Source of the DNA: Magnolia sinica
Lineage: Eukaryota; Streptophyta; Magnoliopsida; Magnoliales; Magnoliaceae
Direction of reading: 5' to 3'
Assembly (NCBI RefSeq): GCF_029962835.1
Contig: NC_080574.1
Span: 41,532,501 to 41,596,500, forward strand
DNA length: 64,000 bases
Part shown: one piece after another, positions 1 to 64,000 of the stretch
Layout of the letters: every line of letters begins with the position of its first letter
How positions within the stretch are numbered: the first letter of the stretch is position 1
Position numbers and translations under genes: made by a program
The notes under the pieces: generated by a model
What the model was told of the DNA's origin: nothing
Seen by the model: the letters and a program-made list of their open reading frames with translations, nothing else
Databases searched by the model: none

Positions 1-945
1 CTAAAACCTAAATGTATTTTTAAATCCCTAAACCTAAACTTACACCTAATCCTAATCTCAACTCCCTAACCTAAACCTAAACCTAAACTTGAAAACCCAC
101 ACCTAAACCCGATCCCGAACCCGAACCCGATTTCCTAAACCTAAACTTATAACCTTAACCTAAACCTATTCTTAAATCCCAAAACCTATAACCTAAACCT
201 AAACCTAAACCTAAAACTTAACCTATAACCTAAACCTTAACCTATAACCTAAACTTATAACCTAAACTCAATTTCCTAAACCTTAACCTATAACCTAACC
301 TAAACCTAAACCTATAACCCGAACCTGATTTCCTAAACCTAAACCTTAACGTATTCTCAAATCCCTAAACCTAAACCTACACCTAATCCTAATTTCAACT
401 CCTTAACCTAAACCTAAACTTGAGAATCCAAACCTAAACCCAATCCTGAACCCGAACCCAATTTCCTAAACCTAAACTTATAACCTTAACCTAAACCTAT
501 TCTCAAATCCCAAAACCTATAACCTAAACCTATAACCTATATAACCTTAACCTAAACCTAAAACTTAACCTATAACCTAAACCTTAACCTATAACCTTAA
601 CTTATAACCTAAACCTATAACCTAAACTCAATTTCCTAAACCTTAACCTATAACCTAACCTAAACCTAAACCTATAACCCGAACCCAATTTCCTAAACCT
701 AAACCTTAACGTATTCTCAAATCCCTAAACCTAAACCTTAACGTATTCTCAAATCCCTAAACCTAAACCTACACCTACACTTAACCTAATCTCAACTCCC
801 TAAGCTAAACCTAAACCTAAACTTGAAAACCCAAACCTAAACCCGATCCCGAACCCGAACCCAATTTCCTAAACCTAAACTTATAACCTTAACCTAAACT
901 TATTCTCAAATCCCAAAACCTATAACCTAAACCTAAACTCATTCT
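1..945. repeat. Degenerate telomere-like (CCTAAA-type) array, block 1
   Basis: The block is built almost only of CCTAAA, CCTATAA, CCTTAA and CCTAAAC variants, with interspersed motifs such as CCCGAACCCGAA and CTCAAATCCC. The plant telomere repeat read on this strand is CCCTAAA; here most units have lost a C and run with a period of about 6. A longer composite unit (starting near CTCAAATCCCTAAACC, passing through CCCGATCCCGAACC) recurs near positions 12, 358 and 720, so there is higher-order structure on top of the short units. This may be a subtelomeric satellite or an interstitial telomeric tract. Its position at the window start fits a chromosome end but does not prove it. Confidence 0.85.
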
Positions 946-1189
946 TTTGAAAAATAGAAAAATGAGAATATTAGTAAATATGGATTTTCTTGTTAAGAAG
1001 AAAATAGAAGATGGATTGAAAAAACATAAAAAAGATTTTTTTTTCTTCTTTTTCGCTTCAAGAGAGAGAGACTAAGCTAACAATGAGCTTCTTTCAAAGG
1101 ATCAATTGGTTTTGTTTCACAATAAACCAAACTTTACAACTAAGCTAACAATGAGCTTCTATCAAATGATCAAAATTGATAGCACTCTT

Positions 1190-1492
1190 ACCTAAAAAGT
1201 ATTGAAGGTCTTTAAAGTCCTTTATCTTAAAATTTTGAGAGAGATTTTTCAAAATTTTCACATATCCTACAACACCACTTGTGATGATCAAATTATCTAT
1301 GTCAACAACACAAAGTTTCATTTATATATTTCTTCATAAAAGTGCATGTATTAGTAAAAGGGAAAATAAAATCACTTGAAGAAAGTATTCTCTAACCTTT
1401 GTAACCAAGCTTTAGATGCTTGTTTTAGATCATGGAGTGCCTTTTTTGGTTTGCATGCATGCCTTAGCTTCATATGATCATAATATTCCATA
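1190..1492 (-). pseudogene. Ty1/copia reverse transcriptase remnant
   Basis: Read on the minus strand, the segment gives KPKKALHDLKQASKAW, then a region resembling CVVDIDNLIITSG, then KDFKDLQYFLG. These match the copia RT landmarks KLKKSLYGLKQAPRAW, LYVDDMIITG and KDLGLLRYFLG. The YVDD box has become VDID, and there is at least one stop codon and one frameshift, so it is dead. No LTRs were found around it. The rest of 946-1895 is AT-rich DNA without a recognisable gene, including a near-duplicate 'actaagctaacaatgagctt' at about 1070 and 1140. Confidence 0.72.
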
Positions 1493-1895
1493 GGTTGATT
1501 AATATATATGATGAAACCCTACTCTCTCACAGCAGTGTGACAATAACAGCATTCCAGATATGCATATCCTTTATCTTTCTTGTATGTAGTTACATGTCGA
1601 ATTTCTTCGTTCTTTGATTCATTACACTCAATTCAGGTATGGTTTGTACCAATTCAAGAGACTGTACATTAGGCATTCAATATATAAGACTAGAGTGAGA
1701 CTGATTAGGCATTTAAATGTGTTGCAAGATGTTGTTTGAATTGCTTATCCTAACAGGTGCACAAGTTGGGATGGATCGGACTTCTATCTTGAGAAAATGT
1801 CATGATTTCAGGTAGTTATTATTGTAATGGAAAGTTAAAAAATTAAAAGAGAGAGAGATAATGAATTCATGGAAATAAAAGTTCTTTATCATTAG

Positions 1896-2031
1896 GGCTG
1901 CTTTCGCCGGGTTTGATGCAGAAATCGTCGCTAACTTCACAGAAAGGCAAATAGCATCAGTGGCCACAGATTACAACCTGGATTTAAACAAGGTTCGAGG
2001 TGTCGTCAACAATGCTAACAGAATCCTCCAG
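1896..2031 (+). pseudogene. Isolated exon of DNA-3-methyladenine glycosylase I
   Basis: The translation reads AAFAGFDAEIVANFTERQIA and continues with a segment ending KVRGVVNNANRILQ. This is the conserved core of plant DNA-3-methyladenine glycosylase I (HhH-GPD superfamily, base excision repair of alkylated adenine). It is flanked by a plausible acceptor (ATTAG before 1896) and donor (CAG followed by GTCAGA at 2032), so it looks like one intact exon. No neighbouring exon of this gene was found, and it sits between two telomere-like blocks. It is probably a captured or duplicated gene fragment rather than a working gene. Family assignment is confident from the FDAEIVANFTE and KVRGVV..NANRIL strings. 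Confidence 0.8.
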
Positions 2032-2095
2032 GTCAGATTGTTGATTGGACTTGATTTTATTTAAATGATCTTGATAATCCATTTTATTTAAATGA

Positions 2096-2425
2096 GCAGA
2101 CCTAGATGTGCGTTGGAGTTATCCGGATGTTGAGCAGGGGTCCCTGAAAGGTGGGAACCGCTGTTATGACCATGATGAAGCTATCCATTTTCTATGGACA
2201 GCATTGGAGTGGCCTGGCCATTTAGACAGGGCGTGTTTATATCTGTATTTGCTCGAAATTAATGGAGCAGACCCGGATGTACGTCGGAGCTATCCGGATG
2301 TTGAGTGGGGGTCCTTGGAAGGTGGGAACCACTGTTATGACCATGATGAAGTTGTCTATTTCCTATGGACAGCATTGGAGTGGCCTGACCATTTGGACAG
2401 GCCGTGTTTATATCTGTATTTGCAG
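2096..2425. repeat. 170-bp tandem duplication, two copies
   Basis: Copies begin at 2096 and 2266 (shared start AGCAGACC) and are clearly homologous over about 160 bp, with scattered substitutions. The 110-residue open frame across them (from 2108) simply repeats one 55-residue unit and matches no family I know. I treat it as duplicated non-coding DNA, possibly intron material from the fragment upstream. Confidence 0.8.
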
Positions 2426-2429
2426 GGAC

Positions 2430-4310
2430 CACACCCTTAACCTATAACCTAAACCTATTCTCAAATCCCAAAACCTATAACTACAACCTAAACCTTAATC
2501 TAAACCTATAACCTATAACCTAAACCTATAACCTAAACTCAATTCCTTAAACTCTAACCTACAGCCTAACCTAAACCTATACTTATAACCTAAACCTATT
2601 CTCAAATCCCAAAACCTATAACCTAAACCTAAACCTTAACCTAAACCTATAACGTATAACCTGAACCTATAATCTAAACTCAATTCCCTAAACCTTAACC
2701 TAAAACCTAACCTAAACCTATACTTATAACCTAAACATATTCTCAAATCCCAAAACCTATAACTATAACCTAAACCTTAACTAAAAACCTATAACGTATA
2801 ACCTAAACCTATAACCTAAACTCAATTCCCTAAACCTTAACCTACACCCTAACCTAAACCTATACCTATAACCTAAACCTATTATCAAATCCCAAAACCT
2901 ATAACCTAAACCTAAACCTTAACCTAAACCTATAACCTATAACCTGAACCTATAACCTAAACTCAATTCCCTAAACCTTAACCTATAACCTAACCACAAA
3001 CTGAACCTATAACCTACACTTATAACCTAAACCTAAACCTAATCCTAAAACCTAAACCTAAACCTAAAACCTAAATGTATTCTCAAATCCCTAAACCTAA
3101 ACATACACCTAATCCTAATCTTAACTCCCAAACCTAAACTTAAACCTAAACTTGAAAACCCAAACCTAAACCTGATCCCGAACCCGAACCTGATTTCCTA
3201 AACCTAAACCTTAACCTATTCTCAATTCCCTAAAGCAATAACCTATAACCTAAAACCTAAACTTAAACCTAAAACTTAAAAGTATTCTCAAATCCCTAAA
3301 CCTAAACCTACACCTAATCCTAATCTCAACTTCCTAACCTAAACCTAAACCTAAACTTGAAAACCCAAACCTAAACCCAATCCCGAACCAGAACCTAATT
3401 TCTTAAACCTAAACCTTAACCTATTCTCAATTCCCTAAAGTTATAACTTATAACCTAAACATAAACCTTAACCTAAGCCTATAACCTAAACCTTAACCTA
3501 TAACTTTAACCTAAACCAAAACCTATGACCTAAACCTTAACCTATAACCTATAACCTATAACCTAAACTTATAACCTATAACCTAACCTTAACCTTAACC
3601 TAAACCTAAAACCTAAACCTTAACCTATAACCTAAAACCTAAACCTAAACCTAAAACCTAAATGTATTCTCAAATCCCTAAACCTAAACCTACACCTAAT
3701 CCTAATCTCAACTCCCTAACCTAAACCTAAACCTAAACTTGAAAACCCAAACCTAAACCCGATCCCAAACCCGAACCTGATTTCCTAAACCTAAACCTTA
3801 ACCTATTCTCAATTCCCTAAAACTATAACCTATAACCTAAACCTAAACCTAAACCTTAACCAAAACCTATAACCTAAACCTTAACCTATAACTTATAACA
3901 TATAACCAAAACTTATAACATATAACCTAAACCTAAAACCTAAACCTAAACCTATAAACTAAAACCTAAACCTAAATCTAAACCTAAAACCTAAATGCAA
4001 TCTCAAATCCCTAAACCTAAACCTACACCTAATCCTAATCTTAACTCCCTAACCTAAACCTAAATCTAAACATGAAAACAAAAACCTAAACCCGATTCCG
4101 AACCTGAACCCGATTTCCTAAACCTAAACCTTAACCTATTCTCAATTTCCTAAAGCTATAACCTATAACCTACAACCTATAACCTATAACCTAAACCTAA
4201 ACCTTAACCAAAACCTATAACCTTAACCTAAATCTTAACCTAAACCTTAACCTAAACCTAAACCTTAACCTTAACCTTAACCTTAACCTAAACATAAACC
4301 TATACTTATA
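2430..4310. repeat. Degenerate telomere-like array, block 2, with higher-order units
   Basis: This block has the same short units as the block at the window start. A composite unit of roughly 330-380 bp recurs with little change at about 3078, 3289, 3665 and 4000; each copy contains a CTCAAATCCCTAAACC start, a CTAATCCTAATCTCAACT segment, an AACTTGAAAACC segment and a CCCGATCCCGAACC segment. The array ends near 4310, where it passes into a transposase-like exon. Confidence 0.85.
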
Positions 4311-4400
4311 AATCCTAATTTATTTTATAAAAGTTCATTTACGGTTAAGTTATTTTCTTAATAAGTTTATTGCCTTAATCTATTATTTACAAAATTGCAG

Positions 4401-4485
4401 GATAAATTTGACTTGGATTTGAGTGTTCCACACATCTCCCATGCTGTCGATGACATAATCAAGGAGCGGTTTAAGAATTATCGCG
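4401..4485 (+). pseudogene. Exon resembling a plant Ptta/En-Spm transposase-associated protein
   Basis: A short exon bounded by AAAATTGCAG and GTAAGTTG encodes FDLDLSVPHISHAVDDIIKE followed by RFKNYRG. The pattern 'FDLDLS.PHI...VD..I..RF..YR' is like the conserved block of the plant transposase_24 (Ptta/En/Spm) family, which accompanies CACTA elements. It lies 0.4 kb upstream of a CACTA-type terminus, so it may be the last visible coding exon of that element. It could also be an unrelated fragment; the match is short. Confidence 0.45.
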
Positions 4486-4859
4486 GTAAGTTGTTTCAAG
4501 CTCTCGCTGCACGCTTACCCACCAATGCCCCACCACCTCCGCTTTCATCTTTGTTATTTTTTATATTTTTGTTTATGATGTTAAACTTATATGTATTTAT
4601 GCGTGAATGAATGTGGTGTGGATAAGATTGTTTGTGTTTGGATGAATGTACTTTTATGTTTGGATGGATTTACTAGTTTGGGTTTATATGGATGTGTATG
4701 TGAATGTGAATATGATGAAATATATTATATAACAGGTGTATTTCAGGAAGAATATGATGAAATATATTATAACAGGTGTATATATTGTAACAGGTGTATA
4801 TCAGGAAAAATATTTGTTTGTGCAATTTTGTGCTTAAAATTTTTTTTTTTAAAGAGACT

Positions 4860-5613
4860 TTTAGCTACGAAAATTTTCGTAGGTAAAAGTTTTGTAAATA
4901 TTTGTAGCAACGAAAACTTTTGTTGCTAAAAGTCTAACAACTTGTTTTTAGCAACGAACATTTTAATTGCTAAAAGTTGAACGAATATTTTTTATCAACG
5001 AATATTTTCGCTGCTAAAAGTCTTGTAAAGTTTTTTTAGCGAGCTAAAAGTGGAACGAATATTTTTAGCAGCAAAAATTTTCGCTGCTAAAAGTCTTGTA
5101 AAGTTTTTTTTAACGACGAAAATTTTCGTCGCTAAAAGTGGAACTTATATTTTTGGCAGTGAAAATTTTTACTGCTAAAAGTCTTGTAAAGCTCTTTTAG
5201 CGAGCTAAAAGTGGAACGAATATTTTTCGCTACTAAAAGTCTTGTAAAGTTTTTTTAGCGATGAAAAGTTTCGTCGCTAAAAGTGGAACGTATATTTTTG
5301 GCAGCGAAAATTTTTGCTGCTAAAAGTCTTATGAAGTTTTTTTAGCGATGAAAATTTTCGTCACTAAAAGTGGAACGTATATTTTTGGCAGCGAAAATTT
5401 TACTGCTAAAAGTCTCGTGAAATTTTTTTAGCAACGAAAATTTTCGTCGCTAAAAAGATTGCTTTTGGCGATGATTCGAATTTTTCGCTGATAAAACCCT
5501 TTTACGCCGGTCTTTTAGCGACGAAAATTTTCGTCGCTAAAACTCTTTAGCTACGAAATTTTGGCTTTTAGCGATGAAAATTTTTGTCGCTAAAAGTGGG
5601 ATTTCTTGTAGTG
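4860..5613. mobile_element. CACTA transposon, right end with palindromic subterminal repeats
   Basis: The segment ends with GGATTTCTTGTAGTG; its reverse complement begins CACTACAAGAAATCC, a CACTA terminal inverted repeat. Before it lie about a dozen copies of a palindromic unit built on TAGCGACGAAAATTTTCGTC, spaced by spacers with AAAGTCTTGTAAAG. Such subterminal repeat arrays bind the transposase in En/Spm-type elements. No matching left end was found in the window: the upstream side runs into the transposase-like exon and then the telomere-like array, so the element is truncated or starts outside the window. Confidence 0.85.
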
Positions 5614-7748
5614 AAACTAGCATGTGTAGGACATCTGAGCTGTATAGATGACAGAGAGATAACAAAATGGAAAATGAGAAGTTCTGGTTTAATACAGTTT
5701 TGAACTTTTTTTTTAAAAAAAAAAATGTCCATATATCCACACGTGTGATTACATATAAATAAGGTTAAAAGAGAAAACTTCCATTAAAAAATTAGACTTT
5801 CTTTTGAACATGTTTAATTCATTTTCGCCCCAAAAATCTTTTTTTTTTCTTCTTTCCTATATTTCAAAATATATGGAGTTTTAAATGCTTAATCAATTAT
5901 ATGAGGTTTTTTTTTTTTTTCAAAAATACAGAGTTTTGCTACCTATGAGATGACTTGGCTAAAAATCAGGCGGGTCAACGGGGCAGCAAATGTATGAAAA
6001 TGATGGCTGGTTTATAAGAACTTGTCAAATTCTTTTGGACCGTCCATTGTTTCCTTACATATGTGGCCTACCTGGTGATTTTTTATGGCCAGATTACTAG
6101 GCTAGTTCATCAAGATAGCAATCCCTCCTGTTACATGGCCCAGGTGTCCTACACATGTTAGCCACATACAAAGTTTAAGATCATAAAGAAATGATTGTCA
6201 TTGGAATGGAGTACAGATGAAATGACCTGAAGCCCAAGCGCCCACTTCCTTTCTTCAGAAGGAAACTGCAACCGTGGAGATATTTCATTCGGATTCTATA
6301 CTCATTTTGTTGTATACTGTGTACAGGGACTGAAGTTGTGGGACCACTGCAGTTTGAACTAGAATAAGTGCTTCCCTGGAGAAACATTGATTGAGAAGAA
6401 ATGATTTGTGAAACAGACTCAAAACACTTGAAGATTTATATATCCAACAAAGATTAAAATGCCAACTGCCTAATCTCGTGACTGCAATTCAAGACATTGT
6501 AGTTGCAACATTAGCAAAAGCGAACAAAACTGTCGAGACAACAAGTGACGCAATTTGCAGGCCAAGGACCAAATGGTTAGAATGGTCAGAATGTGATGAC
6601 GTTTTTGGGCTCATGGCCCATCCATGTCTAGATCACCAAACCATGTGCCCCTCTTGTAGAGACTCAAAAGGCCTGAGGATACTTTAAATATCCTTGGGTT
6701 CGAGCATTGAATCATTCTTCTGAAGATGTTGCCAACTACTTGAATGTCAACTAAGCATTTTGTAACTGCATTTTCAGATTTTGAATTTGTAATGATATCA
6801 GAATTTAATGGAAACTGTCACAACAGTAGCAAGAACGTCAATCTAAAACTTAATTTGCAAGCTTTAACAAGAAAATTGAAGTTAATTTGCAGGCACACAG
6901 GCCACCACATTGACAACAATAAAATTGAAGTTAATTTGCAGGCACATAGGCCACCACATTGACAACAACAAAAATTTTCAGCAAGGGAATGCATTTCAAT
7001 TCTGACAGAATATTTGAAATGCAAATCTGCCTTTTCTGAAATGCATTTCAGATGGCCCTAGGGTGTTTCCAGCTACCATGGTCAAGATGAACTATTTCAC
7101 ATATGTAGGTTACAACTACCATCAAGAAACATGTTTTCCTGAATGGTGTGGATCTATTACCAAAGAAATCAATCAGATACCTATCCATTTCACACAACCA
7201 ATTGATATTTAGTGCATTTCAAGGTCACACATTAACTAGATTTTATCATAAAACTACCCCAGGTGCCATTTTTTTAATTCTATATATTTCTTTATTTTTC
7301 TTTCTATTTTGAGAAACATGGTGGTGACTCAGCTGAGTCACCCCAACTCCAGTGCAACTCATCTCAAGACCAAATGAGTTGGTGCAAGTCTTAAAACCAT
7401 GCAGACAATGGATAACTAGCATAAGTCTGAGCCCAACCTCTCACCTATGGAGCCATGAACACAGAGCCCCGATTAAAGCTAACAGGTATGGATCTCTCAT
7501 TCTCCACAAGCACATCTTCAGATTTCAACAATACAATGTACGGATCTATGGCATGCATACAAGTTCCAATAGAATCAAGTTAAGAAACCTAACTGTACAA
7601 ACAAATGAACAGATCCAGAAACATACATGCTTCAACAACCCAGTTTCGATTCTATAGATAGAGAAAGGATCTAATTGAGTCCAAAAGCATGAAAACTAGA
7701 TCAGACATCAATCAATCACCAAAAACATACAGAATTACACAATCTGGG
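5614..7748. other. Unassigned non-coding stretch
   Basis: I see no gene here. The open frames are short and match nothing. The stretch has poly-T/poly-A tracts (5700-5910) and one 49-bp tandem duplication. The GGCCCATCC-like wording at 6600 resembles the dispersed repeat seen near 10-12 kb. Confidence 0.6.
6872..6969. repeat. 49-bp tandem duplication
   Basis: Two consecutive 49-bp copies start with AAAATTGAAGTTAATTTGCA at 6872 and 6921 and differ at only a couple of positions. They are probably recent slippage or unequal exchange. Confidence 0.85.
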
Positions 7749-7751
7749 TTA

Positions 7752-7967
<216 letters not shown>

Positions 7968-8122
7968 CTACAATCCAAAGTTGAAAAAAGAAAAATATAG
8001 AGATGATCAGATCAAACAAAAGGAAAGAAAGAGATGGAAGACAGAATATCAGATCTGATTAGATCACTATAAATGAGAAGCAAACGAGAGAGAGAGAGAG
8101 GGACGTGAGAGGGAAGTGGGAG

Positions 8123-8125
<3 letters not shown>

Positions 8126-8205
<80 letters not shown>
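8126..8205. repeat. (AG)n microsatellite
   Basis: An uninterrupted AG tract of about 80 bp, with a second shorter AG tract at 8222-8247. Upstream of the ARF exon it would lie in its 5' UTR or leader intron. The Arg-Glu and Ser-Leu open frames across it are artefacts of the repeat. Confidence 0.95.
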
Positions 8206-8208
<3 letters not shown>

Positions 8209-8329
8209 GGCGTGGGAGATTGAGAGAGAGAGAGAGAGAGAGAGAGGGAATGGGGTTTTTTTCCAAGGAGCGGAGGGAAATGAAACGTTTCGTGAGAGGG
8301 GGAAAAGAAAAAGGTAGCGTGGATTCTGC

Positions 8330-8899
8330 ATTTTTACTTGCTACAATTTTAAACTGTAGCTAAAAGCCCTCAGACTATAGCCATTGTACATCCTTCATAG
8401 CCCCTCCGCGTTCACACCACGTCTGACGGTGCTGGACGGACGGTTTTGTCAAGGGCTTTGTGGGGTCCATCATGATGCATTTGATATCCACTCCGTCCAT
8501 TAATTTTGTAATTTTTTTTATAGGGAATGACCCCAACATCTAGGCAAATTGAAGGTTCAATTGAACCACACCATCAATCAATGGTAGGAATTAATCTCCA
8601 CTGTTTCCTACCGTGTGGTCTACTTGAGCATTCGATCTACTTCATTTTTTGGACTCTTGCCCTAAAATTCTATTTCAAAATGGATAGACGTATTAGATGG
8701 AGCACACACATTTTAATAGGCCTCGTAGAGCCACTTATGGGGCTATCCCAGGCTAATTGAACATTTAGAAGTGTTACCTTTTAGCTACGGTTTGGGGATC
8801 TTTTAGCTACAGTTTTAAGACGTAGCAAAGTAGCTACGGTCTATATCCGTAGCTAAAAACTAGTATAGTCCGTAGCCTTTGATCATTTTTTTGGTAGTG
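8330..8899. mobile_element. CACTA-type right end with TAGCTACGG subterminal repeats
   Basis: The segment ends TTTTTTTGGTAGTG; its reverse complement begins CACTACCAAAAAAATG, a CACTA-type terminus. Inverted subterminal motifs (TTTAGCTACGG, CCGTAGCTAAAA) fill 8780-8880, and a related motif lies at 8335-8370. In between (8400-8760) is one arm of the dispersed GGGGTCCATCATGATG-type repeat. The subterminal repeat differs from that of the end at 5613, so this is a different family. The matching left end was not found; the ARF exon to the left could be cargo of this element. Confidence 0.7.
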
Positions 8900-9576
8900 T
8901 TGGATTTCTGTCTCTTATCCCTTTCATAATTTGTCAAGTCTTTTTCAGTGCAACCTATATTTTTGTACCCACCCAACTGTGCTGAAAGAACGACCACTGT
9001 TTGCGTTGTCTTAATGTTGGATGCTTGGAAGTCGTCTTGTAAGCTTCTCTGTGTTTTTGTCACCATACGGTGGGAGTTCAATAGATGCTTCTTACAAGGT
9101 GTGTCTAGGTCATGACTATGCACCTCAATGAATTTTTTAACAATGTATTTAGAATTGGATTTTTGAAATGCCACAATCATAACAGCAGGACAATTATCTC
9201 TTGTTTCACCCCTTCTCCTTTTTAGTTGGCCTTTTTTCTTTTGTGCCTTCTGATCTGTATTTCCCTCTCTCGCACATACAAATCTTTTCCAAACTATCAA
9301 TCTATTTTTCTTCAAGTTCAATTCATCTTCCATTGCACTATTGCTATCATCCATCTTACTTTTGTGAGCATACTTGCAAGAGCATTTCCTAACACTAAAA
9401 CCAACACATCTTGCATAGTTATTGTAAAATTCATAGGCTTCTTCCAATTAAGAGAATATAGTTTTCCCTACAATTGGTTTTTTAGATTCTTCTGCTTCAG
9501 GAATCCATTCACTTCTAGAAACAGTTCCTTCACATGATTCAGTCGCCTTAATGTGATCCTCTCCATTGGCATTCAT
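8900..9576 (-). pseudogene. FAR1/FHY3-related DNA-binding domain, truncated, with nonsense mutation
   Basis: From a possible ATG at 9576 the frame is open, reaches a TAA at 9450-9448, then continues in the same frame as LEEAYEFYNNYARCVGFSVRK-like sequence and on to GYKNIGCTEKDLTNYERDKR. This is the FAR1 DNA-binding (WRKY-GCM1-type zinc finger) domain followed by the linker found in FAR1/FHY3 proteins, plant transcription factors derived from a MULE transposase. The reading stops exactly where the CACTA terminus starts (8899), so the MULE-transposase-like and SWIM domains are missing. With an internal stop and no downstream half this is a pseudogene. The 195-residue frame from the later ATG at 9447 covers only the domain itself. 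Confidence 0.8.
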
Positions 9577-10358
9577 TTGTTAATAGTAGTACGACCTACA
9601 AAAAAATTTGATGCTTTCTTAGAGGCATTGTCCAAGTCCCATATGAGGAATAGAAAATAGCAAAAGTACCATAAAACAATAATTTCATTCTACGCGGCCT
9701 TTGAGAGTAATTCATCTGAACTAAAAAAGAAATTACATGCTAGCATATGTTAGGGGATTCGCGGGAGTAGAGATTTAGGATAACATTAGTCACAATTGTG
9801 TCAATGTGGTACACATTTTTGAGATCCAGGCCACTCATCAGGTGGGTCCCACTATCAACAGTCCCTGGACCAGAAAAAAACCCCACCAACTGTACTAGCA
9901 TGTACATTGAATAACCTATTAGTCCTTTTTTTTTGGTTACAACTAGGGCTTGATTTTGGGTAATGTGCTATTCATGGTGGACACGTCTAATGAGTGGAAC
10001 GGATCTCTTCCTAGACCACCATGACTCCCGCATATGCTGAGAACAACATCTTCTTTCCTATTTAGAATCTTATATCACTTCACTTGTAATTAATTCAATC
10101 TCATTGTTCCCTCGTCTCCTTTGGCTTAATTGAAATTCTTCCTTTTGAAAAAAAATAATAATAATAATAATTCAATCTCATTGCCTATGCTAAATAGATT
10201 ATTATTATAATTATTCATTGTTACACATTTCTTCTTTTGGATATGTTTTTAATTTTAAGACAATGTTATCAATTTTTTTCCTTATAAGTTTATAATGTGA
10301 AGTTTTTTCCTTATAAGTTTATAGGAAGCCCTAACCAATCCAAAACAATAAAGAAGGG

Positions 10359-10410
<52 letters not shown>

Positions 10411-10593
10411 AGATTCTTGGAGAACGGAAGAATGACACAATTAGAAAGCTGTTACGGATGTCGAGCTGAGAGAGAGGTGTATGGTGTTTTTAATAGGGTG
10501 GGTTTGAGAGAAGATTTTGTTTAAGGATAGAGAGAGAGTATGAGAGAGGGGGGCTTGCATGTGAGAGAATCGGAACACTGATTTCCTGCCTTT
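9577..10593. other. Non-coding stretch upstream of the FAR1-like pseudogene
   Basis: No gene recognised. It contains phrases of the dispersed GTGGGTCCCAC-type repeat (about 9830-9870), an (AAT)n tract near 10150 and an (AG)n tract of about 50 bp at 10359-10408. Confidence 0.6.
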
Positions 10594-10870
10594 TGTAGGA
10601 AGTTTCTGCGTTGGAAACCTAGGTGGGGCCCATCATCATGTTTGTGAGAAATCCAATCTGTCCATCCGATTCGTGAGATCATTTTAGGACATGAGGCCAA
10701 AAATGAACAGGATCCAGTACTCAAGTGGGGCCAACAGAGAAATCCACACGTTCCATCCATTTTTTCTTATCATTTTAGGGCATTATCCCAAAACTGAGGT
10801 AGATCCAAATCTCAATTGGGACCAACACCCTCAATTACTCTTAATGCATCCAACCCCGCCCCTACCCAGC
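10594..10870. repeat. Partial copy of the foldback repeat family
   Basis: It begins with GGTGGGGCCCATCATCATG and contains CCATCCGATTCGTGAGATCA and CATTTTAGGACATGAGG. The same arm sequence occurs at 8450, 11415, 11975 and elsewhere. Only one arm is clear here. Confidence 0.6.
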
Positions 10871-10884
10871 TCAAAATGGGTAAG

Positions 10885-11293
10885 AGCTTTGAGTGGCCAT
10901 CGTGAAGTATGGGTTTTATCTACATCGTTCATCCATTTTTCAGCATCATTTTATTGCATAGAACCAAATTTAGTCAGATACAAGGCTCAAGTGGACCACA
11001 CCATAGGAAGGAATAATAATTCTCATCGTTGAAAATTTTCTAGGACACCATGATTTATATTTGCCATCTAACCTATTCATAAATTTACATATATAGATCT
11101 GGATGAAGAGAAAATACAAAATACTTCTTTGGCCCCCATGAATTTTTCAACAGTAAGGGTTTAATCCCCACTATGTAGCCCACATCTATCTTGGATCTGC
11201 CACATTTTTGGGCTAATAGCTTAAAATGATGAAAACAATGGATGGACGGTGTATATAAGACCATAGAAAATATCACGGTGGCCACTCAAAGCT
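10885..11293. repeat. Foldback (long palindromic) element 1, 409 bp
   Basis: It starts AGCTTTGAGTGGCCATCGTG and ends with the near reverse complement CACGGTGGCCACTCAAAGCT. The two halves pair over most of their length: the left arm CATCGTTCATCCATTTTTCA matches the reverse complement of CAATGGATGGACGGTGTATA, and so on toward the centre near 11085. It has no coding capacity. The structure fits a foldback or MITE-like DNA transposon. Confidence 0.75.
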
Positions 11294-11369
11294 ACCGCTG
11301 TTCCCAGAGACAGGCGGAGGTAGGATGGATATGCGTCCCTCACCTCCGGCGCATATTAGCTACTGATAA

Positions 11370-11878
11370 GAGTAACCAGACTCCCTAATGAAGTGAACGT
11401 CACCAAGTTCTATGGGCCACACCATGATGTATGTTTTTTTTCTACACCGCCCATCCATTTGGAGAGATCATATTAGGGCATGATCTAAAGAATGAGTTAG
11501 ATCTAAAGATCTAGTGGACCCCACCACAAAAAATAGTGGGAAGAGTGACGCCCACCATTAAAAAGTTCTAAGGACCACAAAAGTTCTTGATCAAAGCTAA
11601 TATTTGTGTTTTCCCTTCTTTCATGTCAGCGTTAACACATGAACAGATTGGATCTTAAATAAAAATTATGGTGGACCTTTTGAAGGTTTCAACGGTGGAC
11701 ATCACTCTCACCACTATTTTCTATGGTGGGGTCCACCCCAGCCTTGGATCTACCTCGTTCTTTAGACAATATCCTAAAATGATCTCTCCAAATGTATGAA
11801 CGGTGAGGATAGAACACATACATCATGTGGGGCACACAGAACTTGGTGACGTCACTTCAGTAGCGACTCTGGCTACTC
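11370..11878. repeat. Foldback element 2, 509 bp
   Basis: The left terminus GAGTAACCAGACTCCCTAAT, followed by GAAGTGAACGTCACCAAG, is mirrored by the right terminus ending GGTGACGTCACTTCAGTAGC then GACTCTGGCTACTC. The inner arms also pair: ACACCGCCCATCCATTTGGA against CCAAATGTATGAACGGTGAG. The centre lies near 11620. A duplicated 'CTCTGTCAGTATCCAATC' phrase follows at 11882 and 11916. Confidence 0.8.
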
Positions 11879-11967
11879 AACCTCTGTCAGTATCCAATCC
11901 GTATCAGCTACTCAGCCTCTGTCAGTATCCAATCTATGTCCCCTAATGACGCACTCAATTTGTAAAG

Positions 11968-12423
11968 TTTGCTGGAAATTTAGATGGGGCCTACCATGAT
12001 GTTTTTGAGAAATCTACCCCATCCATCCATTTTTCCTTATCATTTCTTGGCATTATTCCAAAACTGAGGCGGATACAAATCTCAAGTGGACCACACCACA
12101 TGAAGCAGCAGTGATAATGATTCTCACCGTTAAATATTTTTTAGGGCCCACCGTGATATTTATTTGACATCCAACATGTAGATTAGGTCATACAGACCTT
12201 GATGATGGAAAAAAAAAAAAAAACAAATATCAGCTTGATCCAAAAATTTGGTAGCCCCAGAAAGTTTTTAATGGTGAGAGTTCAATCAACACTATGTGGC
12301 CCACTTGAGAATTTGATCTACTTCAGTTTTGGGTTCATTCCATAAAATTATTTTTAAAAATGTATGGACGGCGTAAATTTATCACTAACATTTTGGTAGG
12401 ACCCACCTAGCATCCTAGCAAAA
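11968..12423. repeat. Foldback element 3, 456 bp
   Basis: The left end TTTGCTGGAAATTTAGATGG, then GGCCTACC, pairs with the right end GGTAGGACCCACCTAGCATC, then CTAGCAAA. The arms belong to the same family as the neighbouring two elements (CATCCATTTTTCCTTATCAT; GGTTCATTCCATAAAATTAT). An A15 run interrupts one arm near 12212. Confidence 0.75.
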
Positions 12424-12630
12424 GAATTTGATGTGAAAGGCTTCCGCTGCATCCTTTGGAGAGTTAGAATAGGGTGAAGAGGTGGGAGAGAAGGAAACTC
12501 GCTCTTTTAAGCTCGCGCTAAGAGCGCTTTCATCTAGACTATCTGCCTTATCTGATCTTCATCTACACTGTCTACCTTATCCGGTGGTTGATAAGAAGGT
12601 TCGACGTGTGAACTAGTGCGTAGCTGAGCA

Positions 12631-12669
<39 letters not shown>

Positions 12670-12981
12670 TATATATATATATAGTCAAACTCACGCATGA
12701 AAATGTGAAGTTCCACGTTGATATTTTAGGCTCCAGCACATGATGGGTATGTGAAATTTATTACCGACCATTACATGTGACATCCCATGTTAAGTCCAAT
12801 GAAAAAATAATAATAATAATCTGACTAGTGATTAGGGTGGCCATCAAAGAAAACAGTTGGGAGAAAGATGTGCACCGTTTGATTTTATTTTATTTTTAAG
12901 TCCCACAGTGATGATCATGCTTACAGTGAATTTCCTATAGGGCCCTGTAAATACCTACGGCCTTCTATTTTTACATAGTGG

Positions 12982-13019
<38 letters not shown>

Positions 13020-13127
13020 ATGGGAGATTTTCAACATGCCTATATGAACATTGAAAGTCAAAGCCCCTCCAGAACTAAATTGTCTATTTTATGCACTCTC
13101 TCTCTCTCTCTCTCTCTCTCAACAAAA
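12424..13127 (+). promoter_or_regulatory. Upstream region and probable 5' UTR of the GLR gene
   Basis: This 0.7 kb precedes the GLR start. It holds a (CT)n tract (12632-12667) followed by TATATATATATATAG (about 12670), a run of 13 ATT/TTA triplets (12981-13018) and a second (TC)n tract (13097-13120) ending 8 bp before the ATG. CT-rich leaders just before the start are common in plant 5' UTRs. The TATA-like stretch is part of a microsatellite, so I cannot call it a TATA box. No transcription start can be fixed from the sequence. Confidence 0.4.
12981..13018. repeat. (ATT)n microsatellite before the GLR start
   Basis: Thirteen consecutive ATT/TTA triplets. They lie in frame with the GLR ATG and generate a poly-Tyr open extension, which I do not regard as coding. 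Confidence 0.95.
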
Positions 13128-13410
13128 ATGTCTGTTACCTCTTCATTGCACTACAGACGTCTTGCGTTTCTCTTCTACATCATTTTGTTACACCAAACAA
13201 TGCTAATGGCCGCCCAAGGCAACAACAATAAGCAGAAAACAGGGTCGGCAGGCAGCATTGGTGCCATCATAGACTCCACGACTCGAGCCGGAAAAGAAGA
13301 GAAGATTGCCATCGAGATGGCCTTCAGAGATTTCCGCCGCTCCACGGGTTTTAAAGCAACAGCACACTTGAGAAATTCTAGAGGCGATCCGGTTCAGGCA
13401 GCCTCGATTG
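13128..13410 (+). CDS. GLR gene exon 1: signal peptide and start of ligand-binding amino-terminal domain
   Basis: This exon encodes residues 1-94 of a plant glutamate-receptor-like cation channel. The start at 13128 gives [20 protein letters not shown], a signal peptide with a hydrophobic core, followed by [20 protein letters not shown], the usual first beta strand and helix of the GLR periplasmic-binding-like domain, and ends ...GDPVQAASI. An earlier in-frame ATG (12978) would add a poly-Tyr stretch translated from the ATT microsatellite and is rejected. The donor is GATTG|GTACCC. The exon ends in phase 1 and joins exon 2 (23501) to give QAASIAMCLINDQHVQAILG, which is continuous with the family. 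Confidence 0.88.
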
Positions 13411-14674
13411 GTACCCATGTTTTCTAGATTCATGGATTATTATTATTACTATTATCTGTATTATTATTAATTTTTCTTTAGCTTGATTGTAGATTTTATT
13501 TTTATATATTTTTTTAATATAAAATGGGAAACTCGACTGAATTTTTACTCTAAAAAACTCGAAAAAACCCAAACAATCGAAAGGAAAAATTTTTAATGTA
13601 AAACGGGTTATCAGTTTACTCGAATGCACTCCCCGCCAAGATTGGTGGCCTGATCTTCCTTGACAGAACAGGCCCGGGCAGCCTTCGCATTGTTTAGGCT
13701 TTTTTGATCTGTTGTACACGATAGGCGTGGTCCGCTACCTTTTTGTTGGGACCTGCCCGAATGACTGTATCTCCTTTTCACATATATATATATATATAGT
13801 CTTCTTTAAAAATAATAATAATAATAATAAAATAAAATCAAGTGACTACACAAGTATTATATGTAAATAGGCACAACTTCGGTACACACAGTGCTCACCA
13901 AGAGTCATGCACCCATTATTTCTCACCATTCAAAGATGCTTGGCTAGGATCCAGTATCATCCAATAATTTGATTTTTGAAAAATCCAGTTGGAAATAACC
14001 ATTTATCACGAAGGGTCAACATGGCACTCACACGAGGAGCAGCCAATCTTCTCTACATCGCTCAGGTAATTGTATGCAAGCATCTCTTTATGTACTTATA
14101 TGTATTACTAGGAATGGGTATAAGAAATTTCCATCTTCTAACAAAAAAATAAAATTATAAACAATGCAACCATACAGATGAAATAATCATCCTCCACTTC
14201 CCATAAAATGTTTTGGATCATACAACAATTCTGATATCCTTCTTCTTTTTCTTTTTTTTCTTTTTTTTTTTTTAAAAGCAAACAAACCACCTTCATCTCT
14301 TCATCAATACCTCTCTTTCTTTTTTTTCAAAACCCAATTCAATCATACAAATAAGCTCACATGGATACAGTTAGCAAAAGCCACAGAAAACCAACAAAAC
14401 AAGAGAGTCATAAACAAAATTCATCAGATAAATCACACAAATATGCTGAGAGCCACGGCTCACACGTATGAAATCCAAACCATTCATCAGGTGGGCTACA
14501 CAATGTGGATGGCCCTGTCCAAAAACCAGGCCAGTCCACTCATAGGGTGGACCATACATAAAAGAAGCTGATGGTAAAACAAAACTGGTCTATGTCCACA
14601 TCCAGTGCACATGGGCAGCCCTCCGGACAACTTGGCCTGATTTTTCAAGCTGGGCCATCGACATCTTCGATTGG
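13411..14674. other. First part of GLR intron 1
   Basis: AT-rich intron DNA with (ATT)n and (AT)n tracts at 13435-13460 and 13780-13830. A short open segment near 14022 (MALTRGAANLLYIAQ followed by GTAATT) looks superficially like a small exon, but I recognise no family. Phrases of the dispersed CAGGTGGGCTACACAATGTG-type repeat occur at 14480-14560. Confidence 0.5.
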
Positions 14675-15850
14675 TCAGCAACAGATGGGGCACCGGATCA
14701 AACCGTTCTCGTTGCATTCCCCACATTTCACCATCTTCTTCTTATCCTCATCCAGACCTTGCAGCTCCCACTGCAATCCATGCACATGACGAACCGCATC
14801 CCTCCACACCCATCGCACGATGCTGTGGCCCGCGGGGTACTCTCGAGCAAAATCCCCAATTTTCCCTCTTCTTCCAGCTTCATGACCTCATCTGCACCCC
14901 CAATAAGCCTCCCTTTGACAAAGGCCATAGGAACTCTAACCTCCTGTCCCATCAACACCCTCAGCTCCTCCCGAAGCCCCGAAACCATTGAGACGTCCCG
15001 CTCAATTGTCCGGACACCGTAGGATTCAATCACTGACCGGGCAGCATTGCAGTCCTCGAACGTCTTCCTGATCCCCCTCAATGTCGTCGTGTAAAGTACA
15101 ACTGCATTCTCGCCACCCGGCGGACACCTCTTCTGGAACGATTCAAGCATCGTCTCTGATTCTCTTGACTTTCGGCTCTTGGGTATTGGAGACAACATCT
15201 TCTTGATCTGTTCTCCCTCCTCCGACAGCTCTCTTTCCATAGACTCAAGAAGATCCGGATCGAACAATGGGCTAAAGTTCCGCCTCGACATCGAGAACCC
15301 CGAATCGCTCCTCTGGATTTTAATATCGGCTGGAGCATTCTTCAACCAAAATTCTGATCTTGGCGCAGCCGGTTTTGAATTCTCCAAAGAACTAAAAGGC
15401 CTCAACACCTGTTTTTCATTAAAATCCAACCGCCCACCGCTGCCAGGCCCGCACTCTTGTCTCCTAACATTCTCCTTCCCCTCAAATTTCTTCTGCCTTT
15501 TTGGGGATCGGGTCTGCTTTCTTCCATCGAACTCTGAAACAGTATGCATAAAAACATGGCTTTTAAGCACCGTCTTCGCTGGTGGGGAGATGGGCATTTT
15601 TGGGATTTCGTCTTCGAGGTCCTGCATCAGCTCCCAGGTATTGATGATCTCTGGTTCTTGTTCTGGAACCTTCTTCTGGGTGAGATAAGGGGGTGATTTC
15701 TTGGGTTCTTTGTTGGGTCCGGTGGCATCGAGCTGAAGAGCGCCGTTGGTGCTCGAAGTGAGGGAGACGATGTGATTGGAAGTCGCCTTTGCTGAAGAGA
15801 ATTTCTTGCTTGAGATCAGTTCTTGCCAGCTTAGATGAAACACAGCCCAT
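14675..15850 (-). CDS. Glutaredoxin-domain protein (At5g39865-like), antisense in GLR intron 1, two apparent frameshifts
   Basis: This intronless gene belongs to the plant family of large glutaredoxin-like proteins: a long variable N-terminus, a class-III-like glutaredoxin fold and a Cys-rich C-terminus. The ATG at 15850 gives MGCVSSKLARTDLKQEILF, the typical start with a myristoylation-type MGC. The next family block, SNHIVSLTSSTNGALQLDA, lies one frame off, so there is an apparent 1-bp frameshift near 15780. The main frame then runs through EPEIINTWELMQDLEDEIP to VVLYTTTLRGIRKTFEDCNA, RVPMAFVKGRLIGGADEVMK and CDGCGGMRFVMCMDCSGSCK. The glutaredoxin active-site motif is TTLRGIRKT, without CxxC, as is usual in this family. 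After SCKV a second 1-bp shift (about 14757) leads into LDEDKKKMVKCGECNENG and a Cys-rich end with stop at 14675. As it stands, the single open frame is 15942-14728 (404 aa) with foreign ends. Either a recent pseudogene or sequence errors. Confidence 0.8.
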
Positions 15851-15942
15851 CTGAATCCGACTGAGATTTCTTCAAATTCAACTTCTCTCCACCTTGAATT
15901 CTTGATCCTTTCTTTTTCTTCTCTTGTTGTTGTAGATTTCAA

Positions 15943-16947
15943 AACGTCTGTTTGGGGAGGTTTTGAATCTGAAAACGGTTGTTTTCTTTTTCTTTTCTTC
16001 TTCTTTCTTTATGTTTGTAATTCTGATATCCTTACCATCTTGATGAATTCATAGATCTAGAATTCATTTCATACAAAATAGTCAGTCTTCAGTATTTCAG
16101 AGGATGATCAACCACGATGGGGCTGAGACATGGCCCCCTCTTATAGGAGGCAACAAATGAAAATTTTCCACAATAGACGAAATCCTAAATGAGCAAGTCT
16201 GCTCTAAGATAGAAGGCGCAATGTTTTCATTCTGTGGCCGATCCATTGCTGGATCAATTCAGATGGGCATGGGTTCATTTAGAAAATGAGGTTTGAGGAA
16301 CCATGTGTCATGCAATGCGGCCTAAGTTGTAACTTCAAATCCATTGATAAGCACTTATGATTTACTTTTTATTTTTGGGTGTATACCGTGCTTCCTTAAG
16401 TGGATAGACATTAAAGGTTGGCCCAGGCAAATGATGTAAGCCATCGTGCAGTACGCCCCGTGTACCATGTACCGTACGTATGGGAAGTTGGAGGATGAAA
16501 ATTCACCTGCATGATTGGACTGCATCTCCTTTTGTGTACAGAGGAGTTGATTTGTCTGGTAGGGACATTTCAGGACTAAACGGACAAACAGATTTGCGCT
16601 GATAAATTATATAAGGTTGCAGCATGCAACACAATGCGTGGTGGGTAATCTTCATCTAGGTGTAAGCACTTTACCCCAGCTGGTTGTGCCTGGTGCTTGC
16701 AGTGTGTCGCAGATTTCTTTGGCTAGTGGCTTGTTGATATGTGGTTGTTTGCGGTGCAGTACAGTAGTGCTGGTTTTCAGGTTGTCTCAGGAGAAGTTTC
16801 GCTTGGGTAGTCTTGGTTTTGCAGTTTGGAGAGGCTGGTTGATTCTTTTCTTCAGGGTGTCTATAGCTTTATTTTCCTTTTTGAGTTCCCTTTTTAGGCA
16901 TTATGATAGGTGAGGCCTGACATTTTTTGTGGAGCCCACCTGAGAGT
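15943..16947. other. Intron 1 stretch between the glutaredoxin gene and an LTR element
   Basis: It would contain the promoter of the minus-strand glutaredoxin gene. A CT/TTC-rich tract (15980-16010, reading GA-rich on the minus strand) lies just upstream of it. I see no convincing TATA box and no other gene. Confidence 0.45.
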
Positions 16948-16952
16948 CTGGT

Positions 16953-18148
16953 TGATGGGGACATCATGCGCACATGCACACGCACACCCCATACGCACGT
17001 ACGTATGCAGAAGGAGGGCCCCACCATCGATATAGCTCGATAACGACGTCCAGGGAGGGCCGCCTACATAGAAGATGAAGTTTTGGTTCAAAAGGGCGGG
17101 CCCGATAGTCAAGAACAGCCCATCATGGGATCTCATGATTGTAGTCTACTCGTCGAATTGATTTCATATTTTAGGTTTTGTTTATTGTTATTATTTAGAA
17201 CATCATGAACGCTTTAGATTTCTTTGCTTGGTTTTTATTTTAGTTTACTTCATCGCCAAGTAATAAGTTGCGCACATGGTACGAGTTTTTGGGATATAGG
17301 GTTTTCTCTATAAATAAGCACCCCTTGTAGTTCTTTTCATTCATTCAAGTTTAATAAAAATTCATATTTTATTTTTCTGCTCTCTTCATGAGTTGTAGAA
17401 GAATTCAAAAGTAGGTGCGAAGCCCTCCATTCTTCGGAGGTCTAACTACCGTAGTACGAAGCCACATTTATCCTCATCCGCCCCTACCCTCTTCTATCCA
17501 TATATCTCATCTTCTATCATCATTATTGCTTTTAATTTCTCTACAGCCAGTTTCCAAAATCTATACCTGTACGATGACTGAAACTTCGGCGGGGCACTAT
17601 GCCTCGACCTTACGTCGGATTATCGTTAAACTTGGAAGGATTGGAGGTCTCCCCTGGCCGACCAAGGCCTAGGTGTAACTTTAGGGAGGCAGGCTTCCAT
17701 CACACGTGCGGCCAACCCACCCGCGCACGTGCATCAGCCCCGGGTCACCATCTGCATGTAGGAGCTTTCTCCGAGTTAGGTTTTCCTCTGATTTTTCTCT
17801 TTTCATTCATATTTCCTAAACCCTAGCCTTAGTTTGCATTAGATCTAATTTATTTGCTTATTTTTTTCACCCTAGAGTTCCTTGAATTGAAATTGGGGAA
17901 TCCATTAGATTAGCGACTGATTTTTATGCATGTGTGGTTGATTTCTATTTTCTTTTGATATCGTTTGATTTATAATTTTTATTGGTCTAGTCCTAGCCTG
18001 TGTCGGCCTGGACCCGCATAGATTCTCCTTTTTAATTGAATGATTTAGATTGTCATGTAGGATGTGGAATTTGTGCAACTGTTTCTGAATTGGTATGATC
18101 TAAGCCTAAATTCTTGCATCTCATACTTAAATTTAATGTCCTGCATCA
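16953..18148 (+). repeat. 5' LTR (1196 bp)
   Basis: Full-length LTR. It holds a TATA box (TATAAATA at 17309-17316) and a polyadenylation-like AATAAA about 40 bp further on (near 17352), marking the R region. It includes CACACGTGCGG and CCTAAACCCTAGCC motifs, repeated in the 3' LTR. Confidence 0.88.
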
Positions 18149-18152
18149 AATT

Positions 18153-18164
18153 TGGTATCAGAGC
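18153..18164 (+). other. Primer-binding site, initiator tRNA-Met type
   Basis: TGGTATCAGAGC lies 4 bp after the 5' LTR. It is the common plant LTR-retrotransposon primer site complementary to the 3' end of initiator tRNA-Met. Confidence 0.9.
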
Positions 18165-18799
18165 CTAGGGTTCTTATAAGGGGATTTATTACATATTTAG
18201 CGTTTAGTTTATTATGTCATCATGCATCCAGTCTCATCATATATAGTTTTTTAGAGGTCCATAAATCCTGATACAAGCTGTTGGAATTTCTGTTATCCCT
18301 TTAGTTGATAGCTATATTGCTGGATTTTAGTAACTCTGCATAGTTCCCTCATATAGAGTCACAAAGGATCATTTAGCCTTACTTAGTTGCATATAGTCGT
18401 CATAGAAAGTCCTTAGGTTGAGTTAGCTAGTGTATGCCCACATGTACGGGTCATGATTTTGGCTTGCACCCTACACTAAACATGGAGCAACTGCTAGAGT
18501 CATTGAACAAGTTGTCCTAACAGATCGAGTATTTGGGTAAGCGCTATGAAAAATATATAGACCAATGCTTTGATCAATTTGATGTGCGCATTACCTAACT
18601 AAAGGCCTCCGCTGGGACAAATCACAGCATTGGGGTAGATATCCAACCTCAGGCAGGTGGCCAGGAGGATAGACCAATGAATGGAGGTGGCCAAGTAATC
18701 AGTCATGGGCATGCACCAGTGCACCACCCCAAGAGGGACATCAAGACTACTATTTTGAGTGGCATTACATGTACGTCCTTGTGGCTAGAGAAAGAATGC

Positions 18800-19109
18800 C
18801 ACAAAGGCTAGTATAGAGTTACCCACTGTGGTCATTCCGGTAGTAAATGAGTTTCGTGATGTCTTTCCTGATGATCTACCAGATGAGTCTCCCCATATGA
18901 GGGATATAAAGCACACTAGAACATGGGACACCATAATACCTACAGTCGAGTTTGCATTTAATAATTCTGTCGATAAGTCTACAAGTCTCAGTCCTTATAA
19001 AGTCGTTATTGGTTATAAACCTAAGAAACTTATTGATCTTATTCCTATGTCACTATCTCATAGGCTGTCAGAGCTTGTAGAGTCTTTTGTGCATCACATT
19101 CATTCATAG
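18800..19109 (+). pseudogene. Ty3/gypsy pol remnant: RT start joined to integrase end
   Basis: The open frame from 18828 reads IPVVNEFRDVFPDDLPDESP, the usual lead-in to gypsy reverse transcriptase. It then passes without a stop into WDTIIPTVEFAFNNSVDKST and PYKVVIGYKPKKLIDLIPMS, which belong to the C-terminal part of integrase. Most of RT, all of RNase H and the integrase catalytic core are missing, so one clean deletion of several kilobases joined them in frame. The 93-residue product has no enzymatic capacity. Confidence 0.82.
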
Positions 19110-19159
19110 CATCAAAAAATCAGATAGAAGATCACTACTAGTAATGAACATTACAAATT

Positions 19160-19895
19160 TTCTATAACTACCGTGGTACGAAGCCACATCTATTCCCATC
19201 CACCCCTACCCTCTTCTATCTATATATCTTATCTTCTATCATTATTATTGCTTTAAATTTTTCAGATTTTGCAGTTATTCATCCCCCTACAGCCAGTTTC
19301 TAAAATCTAGACCTATATAAAGGCTGAAACTTCGGCGGGGCACTACGCCTCGACCTTACGTCGGATCGCCTTTAAACTTGGAGGGATTGGAGGTCTCCCC
19401 TAACCGACCAAGGCCCAGGTGTTACTTTGGGGAGGCGGGCTTCCATCACACGTGCGGTTAGCCCACCCGCGCATGTGCGTCAACCCCGGGTCATCATCTG
19501 CATGCAAGAGTTTTCTCCGAGTCAGGTTTTCCTCTGATTTTTCTCTTTTTATTCATATTTCCTAAACCCTAGCCTTAGTTTGCATTAGCCCTAATTTATT
19601 TACCTCTTTTTTTTCACCCTAGGGTTCCTTGAATTGAAATTGGGGAATCCCTTGGATTAAGGACTGATTTTTATGCATGTGCAGTTGATTTCTATTTCCC
19701 TTTGACATTATTTGGTTTATAATTTGTATTGGTCCAGTCCTAGCCTGTATCGGCCTGGACCCGCATAGATTCCCCTTTTTAATTGAATGATTTGGATTGT
19801 CATGTGGGATGTGGAATTTGTGTAACTGTTTCTGAATTGGTATGATCTAAGCCTGAATTCTTTCATCTCATACTTAAATTTCATGTCCTGCATCA
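19160..19895 (+). repeat. 3' LTR, 5'-truncated (about 735 bp)
   Basis: It matches the 5' LTR from the CTAACTACCGTAGTACGAAG point (about 17442) to the end. The first 490 bp of the LTR are absent, so the interior was deleted into the LTR. It carries one roughly 25-bp insertion relative to the 5' copy (around 19262). Confidence 0.85.
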
Positions 19896-20246
19896 CTGGT
19901 CTGTTCATCTTCATATTCAATGATATAGGGGCATGACCCCTCCTTTTGAAAAAAAAAACTCTTTACCCCAGCAAACTGTGCACCCATCCAAAAGGAAATA
20001 AATTTTGAGCTTTGAACCTTTAGGAAACCAGCCTAACCAACCAAACTCTTCATTTACAATAAGGCTCATGGGCCCCATTAGGCCGATATGATTCGTAGGT
20101 AAACTTGGAGTGTAAACCCTTGCTTGGGCGACTCATATTATCCCCCATGCTATTTACAATGGACAGTAGCCTGCCATGGAATCACAATAGGTACAGGTGG
20201 CAATAAGGCTACTAGCTAGCCCGTGTAAACAAGCCAATACAATAAA

Positions 20247-20269
20247 CCCCCCCCCCCCCCCCCCCCCCC
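20247..20269. repeat. C23 homopolymer
   Basis: Twenty-three consecutive C residues in otherwise AT-rich intron DNA, within the stretch 19901-20659, where no gene is seen. Long poly-C/poly-G runs are rare and unstable, and the exact length may be unreliable. Confidence 0.95.
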
Positions 20270-20659
20270 AAGTCCCTGTGACAAAAAATGCAAAAACTGT
20301 ATACAGGAGGCTTGATTACCGCCCCAGGTTAAAACAACAATCTCATCTCCTTGAGGGGTAAAATTACTTGTTTTACCACCTATCAAAGCAAATCCATACT
20401 ACCAAGTATCCTCCAACCATTCACATCATGCCAAATAATATGTTTATCCTCCAAATTATTAAAAATTACCAAATTATCAGGACAACCTCTATAATTAGAG
20501 GATTAGTCCTCTCATTTCCACAAACTAGCAATACTAAGCACAACATCTATCAAAAGCAAACTAATGAGATATAACATCTAACTAGAGTAATAATGAGTGT
20601 AGGAAGAAGTTTGAGAGTAAGAGTGAAGTAAAAGTACATCCTATCCATCTAAACTTTCT

Positions 20660-22772
20660 AATTCAGCCTATACTTTTTTTTTTCAAAAAATAACTTCGTA
20701 TTATATATCATCAAAGGAGAATAGATTTACAACCTAAAGCTATAAGGACAACCCTGAAATAAAAAGACGGGCTGACCTATGCAACAACACTACTGAACAA
20801 CAGAAAAGAGAAAAGAAGGGACGGGGAGAGCTAAATGGCGGTACGAATCGTTCCAAGCCCAACCTTATCGAGAAAAATTAGGCCCCTAATCTCCTTGGGT
20901 ATGGAACCAAAATGCTCATGAATGATTAACGCCTGAGACCCACTCCCTTCTTTTGCCAAGCCCTTAGCCGGATCATTACCTTCACAAAAAATGTGATTAA
21001 AGGAAAAGATTCTGGATTTTTTCAAAGAGATTATCCTGTCTACCCAAGGCTTCCATTTCCACGGGCACGTCGTTTCACCTTGCAGAATGCCTTTAGCCAA
21101 CTTTGAATCCATCTCGACAATTACCCTGTTCATACCTTTTTCTAAATATATCACCATACCGTCATAAATAGCACGCAATTCCGCGAGGTTATTCGATCCA
21201 AAACCATAACCCGCAAAGAAAGTGAAAAGAAAAGATCCATCATCCTTCCTACAAATACCACCACCGCCAAAGTTACCAGGGTTTCCCCTCGCGAACCCAT
21301 TGACATTTAATTTTACCCAACCCAGGGTTGGATGCATCCATTTGATCACCGAGGAAGCTGATCTAAGAAGCCTGGGAGAAGGAGATACTGGAGGTGCTCT
21401 GTTCCGAACAGATGGCTGAGATAGCAGCTGAAAGTTATGGAGAGTTTGCGAGGCCCACCAATTGATCCGACTAATGGAATGCCGGGCGTTCATCACCTTT
21501 TCTCCGAAGGTTGCTTCATTCCTAGCTCTCCATAATTCCCAGAGAATAAGCAGAGGGAGGGTGAATCTGATATGTTGAGGAGTGGAACCTAGCGCGTCAG
21601 CACTTCTCCATTGAAGGATTCTAGCAAGCACCGAAATTGTGGAGGAGGCAGATACGCCACAAAGCCTTTCAAAATGCGCCCAGATTTGGACCGCTTGTTG
21701 GCCCTCTAGGAAAAGGTGGTTGAGTGTCTACCTGTTGGGTAGAGAAGAACTACCCTGATGACAGCAATGGCAAATGGAAGCCAGCGCAATACCCTTTGAT
21801 TGGACTCTGCTATCAACCGGGATGGCATTTTGAAGCAGCCTCCACATGAACACAGATATTTTTGGGGGCAAATGGTTATGCCAAATCCAGTTTCCCCACT
21901 TAACAGAATTGGAGGAAACTCTGAGAATTCCACGCAGATTTTAGAGCGAAATCGCCTGACGGATCTTGGTACCAAACACAAACAGCCAGTTCGTCGGACG
22001 TAGCAAAACCCCTTGAGAAGATTTCATCTATGATATGCTGTGGCAGGAATTGAAATATCCTGGATGGAGGCAACGGGCCTGCCCTGCCCAGAAGGTCCTT
22101 CACCTGCAGATCACGCAATTCATTTGGGATCTGTCCTTCTACGTACTGCTCCAACGGACCCAAATCACACCAGTTGTCTCTCTAGACATTTGCTTCTCCT
22201 CGTCCCACTGTCCAGTGGGAATATTCTTGGATAATAGGGAGGAATGCCCTGATTTTCTTCCAGATTGGAGAGGCGTTTTGTTGGGCTGACGTAGCTTGGA
22301 TCTCCTGCAAATCTCTGGCGTGTTTAAGATGCATCAGATTAGCCCAAGGCCCCTACGTATTTCCATGTTTGAAATTCGAAGAAAGCTTTAAGCGAAGGAC
22401 ATTTAAGACCTCCCTAAGATTTCGAATTCCTAGACCCCCCTCTTCTTTTGGTTTGGAAGCTTTTTTCCACGCAATCTAATGAAACTTCTTCTTTCCTTCG
22501 GCCCAGCCTCAAAAGAAATTAGCAAACTGACTTTCTAGTTTTTGAATTACCTGGGTAGGAATGTGCAAAGCTGCTATTATATGGATCGGATAATTTGCTA
22601 AGACATGGCGGATCAGCGTCGCTCGACCAGCCTGAGAAATGTGTCTGGCCGCCCAGCCCGCAACTCTATTGCTGACCTTGTTTAGTAAGACTTGAAAATC
22701 TGAAGATTTAATTCTCCCTCTGAGTAAAGGGGCCCCCAAGTAAATCATACCATACCAAATTCAGCCTATACT
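20660..22772 (-). mobile_element. 5'-truncated LINE (L1-type with RNase H), with 15-bp TSD
   Basis: The insertion lies between two exact copies of AATTCAGCCTATACT (20660-20674 and 22758-22772), a typical LINE target duplication. A T10 run at the left is the poly(A) tail, so the element reads on the minus strand. From its 5' end it carries the late RT region (22748-22509: GWAARHISQAGRATLIRHVL), the zf-RVT linker domain (22163 downward: DLLGRAGPLPPS, KSAWNSQSFLQF) and an RNase H domain (21631-20831: WVKLNVNGFARGNPGNFGGG, NNLAELRAIYDGM, VEMDSKLAKG). The endonuclease and the RT catalytic core are missing. Frames are broken by stops. It is inserted in GLR intron 1 in antisense. Confidence 0.9.
20831..21631 (-). 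pseudogene. LINE RNase H domain (266-aa frame)
   Basis: The longest intact frame in this LINE. It has an upstream helical linker (LPLLILWELWRARNEATFGE), then an RVT_3-type RNase H with VNGFARGNPG, where N replaces the usual catalytic D of 'NVDGA', then LAELRAIYDGM, MDSKLA and the late HIFCEGNDPAKGLAK segment. The Asp-to-Asn change at the first catalytic position suggests it is inactive even where the frame is open. Confidence 0.8.
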
Positions 22773-23500
22773 AGTATCTAAGCCATCTCTACCATTTAAG
22801 ATTGACAGAATAGAGTTTTCATCCGAGATTTACGATCGTCTTCTCCTTGGAGGAGTATCCTAGCTCTCCTTTCCTTCTCCTACATCTCCATGTGCATTGG
22901 CGACAATCTGGTCATCCATCTTACCTCACATCTCCTACTTATGGTTTAGGCAATTCCCTATGGTATGCTCTATACCTTACAATGCATTAGGATCCAGTGT
23001 ATTGTAAGTCGAGTCCTGTTTGGACCTTTTTGTTTCTTTGATCATTTGCAAACTGCATTAGTTTGTTTTTTACCGGTAGATACACCTCCTTGAGCTCACC
23101 CTATGTTGAGACATTGCGATCTTCTTAGTGGTGATTTGAGCGGATAGCAATATATTAGATCATCAATCTACATTAATTGTTACATCATTCCCATATTGCA
23201 TCTACTTTTTATTTCTTTTCTTTGTGACTACTATATTCTTTGAACCTACCCTAAGTTGAGACATTGTGATTTCCTTACCGGTAATTTAGGAGAATGGTAG
23301 CTTAGTAATTATTTTAGCATTGTCAGTAACTAGTACATTAATATAAGGCTTTTTGAAATCCTGAAAATCTTAAAAATTAAAATTCTAAATTCTGTAAAGA
23401 CCATGCGCAAATATTAACGGTTGAGGTACCTAACCCATTCGATCATTTCTTTTTATCGTATATTAAAGGACGTAGCTAATGCATGGAACTCTAAATGCAG
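22773..23500. other. End of GLR intron 1
   Basis: No gene. It contains a diverged repeat of about 60 bp, twice, near 23092 and 23234 (CACCCTATGTTGAGACATTG versus TACCCTAAGTTGAGACATTG), and ends at the exon 2 acceptor. Confidence 0.55.
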
Positions 23501-24822
23501 CAATGTGCCTCATCAACGATCAGCACGTGCAAGCAATCCTTGGTCTCCACACCTGGGAGGAGACAATGTTCGTGGCCCAGCTTGGTGACAGATCCCACGT
23601 GCCAATTCTTTCCTTAGCTGACGATGCCCCACCTTCGTCCCCTCACCAACCATTCCTAGTTCAAATGGCCCCCAGTCACCGGTCCCAAATGCAAGCTGTG
23701 GCCGCTATCGTTGGTTCATGGGAGTGGCAGAGGGTGGTGGTCATCTACGAAGACTACAACTACGCCGCAGCCGGAGACATCGCCGATCTTGCGGATGCCC
23801 TCCAAGAAGTGAACTCCAATATCGACCGTCGATCAGTCTTCCCCTTCTTTGCCTCCCAACAGGACTTAATCATTGCAATTCAAGAAGAGTTGGACACCTT
23901 GAAAAGCATGCAATCTAGGGTATTTATTGTCCACTCATCATTCACCTTCGCTGTTCAATTGTTCTCACAGGCCAAGAACATGGGAATGATGGGAAGAGAT
24001 TATGTGTGGATCACCACAGACAGCATTACAAATCTCTTGAACACCGCCAACCTGTCCATTATTTCTTCCATGCAAGGTGTTGTCGGTGTCAGGAGCTACT
24101 TCCCGCGGACCAGTTGGCAGTTTAAGGATTTTTGCATCCGATTCCGGCAACGTTTTCGTAAGAAATATCCCATAGAAGATAACTCAGAACCCAGTAGTTT
24201 TGGAGCCCGAGCATATGATGCTGCATGGGTTGTGGCTCAAGCCATGGAAGGGCTTGGAGAAGGAGCTTGGTCAAAAAGTCAATGGTCAAACAGTTCTACC
24301 GTGTTGACTGATCTTAGGGTTTTCTCAGAGGGTAAACAGTTGCTACGACGTATTGTATGGAGTAATTCAGCTAGATTAAGTGGCCATATCCGCTTCTTAA
24401 AGGGTAGATTGGTGCAAGCGGCTGCTCTTGAGATTGTTAATGTGGTGGGAAGAAGTTACAGAGAACTTGGATTTTGGTCACAACAATCTGGTTTTTTTGG
24501 CATGGATGGAGTAGAACTGAACAACAGCACATTTATGCCCATTTTGGGCCATGTGTTTTGGCCGGGGGGCTCTTATGTGCGCCCTAGAGGATGGGCCACC
24601 CCAACAACCGCAAAGCCTCTGCGGATCGGAGTTCCTGAGAAAAGTTCATTTAGCGAGTTTGTAAAGACGAGATTCAATGCAACTTCGAATGAATCATATT
24701 TTGAGGGCTTCTCCATCGATGTTTTCCGGAATGTTGTGAGCAACTTGCCGTATGATTTACCTTACAAGTTCGAACCTTACAGGGGCACCTATGACTCTAT
24801 GGTTGAGAAGATTCATCTCAAG
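23501..24822 (+). CDS. GLR gene exon 2: amino-terminal domain and start of S1
   Basis: Residues 95-535. The acceptor is AAATGCAG|CAATG and the donor is CTCAAG|GTTAGT. The exon holds most of the receptor-family ligand-binding region (ANF type): DQHVQAILG, PILSLADDAP, WEWQRVVVIYEDYNY, GRDYVWITTDSITNLL, GARAYDAAWVVAQAMEGLG, SGHIRFLKGRL. The glutamate-binding S1 lobe begins at about residue 466 (KPLRIGVPEKSSFSEF) and runs through FEGFSIDVFRNVVSNLPYDL. The frame is open over all 1322 nt. The sequence is most like clade-II plant GLRs. Plant GLRs are amino-acid-gated, Ca2+-permeable channels of plasma and endomembranes used in wound and defence signalling; which ligand this one binds cannot be read from the sequence. 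Confidence 0.92.
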
Positions 24823-25474
24823 GTTAGTTATTTCTTTATTTTTTTAATCGTAAGCCTTTCATTGACTAACCGACAGCTGGCGTATGCTTTTAATCGTAAG
24901 CCTTCACTTCATCCTCTTTGGAAATGGGAGGTATTACTATAAGGAAAAAAAAAAAAGAAGTTATTTATTTATTTATTTATTTATTTATTTTAACATGGCC
25001 TCAAATATTATTGATTAAAATAATAATAATAATAATAATAATAAATATAAATAAAACCGGATGTACAACTGCAAACTTCGGACAGGCCTAACAAACAAAA
25101 CGGGACCCACCCATCGTATACCAATAGACACCGCTACAAAGAAAACTACACGACCAGCCAACCAACAAAGACTCAATCGAAAGGGAGCACAACCAGAGAG
25201 CCCCCACGGCTCTTTTTTATTATTATTATTTTTTTTATTTTTATTTTTATTTTTTATAAAGGAAAAGTGGAATCAGTCCACTACCAATTAATAAATGAAC
25301 ATGGGATATACAACCATCATGGCTGGGCCTAACAAAAAGGAATTGGACCCATCCTATCATATGAGACCTATACAAGGCTAAACAGAAAACGAGAGAAAGA
25401 AGACGCTCCTAGAGAAGCAGGAGGGGCTGATCAAGGCGAGCCGAAACACTCAAGGAAGGCAGGTCTTCACCGAG
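24823..25474. other. Start of GLR intron 2, low-complexity and LINE-tail-like sequence
   Basis: It contains (TTTA)n (24961-24990), (AAT)n (25016-25042) and a T-rich run (25215-25258). The text after each tract (ACCGGATGTACAACTGC; GAACATGGGATATACAACC) resembles antisense LINE 3' ends, but no coding part is present. That identification is tentative. Confidence 0.4.
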
Positions 25475-25479
25475 CGAAG

Positions 25480-26952
25480 TGTTCACCACCCCACGTATAG
25501 GGTTGTGATGTAGTAATAATCTCGGTAAGACTGAGGTCGAATCCACGGGGACTGAACCTTGTACGTAATTTGAAAGTAACTCGAACTAGAACTATGTGAA
25601 GATATAATCTAAATTAGAAAATTTTAAATGAATATTGGTGAAATATTAGACTAAAACTTGTAAAATTCAAAGGTGGGAAACTAGGGTGCCAAGGATCCAC
25701 TTGTAGAGATCAAGGAGATCTATGCTTGATTTAAGAACACAACTGGATTCAGAGTCCCATCTTCATCCAATTGGAAGATAATTCATTAAAAACCAAATCT
25801 AAACTTCCTTTGATTCAGTTTTCAATAGCAGATAGGTATGAGAATTAGAATTGATTCCATCATAAAACCATGCCTATGAGACAAAGCAAACAACAAAATT
25901 TAACCAATCCACCACCAATTTAAGAGAGTTACAAACGTTAGGAACGATTCCATCATCCAACCATGCTCAGGAGACGATGGTAAACAACAGGGCCTCGTAT
26001 ATTCACAATCTCATAATGAAAAGAACATACTCAAAGCTATTGCAGATCTACTATAATTTGAGTCACAATAAACCATTAAAAACTAAAAATATATCTTATA
26101 ATCAAACTAGTATCAAAGAGAGCTCATTGCATGAATCAAAATCATAGAAACTCACCCATCACGCTACAAGCTTCACCTCTTAGTCATAGCTAAGAGGTTT
26201 AGCCAATCATAGGCATAATTAGGCTAAAAATCTCTTAGAAAACAATAAAGGAAGGAAAAAGAAAAGCAAGGAGAAAGAACAAAAAAAAACTCCCAGCTAC
26301 TAGCCGTCCACCTCTCTCTTTACATCCTTGAATTGCCTCCACGGCTGCCCACGTCCAAGATATCATTCCAAAGCTCTCTCTCTCACATCTCCTTTTATAG
26401 CAACAGGGAGCAAGGTCGGTTTGGAGTTGGACGAACCGACTTTGCTTACACACGAGGGTTGCGCTGAGCTCTCAGTGGGACTTACAATGATATTTTCAGT
26501 GGAATCCACCCCATCCATTAAATTCCTAGCGAAAAATCAGTCGGGAAGGAGTGGTTTTGGTCGAGTTTTAGTGCAGTCCACTGTATAAAATCAATTCACC
26601 ATCCATCCTACGTTTTCTAGACTATATAAAATCAATTTGCCGTCCATCCTAAGTTTCGAGATGAATGGATGGTGGGAACCCTGTGATCTTGCATTTTCAG
26701 GCTTGTTTAATGTAAGTGGCTTGATTTTTTCAGATCTCTGGCATGTAAATTCTTCGATTTCGGTCCTCTAAGGTCCGTCCCTTACCTTGGTAATTTCTGA
26801 GCATTAAATCCAGGCTTTTAATACCCTTTTCAGTCCAAGCTCTTTGAATTCTCCTTACAACAAAACACGATTAAAATAGGACGTTAAGCATTATCATGTA
26901 CGTAAAATCAGGTAATAACTGGGGTCTAATATGCAATATTTGACCCTCAACA
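25480..26952 (-). repeat. 3' LTR of the LARD-like element (1473 bp)
   Basis: Left-hand copy in window coordinates, 3' LTR by element orientation. It lacks about 270 bp present in the other copy (around 31700-31990). Confidence 0.88.
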
Positions 26953-28068
26953 CAATCCCCAACCAGCATTTTACTAATCTTGAGCACAGTATGCGAAAAA
27001 TAATTTACAAATTACGGGACAATTTCTATAAAACCGAGTGATATGTGAAAAAAAATCCGGTCAATAGAATTCTAGGATTCATGAATGTTGGGCATTATTT
27101 TCTCATAGACTCAAGCGCATAGTAAACTTTATAGTCAAGTTTAAAGCATTAATATATCTATCAGAAGAATTCTAAACATTGAGTTCCATGGGTGTACAGT
27201 GCAACCTTGATTTATCACTATTAAAGTTCTAATCGTCAATTTTCATGATAACATTGATATCCAAAAGGAACACTCCGGATAACCGAACCTAAACCAAAAC
27301 TTGTCTTACAGTTCAATTTCTTTTTAATTGACAGCTTTCACGCCGTGTTAACCTTGGAAAATCGAACCCTCACCTATAGGGAGCAGACCTATGGTGAACA
27401 CCATTCGCCCACAACCACATTTATCGGGTAGAGTTAAGGAGGGAAATCGAACCATCACCTATAGGGAGTAAACCTATGGTGAAGATCATTCGCCCAACCC
27501 TTTCTAAGGACACCTTTTTTTTTTAATATGATGGACAAATTCCTCGGGTTAGCTCCTTCCATGTCTAATAACTATCAGGTTAACAATTCAATATCGAACT
27601 GAAGCCTTAATGTATAAGATAGGTGTGACATGTGAAATCATGAATCAATCAATATTTAAAACTTCTAATCATGGATTAACAATTCGACTTAACTATGAAA
27701 TCTAACAGATGGCTGAATCCAAGAGTCATAAATTAGCAACATTACGTATCTTATAATTTTAAATCAAAAGATGGCCGTCAACATCACTTCGAATTCACAA
27801 GAATTTTCATAAAAATTTAAAAAAATTTCACAATTTTTGCACATGAGACAACGAATGTAAAGGAGAAGTGATGGAAAGATAATACCTGATAATGGAATTA
27901 AGCGGCTTCTTCCAAAGAGATCTCAGCAAACTATCCTAAAACAACTGGCAAGCAAACTATCCTAACGGCATAAAGCCGACTAACCTAGAATGATATAAAG
28001 TAAACTACCCTAGTCCTATGAAAGTAGGGAAAAAGTTACTTAGTCATGCCACAAAGTTCCTCTTCCGG

Positions 28069-29820
28069 CTAATATCTTGATAAATTTCTCAGTAGGATTT
28101 TCAACAAGATCATCCAAAAACCCTTTTTACAATAGGCTTGGATGCCTTGGAGCATGAATTTCCAGAGAAATTTATGGACCTCAGCATGAAATTGTCGCTG
28201 AATCGCTTGAGGTATCCAAAGTATATATGATTCACCTGTGACTGAAAAAGTTTCAGAGTTAGTATCCCATGGTGAATCAGAAACTACAAGTAAATATAAT
28301 TCAAAAAAATTCTCAGCAGATGATGTAGTCTCAACACAATCCGAAGTTTCAGACTTCTGTTCAATTTTCAGCTCCTTTTTTAATGATAAACATTCAAGAT
28401 CTGGTGAAGAAGGGGCTTCTCGGTCCGTGACAACTACCGAGATATTGTCTTGCAAGGCATTCACTATGTCTCTTATCATGAGATCGTTTTAAGTGTGCTA
28501 AGCAATCATCTAAAGAGTTGAAAAATTCAGTTGAGAGACTCATTTTCCATATTAAAGTTTGTGATGATCTGCCCAAGGATTCCATCGTCTCTAAAAGTAG
28601 ATGGACGCATGCTCTCTTGCTCTTACCCTGCACAAACAGATTAAAAATCAACAAGGGAAGCATTGACGTGAAAACTTTGTTCATTGAAACTATTTAGTTG
28701 AGGCATTGAATCATCAAATGTGTACAGCTCAGATGATGATCTCAATTGTGTGGTTTCAAATTCTAGAGTTGTATCAAGCAACTCGTCCCCCTCCTGAATC
28801 ATATCATCATTCAATTCAGGGGAGTGGTCCAAATATGTCTCACAAGAGTTAGAGGGGTCGGTTAAAAGGGGTTCATTCTCTACATTTAAATTAGTCATGT
28901 TAAATGGGTGGAGTAAATCATTATGATCAACCACTTCCTATTCCCTTGATCATTGACCTGGACCATACTTGAGATTGATTCCAAGGGAATTTGGGTTACA
29001 CATTCATAATCGTCATCCCAATACTCATCATCGTCTAATTCCGTGTAATGCACACTTGGGATGGGATCACATTCCTTACATTCTCTTTCTAAATTGGGTT
29101 GATGTTTGAATAAACTGACCTCTCCCTCATCATTGAAACCTAGAGTGTTATGTGAGTGAAGTGTGTCATCATCATTATATTTGAAAGACACCCACATCTC
29201 TTGATCATTCTTTTGAACCGTCATTGAGATTGACTCTTCGAAAAATTGAACCATATGCTCATTAACGGAATCCAACTCTTCATTCCAAATTCCAAAGTTC
29301 TTTAAAAATGAGTTAGCTAGGATCACTTTCCTCACATTTTATTTCTGGATTGGGTTGTGGTTGGGATGAATGAGCTTCCTCTATCTTATCAAGGCGTGAA
29401 TTAAATGCTTCCAACGTTTTTCTAATTTCCGCAAGATAGTCCATGTTACGCTGAAATGAATCCTCTTGGATCGTTTCTGATTGGATCTTAAAGGTAGGGT
29501 ATCCAAGATAATAATCATTATAAAATGTTGTTGGTTCATCTTCCCAATTTTGATGTTTTCACTGGTTATAGTCATACTGATTATATGTGAGAGAATATGA
29601 TGGTTGATAATAGTCCTCATTCCCATAATTATGATCGTGTAAGGACTTATTAACCGATAGAGTATAATATTCCAGTTGGTTCTCGATGATGGTTTTAGAA
29701 AAATCTTGAGATATAGGTTGAATTACATCATAATCATTATGCATCCCTCCCCATTATCACTTATCCATCTCAACATAGTGACGTACCCGCTCATCCATGG
29801 TGAAACCTTAAACTCTAAAT
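28069..29820 (-). pseudogene. Broken acidic reading frames in the LARD-like interior
   Basis: Minus-strand frames between 29820 and 28069 appear to be parts of one former protein: a start MDERVRHYVEMDK, a Tyr/Asn/Asp-rich part (NYGNEDYYQPSYSLTYNQ), a part with ELDDDEYWDDDYECVTQIPL, and NELDS-type acidic segments down to 28069. It is strongly acidic and rich in Asp, Glu, Asn and Tyr. There is no zinc knuckle, protease or polymerase motif. I do not recognise the family. It could be the diverged cargo or gag-like ORF of the element, and it is interrupted by several stops and shifts. Confidence 0.45.
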
Positions 29821-30540
29821 CTAATCCTAAAAGAAAATAAAAGAAAAATCCTATAGCAATAAGAGATCTAGATAGAGAAGAAGTTAGAAAGAAGTTAGTA
29901 GATTGGAGGTTTCAATGTTAGATCCTGCAGAACAAAACAAAACAAGTTAATTTCTAAAACAGAAATTCTAAAATTAGAAAGTTTCTAAAAATAAAAATAG
30001 AAAAGATGAGTAAACTAGAAAAAGGAAAGTTTTTAAACCTAGAAATAGAAAGCTAAGTTAGTTTCTAAAAAGAAAAGTTCTAAAATAAGAAAGTTTCTAT
30101 AAAAAAAAAAAAAAAAAAAAAAAAAAGAAAAAAAAAGAAGAAGAAGAAGAAGATGAGTTAGTTTCTATGACTTAAAAAAAAAAAAAAAAAAAAAAGAAGA
30201 AAAGAAAACGAAATAACTAACCTAGTTTCTAAAAATTAATCAGGAAGGTTCTAAACCTAGAATTAAAAAGTTTCTAAAACAAGTTAGGTAAGTAAACTAA
30301 TTTCTAAAAAAGGGGAGTTTCTAAAAATAGAAAATAAAACCCTAATCCTAAAAATAGAAAAATAGAAAAATTAGAAAGAGATTACCAATTTAGAAAGTTT
30401 ATGTCAAGATCCTACAAAACAGGAAAGTTAGGTTAGTTTATAAAAATCAAACAGAAAAACCTAAACCTAGAATTGAAACTAGAAAAAAAATCTTAATGTT
30501 AACCTAATTCTAAAACTAGTTAATCTCAGAAAAATGTAAC

Positions 30541-30564
30541 CGTCAATCCCCGGCAACGGCGCCA
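30541..30564 (-). other. Primer-binding site complementary to tRNA-Asp
   Basis: The + strand carries the last 19 nt of a plant tRNA-Asp including CCA (ATCCCCGGCAACGGCGCCA). The minus strand is therefore a tRNA-Asp primer site, 6 bp from the right-hand LTR. No other part of a tRNA is present, so it is not a tRNA gene. Confidence 0.9.
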
Positions 30565-30570
30565 AAAACT

Positions 30571-32310
30571 TGTTCACCACCCTAAGTATAGGGTTATGAT
30601 GTAGTAATAATCTCGGTAAGACCAAGGTCGAATCCACATAGACTGAACCTTGTACGTTATCTGAAAGTAACTCGAAATAGAACTAGGCGAAGAAGTAATC
30701 TAAATCAGGAAATTTTAAGGGAATAATGGTGAAATATTAAACTAAAACTTGTAGAATTTAAAGGTGGGAAACTAGGGTGCCAAGGATCCACTTCTAGAGA
30801 TCAGTGAGATCTTTGCTTGATTCAAGAACACAACTGAAATCAGAGTCCCATCTTCATCCAATTGGAAGATAATTCATTAAAAACCAAATCTGAACTTCCT
30901 TTGATCTAGTTTTCAATAGCAAATAGGTATGAGAATTAGAATTGATTCCATCACAAAACCATGCCCATGAGACAAAGCAAATAATAAAATTTAACCAATC
31001 CACAACCAATCTAAGAGAGTTAACGAGTTACGAATGTTAGGAAGAATTCTATCATCCAACCGTGCCCAGGAGACGATGGTGAACAACAGGGCCTCCTAGA
31101 TTCAAAATATCATAATGAAAAGAACATACTCAAAGTTATTGCAGATCTACTGTAATTTGAGTCACAATAAACTATTAAAAACTGAAAGTATATCTTATAA
31201 TCAAACTAGTATCAGAGAGAGCTCATCGCATGAATCAAAGCCATAAAAACTCACCCATCAAGCTACAAGCTTCACCTCTTAGCCCTAGCTTAAGAGGTTT
31301 AGCCAATCATAGGCATAATTAGCTAAAAATCTCTTAGAAAACGATAAAGGAAGGAAAAAGAAAAACAAGGAGAAAGAACAAAAAAAAATTCCCAGTTGCT
31401 GGCTATCCACCCTCTCTCTTCACGTCCTTGAATTGCCTCCACGGCTGCCCACATCCAAGATATCATGCCAAAGCTCTCTCTCATGTCTCCTTTTATAGCA
31501 ACAGGGAGCAAGGTCGGTTTAGAGTCGAACAAACCGACTTTGCTTACACATGAGGGCTGTGCTGAGCTCCTAGTGGGACCTGCAATGATATTTTCGGTGG
31601 AATCCATCCTGTTCATTGAAGTCCTAGCGAAAAACTAGTCAAGAAGGAGTGGTTTTAATTGAGTTTTAGTGTGGTCCACTATATAAAATCAATTCGCCGT
31701 CCATCCTGTATTTTCTGACGATCCATGTGTGTACATGTGCATGAGAACAAAAGGAAAGCATGGCTGGGGTCATCTTCACCTCATGAGTCGATTGAACAGG
31801 TCAGATCATCCAATAAAATGATGAATGGGGCCCACTATCAAAATCCAATTGACTCGGGTGCATCCGCTGGGCATTTTACGCGAAAAGGGCCATGTTTAGA
31901 TGTTTTGTTCAAAAAATAGGTGGGGCCCATTTACACAAAGATCCAAGGGCTGAAATTCGACGTGTATGGTTAATTTATGGTCCTCAGGATAGATATAAAG
32001 TTTCGAGCCGAACGGATGGTGGGAATCCTGTGATCTTGCTTTCTAGATGATTTTCAGGCCCATTTAACGTGAGTGGCTTGATTTTCTCGGATCTCGGGCA
32101 TGTAAATTCTTTGATTTTGGTCCCCTGGGGTCCATCCCTTGCCTTGGTGATTTCTAAGTGTAAAATCCAGGCTTTTAATACCCTTTTCAGTCCAAGCTCT
32201 TTGAATTTACCTTGCAACAAAAACACGATTAAAATAGGACGTTAAGCATTATCACGTACGTAAAATAAGGTAATAATTGGGGTCTAATATGCAATATTTG
32301 ACCCTCAACA
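30571..32310 (-). repeat. 5' LTR of the LARD-like element (1740 bp)
   Basis: Right-hand copy, adjacent to the primer-binding site, therefore the 5' LTR by element orientation. It keeps the segment deleted in the left copy. Confidence 0.88.
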
Positions 32311-32315
32311 CGAAG

Positions 32316-33324
32316 CAACCACAACTCAGCTACCCAAGAAAGAGAAGAGATCCAGCAGCCTCAAAGTGGAGCTGCACACAGCTTTTTTTTAGGGGGGGGA
32401 GGAATAGACTGGATGATAGTAGTCTCGTCAGCAGGTACAGATGATAAGGGGCCTGAGAGCCCCCATAGCTCAAAAATCACTATAGCATGAGACGTAGTTA
32501 TAGTTGTAATTCACATTATGGATGTAGTTGTAGTTGTGTGAATGAATAAACGGTTAATATCAATAATAGGTTACAACCTACCTAAAGAATAAATTCCATT
32601 CTATCATATTCATGTGACATCCAACCCCTCCAATACATTAGACTGACCATAAGGGATCATCTTGTGCAGAAATTAGCCCCACACTATTGTACAGAAACTG
32701 TTCTCATTTTTGAAGATTTTTTCATGTTATTTTATGTTAATCAAATTGATTATATTGTTTGCATAAGGTTAATAACTTGCACTTAGTACATAAGGATTTT
32801 AAATATGTTGTTGGTGGACTTAGGTATGCCCTTTTTTTGGGGTGGATTTGGGTATGCCCTCTTACAAATAACATGTGTTAAGAAAATGAACACAAGCAAA
32901 TAAAATGGAACACAGCTCTAAAACTCTTTTTTTTTTTTTGCCCAAGAACTGTGTATCAATTGAGTTCTTAAGCTCGCATCAAGTTGACTAAGGCAATGAG
33001 CAAGTTTTTAATCCCACGACTTCTTTGAGAGAGGAGTGTTGGGGATTATGCTGTGGAATCACATAGATATGGATCCAGGATAGCAATCCAAGAGCACCAA
33101 GCAAACACAAGAGAACACAAAGATTTAACATCGAAAATACTTTGGGAAAAAAACCACCGTATAAAGTGATAAATCTTCATTATGAAAGCAGAAATTACAA
33201 TGAGAAAGAACTTACCAGACTTGAGTAATCCTCAAATCTCTCCCTTGCTCTACCCTTTTAGAAACTCTAGAACCCTTTTAGAAATCCTTAGAACCCCTTA
33301 GAATGCCTCCCAATCTCATTTATA

Positions 33325-33393
<69 letters not shown>

Positions 33394-33835
33394 GTAGAAA
33401 GAATATATATATTTCAAGTATTATCATCATCGTCATCATGGAATCCTTATCCTAACTAACTAGGGTCAGCTACACAAATCTTTTTATCCCATATTTGGGC
33501 TCTTATACATTATTGATATTTTAAACATTTTATTTCTCTAAATATAATTAATTGAATTATTAAATATCGACTTAAGTAAATACTTGTCCACATCTCTGAG
33601 TTGAATTTTAAACATTTTATTTTTCTAAATATAATTAGTTGAATTATTAAATATCAACTTAAGTAAATACATGTCCACATCTCTAAGTTGACCGAACAAG
33701 CTTGAGTATTAAGTTCGTGAAACGTAATAATAGGTAGGCCCTACTATTAAAAAAAAAAAGAAGAAGAAGAAGATAAAAAGGTGGGCCCTGCTTTTTCGTC
33801 TATTAGAGCCCTACCCGAATGTGTCTATGTTGTAT

Positions 33836-33876
<41 letters not shown>

Positions 33877-33893
33877 TGCAAAGCGTAAATATA
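32316..33893. other. GLR intron 2 spacer between two LTR elements
   Basis: It contains (TA)n tracts at 33327-33390 and 33839-33873 and AT-rich DNA with a roughly 100-bp near-duplicate (TTTTAAACATTTTATTTCTCTAA at about 33519 and 33606). The segment 33045-33240, starting TGTTGGGGATTATGCTGTGG and containing ACACAAAGATTTAACATCG, resembles a degraded copia LTR. Not confirmed. Confidence 0.45.
33327..33390. repeat. (TA)n microsatellite
   Basis: About 32 TA units. A second TA tract of about 17 units lies at 33839-33873, beside the insertion site of the Tat element. Confidence 0.95.
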
Positions 33894-33898
33894 TATGT

Positions 33899-34746
33899 TG
33901 TTGATGATAAAATCTGGATCACCCTCCACTCGGTACGAGGAACCTCCAAGGAACCCTGGTCCTACACAAATAGTGAGTAAAGGAGACCCAGGCTAGGCTG
34001 GGGGACCCTCCAATGCCTAAGTCAGGTCAAGAGAATCTGGGTCTATGTTGAAGAATCGAGGGAGAATGTCAGATGTTGCGTACCTGTAGCAATGGAGTCT
34101 CATCGTATTTATACTTGACTATCGGGCGGTCTGGGTCCGTTAATCTCAGCACGATTCGCTCAATCAGCGGGATACTATGATCGTGGAGATACGGCCCGTA
34201 ATCCAAAGATCGTGTAACATATCGTGCGTATCTATGGGCGAAACAGTCAGTCATGTCTGCTTAAGGTAGTTTCCTAGTTTAGCGCATGCATGATGCGTCC
34301 ATATTCAGCCCCGGACTCAGCTCAGAGCCTCTGGCTGTAGGGGCCTCAACTACCGTACACGAGGGCCTTAACCGTTTGTTTGTTAAAAGAAGGTCGCGTC
34401 TCAAGTCCGAGCCGAGCTCCGGCATGGACTTACAATGGGCTTGGCTTTTCTTTCCTGTCGGGCATTCTAGAGGCCTCCCCTCAGAGTTCCGAGGCAGATG
34501 GTTAAGTCATCCGTTTCTAATCAGACAATAGCGAGACAGTTTGAGATCTCACAAGTAGATTCTGGTATGACCTTTATACCATCTTAGTCTTGGGATACTC
34601 TGAGCTGATAAGCTCAGAGCTGAAGTTCCGCAAAAGTCGAGCCGAACATCCTCCTTAAGATCAGTCTTGTCTTACTTTTATGTATCCGATCTGATTAATG
34701 TTGTGTCGACCCTTAGAATAAAAGGGGCTCAGATCTTCTCATAACA
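33899..34746 (-). repeat. 3' LTR of the Tat-type element (848 bp)
   Basis: Left copy in window coordinates. It pairs over its full length with the right copy, with scattered substitutions, several of them C/T or G/A. Confidence 0.9.
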
Positions 34747-35165
34747 GAAGCCCCCTACTCTTTGAGTTTGGACATGGACTCGGAGAGTAATCATATACGG
34801 AAGATCAACTGCTTCCTCCGTTTCGTCTTCCACGCGTGCGGTTGCAATTATGACTCCTACGTTAAAGGGACGCGTCCTCAGCATTTTTCGTTTGTGGGTT
34901 AATCTCCATCAGGCACGTGGTGATGGTTAAGATTTCGTATAACGGTTGAGCCTATGGGTGGCTGCCACGTATGCCGTGGGGGACGTTCGAATGACGCTTC
35001 CCCTGCTCGAGCGCCGCTTCCACTATTCCGAGCTTGTAATCCAATAACAAAGGCATGTGGCCTGGCAAGGGTTGAACCAGTGACCTACAGCCACGTATGT
35101 CCCTGGAGTCGGCTATCAACGGTTCGACGGTGGCCATTATGTTTCTCCATTAATGCAGAGATTCT

Positions 35166-37774
35166 TCTTGGGCTATATAATTCTCAGCATTTTTGGAAAC
35201 GCTTTTTACTTTCACATTTTGAATTTGTGTTCCCTGAGGAGGCAGTTTCCGGCGAAGGCGATTCTGACCGATTCGAATCTTCCGGCAAGGCGATTTTGAC
35301 CGACCAGGGGTTTGATGGTGAAAGCGATTCCTGGTGATCGACTGGTGAGTCTCCCTCTCTAGCGCTCTTCCATTTTCCTTCGTTACAAGATCTCGTTTGA
35401 TTTGGAGATGGTCTGAGGGGACTATGATGATTCCAAGTAGGGAAGCTTGGATGACAGGAGAGGGGCATCTGAAGGCCCTTTAGAAGTTGTGCCTCTATAC
35501 CCTCCGTCCCGAAGAAACAAGGAGGCGGGGGCTCGGACTCACCGGGCAGGCAAGAAGAAGGCCGCCCGAGCCCCCCAAGGCTTATCTTCAAAGGCCGGCG
35601 AGATGCCCGCGAGTGGACAGGCCTCGAAGGCTGTCCATGAAGGCTCTGTGCTAACGGAGTCATAGATGGGGTGAATCCGCTCGGAGTTTAAGATCTCAAA
35701 CTTCGTTCAGATAAGGGCGCTAGAGCCCCTTGACACCGCTGGCTCGCCAACTGAAGGGGAAGTCTCCATTTTTCTCTATGCATTGCAATGTGGGCTCCGA
35801 CTTCCCATGCAACCTTTCGTCCATGCCCTAACTGCTTACCTGGGACTAGCTCCCTGTGAATTTACCCCCAACGCTTAGAGGGTTCTCATCTCTTCTTTTA
35901 TCATCTGGCGTCAAGTTGGGAACCCCGAGCTAACACTAGAGGAGTTAATTAGCCTGTACTTGGTCAAGCACAATAGCCACGAGCCGTGGTACTACTTCGT
36001 GACCCGAGGCAGCAAAGAGTCAGGGCTAGTGATGAATCGTTCGTCCTCTAATAAGGACTGGAAGAATAAATGTTTTTGGGCTTCGGGCGAATGGGAAGCA
36101 CCGGTGGTGGAGCTTGGAAACTTGGTAATTCGGGTTCCCACCCGATTCACTACACTAGGTCGGACCCTTCACATATATTTTTTTATATTCTTCTTCATTC
36201 TGTTGTAGACGGACTAAGGTTTTCCTTTTATTCCTGTAGATTTTTCAAGAGGTTCGCCTCTCCTCACCTCGGACCAGAAAAATCAAGTCACCAAGGCTAG
36301 GGCGCGATTGGGAGAACTTCCCTCCTGATCAGACCTGATCATAGCCGTCAATCTTCACTAGTCTGGGCTTTACAAGTCCAAGCCTCTCCCTACCTGCTTC
36401 AGTAAGTTTCTCATACGTCTCTTCCCTCGTAATGACTGAACTTCCTGGCTTGCTAATGATTCATTATTTTTCATACAGGCATGGCCAAGGCAGTCGGGTC
36501 CCGAAGGAGGAAAGCCGCCCCAACCGTTGACGAAATGTTGAGGGCCAAACCTTGAATGAAGATAATCGTTCGGAGGAGGCAGGCGGCTCCTCACGGTGAG
36601 GGACCCTTGGCCCCAGTTTCTGTTGTTGCAGCTCCAGCTGCAGCTTCAATTTTTGTTGATGCAGCTCTAGTTACAGCGCTTATTGCAGTCAAGGCCGTTG
36701 TTAATAATGCTCTAGCTCCACTCCCTCCTCCTGCCGCTACCCCCATACTATCGAGGCTCCTCCTATAGCCCCTGAGCCCTGCATTATCGTCCCCTCTTCA
36801 TCCAAGTGAGAAGAGGCCGTTTGGATGGCTGACGTCATGCTCTCCCTTCCCGAAGTCAGGAATGACCTCAGGGCTGAGGCTCAGGCCTCTGCAGGGAGCA
36901 GGACTAAGGCTAGGGAAGCCATAAGATCGGCCTAGGTGGGGATGAGCGGAGGGAGGTTCCAGCCGGGCTACCATATGTCTTGCCTGGTTCACTGGGTGAC
37001 GAAACATGCCCCGGAGGAGGAGAAAGCTAGCCTTCTCGATAAATCGGATGAGTCTTTCGTCAATGATATGGCTTCTGTTTTCTACCGAGTACCTTCGTTA
37101 TCATTTCTTGCCTTCAGTTTTTACCACATTTGGATGCTCATTCTCTCTCTTTTTATTTATTTATTTTTATTTTTTATTCCGTCCTGAGGCTTCTTCTGAC
37201 TTGGGAGAGAATGAGGGAGGCTGCTAAGAAGGATGCCGAGATGGAGGCCCTCAGAGGCGAGGTGGGGATCTTGCAGGATGAGGCTGCCTTCCTCCAATTG
37301 AAGCAGGCTAAACTGCGTCGGCAACTTGGGGATGGGAGAGCCCGAGAACTCCAGCTATAAGGGACCATGGGTGATCTCGAAGCCCGATGCGGTGCGGTGG
37401 CGGCTGAGTTAACACGGGCCAGGGCCCACGCGGATTCTCTGGCCAAGGAGAATGCCCGATTGGGAGAAGTCTTGGAGTAGACTAAAGCCGAGGCAGCAGA
37501 AGAACGGAGTCGAGCCATCTCTCAAGCGAAGGAGGTTCAGCGAGTTGAGGATGAGGCCTCCTTGGTCGTAGCGGTGGCTGCTGTGGTGGACGCCTTCAAG
37601 GCTTCGAAGGAGAGGGCAGCCAAAGCCACCAAGTTTTACTACTACGGCTTCGATGCTTGTGTTGAGCCGGTCCAGGATTTATACCCGGACCTCAATCTTG
37701 AACCTCTACTGCCTAAAGATGTGGGAGAGAAGCCCTCCGTAGATGCTCCCCCGGATCAGGCTCCTGGCTCCTAA
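35166..37774 (+). pseudogene. Antisense additional ORF of the Tat element (putative gypsy-type transposon protein, Transposase_28-like)
   Basis: Between integrase and the 3' LTR, the strand opposite to pol carries a broken protein. An early part (35447-35665: YPPSRRNKEAGARTHRAGKK) is followed by PCEFTPNA, NPELTLEELISLYLVKHNSH and EPWYYFVTRG, then SSNKDWKNKCFWASGEWE, then a coiled-coil-like Glu/Ala/Lys/Arg part (37200-37500: MEALRGEVGILQDEAAFLQL), and a C-terminus FKASKERAAKATKFYYYGFD then EPVQDLYPDLNLE. This arrangement is that of the plant 'putative gypsy type transposon' protein known from Tat-lineage elements. A TATA-like CTATATAATTC at about 35174 could be its promoter. At least four stops and several intron-like gaps interrupt it. 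Its function is unknown in the family too. Confidence 0.7.
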
Positions 37775-38439
37775 GCTCCTCCTCCTCCTCCGACCGAGTA
37801 GCTTTCAATATTTCTCTTTTTATGGTTTTCCTAAACTTGTCTTTTCGCTAAATGGTTTGGCAGAAATTATTTTTTGACCCTCTAGAGAGGACGCATGGAT
37901 GATGATTTCTTTATGTGTTAATCTATGGTCGGTTTTTGAATGTTGATTGTTGATCGTTAATTGCCGAATTGGTTTATTGACAGGTCAGTTTACTTCAGGG
38001 CATTGTTGAGCCGGCTCCTTGACGGGTTAGCTCATTTCAATGCTGCCTTATAGAACTTTAAATCTTTGTAGTATTGCCATTGTTAAGTCCGAATCCTTAG
38101 GGGATCGGCTCGTCCCATGATTAGTGAACAACCCTTAATTTATCCGACGATCTGGCTCCTTTATTAGGGAGTCAGGTCATCCATAGGGATACCCTGTCGA
38201 ATTTCCATGGGATAATGTTCTAACCCCTTCTCTAAGGGATCAGTTCGTTAAGTCTGCCCCTGCTTATGAGAGGTGACTTTTTCTTAATAGATAGTCCGTT
38301 CGTGTAGATGGGAAGAGATGTAAGTTTTATTGAGAGCCTTAAAGGCTTGCCGCCCAGAGGCGTTGGTTGAGATCCTTAAAGGCTGACTGCTTGGAGGCAT
38401 ACACTTATTAGAGGCCTTAAAGGCCATTACATCAAGGAT

Positions 38440-41330
38440 AGTAGACATTTAGGTGCTCGGCGTTCTAAGGGTAGGGGAGTTGACGGCCCTCAAGATCTTC
38501 TAAGTGATAGGAGCCTGATTTAGTCGATCGGACCACACGGTAAGGCCCTTCCCAGTTAGGCTCGAGTGCCCCTACCCCCGGCTCAGCGGTGTTCTGGTAA
38601 ACTCGGCGAAGGACTAAGTCTCCTGGACGAAATCACCTGATCTTGACCTTAGAATTGTAAAATCGTGCCACCTATTGATGTTGAGTGGCGACCCGAAGTC
38701 TGGAGACGTCTCTGGCTTCTTCAAGTAGATCTAGGTTAGCTGCGATTTGCTTGGTGTTATGATTTTCTTGATAATTTCTAACCTAAGCTGTAGGAAGGAC
38801 AATTTCGACCGGCACCATTTCCTCCGAGCCGTAGGATAGCGAAAATGGAGTCTCCCCAACAGACGACTGAGCAGTGGTCCTGTAGACCCATAGGACGAAT
38901 GGGAGCTCCTTGGCCCAATTGACTTTTGCTTTCTCCAACTTTGTCTTGAGATGATGCTTAATAACTTTATTAACTGCTTCAACCTGTCCATTAGATTGCA
39001 AATGTCGAGGCGAAGAATACACGTTTGTGATTCCGAGCCCCTGACACATGCCTTGGAACTTGTCGTTGTCAAACTGCCTGCCGTTATTAGACATAATAAT
39101 GCAAGGAATCCCGAACAAGTAGATGATGTTTTTCCACACAAAGTCAATCACCTTTTGTTCTATAATTTTTGCAATGGGCTCGGCATCGGCCCACTTGGTG
39201 AAGTAATCGACTGCGATGATGGCGAACTTGACTTACCCCTTTCATGTAGGCAGGGGGCCGATGATGTCAATCCCTCACTGAGCGAACGGCCATGGACCGC
39301 TCATGGGAGTCATTTCCTCTGCAAGTTGCCTCAACACAGCCGCATAGCACTGGCATTTGTCGCACTTTCGAACGTAGTTCTTTGAGTCTTACCTGAGGGT
39401 CGGCCAAAAATATCCTTGTCGGAGTATCTTCAGGGCTAGGGCTCTGCTGCCAGAGTGATTTCTGTAGATTCCTTCATGAATCTCCTGAATCACATAATTT
39501 ACCTCGTCGGATCAGAGGCACCTGAGGTATGGCTGTGAGTACCCTTTCTTATATAGTATTCTGTCCAGGACTACATACCACGCCACCCTGACTCTTAGGC
39601 ACCTAGCTTCCAGCTTATCCGTGGGGACTTCGCCAGATGTGAGGTAACTGTAGATTGGATCCATCTAATTTGGAGTATCATCTACTGGATTAACTATTTT
39701 CTTTTTCGTCTGGTCGATGCTTGGATGTTCTATGAACTCCACGGGGATTATTCGTGGGATCTTCCCTTCCATGGCTGAGGCTAGCTTTGCTAGGGCATCA
39801 GCCCGTGAATTTTTCGTTCTAGGGATTTGGTGGATAGTGCAACTCCAGAATCATTCTATTAATTTCCTTACCTCGTTTAGATAAGCAATCATCTTCGTCT
39901 CCTTGACCTCGTACTCAGTGGAGATATGATTCACCACTAGCTGAGAATCGCTTCGTACCTATAAGGACTGGACCCCCAGGCTTGCTGCCAGTTTGAGTCA
40001 TGCCAGTAAAGCCTCGTACTCCGCCTCATTGTTAGAGGCCCTGAAGCTGAGTCTGATCGCGTACTGGATGGGCGTGGAGTCGGGCGCAATTAGAACAATT
40101 CCTACTCCGGCACGCTTGGCATTGGATGACCCATCCACATAGAGGACCCATCCTAGTTCCGATACCGTCTTGGGACTACGTGGGGGATCAGGCGAAGGAG
40201 TCGCTTCGGTTTCTACATTAATCCTTTCTTCCTCCGGGGTGGTAAATTCTACAATGAAATTAGCCACTGCTTGGCCCTTAATTGCTGTCCTTGGCCAAAA
40301 CTGGATGTCGAACTCCCTAAGTTGAATGGCCCACTTGGTCAACCGACCCAACATTCGAGCTTCTGGAGGACTTGCTTAAGGGGAGAATCAGTCAACACCA
40401 CAATGGAATGAGTTTGGAAGTATAGACGTAACCTCCGAGCTTAGACGACGAGACTGAGCGTTAGCTTCTCCAAAGCCAGATATCTTGTCTCGGCAGGCAC
40501 TATGGCCTTACTCACGTAATACACAGGATGCTACCTACCCCCTACCTCTTTAATCAGGGCTGAGCAGACAGCTGAGGCCAAGACTGCAAGGTATAGGAAT
40601 AGGGGTTCACTTTCTTCAGGCTTAGACAGTAGGAGTGGTGAACCTAAATACTGTTTGAGCTGCTGAAAGGCCTGTTCACATTTCAACGTTCATTCTTCCT
40701 TCTTTTGACCCTTCAACTACTGAAAGAAGGAGAGGCATTTGTCTGTAGCTCCGGATATAAACTGTCCGAGCGCTACCACTCGTCCGGTGAGGCATTGTAT
40801 CTCTTTGACAGTCCGAGGCGAATTCATGTCGAGGAGTGCTTTGATCTTGTCGGGGTTCGCCTCGATACCCCTCTGACTAACCTAAAACCCAAGGAATTTT
40901 TCTGAGCTGACTCTGAAGGCACACTTCGCGGGGTTTAGCTTCATCTGATATTCTCGAAGGATGGTGAAAGTTTCTCCGAGGTCTGTCAGGTGATTGGATA
41001 CCTTAACACTTTTTACTAGCATGTCATTGATGTACACTTCCATGGTATGTCCAATCTGCTTGGTAAACATCTGATTCACTAACCTTTGATATGTGGCTCC
41101 AGTGTTTTTCAGGCCAAACGGCATGACCCGGTAACAATAGAGTCCCTTATCTGTGACAAAGGTAGTCTTCTACCTATCTGGGGGATGCATTGTGACCTAG
41201 TTATACCCGGAGTAAGTGTCTAGGAAGGAAAGTAGTTCGTGCCTTGCCGTGCTGTCTACCAACTGATCAATCCGAGGCAATGGGAAATTATCTTTCGGAC
41301 ACACCTTATTTAGATCCGAGTAAATTTATT
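38440..41330 (-). pseudogene. Tat pol, 3' part: RT, RNase H, second RNase H, integrase
   Basis: Reading down from 41330: YSDLNKVCPKDNFPLPRID, MPFGLKNTGATYQRLVNQMF and VYINDMLVKS (RT); NPAKCAFRVSSEKFLGF; an RNase H with SAVCSALIKE; then the additional RNase H (40354-39998) with WVLYVDGSSNAKRAGVGIVL and NNEAEYEALLA; then integrase with a zinc-finger-like HSGSRALALKILRQGYFWPT...CDKCQ, GIDIIGPLPT, IMSNNGRQFDNDKFQGMCQG and PFVLWVYRTTAQSS (38783-39151). The RT box is YIND instead of Y(V/I)DD, and the integrase has SNNG where SDNG carries a catalytic Asp. Both are Asp-to-Asn. Several TAG and TGA stops interrupt it. Not functional. Confidence 0.9.
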
Positions 41331-41399
41331 GAGTGGAATGAATTTTTAAATGCGTGAGCATTGAGAATTCAACAGACAGGTTCTCCGTTGTTGAGGTTG

Positions 41400-43346
41400 A
41401 AAATTTATCCCTTGGGGTTTAATGAGATTCCTCATCACAAACTCCGAATCCAATCCATGCTGGAGTCTAGGGCATCCCCATGGATCCCTAGACCTTTTGG
41501 ATTCTCAGTTTTTATTGGGAATCTTCCTTTTGATTATTCGTCTGCTGATGTCTTCGCGATTTTGGGTAAGAATGGGCAAGTAATCGATGTATCCATCCCA
41601 ACTTTCCCCCGAACGACGAAACCAAGGGGTTTTCCGTTTGCCACCTTCTAATACAAGGATGATGCTCACGTGGCCATCGGCATTCTCGACGGGAAGCGGA
41701 TCGACGATCGGATCGTCACCGTTCAATATGCCAAATCTAAGCCGCAGACCCAGGAGAAACCCAGCCTTCATCCCCAATGTGCTCCACTTCCGGCACCTCC
41801 CAACCCTCGCTCCTTCAGTGGAATCCTTCGGCGCCCTCCCCCTCCAGCTTTTCAGGCCCACGATACTTTGGATTCGTCCACGGTTACTGCTGACAGGGCG
41901 GCAGTCGCCGTTCGGAGGTGCAGGCTCCAGACAACCCTGGTGGGGTTCTCCTCGGTCACATTTGCTTTGGTGACTAACATTGCTCGTATCCTGAAAGAAT
42001 CAAGGTTTGATGCCTCCGTCATTGAAATCATCTGGCTATCTCCCATAGCCATCCTCTTCCAATTCAAATCTAAGGAGGCCCTCACTGACTTCTCCTTAGA
42101 CTAATTACTAGCAGAGATGGGCATTCGCGACACCCACCCATGGGACCCGTCCGTGGTTCAGGGCATTGGCGGCAGATGGATCAAGCTTCATGGTATTTCC
42201 TCCCACGCCTGGTTTGAGTCCACCATCATCTACATTGGGCAGCACTACGGTAAGGTCGTGTAGTTAGATTCCCTGGCTAGATCTGACCTCTTCCAGGCGT
42301 TTGCAAGGGTCAAGGTGCTCCTACGGACAGGGGTCGCTCTGTCCATGGTGGTTAATCTCAATGTAGGGAAGGAGGTCTACCCCATTACTGCTACTTTGGA
42401 GGACCTGGGGGGTGAGTTAGCCTTTCCTCAGGATGGGCATCTACCCTTGAAGGACGGGGTGGCTGCTGCTTTCCCCCCCATTCAGAGTATCCATGTAGGA
42501 TGCCCTCCCCTTGTTCGACCAAATGCCCCAATCAACAAGCAGTCCCCGGACCCGTTCACAAGCCCGGTGCCCAGGTCTGATGCGAAAAACCTCTCTGATG
42601 ATTCGTTGCATCAGACAGAGCATCCATCTAGTGGTTCCTCCTCTCAGAAGGATTGGATGGGAATGCCCAAGCATCCTCTTCTGTTCGATCTTCCATTGAA
42701 GGATATTGCCCCCGCTACCTCTCCTCTGGCCAGCAGTGCGCGCCCTGCCCTAGTGAACTATGTGCCTGCCCCAGAGAACAATGGGCCTGCAATAGTTAAT
42801 TCCAAAGCAGCCTCTTCTATCCTCATTGCTCCCAGGGCAGGCCCTGCTATGGCTGACAGTGATACCCTAGCCTTGAATCGCGATGACCCCCCCTGCCCAT
42901 TGAAGAGCGCTGTGATGTTAAGTGCGGGTACTGGCATCTATCAAACTGAGCTTGTGGCGCCTCCTCCTCAGCATAGACGTTTTCTCTCCCTGTCAGAGGG
43001 AGCCAAACCCAGGGATCTCTCCACGTTCCACCCTCTGGAAGGTGAACTCTCTTCCTCTCTCATGGTGCCTCTGGTTAGAGCGGTTCCTCCCTCCCCTCCC
43101 TTCGGCCACTTCCACATAGACCTCTCTCCCTTCTTCAACAAGGAGAATTCAAACCCCCATCCTCCCCTCCCTGAGCAACCCCCTAACCCCTTTCCCTTAC
43201 ATGCCCAATCCAAGGTCCCCTCGCAAACTCAGAATACAATTCAACCCCTAGCAGCCAACCCACCTCTGGCAGAGATCCACTTGGCTCCCCCTCTCCTGCA
43301 TCAGGCTTCCGATGAGGCTGAATTCTCCAAGTCAGGCCCAGAGTAA
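41400..43346 (+). pseudogene. LINE ORF1 with RRM and DUF4283-like domains
   Basis: The first part has an RNA-recognition motif: RNP2-like SVFIGNLPFDYSSADVFAIL and RNP1-like RGFPFATF (41490-41650), followed after an in-frame TAA by DDAHVAIGILDGKRIDDRIV. Then comes RCRLQTTLVGFSS...ILKESRFDASVIEIIWLS..., a DUF4283-type block common in plant LINE ORF1, and IKLHGISSHAWF. A long Pro/Ser-rich tail of 343 residues (42315-43346) follows. ORF1 proteins bind the LINE RNA. Stops at about 41649, 42102 and 42261 break the frame. Confidence 0.75.
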
Positions 43347-43439
43347 TTGAGTAATCTCCTAAAATCCTGGAGGGCATATCTAATGCTTCTCATGGTGGGA
43401 AGATTTGGGCCTTCCACCATCACTCAATTTCAGTTGACT

Positions 43440-46400
43440 TCATTTCAGCTTCTGAGCAATTTCTTGCTTTCGTGGCTATGATGCCTGCGCTCGGCGTCTC
43501 TCTTTTCTTCACCTGCGTGTATGCCAAGTGCTCTTATGTGAGGAGGAGAGAGCTGTGGGGGGATCTGGCTACTCAGTCCTCGGTGTTTGCCGGCCCTTGG
43601 ATTGTCTACGGCGATTTTAATGTAGTCACGTCTAATGTAGAAAGGAATGGTGGAAATTCCTCGTCAGCTACTAGCTCCAAGGAGTTTCAAGATGCTATCA
43701 ATCAGGCCATCTTACAGGATGCAGGATTCTCAGGCAACACCTTCACCTAGTGCAACAACAGGTCAGGGCCGAACAAAAAGTGGGCTAGGTTGGACTGGGC
43801 CCTTTGCTCCTCTGCTTGGCTTCACCTGCTGCCCTCGTTCCTAGTCCAGCACCTCCCAAGGATCCACTCAGACCATTCTCCACCACTCCTCTCTTCACCT
43901 ACGGCCCCTCCTTCCTCCCCAAAGCCATTCCGGTTCCAGAGAATGTTGACTCAGGACCAGAGTTTCTTGGCCCTCGTTGAGTCGGCCTGGAAGTCGGACA
44001 CATTCTTAAACCCTATGATCCATCTCCTAGCCAAGCTGAAGAACACTAAGAAGGCATTGAAAATCTGCAATAAAGAAATTTTTGGCAACATTTTCTCCCA
44101 AATCAAGCTCTCCACGGCAAAGGTTGAAATCCTCGAGCAAAATGCCTCCCACGCCCCCTCCCCATCGACTTTGGATAGCCTTCACTAGGAGAAGAAGAAC
44201 TTGGAGTGGCTGGAGCTCCTGGAAGAAGTTTTCTGGAAACAAAAGTCCAGGAATAGGTGGCTCAAGGAAGGTGATCGAAATTCGAGGTTCTTTCACGCTT
44301 CCACCTCTGACCGCTTTAGGAAAGCTCAGATTAGGGAGCTGACGTTGCAAGACGGATCCAAATCTTCGGACTTATCTCAGATGAAGCAGGTAGCCTCTGA
44401 GTTTTTAAGGTCCTATATTCCGTGGAGACCACTGACTCACCCGACAATTTCCTTGTCAGCATTCCAGCGCTGGTCTCTAGTGCTGACAATGATTTTCTGC
44501 TTGCGCCTCCCTCCATGGAGGAAGTGCACCTTGCAGTTAAAGCTTTACCGCTGGAGGGTGCCCCGAGCCCCGACGGTTTTTCTAGTGCTTTCTTCGCTAG
44601 CTGCTGGCATATCATTGGAGTGGACATCCACAGAGCAATCAAGTTCCTCCTCCAGGGAGGTAAGATTCCTAGAGCCTTCTCTGCAACCCTCCTTTGCTTA
44701 ATCCCTAAGTGCGCCGCCCCCAAGACCCTATCTGATTTTAGGCCGATAAGCTTATGTAATTGCATATATAAGATTTTTTCTAAGGTAATTGCAACCAGGT
44801 TGAGCTCCATTCTCCCCAAGCTCATTTCTAAAGAACAGATGGCCTTTGTACAAGGTCGGTCTATTTCTGAGAGCATTGCTTTGGTCCAAGAGTTACTCAA
44901 GGACATCGACAGGAAGGTCAGAGGGCACAACACCATTTTCAAAATTGACCTCGAGAAAGCCTACGATCGCCTTAGCTGGTCCTTTCTCAAAGATGTCCTC
45001 CTCAATTTTGGCTTCTCCGCTGCGTAGGTTGCCATTGTTGAGGGTTGTTGGTTGTCCCGTGGCTCTCAGTTCGCCTCAACGGTGAATCCTCGGGGTTCTT
45101 CAAGTCGGGGAGAGGGCTTCGCTAGGGAGACCCCCTCTCCCCAAGCCTCTTTATCCTGGGTCTGGAAGCGTTGAGCAGGGCCCTCTCGGCCTTAATCCCA
45201 TCCATCAAATGCTAGCCCTTCAGATCTTCCAAGTCTGCGCCGACCATCTCTCACATCCTTTTCGCGGATGACACGATGATTTTCACCAATGGTGGGGCCA
45301 GGTCAATCAGGAACCTGATGTCCTTCCTCCAAGGCTTCTCTCGAGCATCAAGTCTCAAGATTAACTCGGCCAAGAGTTGCCTTATCTCCTCCTCCAAAAT
45401 GTCGTCTGCTCGAATATGCAAGCTTGAGGGTCTATTAGGCTTCACCCGTTCGCCTCCGTTCTTCACCTACCTGGGGGTTCCCCTCTCCATCGGGCATCTC
45501 AGATCCTCACTCTTCTAGCCTTTGGTTGACAAAATCCTCTCTCGCATCTCGGGATGGACGGCCCGCTTCCTCAACCAGGCTGCCAGATCCGTCCTGATTA
45601 AGCACGTCCTTGTGGGTATCCCCATCCACACCCTTGCTGCGGTTGATATTCCTTCCAAAACGTTGGCTATGCTGGAATCTGGCTTTGCGAACTTCTTCTA
45701 GGGGTGGACCGAAGGTAAGAAAAAACTCCACTAGGTCAGCTGGAGCAGGATCTCAGTCCCCACTGACGAAGGTGGTCTAGGGTTCAAAAAGCTGAAAGAT
45801 ATCGTCTTCTCGTTCAGATTGAAAAGGGCTTGGACAGTCTTCTACGACCCAGGTAACAGCCTTTGGGCAGTCTGCATGCACACAAAATATGGGATTGCCA
45901 GCTCCCGTCCTCCTCTCGCCCAGCGCAGCGCTGCGTCTCCTGCTTGGAAGAAACTCTCGCAGCAATCTGAGTTCCTAATGGATCACTCTCATCTACTCGT
46001 GGGAGAGGCATCAAGCAGTTTTTGGGATACCAACTGGTCCGGAATGGGCCTCCTCAGAAACCATATCCTAGGGGACATTCCGGTGCATCTTCAGGAATTA
46101 CAGATCAAGGACCTCATTAGCCCTGAGGGCCTGCGGCCAGAAGTGACCGTCCCATCCTTCCTTCCTGCTGAAGTTTGTGACCAAATTGCTTCGGATGGTA
46201 TTTCCCTCACCTCTGGCCAGGAATTATGGGTGTGGACAGCAACCAACTCTGGTGAGTTTTCCGTTAATTCAGCTTGGCAGATTATCTACCACCGAGGTCT
46301 CCAGTCGGCTTGGGCCAAATGGGCCTAGAACTCCGTCCTCCCGCCAAAACTCGGGTCTCTTCTTTGGCATGTGCTTAACGATGCAGTGCCTATTGATTGC

Positions 46401-47370
46401 AATGTCTAAGGTAAAGGCATTCAGCTCGTGTCCTCCTGTATTTGTTGTGGCCAAGCGTATCGGTAGGAGGAGTCCTCCGACCACCTTTTTGTGTTGGGAG
46501 AGCTTGCAGCTGCACTCTGGGGCCACTTTAGGGTGATCCTATCAGTTGACCTTCTCCCAGGCCAATCGCTTTAGGCCCGGGCAAATCAATGGTGGGCTGG
46601 TTCGTCTCCTTTCTCTCTCTTGGGGACCCTGAGAGGCCTTACCCCTGCCTTGATGCTCTGGGTAATCTGGTCCGCCAGAAACTCCGCCAGATTTGATAAG
46701 GTGCAGACTTCCCATGCCAGGCCATCGACCTAGTTTGTAACTGGTTTTTCCGCATGGCCTCAAATTTCCCGCTTCCCCCTGTTAAAAACCAGAGGGATAG
46801 AAATGCCATTTCGGACCTTCGGCTCCCCCTCAGGGAAGGACCTCCCCGTCGCATCTCTCTCATCAAGTGGACCTGCTTGGTGATGGGTTGTTTCAAGCTG
46901 AATGTTGATGGATCCTCTCTTGGCAATTCAAACCCCTCGGGCAGCGGAGGAGTGTGTCGGGACCATTTGGGAGAGTTTCGGTTTCAGTTTTTCCAAGGGT
47001 TATGGTCACGGCTCTAGCTTTTTAGCGGAGGTTAAAGTGGTGCTTGACGGGCTCTCCCTATGCTTCTCCAATGGTTACACCTCTGTTGATGTGGAAAGCG
47101 ATTCCCTGGTGGTGGTTGATCTGCTCTTGGAGTCTTCCAAACCTCCGTAGTTCTCCTTTTACTGGCTGAAGAAAATTACTGCCCTGAGAGAGAGGGGATC
47201 CATCGCCATTTCCTACATCCCTAGAGAAGGCAATCGGGTGGCGGACTACCTAGCTCGTTGGGCTAGCACTTCCCAAACCCAATCCTTCTTCCTCTCCCAC
47301 TCTCAACTCCCTTGGTTAGCTCATGGTGAGCTCACCCTAGACAGATCGGGCCTGGGAGGGGTGCGCATAT
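43440..47370 (+). pseudogene. LINE ORF2: endonuclease remnant, reverse transcriptase, zf-RVT, RNase H
   Basis: In order: the second half of an APE-type endonuclease (GPWIVYGDFNVV at about 43600, then SDHSPPLL); a linker (NRWLKEGDRNSRFFHASTSD); RT (44422-45027: LPLEGAPSPDGFSSAFFASC, DFRPISLCNCIYKIFSKVIA, TIFKIDLEKAYDRLSWSFL; then ILFADDTMIF at about 45256); zf-RVT (GEFSVNSAWQIIYH at about 46255); RNase H (46888 onward: FKLNVDGSSLGNSNPSGSGG; VDVESDSLVVVDLL; GNRVADYLARWA). The first half of the endonuclease is absent, since only about 100 bp separate it from ORF1. The FADD box is intact but many stops interrupt the frame. Confidence 0.85.
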
Positions 47371-47446
47371 CTTAGTTTTCCCTAGTTTTTCATTGCTCCT
47401 TATGATAGGTGGGCCATTCTAGTGCATGGCCTTCCCGAATGTGCAT

Positions 47447-47925
47447 CTGGGTTTGTGATCTGGGTCCACGTTCAGCCTGTGGACCATGACATCCGGAGAG
47501 ATTCCGGGCATATCTCCATGGGACCATGCAAAGACATCTTTGTGTTGTCGTAGGAAGGCTAGCATTCCAAACTGTTGCTCAGGATTCAACGATATTCTGA
47601 GCTGAACAGTTCTACTCGGGTATGCCTCGTCGAGCTATACTTTCTCCAGGTCTTCCACGAATGAGTCCTCCGCGGGTCTTCTGGGATCCAGAACGTTGAC
47701 GGTAAGGGCTTACTTCACTGACCCTTTCTTTACTGCTATCGTGTAGCATCCCTGGGCTTCGCGTTGGTCACCTCAGAGGTAACCTATCCCGCCCTTGGTG
47801 GAGAATTTCATCATTAGATGATAGGTGAAGACGACTGCCCTCATTGCATTGAGAGAAGGTTCGCCTAAGATGACGTTATGTACAGATGGCATATTGACAA
47901 CGAGGAAGTCCACCATGAGGGTGAC
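47447..47925 (-). pseudogene. Tat pol, start of RT, right of the LINE
   Basis: Minus-strand reading: FVEDLEKV, a stop, LDEAYPSRTVQLRISLNPEQ, then HKDVFAWSHGDMPGISPDVM and NVDPDHKP. This is the segment just before the RT palm in Tat elements ('NKDVFAW...DMPGI.P'). It joins, across the LINE, to the pol part on the left. Confidence 0.85.
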
Positions 47926-49941
47926 TCAGTGATGTCCTTCTCTCGTAGTCACAGGGAGGGAGATGGCTCCCTCGGAGATCACCCTTTCTCCGACAAAGCC
48001 GTGTGGGGTGGTCTTCACGGGTCTGAGGTGCAACCTCAGAACCCCCATTCTTTTAAAAGCCTCGGAGTAGATTACATCTGTTGAGCTTCTGATGTCGATC
48101 AGGATGCAGTACACCTTGTGGTTGGCTATAGTCATAGTAACCACTAGGGCGTCGTCGTGCTGATGTTGGGTCCCACGTGCATCATCTTCTGAGAAGGTCA
48201 TGCTGCACAGACTGACACGGGGTTCTTTGCTCGGCCGCTCGGTCAAGTGGATGTAGTGTTCCGGATCGGACCTCTGAGAGTGGGCTTTTCGAGCCCTGTT
48301 CGAATTTCCTCCACTAGACGAGCCCCCGAAGATGGCACGGATCTCGGCTGGCTCTTCCATGGCATTATTCGACTGTTCTTGCTCTCGCTCTTCTTTTCGA
48401 GCGATTTTTTCTCCCTTAGCGTATCGACACAGATGTCCCTTACAAATAAGAGTCTCGATCTCATCCTTGAGATCCATGCAATCAGCTGTGTTGTGGCCAT
48501 GATCCCAATGGAAGCGGCAGTACTTGCGTTTGTCTCGATGATCTGGGTCGGCCCTCATGTAAACAAGCCAATTCAGAAACTTGTGCCCTCTAATGTCTAA
48601 TAGAATTTGCTCGGTTGACTTGTTGAGGGGGGTGTAGGAACAGAATTTACCCTTCGGTTTCTTGCTCGGATGACGATCGCGAGGGGCATGGTCGTGTAGT
48701 CCTTTACTGGATGGCTGAGGTTCTTCGTTCCTTGGCCTCTTCTCCTTACCAGTCGGCTCTGTCACTTGAACATTTTTGCAAGTGTTAGAGAATTCCACAG
48801 CGTTACTATACTTCTGAGCTCTGACGACGAGGTCAGCTAACGTCTTCGGTCAATTTTTTCCAAAGGAGAAAGTGAACTTCTCCTCTTTTAGGCCGCTGAA
48901 CACGGCAGTAAGTGCCATCTTGTCGTCATAGTCTTCCTCCTATAATGCTTCCTCATTGAAGCGAGCAATGTAGTCCTTTAATGACTCCTTAGGCTCTTGC
49001 TTGATGGTGAACAGGTGAGTATTGGGCTTTTGACTCTTCTTACTACTTATGAATTAGGTAAAGAATAGTTGGCTTAGTTCCGCGAAGGAACTAACGAAAT
49101 TTGGTTTAACCTAACGGTACCAACTCTGAGGGGATCTTATGAGTGTGATTGAGAATCCCATGTACGTCATCGTGTCCGTCACTGTCTGGATTTGTATCTA
49201 TGAATGATAAGCCTCTATGTGTTCGGATGGGTCACCAGACTCAGAGTATTGGATGATAGGAGGTATCCGGAACCTCTGGGGCATCACCTCGTCCATGATC
49301 GCAGAGGTGAAGGGAGGCTCGGTCTCTTCCATCATTGCTTGAACAACAGCGGGAACTGACGATGGCGGTTGTTTCTTTTCTAATGTCAGGATCTTGTTGT
49401 TGAGCTCCGCGAATCATGTTTCCCAAGGATCTTTATTCTCAACTACTATCTCCTGGGTGTTTTTTATTTTAGGAGTCCTCCTTCCCCTCCTCCATTCCAA
49501 CTCATGGCGGAGATCCATCGGTGCCAGGGCTGAGGTGACCGAGGCGTCCATCGGAGCTCGACTTACTGTGTTCAGAGCCGAAACTCATATTTGGGTCGGG
49601 GGAGGATTCTAAGCCGAGGTCGGTGCCCGAGGGGATTGACGTGAGGGCCCCTCAGGTCTTGTACTCCTCGGCACGGAATGAGCTTCCACAACCGGACCAA
49701 TCGGCTCATGAACAGTGTTTTCCTGAGCAGGATGTGGTTGCTACTCCTGTCGCTGCTTCATCTGTTTGATTTCATCACGTAGGGCTTGTATCTCGCTTTG
49801 CATCGCCCGATACTTGTTTGCCCGATTGCGAGAATGCTGGGAAGGTCGTGGTGTTGATTTGGCGTGAAGTAACGAAGAGGAACAGGTCTGCTCATTTTGC
49901 TCTGGTTCCGCAGTTACTACTTTCTTCTTCCCTCTTGCCAT
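47926..49941 (-). pseudogene. Tat gag and protease
   Basis: Gag begins MARGKKKVVTAEPEQNEQTC at 49941 with a helical part (EIQALRDEIKQMKQRQE). A degenerate capsid follows (SPQSWYR, LSQLFFT, PKESLKDYIARFNEEAL, ALTAVFSGLKEEKFTFSFGK, with stops). The open 290-residue frame 48798-47926 contains a zinc-knuckle-type block YCRFHWDHGHNTADCMDLKD and an aspartic-protease-like segment VYCILIDIRSSTDVIYSEAF, in which the usual 'VDTGSS' is IDIRSS: the Thr-Gly of the active-site loop is lost, so the protease is dead. Confidence 0.85.
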
Positions 49942-49999
49942 GATGCTTAAGAATATGAACTGACCTTTCGTATCAGATTCCTACAGACGACGCCAAAAA

Positions 50000-50842
50000 T
50001 GTTGATGAACAAATCTAGATCACCCTCCACTCGACACGAGGAACCTCCAAGGAACCCTGGTCCAACACAGACAGTGAGCAAAAGAGACCCTGGCTAGGCC
50101 TGGGGACCCTCCCATGCCTAAGTCAGGTCAAGGGAATCTGGGTCTATGTTGAAGAATCGAGGGAGAATGTCAGATGTTGCGTCCCTGTAGCAATGGAGTC
50201 TCATCGTATTTATACTTGACTATTGGACGGTCTGTGTCCGTTAATCTCGACACGATTCGTTCAATCAGCGGGATACTATGATCATGGAGATACGACCTGT
50301 AATCCGGAGATCATGTAACATATCGTGCGTATCGGCGGGCAAAACAGTCGGTCATGTCTGCTTAAGGTAGTTTCCTAGTTTAGTGCATGATGCGTCCATA
50401 TTCTGCCCCGGCCTCAGCTCGGAGCCTCTGGATGTAGGGGCCCTGACTGCCGTGCACGCGGGCCTTAACCGTTGCTTTGTTAAACGAAGGTCGCGTCTCA
50501 AGTCAGAGCCGAGCTCTGGCATGGACTTACAATGGGCTTGGCTTTTCTTGCCTGTTGGGCATTCTGGAGGCCTCCCCTCAGAGTTCCGAGGTGGATGGTT
50601 AAGTCATCCGTTTCTAATCGGACAACAGCGAGACGGTTTGAGATCTCACAAGTAGATTCTGGTATGACCTTTATATCGTCTTAGTCTTGGAATACTCTGA
50701 GCTAATAAGCTCGGAACTGAAGTTCTGCAGAAGCCGAGCCGAACATCCTCCTTCAGATTAGTCTTGTCTTACTTTTATGTATCCGATCCGATTAGTGTTG
50801 TGTCAGCCCTTAGAATAAAAGGGGTCGGATCTTCTCATAACA
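50000..50842 (-). repeat. 5' LTR of the Tat-type element (843 bp)
   Basis: Right copy, adjacent to the primer-site-like sequence at 49980-49995, so the 5' LTR by orientation. Confidence 0.9.
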
Positions 50843-50847
50843 TATGC

Positions 50848-52060
50848 TATAGATGAATTCTTAGAAGAAAATTCAACTGTTCAAGCAAGCACAAGTTCCT
50901 CACCCCTCTAAACCTGACTTTCTTGTATAAAGAAAACCACAAGAAATGCTTTACATGTATAAATCAACTCAATTAAATTGTTCGAATTGTGTGACCAGCT
51001 ATATATATCGATAGGTTATCCAAAACCCGGATTGGTTGGAGAATCTTAAACTCTAGACGCTCATTTGCTAAAACCAAACAATTGGATATCTTTCATCTCA
51101 ACCATCCAACAAATGTCTACCAATCAACTAGTTAATAAAAAGCTAAATTATCACAACTTTTGGTTTATGATTCATATAAAGTGAGGCCCACCATTTGGAC
51201 ATTTTAATTTGAATAACCTGTATGCTGCATGCCCAATTTCGTAGAACCCTTGTGTCAAGCACCACAGTCAATCATAGTATCAAAGTTCTTCTCTACATTC
51301 CCATTGCACAATAAAATCTCCTGCCGAAGTAGGTACTAGTTTTAGTGATTATGGATACTTTTCAACTATAAAATTCACCGACTGTAATCAACCTATGCAA
51401 TAGATTATTGATGGTGCTTTACTTGTAATCAACCTATGTAACAGTCTGTTACAATATTACGTCTGTTGCAGTTTTGTGCTTTTATCGCCAGTCCCAAACT
51501 CAGATAATGAATGAGGATTATATCAAGTTGGCAGCTGTTGTCAAACTAATGTTGTAACTTACATCATGAATCTAAACAAAATAATCTGGCATTTCAAAAG
51601 GCTCATGATAGAGTAGACTGGTAGGACATGATTCACATAGCCGACCCTAATTAGTTGTACAAACCTTAGATATGATGATGGTGATATTTCGCAACTCAAA
51701 CTCACAACCTGTATATTTCATGGGTCATATTTTAGAAGCTCAAAATTTTAAATAGTCTTGGTGGGTTGAGTCAAGTTCCGTCGAACTTCTCCAAATCTTT
51801 TTTAGTCGACTATTGTCCAACTCAAGTTTTTTTCTAGTCTTAACAACACCATGATGAATTCGAGTTTTCCATGAGTCATGATGAAATCTGTTCGAATTCG
51901 ATTTTTCCATGAGTCATGATGAAATAATCTGTTCGAGTCGAGTCGACTCGTCAGAGTTGAGTTGAGCTCTTGGAGTTTTCAAACTATGTGAATGGGTTGT
52001 TTTCAGCTTCCTAACAGTTTCTTCTTATCTGAATACTAAGACATGTTTGTTATTGAGAAG
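50848..52060. other. End of GLR intron 2
   Basis: No gene. A short tandem repeat at about 51859-51937 (two copies of TTTTCCATGAGTCATGATGA) lies near the exon 3 acceptor. The last 40 bases before the acceptor have only a weak pyrimidine tract. Confidence 0.55.
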
Positions 52061-52376
52061 ACCTTTGATGCAGTAGTTGGGGATACAGTGATCGTGGCCC
52101 ACCGTTGTAAGTATGCTGAATTCACTCATCCATATGCAGAATCAGGGGTCAAAATTTTGGTCCTTGAGGAACCAGAGGAATCAAGGGCTTGGATTTTCAT
52201 GAAGCCATTCACGCTGAGATTGTGGGTTCTAGCAGTAGCAGTGAACATCTATAATGGAGTGGTGGTCTGCTTGATCGAACGTAACAGCGGCAATGAATTT
52301 TTCAGGACGGGTTCGTTATGGTATCAAGTTGGTTCTTCCATTTGGTTCTCCTTCACCACCCTCTTTTCCAGGCATG
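52061..52376 (+). CDS. GLR gene exon 3: rest of S1, M1 and pore loop
   Basis: Residues 536 to about 641. It begins TFDAVVGDTVIVAHRCKYAE, then FTHPYAESGVKILV, the standard end of S1 (VGD.TI.A.R....FT.PY.ESG). M1 is about residues 586-606 (TLRLWVLAVAVNIYNGVVVC). The re-entrant pore helix follows at about 620-637 (GSSIWFSFTTLFSRHG). The acceptor is GAGAAG|ACC with a weak pyrimidine tract; starting here keeps phase 0 with exon 2 and the family spacing 'LK-x-FDAVVGD'. The donor is GGCATG|GTATGA. The usual plant filter context has VFAHRE or VFAQRE where this protein has LFSRHG, a visible departure. Confidence 0.88.
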
Positions 52377-52851
52377 GTATGAAACATTGCTCATTGGGCT
52401 TGATCATCATGCACATTTTTGCACCATTTATTGGATGGTGGTAACCCATTCACGGAAAACGTTTATGATAATCTAGGCCGTTCAAATAGTTGGCCCCTAG
52501 ATAGACGTTCTGACTAATCAGACTTCTATCTTAACCTTATGATTTTACTCGATATTGAATTTGGGACACTGGCAATTTTCACTGAAACACATTGACTGCA
52601 TGATGCAATTTTTGGGCCATTGTTCATACAAACTGGGGCCTAATATTTGAACGCTGTGGTTTCACAAATACGTATACCATCCGGAGTGGATGGGCCATGA
52701 TCCAAAACTACCCAGATCAAACAACCTGGTTCATCCATTTTGTAGCTGGCAAATGGATGGATAAACTATAAGTAGGCAAGAGTCTACATTTATCACAGGA
52801 AAATTGATTCGATGGTCAGAAATCCATCTCAAGAAGTTGCCCATTTTGCAG

Positions 52852-53249
52852 GTGGGGAACTCCACCGCAATCTGGCTCGAATGGCTACAGTGGTGTGGCT
52901 CTTCGTCGCACTCATATTGACGTCGAGCTACACGGCTAGCCTAACATCCATGCTTACCGTCAAACGGCTCGAACCGCGGCCCATCACGGTGGAGTCCTTG
53001 ATCAGGTCCAGATCGATGGTTGGCTGTGATAGTGATTCTTTCGTGGTTAAATACCTGGAAGTTCTGGGGTTCGAGACCAAGTACATAAGGAAATACGACA
53101 ATGGGGAAAAAAAATACCCAATGGCCCTCAAGACTAGAGAGGTAGCAGCCGTTTTCCTGGAGGCCCCTTACGTGAAGTTGTTTCTGGCCACTAATTGCAA
53201 GGGCTACGCCACAGTGGGCCCCACATTGGAGGTGGGGGGCTTCGGCTTT
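52852..53249 (+). CDS. GLR gene exon 4: M3 and most of S2
   Basis: Residues 641-773. The acceptor is TTTTGCAG|GTGGGG and the donor is GGCTTT|GTAAGT. It contains M3 with the gate signature SYTASLTSMLTV (plant counterpart of the animal SYTANLAAF), then S2: GCDSDSFVVKYLEVLGFETK, AAVFLEAPYVKLFLATNCKG, YATVGPTLEVGGFGF. All are in family order. Intron 3 (52377-52851, 475 bp) is ordinary and without repeats that I recognise. Confidence 0.93.
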
Positions 53250-54586
53250 GTAAGTACATGAAAATGTGTATGTGATGGATGTAGCTTATACCACCCGAAA
53301 TTGTAGTCTACATGATCTCCAATGGACATGGAGCCTACCCTCTCTCTGATCCGAACCATTCATCCTGGCGTCTGGCCGTGGAAGGATCATGGAGCAGAAT
53401 CACACACCTAGTAGCCAATCCCTTCTTTAAGCAGAAAGGCACAATTGTCGATTGGTAGAGTTTTGGCACCATGGAAAATCCATGAAGGGGGCCATTGGAT
53501 GAACAGTTTCGATCATCGTGGGTAGGCAGCCATTGGATGAATCGTTCGATCATCCTAGGTGGGCCGACACCTGCTCACTGTACAGGGAAGGAGGCTGAGG
53601 GTTACCATTTTGGATGGCCTCAAGAACTTCTAAATTAATGTTGAAATTGCAGTGATCCTATATTCCTAAGCATTTGATTATAAGTAGATCTTTTACCAAC
53701 TGAATGTGGGCCATTGCCTGTTTTATACTAGCCGTCCTTTTCCAGGCCACCGATGGTTAGGATCATCGAATCAGTGTAATTTTCAGCCTTGGCCCATCCA
53801 CAATGGGCCATTTGATTAGCAATGTCACACAGATGAGATTGTGGCCCTTTATAGAAGTACATTAACATGTCAAGGGCATCTTGGTCATTAGGAATTTATA
53901 GCGATCCTCGGCCACGTCTCAGCGATCATGACCCTTGATATGGTGGTGCCTACCATGGATGGACCATGCTACGAAAATCTCCCCATCGAGAACCTTTGAT
54001 CAGTGGCTTGCAAATTGCGGTTAAGAAGAACAACAATAGTCCAAATTTGCTGATTTAGGGCAAAGATTGGATGGTGAGGATCTTGCAACAGCGGCATGGT
54101 CCATCCATGTAGGGGACCCATCAGATCAACTCCTGGGAGAACATCTTAGATGGGCATGGACACAATACTATATGCTGACTAAATGATATTATCCATTCAA
54201 TTAACCGGCCATAATGGGAACCGTTGTCCTTGACTTTCTTGACCAATCTAAAGCAGTCTACATGCCATTTTTTATTTTTTTTAAAGCTAATGTCCTACCG
54301 GTGATATGTCCGCTGATTTGAACAATTTGAATCGCTAGAATTGAATCCACATGCTTGTGCGTGGAGATGGCCTATCAAATATCATGAAATTTTATTTGTT
54401 TATTTCTTTTTTCAAGTATTATCATGAAATTAAATGATATTTGGTGAAAAAAAAAAAATGATATTTGGTGCAACAAAACACGCCCTTATACACTGTCTAT
54501 ATATAACATATATATTTGATGGAAAAGGATTGTTGAATTGCTTACTTTGATTAGCATTGAACAATTAGTCCATGGACGTGTCTCAG

Positions 54587-54991
54587 GTGTTTCCAAAGGG
54601 TTCGCCTCTTGCAATCGACGTCTCAGAAGCGACCCTGAAAGTGCGGGAAAATGGCCTAATAGGCAAACTTGAAGATAGCTTGCTGGCCTCTTCCAAGTGT
54701 CCAAGTTCAGGATCCAACGGTGAGAACGGTAGCCTCACACCAAGTAGCTTCTGGGGACTCTTCGTTATCACAGTTGGGGCATCGACGGTGGCCCTTGTAC
54801 TCTTCCTCATCTGTCGGGTTCATGAAAATTGGATAGTTTTGCGCACATACATGAATATTCATGGACTCATATGGGCCCTTGCCGAGCGTTGGATGGAAGT
54901 GATGCACCATTTGTCCACGCAGATACCTGCTATGTATAATCTAGACCGTCGATTCAATGGCATTGAGTTGACCCAACAGAGAAGGGAGTGA
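54587..54991 (+). CDS. GLR gene exon 5: end of S2, M4 and cytoplasmic tail
   Basis: Residues 774-907. The acceptor is GTCTCAG|GTGTTT. It begins VFPKGSPLAIDVSEATLKVR (end of S2), then KLEDSLLASSKCPS, a glycine-rich linker, and M4 at about 829-850 (FWGLFVITVGASTVALVLFL). A short cytoplasmic tail follows, ending at TGA 54989-54991. The five exons total 2724 nt, an exact multiple of three, and 907 residues is a normal GLR length. Intron 4 (53250-54586) holds no gene that I recognise. Confidence 0.92.
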   Translation: MFPKGSPLAIDVSEATLKVRENGLIGKLEDSLLASSKCPSSGSNGENGSLTPSSFWGLFVITVGASTVALVLFLICRVHENWIVLRTYMNIHGLIWALAERWMEVMHHLSTQIPAMYNLDRRFNGIELTQQRRE

Positions 54992-55435
54992 AGCACCGGA
55001 AGATGTCTTAGTAAATATATATGAATTATTGATTTTTGAGAGAGAATGACATAGTGACCCTTTTTCGTGTAAGCATACAGATTTCGACTGTTGATATTTA
55101 TAGACAAAATGGACCATTGAAAGGAGATACTAGTGTGGTTCACATTTAACAAATTAATGGTTATATCATCCTTTTAGAGTGATTATGATGCGATGGCTCA
55201 TCTACAATATCAATGGTGATCAGTGGTCCCTACCTTTGAGATATATAGTTCATACCCATCGGTGTGCTAAACTTGTGCAGAAGGTTGCCGACGCAGCTAT
55301 CTTTCAGGATACAATGCCTCAACAAATAGATCTTTATAGCATGCACTAGCTAGGTGCAAGAATCTCAACACCAACACCGTGTGGGTAGCCATCGTAGCCC
55401 CTGGTCCAAGTGGGAATGGCATCCGAAAGTTCTGC
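54992..55435 (+). other. GLR 3' flank
   Basis: 444 bp between the GLR stop and the CACTA element. It would hold the 3' UTR. I see no AATAAA, so the poly(A) site cannot be placed. TGC at 55433-55435 is the left target duplication of the element. Confidence 0.6.
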
Positions 55436-55449
55436 CACTACAGGAAAGT

Positions 55450-56640
55450 AGGCCTTTAGCCTCAATTTTTTAGCCTCGGTTCAAAAAAAGGAGGCTAAAT
55501 ATGGTTTTTAGCCTCGGTTGTAAAGGAACTGAGGTTAAAAATTCACTTTTTGCCTCGGTCGATGAAAAACTGAGGCTAAAAGTCTGTCATTTTGCCTCGG
55601 TTGGTGAGAAACTGAGGCCAAAAGGCTGCCCTTTTGCTTCAGTTATTGAGCAACTGAGGTTAAAAGTCTTCCCTTTTACCTCAGTTGTTGAAAAATGAGG
55701 CCAAAAGTTTGCCCTTTTGCCTCGGTTGATGAGAAACTGAGGCCAAAAGTCTGCCCTTTAGCCTCGGTTGTTGAAAACTGAGGCTAAAAGTTTTCCCTTT
55801 TGTCTCGATTGGTGAGAAATTGAGGCCAAAAGTCTACTCTTTTGCTTCGGTTGGTGAGCAACTGAGACCAAAATTCTACCATTTTGCCTTGGTTATTGAA
55901 AACTGAGGCCAAAAGTATGCCCTTTTGCCTCGGTTGGTGAGAAACTGAGGCTAAAAGTTTGCCCTTTTGCCTCCGTTGGTGAGAAAATGAGGCCAAAAGT
56001 CTGCCCTTTTGTCTCGATTGGTGAGCAACCGGGGCTAAAAGTCTGCCCTTTTGCCTCGGTTGTTGAAAACTGAGGCTAAAAGTCTGTCCTTTTGCCTTGG
56101 TTGGTGAGAAACTGAAGTCAAAAGTCTGCCCTTTTGCCTCAGTTGGTGAGCAACTGAGGCCAAAAGTCTGTCCTTTTGCCTCGGTTGTTGAAAACTGAAG
56201 CCAAAAGTCTGCCCTTTTGCCTCGGTTGGTGAGCAACTGAAGCCAAAAGTTTACCTTTTTACCTCGGTTGGTGAAAAACGGAGGCCAAAGTCTACTCTTT
56301 TACCTCAGTTGTTGAAAACTGAGGCCAAAAGTCTACCCTTTTGCCTCGGTTGTTGAGAACTGAGGCTAAAAGTCTGCCATTTTGCCTCGGTTAGTGAGAA
56401 ACTGAGGCCAAAAGTCTGCCCTTTTGCCTCGGTTAGTGAGCAACTGAGGCTAAAAGTCTGCCCTTTTACCTCGGTTAGTGAGCAATTGAGGCTAAAAGTA
56501 TGCCATTTTGCCTCGATTGGTGAGCAACTGAGGCCAAAAGTTTACCCTTTAGCCTCGGTTGGTGACAAACTGAGGCCAAAAGTCTACCCTTTTGCCTCGG
56601 CTAGTGAGAAACTGAGGCAAAAAATCCACCCTTTTACAGG
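55450..56640. repeat. Left subterminal repeat array of the CACTA element
   Basis: About 27 units of roughly 42-45 bp, each with a short hairpin: TTTGCCTCGGTTGGTGAG, then AACTGAGGCCAAAAGTCTG. The arms GCCTCGGTT and AACTGAGGC are inverted around a 6-12-bp loop. Units vary by a few bases. The long open frames through the array are repeat artefacts. Family knowledge: such arrays bind the CACTA transposase. Confidence 0.92.
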
Positions 56641-57143
56641 CCATATACCAAGGTTGTCACTCAAAGTTGTTGCCCATTCCTAGCTGGAGACGGGCTGGGG
56701 TACGACACGATCCGTGTCCAGAGGGTCATAAATGACATGCAAACACTTTTAATACATGGAATACAAGTAATTAAAATTAAATGGTCCAAACTATTTATGA
56801 AATTTCAGGTGTATCATCAACCAAAAATTAAGCTTATTCTATTATCCAACTATTATATTGGTGGACATTTATTGGACAGTTAAGAATTTAAAATATCCAA
56901 GGGCCCTGTTTCAACAAATAAGTGTCCAAGAATCTGTGGCCAGGATTGTTCAAACTCGACTGTGACCTAGTGTTACTGATTTCTACGATGTAGATAGTTT
57001 GATTTGAGTTAATGTATGCTCAGTATACAGTTTCTGAGTGCATGCGTATCAAGCGTGGTATGCAACCGGAGCATAAAATAAAACTCCCCTGTATAAATTC
57101 CTCTATTCATTTTCTCACTCTCTCAAACTTTCGCGCCCAGAAG
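56641..57143. promoter_or_regulatory. Possible captured promoter ahead of the first cargo gene
   Basis: Non-coding DNA between the subterminal array and the first cargo ATG (57144). It ends with a GTATAAATTCC TATA-like box at about 57092, then a CT-rich leader of about 45 bp (TTCTCACTCTCTCAAACTTT) and the ATG. The order TATA, CT-rich leader, ATG suggests a host promoter and 5' UTR came along with the coding part. The rest is featureless. Confidence 0.4.
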
Positions 57144-57221
57144 ATGAAGTCTTCTACTGTCCAAACACCTCAAAAAGCTGCCATCCGTCGATCGAAGGAG
57201 AAATCCCACAAGGTGCGTTTG

Positions 57222-57272
<51 letters not shown>

Positions 57273-57785
57273 TTTCTCAGATCATCACAAAATCCCTAAA
57301 TCCAGCTTTCTTAGCTGCATCCGAAGCCGATCCGATCGATTCTTCATTCATCTCAGCAATCACAGAAGGAAATCAAGAAACTGATCTCTCTAAAGTATGT
57401 TTCATATCCCAATTCTCCGAAATCTGTGTTGAAATCCATGCAATCTCTTACGTTTGTATGTCCCGTCTGCAAAGCGGTCCAAAACACTCGTTTTCATCTC
57501 CGTCGGACGCGTTTGACCCCACCGATGCATTATAATCCTTCTCTCCACCGTCGATTACTGATGGGAATCAAGGATCTGGTGGATCAGAGGTTTTCAAGAC
57601 GGAGAATGTGTACATTCAGGTGGCCGTTGATTTACTGCTTGCCGCTCATTTCCAGGTCCTGAATTCTCCAAATGTTGATCTCCAATGGAAGAAGCTTCTG
57701 GATTGCCTGATCAAGAGCGCAATCGAGCCGTTAGATTGGCTACCAGAAGAGCAGGACAGGTTTTACAGGCTTCTCCAAGAGAAGG
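57144..57785 (+). pseudogene. Cargo 1: 5' part of an unrecognised host gene
   Basis: Exon 1 (57144-57212) encodes MKSSTVQTPQKAAIRRSKEK plus SHK, with donor AAG|GTGCGT. A CT-rich intron ends CTCAG at 57280. Exon 2 (57281 to about 57785) encodes IITKSLNPAFLAASEADPID, then SFISAITEGNQETDLSK, and further on, after one in-frame TAA (about 57530), GGSEVFKTENVYIQVAVDLL and NSPNVDLQWKKLLDCLIKSA to EEQDRFYRLLQEK before GTATGG. The frame stays in phase for about 500 nt with a single stop, which supports former coding. I do not recognise the protein; it is Lys/Arg-rich at the start and helical later. Confidence 0.55.
57228..57268. repeat. (CT)n microsatellite in the cargo-1 intron
   Basis: An uninterrupted CT tract of about 40 bp forming the pyrimidine tract before the exon 2 acceptor of cargo 1. 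Confidence 0.93.
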
Positions 57786-58889
57786 TATGGATCGGATTAC
57801 TCCGTGTTTTCATGTGGATCATTTCGGTGTCAGTCATCATGGATCGAGATGCCCGAACTGGGACGGGATTTCCTGGCATGACGCCTCCTACATAACGGTT
57901 TCTAGGGATGGCACGTGCGTTGCATGTGAGACGGAGGCCGAAATGAGATGACAAAGTGGTTAAAAAAAAAAAAAAAAACACAGACAATTGATACACATTA
58001 CCTCTCTTTTTTTTAAAGCTCGAAATTCAAGGTACTGAAATTGGACGGATCTAGTGGATGAACTTACTTGTCCAGGCAAGTATCTATTTTCTCTTATACC
58101 TTATGAAAACCTCAGAGAATTAAATGATTGTAATTATATGGAGATTGATTGAAACTGAAACTCCTGTTCTTAATTATGTTGTAGGCAAACTGTGAGATTA
58201 CTAATGCAAGAAACTAGGTGATCGTTGTCAAACAAATATGAGTTTTCCACTTGCTATCCTAAACATGACCCCTAATAATGGAATCCATGCCTCAACATGA
58301 TAAAAATCATTACCTTTCTTTTCTTTTCCCTTGGAATACATGTATCCAGACAAGTATCCAAGTTATGAAGCACTCCATCTACATATCTATGCACCGAAAT
58401 ACAAGGTCTCAACCATTAATTTGTCATGCCCTACTGATTGGAACAACTTTGCCACCAATTGAAAGGCTTCTGTAAATTGAATGTTGACCATTGGTTGGAG
58501 TTTTCCTAGCCATCCATTTGCATCCTCAAAAGTTCTCTGAACAATGGATAGGATCACCCGAATTGTGTGATTTCTGGAGAAACACTTTTTCAACTTCAAA
58601 TTTGGAACATTTTCCTAATCCACAGTGGGCCCATTAGGTCAATGGTATGGTTCACCCAAAAATGTTCCATGGATCACCAAACAATGTTAGAGACTTGTAT
58701 GAATGGGCACATCCAGACCCGATAAATCCTCATTGTTTAGAAGAATTTGAACAGGGCAGATCATGCTTCACAGATTCTGCATGTTTTCACTTGCTAACAA
58801 AAACAAGCAGTATGTTTGATAATTCAAGAAATAACAAGACTTGTTAGTTAAAGATATACTTCCATTCTAATTAGTGATTGTTGATGTAG
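57786..58889. other. Spacer between cargo 1 and cargo 2
   Basis: No coding sequence recognised. It includes an A17 run near 57963 and dispersed-repeat-like text at 58430-58650. Confidence 0.5.
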
Positions 58890-59065
58890 GTTATACTCTG
58901 CATCTTTTCTGTTGCAAATTCCCTTTCAACCTTAGCAAGGGCATTCTCATTTGCTTTTGGTGATTTACGTGCTGCAGTTCAGGTGCATACTAAGCTTCTG
59001 AACAAGCTTATCAATGCACCTGTAATATCTTTTGATCAAAATCCAAGTGGAAGGATACTTAACAG
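58890..59065 (+). pseudogene. Cargo 2: one exon of an ABC transporter, subfamily C (MRP type)
   Basis: The exon lies between GATGTAG and GTCAGA. Its translation contains LCIFSVANSLSTLARAFSFA, GDLRAAVQVHTKLLNKLINA and SFDQNPSGRILNR. This is the intracellular loop between transmembrane helices of the second membrane domain in ABCC transporters ('...A...VH..LL..I..AP..FFD..P.GRILNR'), closest by memory to the ABCC13/MRP11 type. It is open with no stop and has intact splice sites. None of the other 10 or more exons is present, so it cannot encode a transporter. Confidence 0.85.
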
Positions 59066-61004
59066 GTCAGAATAGGATATAGCATCTCAAAGCTTCATTC
59101 TCTTTTGTATGGTTTTGGTGAGCCCTCATGAACCTCTCTACATGCAGCTTACATGCCAACCTGGCACATGTAGCAGACATCCGAACCATGCAAACAGTGG
59201 GGCTCACTGTGTAGATGAACTGGCCCAAAAATTGGCCTTGTCAGCTCATCAGGTAACACATCTATGGGTGAATCTTATCCACTGACAATTTTTTAAACCC
59301 ATCCATTATGTTTGTAAACGTGTGGCCACCTTATGAGTTGATCTGCCCTTCTTAGCCATGTATCTACATACATGTCCACCTGATGCATGGCCTGGACTTC
59401 CATATCATGAAGTTGCCATGCGTGTCCACATATAGAGATACATGTGGAAAGGTGCGCGTGGGCTTAGCAGAACTCCTATATGGTGTATTTGTTTATATAT
59501 TAGTCTTTAATATCTGATTGGACTATTTTAATTCTTTATGATCATATTTCTTAATACTACCTAGATAAAGTATGTTGTTAAGACATTTAATTGATATGTG
59601 CAGATTCTGTTCTTGCTTCTATTATGACCGTTTTGGTATATCTACAAAAAATTGCAGGTATGTGTCTAATACAATTTCTTTCTGCTAATATTTATTCCTT
59701 AATGATGAGCATACTTGGGATGATGATGATAGTAAAAAACCAAATTATTTATTTTCAAGTTAATCTGTATGGTTTTATGATTATGTCCATTTTCTTAGTT
59801 TATTTCTAAGAAAGTAGGCAAAACTAGTATTTTTAAGAAAGCAGAATAGCAGTAGGCAAAAGAGAGCATGCATGTAGGTAATTTTCAAGAACCGAGCTGA
59901 AAATCATATAATTCTGTAGAGTTTTTATTTGCATATTCATTTGTCTATGGGTATGACGAAGAAAGGGCAAGTCATACTGGTTTTGGTACCCAGACGAGTC
60001 ACGTTCTGAAACGCTACTTAAATCCATGCCCAGTGGGGTACATGGAGCCCACAAATAAATGATAATAAACATCTAGTCATTGTTTTTGCTGAAAATACTA
60101 ATCATTTTCACAAATTATTGTGGCAATGAAATAAGCACACTGCTGATTTTTGAATTTGGAGCATCACCACCAAGAAGCTAAACTGTTGTTTGGAATAATT
60201 CTAAGATACATTCAAGGTTTTTCTTTGTTTGAGCCTGTTTAAACTTGTGTGCCATGTGAGGAGTAACTGCCAAGTTCAGAATGGTAACAACTCTTCCAAC
60301 AGAACAGGGAAAAGTTATATGATAATCTAGATTGTACAAATAACTTAACCGATTGTGCTTTGAGCATAAAACAGAATTTCACCAGCCACATGAAATTAAT
60401 CATTTGATTTTGCCTTGGAATTTAAACCATTCACTGTTAACCATCCATTTGATAACCATCAATCAAATGATGATTATCTTTGATTTATTAATGGAATTTT
60501 GAAATGATAAATAGCCATGCATGAGTGTCACATTTGAGGAAGATGACTCACAAAACTACCATTTTCAAGATGTTTGTGAGCTCTGACATGTATGATGACT
60601 CCTTTGATAGTTAACTACAATTTTAAGAAAAATGGTGGTAACTCTTCCAACATACACATGTCACGGTTATATGACAATCCAGGCTGTCCAATTGCTTGCC
60701 CAATTGTGTTCGGAGCATAAAGTTACACAGGTAACCACATATCCGGGCCATCCTAATTGCTGGCCCAACTGATATTTCAATTTGGCCCTTTGGAATTTGA
60801 GCCAATCGCTGTTTGACTTTTAACCGTCAAATGGTTGGTTAGGATTGGTTGATTAGTGGGAATTTCGTCACATGGTCCATTCATTAGGCCCTGAACAGGC
60901 CTTCAATGCAGGAGGAACTATTCCTAAATCATTGAAATCTGTAAAAGAAACCGTGGTATCCATGCTTCAGCTTAAATCAGAAACAGCTGGGGCTAAAAAT
61001 CAAA
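59066..61004. other. Spacer between cargo 2 and cargo 3
   Basis: AT-rich, mostly intron-like. One exon-shaped segment (59601-59657, after TGTGCAG and before GTATGT) encodes SVLASIMTVLVYLQKIA; I could not assign it. The stretch 60872-61000 is open (EQAFNAGGTIPKSLKSVKET) but also unassigned. Two similar phrases, 'GGTAACTCTTCCAACA', at about 60281 and 60646 suggest an internal duplication. Confidence 0.5.
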
Positions 61005-61115
61005 ACAGGGATTTTCTTCATCATTGGTGTGGTGCTAAATGCAGTTGCCTAGGACCTTGCCATGCTCATTATAGGAAGGATCTTCCTGGGGTGTGGAGTC
61101 GGCTTCACTAATCAT
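61005..61115 (+). pseudogene. Cargo 3a: sugar transport protein (STP) fragment
   Basis: The translation FFIIGVVLNAVA, a stop, then DLAMLIIGRIFLGCGVGFTN matches the third and fourth membrane helices of plant monosaccharide/H+ symporters ('FLAGAVLNAAA.DLAMLIIGRILLGVGVGFTNQ'). One TAG replaces the residue before DLAML. It is followed by 100 bp of unrelated sequence before the next STP piece. Confidence 0.85.
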
Positions 61116-61215
61116 GTCTTTTTCTAGTTCCACTTCCGATTTATTCTTTATTTTATTTTAATTTAGTTCTATTTAATCAACAAATCTGGCCCACCACCAA
61201 TTTCCCATATCGAAT

Positions 61216-61510
61216 TACGGTGGTGGTGCGGACCAGAACTCACAATCCATCTTAGGCTAGCTGGGATCCCAACCCTCCTCCTGACTGTCAGCTCCATTCT
61301 GGTTGTTGACACTCCTAAAAACCTCATAGAGCGTGGCCACCTCAAAAAATTGAAGGTAGTGCTCAAGAAGATCTGTGGAACCAGCAACGTTGAGCCTGAG
61401 TTCCTGGAGCTTATGGAGGCAAGCCGTGTGGCCAAGGAAGTAAAGCACCCATTCAGGAACCTCCTCAAGCGATGCAGCCGCCCACAGCTGATTATTGATG
61501 TGGTCATGCA
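61216..61510 (+). pseudogene. Cargo 3b: second fragment of the same STP gene
   Basis: The translation WWCGPELTIHLRLAGIPTLL, then SSILVVDTPKNLIERGHLKK, EPEFLELMEASRVAKEVKHP and FRNLLKRCSRPQLIIDVVMQ follows the STP order from helix 6 through the central cytoplasmic loop ('SRVAKEVKHPFRNLL..RNRPQL'). It stops where STP genes continue with IFQQFTGIN. About 45 codons that should separate it from the first piece are lost. Both pieces are on the + strand in the correct order, so one STP segment was captured and then eroded. Confidence 0.88.
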
Positions 61511-61774
61511 AGTCAGCCTCCCTGGCTTTATAAGTATAAAACACCCATAACAAATGACAAAACGGGTCATTTTCATAGCTAGACCTGATTAGTCTGATTT
61601 AGTTATCTTTAATTTCAGTGATCCACTGCAGTACCAAACACCCACAATGATTAACGATGTGGGTCATCTTCATTGGTAATGCTAGTGCCCAGTTTCTGGA
61701 ATTTTCTTTCCTTTTCTTTCTTTTCTAAGTCTACAAGAGCATCCTGTAAAATCCTTCAATTTCTCATTGTGCAG

Positions 61775-61938
61775 GAAGGATGTGGTGTCACTGCCGAATG
61801 ATTTATCTGCCCATGTCGTACTATGGGAAGAGGTTTGTTGGTCCAATCACACCATTAATTTTTTCATTGAGAAAGGAGCTCTACATGACCCCGTATCAAC
61901 AAGTAGATTGGAATCAAGCCTACAATTTTTGTGCAAAG
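61775..61938 (+). pseudogene. Cargo 4: one exon of an oxidosqualene cyclase
   Basis: An exon between TTGTGCAG and GTTAGG. The translation [20 protein letters not shown], then [20 protein letters not shown] and [12 protein letters not shown] is diagnostic of plant oxidosqualene cyclases (cycloartenol, lupeol and amyrin synthases: '[25 protein letters not shown]'). These enzymes cyclise 2,3-oxidosqualene to sterol or triterpene skeletons at the ER. One Leu codon of MSYLYGKR is missing. The frame and splice sites are intact, but the catalytic DCTAE exon is not present. Confidence 0.92.
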
Positions 61939-62292
61939 GTTAGGTTAGTTACATCAGTGTCTTTCTGATGCACTCCTCAATAAGTTTGTTTTTGTTGTTT
62001 TTTTTTAAATAAAAAATTTTAAAAAAATTCTTGTATTGTTTACCTATGGACGTGAACACTGTAATCAGCCATTCAATCTTTTTGTAAATGGATTATTGGT
62101 AAAACTTCATGATTTTGGGAAACAACAAGTTGGGTGAGTGGCCATCACTGTGGGTTTGAGTTTACTAGAACTAGATAGCTCTTACTTCACTCAAAACCTA
62201 CATCAACAAAGAGGAGTAATGTTTTTTCTTCCATTTTCTGAAGCTGTTATAGTTTTTGAGTTTACTAGAACTAGATAGCTCTGATTTTACAG
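61939..62292. other. Spacer between cargo 4 and cargo 5
   Basis: Intron-like DNA with a direct repeat of TTTACTAGAACTAGATAGCT at about 62160 and 62259. No coding sequence. Confidence 0.5.
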
Positions 62293-62389
62293 GACGATTG
62301 TTTACAAAGGTCAACTAAATCCAGGTCAGCTAAATGGCTACTATTATGGAGATCTTGGCCAGGAAAGGTTTACAAGCTACATGGCCCTG
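62293..62389 (+). pseudogene. Cargo 5: one exon of glutamate synthase (GOGAT)
   Basis: An exon between TTTTACAG and GTAAAT. The translation [20 protein letters not shown], then [12 protein letters not shown] matches the N-terminal glutaminase domain of plastid glutamate synthase ('[39 protein letters not shown]'). The family transfers the amide nitrogen of glutamine to 2-oxoglutarate. The exon ends exactly where the family continues with VHSRFSTN. No other GOGAT exon is visible. Confidence 0.9.
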
Positions 62390-63494
62390 GTAAATATACT
62401 CACCATTCTCCATAATTTTTGATCGAAAACTCCACATTTTAACAGCAAGGAAAAAAAAAATTGGGAATTCATTGGTGAAGGGACATACATAAGGTTGAGC
62501 AATGAGTTGGAATTTGACCGATTTTTAAGTTGTCCTACTGTCTTATTAGTTATTACTTTATTAAATTTCCTTGCTGGATGCCTTCAATAAGTTTGTGAAG
62601 AACCATGGTGTGTGCATTGAATAAACTTGATGAAGTGCTCCTATGACAGCAATTAAGGATGGTATTCCAATTTAAATGTGGATGAGACATTTTATTAGGT
62701 TGATGTAGCTTTAGGTTTCAGTGATACTTGTTTCCATCTTCTATCTGATCTTGGAATACTTGCGTTCTTCTTTCATCCTATTTGAATTGCATGATCTTTG
62801 ATGGTTTTTACTGATAATCTTCAATCTATTTGAGCCTACACCAACAAATTGTGCTGCGAACTATGAATTTTTTTTATTTTTTATTTTTATTTTTGACAAT
62901 TGATTTTATTCAGAAACAAAAAGGAAACAAAGGCAGCAACAAAACAGGGATACCAAAACAGTGATCATCCAATCTCATGCTCTATTTTCTTTAGATTCTT
63001 TCATTTGATATTTCTTTTTATTTGCTCTTTTAAATTCATCCCAGACCGTTTGTTTGATTTCTTTTTGTGCAATCTATGGGGTATATCACGCTTTTGTATG
63101 ATCTCTCTTGATTTATGTCTATCCTCTTACAATTTTGTGTTTCTATTTTCAGGCAAACATAGGTACATATCTCGTATCAATGGCCAAACAGCACATTATG
63201 TTGCTTCCTCAAGAAGGAGACCTCCAACAGTCCCAGTCTCAGTGCCCTGTGGTGCAATTCCCAAAAAAACACAACCAAGGAAAAATTCTCTCAATGAAGC
63301 CAGCAGTAGCAATGACAGAAATCATGGATGTACAACAACAGCAGCAATGGCAGTTTGTTTGTTTTGAAAACTTTAAATATACCATTAATTGTTTTGTTGG
63401 TATTGTGTTGATTGTTGTCTTGATGGATGTTAAATGCGTGAAACATGCACAGGTTCCATCATTGGTTGATTATAATATTGTTAGCTTTTGTTGA
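62390..63494. other. Last interior stretch of the CACTA element, possible sixth cargo exon
   Basis: AT-rich up to about 63150. A TTTCTATTTTCAG acceptor then precedes an open segment (63153 to about 63490) that reads YLVSMAKQHIMLLPQEGDLQ and, in another frame, SRINGQTAHYVASSRRRPPT. Codon use is not decisive and I recognise neither product. If real it would be the 3' exon of a cargo transcript. Confidence 0.35.
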
Positions 63495-63499
63495 TAGAA

Positions 63500-63990
63500 A
63501 CTAGATTTAGCCTCGGTTATTAATAAATGATGTTAAAAATTGAATTTAGCCTCAGTTGACGACAACAAAGGCTAAATTCATCTCTAGTCTCGGTTTTGCC
63601 TCAGTTACCTAAACTGAGACTATAACTCCCATGGCTAAAGGTTGTAGCCTCGGTTATTGAGAACCGAGGTTAAAAATAGTTTTAGCTTCGGTTAGAGGCA
63701 ATTGAGGCTAAATTTGGATTTAGTCTCAGTTGGAAACAATGGAGGCTAAAATTTTAATTTAGCCTCATTTCGAGAAAACTGAAGCTAAAATATTCTTTTA
63801 GCTTCACTTGAAGAACCAAGGCTATAAATGTCATTTTAGCCTCGGTTGCTAAAACTGAGGCTAAAGCATTTAGCCACGGGGGTTTCAACCTCGGTTTAAA
63901 TAACTGAGGCAAAACTGAGGCTAAAGGTTTTAGCTTCAGTTTTTAACCTTTTTAGCCACAGTTTTGAACTGAGGCTAAAGCCCCCTTTTC
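63500..63990. repeat. Right subterminal repeat array of the CACTA element
   Basis: About a dozen units with TTTAGCCTCGGTT and its inversion AACTGAGGCTAAA, more diverged and less regularly spaced than at the left end. The same core motif at both ends confirms that they belong to one element. Confidence 0.9.
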
Positions 63991-64000
63991 TTGTAGTGTG

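Follow-up and report, generated by a model that had tools for sequence, protein, structure and literature searches.

How does a single transposable element come to hold exons of several host genes, all in one orientation and with their splice sites in place, and does such a mosaic work as a gene? The question is posed by the end of a 64,000-nt stretch of Magnolia sinica DNA (contig NC_080574.1, positions 41,532,501 to 41,596,500; hereafter the window, whose numbering is used throughout), which a sequence-only reading had described as a Pack-CACTA element with exons of at least five unrelated genes. Soybean, maize and Arabidopsis have already provided examples of patchwork transposons built from several genes (PMC1947982, PMC3288121, PMC8903248).

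Structure of the Element

The segment from 55436 to 63998 is a complete CACTA (En/Spm) element, with CACTA-type terminal inverted repeats, a 3-bp target-site duplication, and direct and inverted subterminal arrays. Both termini and the matching subterminal arrays are present as the sequence-only reading had described them, and the C that it expected after position 64000 is indeed the next genomic base, so that the flanks TGC/TG become a TGC/TGC duplication. The features are as follows.

55433..55435, no strand: target-site duplication TGC, 5′ copy; the 3′ copy is 63999-64000 plus the next genomic base C
55436..55467, +: 5′ terminal inverted repeat of 32 nt, beginning CACTACAGGAAA and pairing with 63967-63998 at 81% complementarity
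55548..56635, +: 5′ subterminal tandem array, a 42-bp unit, itself palindromic, repeated 26.1 times
56640..58494, +: constant 5′ arm, common to cargo classes I, II and III
57536..57892, +: 5′ ORF, an open frame of 119 aa in the window copy and up to 296 aa among 15 copies
58546..60247, +: ABCC capture; source C10:75.03 Mb, about 95%
61006..61700, +: STP capture; source C13:6.44 Mb, 90-94%
61693..62158, +: OSC capture, exon about 61775-61938; source C9:0.990 Mb, 89%
62282..62593, +: GOGAT capture, exon 62293-62389 and the following intron
63204..63500, +: 3′ backbone segment, matching at many genomic places
63505..63998, +: 3′ subterminal repeats (units related to the 42-bp unit), followed by the 3′ terminal inverted repeat, which closes with TTTTCTTGTAGTG at 63998

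The constant 5′ arm, which class IV shares only up to 56900 or 57017, contains a TATA-like TATAAATTCC at 57092 and an ATG at 57144. At the other end, a query containing 63204-63500 returned 503 first-look genomic candidates, of which 40 were scored, and this segment is probably the element's own 3′ sequence.

Pfam searches of both strands detected no transposase domain in the interior, and the window copy is therefore non-autonomous. Transposase coding regions are expected in autonomous CACTA members only, and Pack elements lack one. A relative whose 5′ end is 88% identical (L031) contains a Transposase_24 coding region; no intact autonomous partner with exactly these ends was identified. Together with CACTA ends and a target-site duplication, the host gene DNA from separate loci between the inverted repeats, mobilized as a unit in more than one copy, identifies a Pack-CACTA (Pack-TYPE) element, as had been proposed.

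Captured Genes and Their Sources

Four host genes are recognized in the cargo (ABCC, STP, OSC, and GOGAT), and all lie on the + strand, as the sequence-only reading had stated. The donor search that it proposed traced source loci for ABCC, STP, and OSC (89-95%). The pieces map to separate loci, on C10, C13, and C9, and for GOGAT to a nearest gene on C5 that is 74% identical.

The ABCC capture consists of a 46-bp piece (58546-58591) joined to 58590-60247 and was earlier taken for a single exon. It holds exon A (58890-59065) and exon C (59604-59657, with one stop), whereas sibling copies have three exons; the window has two because a 155-bp deletion at 59509/59510 took out the middle one. A sibling (L014) is 95.7% identical to the source on C10 over 1.8 kb, and the ABCC matches reach 4e-6 in Pfam and, with the sibling exon added, 8e-14 in PDB. 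Both reported STP pieces (61006-61254 and 61251-61700) are present, but they come from a single donor gene, of which 1.08 kb is absent between them (Pfam 2e-6; PDB STP6/STP10 2e-14). The OSC piece matches PDB at 7.5e-20 and has no OSC match in Pfam; at its source locus on C9, adjoining OSC exons were recognized by eye. The GOGAT piece matches Pfam GATase_2 at 1.1e-6 and PDB at 0.022 only. Its nearest recognizable gene, at C5:3.70 Mb, is 74% identical over 329 alignment columns, and inspection of that locus by eye revealed the following exon; closer candidate matches lie at C18:22.73, C3:126.94, and C10:7.13 Mb. A candidate donor at C16:7.99 Mb (82%) was dropped, its upstream sequence lacking the intron/exon border found at C5. 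The GOGAT source is distant, which weighs against the explanation favoured below.

Of the five or more unrelated genes first claimed, four thus stand, and the 5′ part is without an established donor. In 11 of 15 copies its frame runs uninterrupted for 178 aa or more, and it has no Pfam match and no meaningful PDB match (best E 0.26). Several loci were examined as candidate donors. The one at C18:52.02 Mb was dropped as it bears a related CACTA 3′ end, and the one at C12:31.41 Mb for its broken frame, no recognized CACTA ends being found there; C17:1.16 Mb turned out to be an element that still has its 5′ end. At C14:5.66 Mb lies an 89% match to 56736-58055, in which a frame of 305 aa is open; it adjoins a copia element, and roughly 8 kb read there holds no CACTA end. 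This locus could be a relic of the 5′ ORF source or a stripped element.

A Family With Exchanged 3′ Halves

Other copies with the same termini, which the sequence-only reading had suggested seeking, were found. A genome search with the element ends gave 956 first-look candidates, of which 40 were scored, and 18 near relatives were fetched. Seven of these carry the same ABCC-STP-OSC-GOGAT cargo, making eight copies with the window; the other 11 fall into four arrangements (five with variant cargo, two with NOT1+STP, three with zinc-finger/ankyrin cargo, and one deletion derivative). Both exact ends were located in 12 of the 18, and all 12 have perfect 3-bp target-site duplications, which, with the window's own TGC/TGC, supports the earlier view that the two ends belong to one element. 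A further locus, C10:13.88 Mb (L032), is rearranged and holds 5′-arm, ABCC, STP, and OSC pieces. The arms of these elements are mosaic. Across 16 compared copies, the window included, 5′ arms are 94-99% identical, while 3′ arms form three lineages that are 87-91% identical to one another, 97-99% within classes I/II and 96-98% within class IV, the class III group being one copy.

Two relatives, L020 and L036, are composites in which an internal CACTA end directly follows the shared 5′ arm, at window position 57016/57017. The outer flanks of a composite were read, by eye, in L020, where GTA/GTG forms an imperfect duplication. L036 (C18:17.40 Mb) had been considered as a stand-alone partner element and is instead the second composite; no stand-alone partner element could be demonstrated for the class IV lineage. 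Two others, L013 and L018, carry the cargo of L020 without the inner end; subterminal repeats nevertheless persist at their joins, and their outer duplications are perfect (CAT/CAT and AAT/AAT).

The best explanation of these observations, to which we assign a probability of about 85%, is that cargo was captured step by step, that 3′ halves were then exchanged when one CACTA element inserted within or beside another and hybrid ends transposed, and that the products were amplified. Stretches of the ABCC, STP, OSC, and GOGAT genes would have been captured with their introns, probably at different times. A second CACTA element would then have inserted into or next to the first, and transposition using the outer 5′ end of one element together with the 3′ end of its partner would have exchanged the 3′ half, cargo and 3′ end alike. 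The hybrids would have been amplified by transposition with 3-bp target duplications, the transposase presumably supplied in trans by a related autonomous element. Homologous recombination of the ordinary kind, or gene conversion, among CACTA copies might instead have produced the mosaic arms, and the long shared 5′ arms offer plentiful homology for it. No internal CACTA end lies at the switch points 58494 and 61234/62459, which suits such exchange, and the class I-III interiors checked (window, L014, L017, and L015) each gave 0 motif matches for an internal CACTA remnant, so the fusion step for the window's own class is argued by analogy. In L020 and L036, however, the switch falls exactly at a second CACTA terminus, and L013 and L018 retain subterminal repeats at theirs; we consider recombination without nested insertion rather unlikely and infer that the mosaics were made by hybrid-end transposition.

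Coding Function and Cargo Orientation

The exact exon boundaries had been read as pointing to a possible exon-shuffled transcript. In a functional chimeric gene, the 5′ arm would provide a promoter and first coding part, captured exons would be spliced in, and the product would be under selection. The TATA-like box is unchanged in six of eight class I copies, the recognized cargo is in sense, the 5′ ORF is widely open, and 12 of 14 examined GT/AG sites are unchanged in all eight copies. Of the other sites, L026 has an altered OSC acceptor, and at the OSC donor site the seven copies other than the window show a gap, probably reflecting a local duplication in the window. However, introns were taken along with exons, which accounts for the intact splice sites, so that these do not demonstrate function; few changes were expected in any case, as only about 10% of columns are variable, and we reject splice-site conservation as a sign of function. 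Substitutions in the 5′ ORF of 15 copies fit neutrality, with 98 nonsynonymous changes observed against 97.3 expected, 49 synonymous against 51.0, and 9 stops against 7.7. Variable sites at codon positions 1/2/3 of six native-frame exons number 45/36/41, with no third-position excess among the eight copies. Neither data set shows purifying selection on a reading frame, and the window copy is short of one ABCC exon and carries stops. With neutral evolution of the 5′ ORF, a chimeric gene under selection lacks support; we reject it as the main reading and regard it as most improbable. The cargo is probably a passenger, and any RNA from the element would be a spliced mosaic whose coding function is not under selection.

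The element might rather affect its donors in trans, by giving rise to siRNAs that target ABCC, STP, OSC, and GOGAT genes. CACTA elements are commonly silenced, and the close match of the sibling to the ABCC source would leave long identical stretches. The GOGAT (74%) and OSC (89%) pieces, in contrast, are too diverged for much perfect pairing, and we hold a main role of this kind to be very improbable.

The least ordinary feature of the family is its sense-only cargo, 7:0 in both-strand scans (p 0.016). The full-frame Pfam scan of the window's minus strand found no host-gene domain, its two matches (Atrophin-1 and DUF3915) being low-complexity hits at a TC repeat that were set aside; the + strand scan detected GATase_2 and missed ABCC, STP, and OSC, which shows that scans of this type lack sensitivity, whichever strand is read. 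Seven further + strand matches, judged to be chance or low-complexity hits, did not enter the orientation count: SNX17 FERM (4e-4 as an ORF, 0.032 in full frame), tRNA-synt_1e (0.0079), Importin_rep_6, SR-25, YxzE, GerPC, and DUF4407. We recognized no paper on orientation bias of CACTA cargo in the openly licensed literature, as far as its accessible text goes. Speculatively, the family may be an exon-trapping assembly line in which a fixed promoter-like 5′ arm and an open first frame receive new cargo through 3′-half swaps, and only sense hybrids survive, since cargo in antisense would cause transcripts to be polyadenylated prematurely or would trigger, through dsRNA, silencing of the element's own transcription unit; we think this improbable.

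Comparison With Known Systems and Significance

The sequence-only reading held that elements usually pick up one or two genes, which understates published cases (PMC1947982, PMC8903248). The soybean CACTA element Tgm-Express1 carries intronic and exonic pieces of five genes, which serve as cassette exons in chimeric transcripts driven from the F3H promoter of the host gene (Zabala and Vodkin, 2007; PMC1947982). The Magnolia element likewise carries exons and introns of several genes; Tgm-Express1, however, is 5.7 kb and was studied as a single insertion in F3H intron 2 (PMC1947982), whereas the Magnolia elements, known from sequence, form a family in which several cargo sets have been swapped and for which source loci are identified. 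With the Arabidopsis Pack-CACTA fusion model (Catoni et al., 2019, as cited in PMC8903248) and the Pack-TYPE survey, the family shares conserved ends, a variable captured interior, multiple loci per element, and AB-type two-element fusions (PMC8903248). In the Magnolia family, by contrast, two copies display the join as an internal CACTA end, two derivatives keep remnants of it, and exchange involves whole 3′ halves. Helitrons are rolling-circle elements without terminal inverted repeats or target-site duplications, both of which the Magnolia element has. Stepwise capture, and gene-fragment segments common to related elements, are nevertheless features also described in maize Helitrons (PMC3288121). 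We found no paper on Pack-CACTA elements of Magnolia or Liriodendron in the accessible, openly licensed literature.

The kind of element is thus already known, and the family shows the swapping of element halves unusually clearly. Copies like these are also an annotation hazard, since they could be called ABCC, STP, OSC, or GOGAT gene fragments. The assembly of multi-gene cargo by class II transposons is still argued from few cases. Here one family preserves the likely intermediates together, as composites retaining an internal end, derivatives without it, and amplified hybrids, and sources are traceable, so that both the model of nested insertion and hybrid ends and the sense-only bias are testable by genome-wide counting.

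Structure of the Element and Sources of Its Cargo

A complete CACTA element spans window positions 55436-63998, as the sequence-only reading had proposed from its two ends and their matching subterminal arrays. The arrays are palindromic, the inverted repeats are 32 nt long and match at 81%, and the target site duplication (TSD) is TGC on both sides, its 3' copy being completed by the first base beyond position 64000, which is C. Every recognised cargo piece was searched against the same genome (1.84 Gb, 127 contigs), in which the window occupies C2:41532501-41596500.

From 55436, 5' terminus, CACTACAGGAAA
58546-58591 (+), 46-bp piece from ABCC donor sequence 1.66 kb further upstream
58590-60247 (+), ABCC, aligned to C10:75.03 Mb except for one 155-bp gap
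61006-61254 (+), STP (sugar transporter), 94% to C13:6.44 Mb
61251-61700 (+), STP, 90% to the same locus, with 1.08 kb of donor omitted between
61693-62158 (+), oxidosqualene cyclase (OSC), 89% to C9:0.990 Mb
Up to 63998, 3' terminus, TTTTCTTGTAGTG

The ABCC, STP and OSC pieces trace to separate loci with introns included, and the nearest recognisable glutamate synthase (GOGAT) gene lies on C5. The ABCC donor aligns unbroken over 1.81 kb (95.7%) with L014, a sibling copy whose retained ABCC exon falls inside the window's 155-bp gap. The omitted STP sequence contains another STP exon, and adjoining OSC exons are arranged in order at C9 (both read by eye). The internal joins overlap by 2 bp (ABCC) and 4 bp (STP). 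At C5:3.70 Mb, a GOGAT exon, acceptor and following intron match at 74% over 329 alignment columns, with the next exon downstream (by eye). Closer GOGAT matches occur at C7:1.01, C12:66.33, C16:7.99, C18:22.73, C3:126.94 and C10:7.13 Mb; those on C7 and C12 (93-94%) are probably elements instead of donors, because the 3' backbone lies about 1.5 kb away, and C16:7.99 Mb was dropped as a donor because upstream it lacks the intron/exon border present at C5. Identities of 95, 90-94, 89 and 74% fit captures at separate times, although the pieces are unequal in exon and intron content. The exon boundaries with GT/AG are exact as first described, but they are expected because introns were captured along with exons, and give no sign of function. 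Within the ABCC intron part, 58590-58889 varies at 7 of 300 columns among eight copies, vs 85 of 390 in 57395-57784, a contrast that may be due to base composition or gene conversion.

Elsewhere, the window holds a second, different CACTA-type end and several other features.

27-938 and 2435-4302, degenerate CCTAAA telomere-like repeat, chromosome-internal (C2:41.5 Mb)
2094-2423, tandem duplication of 171 bp
4859-5613, palindromic tandem array of TTTTAGCGACGAAAATTTTCGTCGCTAAAAGT-like units followed by a CACTA-type end, TTTCTTGTAGTG, which matches on the minus strand at 5602-5613
14728-15942 (-), ORF, presumably a glutaredoxin-domain protein
20831-21631 (-), ORF, presumably an RNase-H-like fragment
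23479-24942 (+), ORF we take to resemble a glutamate-receptor-like gene
44422-45027 (+), ORF we take to resemble a LINE reverse transcriptase fragment

A Family With Several Cargo Arrangements

With the 5' 601 bp as query, 956 candidates came up, 40 of which were scored; the 18 relatives at 92-96% were fetched and compared, seven of them with the window's cargo.

Cargo classes among the relatives
Class I, window's cargo: window, L010, L012, L014, L016, L022, L026, L027
Class II, 61234-62459 replaced: L017, L023, L024; the shorter L019 and L021 also lack STP
Class III, NOT1 (4e-39 in L015) and another cut of the STP donor: L015, L025 (97% alike over most of their length)
Class IV, zinc-finger, ankyrin and a third piece: L013, L018, L020

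L017, the class II member scanned, has a kinase-like piece (1.6e-5, under the curated cut-off). The class IV zinc-finger and ankyrin pieces are weak (7e-4 and 1.4e-3 as ORFs, 0.02-0.03 in full frames); the third, presumably PRMT-like, has no Pfam match. L011 is a class I internal deletion joining 57638 to 61768. Both ends were located exactly in 12 of the 18 relatives, all 12 with perfect TSDs (TAA in two, the rest all different). The eight class I copies diverge by only 1-5% (JC 0.012-0.054) and were therefore amplified after the captures.

The class III STP cut (donor 30-518) is found in L015, L025 and nine further places listed; the 136 bp it shares with the window (61006-61141) match at 93-95% in 10 listed places including L025, and at 93% in L015. 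The STP gene may have been sampled twice. At L032 (C10:13875500-13883500), segments of the 5' arm, ABCC, STP and OSC occur in a different order, and the ABCC exon lost from the window is present; similar partial matches at C18:48.61, C7:50.79, C19:30.64, C56 and C5:47.47-47.49 Mb suggest, with L032, an older related lineage without GOGAT. The more distant L031 (C1:20625762-20635761) has a similar 5' array (88%), Transposase_24, a sense ALIX-domain piece and a later copia-type retrotransposon insertion.

Origin of the 5' Open Reading Frame

The open frame in the shared 5' arm had been counted as part of a fifth host gene; no donor was established, and it has no identity in Pfam or PDB. Its peptide matched the genome 23 times, every one of the 25 first-look candidates having been scored; 15 of these matches are in the window or fetched copies. 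Matches at C2:120.3, C3:26.06 and C3:7.76 Mb (two rows) also hold other element segments. The C17 match proved to be an element, C18:52.0 has a related CACTA 3' end, and C12:31.4 Mb has a broken frame, with no recognised CACTA ends. At C14:5.66 Mb (C14:5654800-5662800), a 305-aa open frame lies in sequence like 56736-58055 (89%), adjoining a copia element and with no CACTA ends in the sequence read; it is possibly a relic of the source. The ORF either belongs to the element itself or was captured from a donor that has since been lost or reduced to such a relic.

Cargo Orientation and Coding Constraint

The window, L018, L015, L017 and L031 were scanned against Pfam in whole frames, accepting E up to 0.05. 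Seven recognised host-gene families (GATase_2, Ank, zf-met, Not1, Sugar_tr, Pkinase and ALIX) lie on the + strand and none on the - strand (sign test for 7:0, p 0.016), agreeing with the single orientation first reported. This count is not fully blind, since seven + and two - hits were put aside as chance or low complexity. For the window and L031, the spans scanned on the two strands were slightly unequal. ABCC and OSC, identified outside these scans, are likewise sense (9:0 would give 0.004), as is the L031 transposase region. The sense-only bias is the least explained feature, in a sample of few captures, two of them weak.

A working exon-shuffled gene is not favoured by the substitutions. 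For the 156 distinct substitutions found among 15 copies of the 5' ORF, context-matched random placement predicts 51.0 synonymous, 97.3 nonsynonymous and 7.7 stop changes; the observed counts are 49, 98 and 9. Among the eight class I copies, codon positions 1/2/3 hold 45/36/41 variable sites over six native-frame exons (two of the 5' ORF, ABCC A, STP 2, OSC and GOGAT), 50/41/47 when two exons read in a wrong frame are added, and 10/9/2 in the 3' segment, whose frame is not known. Selection for a product is thus not visible in the 5' ORF or these codon positions, and the simplest reading of the sequence is that the cargo would be a passenger.

Probable Swapping of 3' Halves

Positions 56601-56900 are 94-99% identical in 16 copies, window included, irrespective of cargo, and the last 480 bp of the same copies form three groups, 87-91% identical between groups: classes I/II with L011 (97-99% within), class IV (96-98% within) and L015 alone. 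L025, L026 and L027, whose 3' ends were not found exactly, were excluded. One 5' arm is therefore carried by three 3' lineages.

L020 offers a possible reason. Its shared arm ends at window position 57017, where a further CACTA end begins directly, complete with a separate subterminal array; L036 (C18:17.40 Mb) has an identical join. L013 and L018 carry L020's cargo with no inner end, and have 5 and 4 subterminal motif matches at the join (means of 0.10 and 0.17 in mononucleotide shuffles of the whole interior) and perfect outer TSDs. Such a product would be expected after insertion of one CACTA element within or adjoining a second, followed by joint use of the outer 5' end and the distal 3' end. 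This course of events is the fusion model of Catoni et al., as outlined in PMC8903248 and PMC13317346. Against nested insertion with hybrid ends, the outer flanks of L020 are GTA/GTG, an imperfect TSD; L036 was read at its inner join. Also against it, inner-end remnants are absent from the interiors examined in classes I-III (window, L014, L017 and L015), so recombination may have produced the mosaics there.

The sequence-only reading took one or two gene pieces as usual; according to PMC8903248, maize Pack-CACTA elements have the most distinct captured loci of all Pack-TYPE elements. The Magnolia family is therefore a further example of a kind already known, and it stands out by its visible intermediates and traceable sources.
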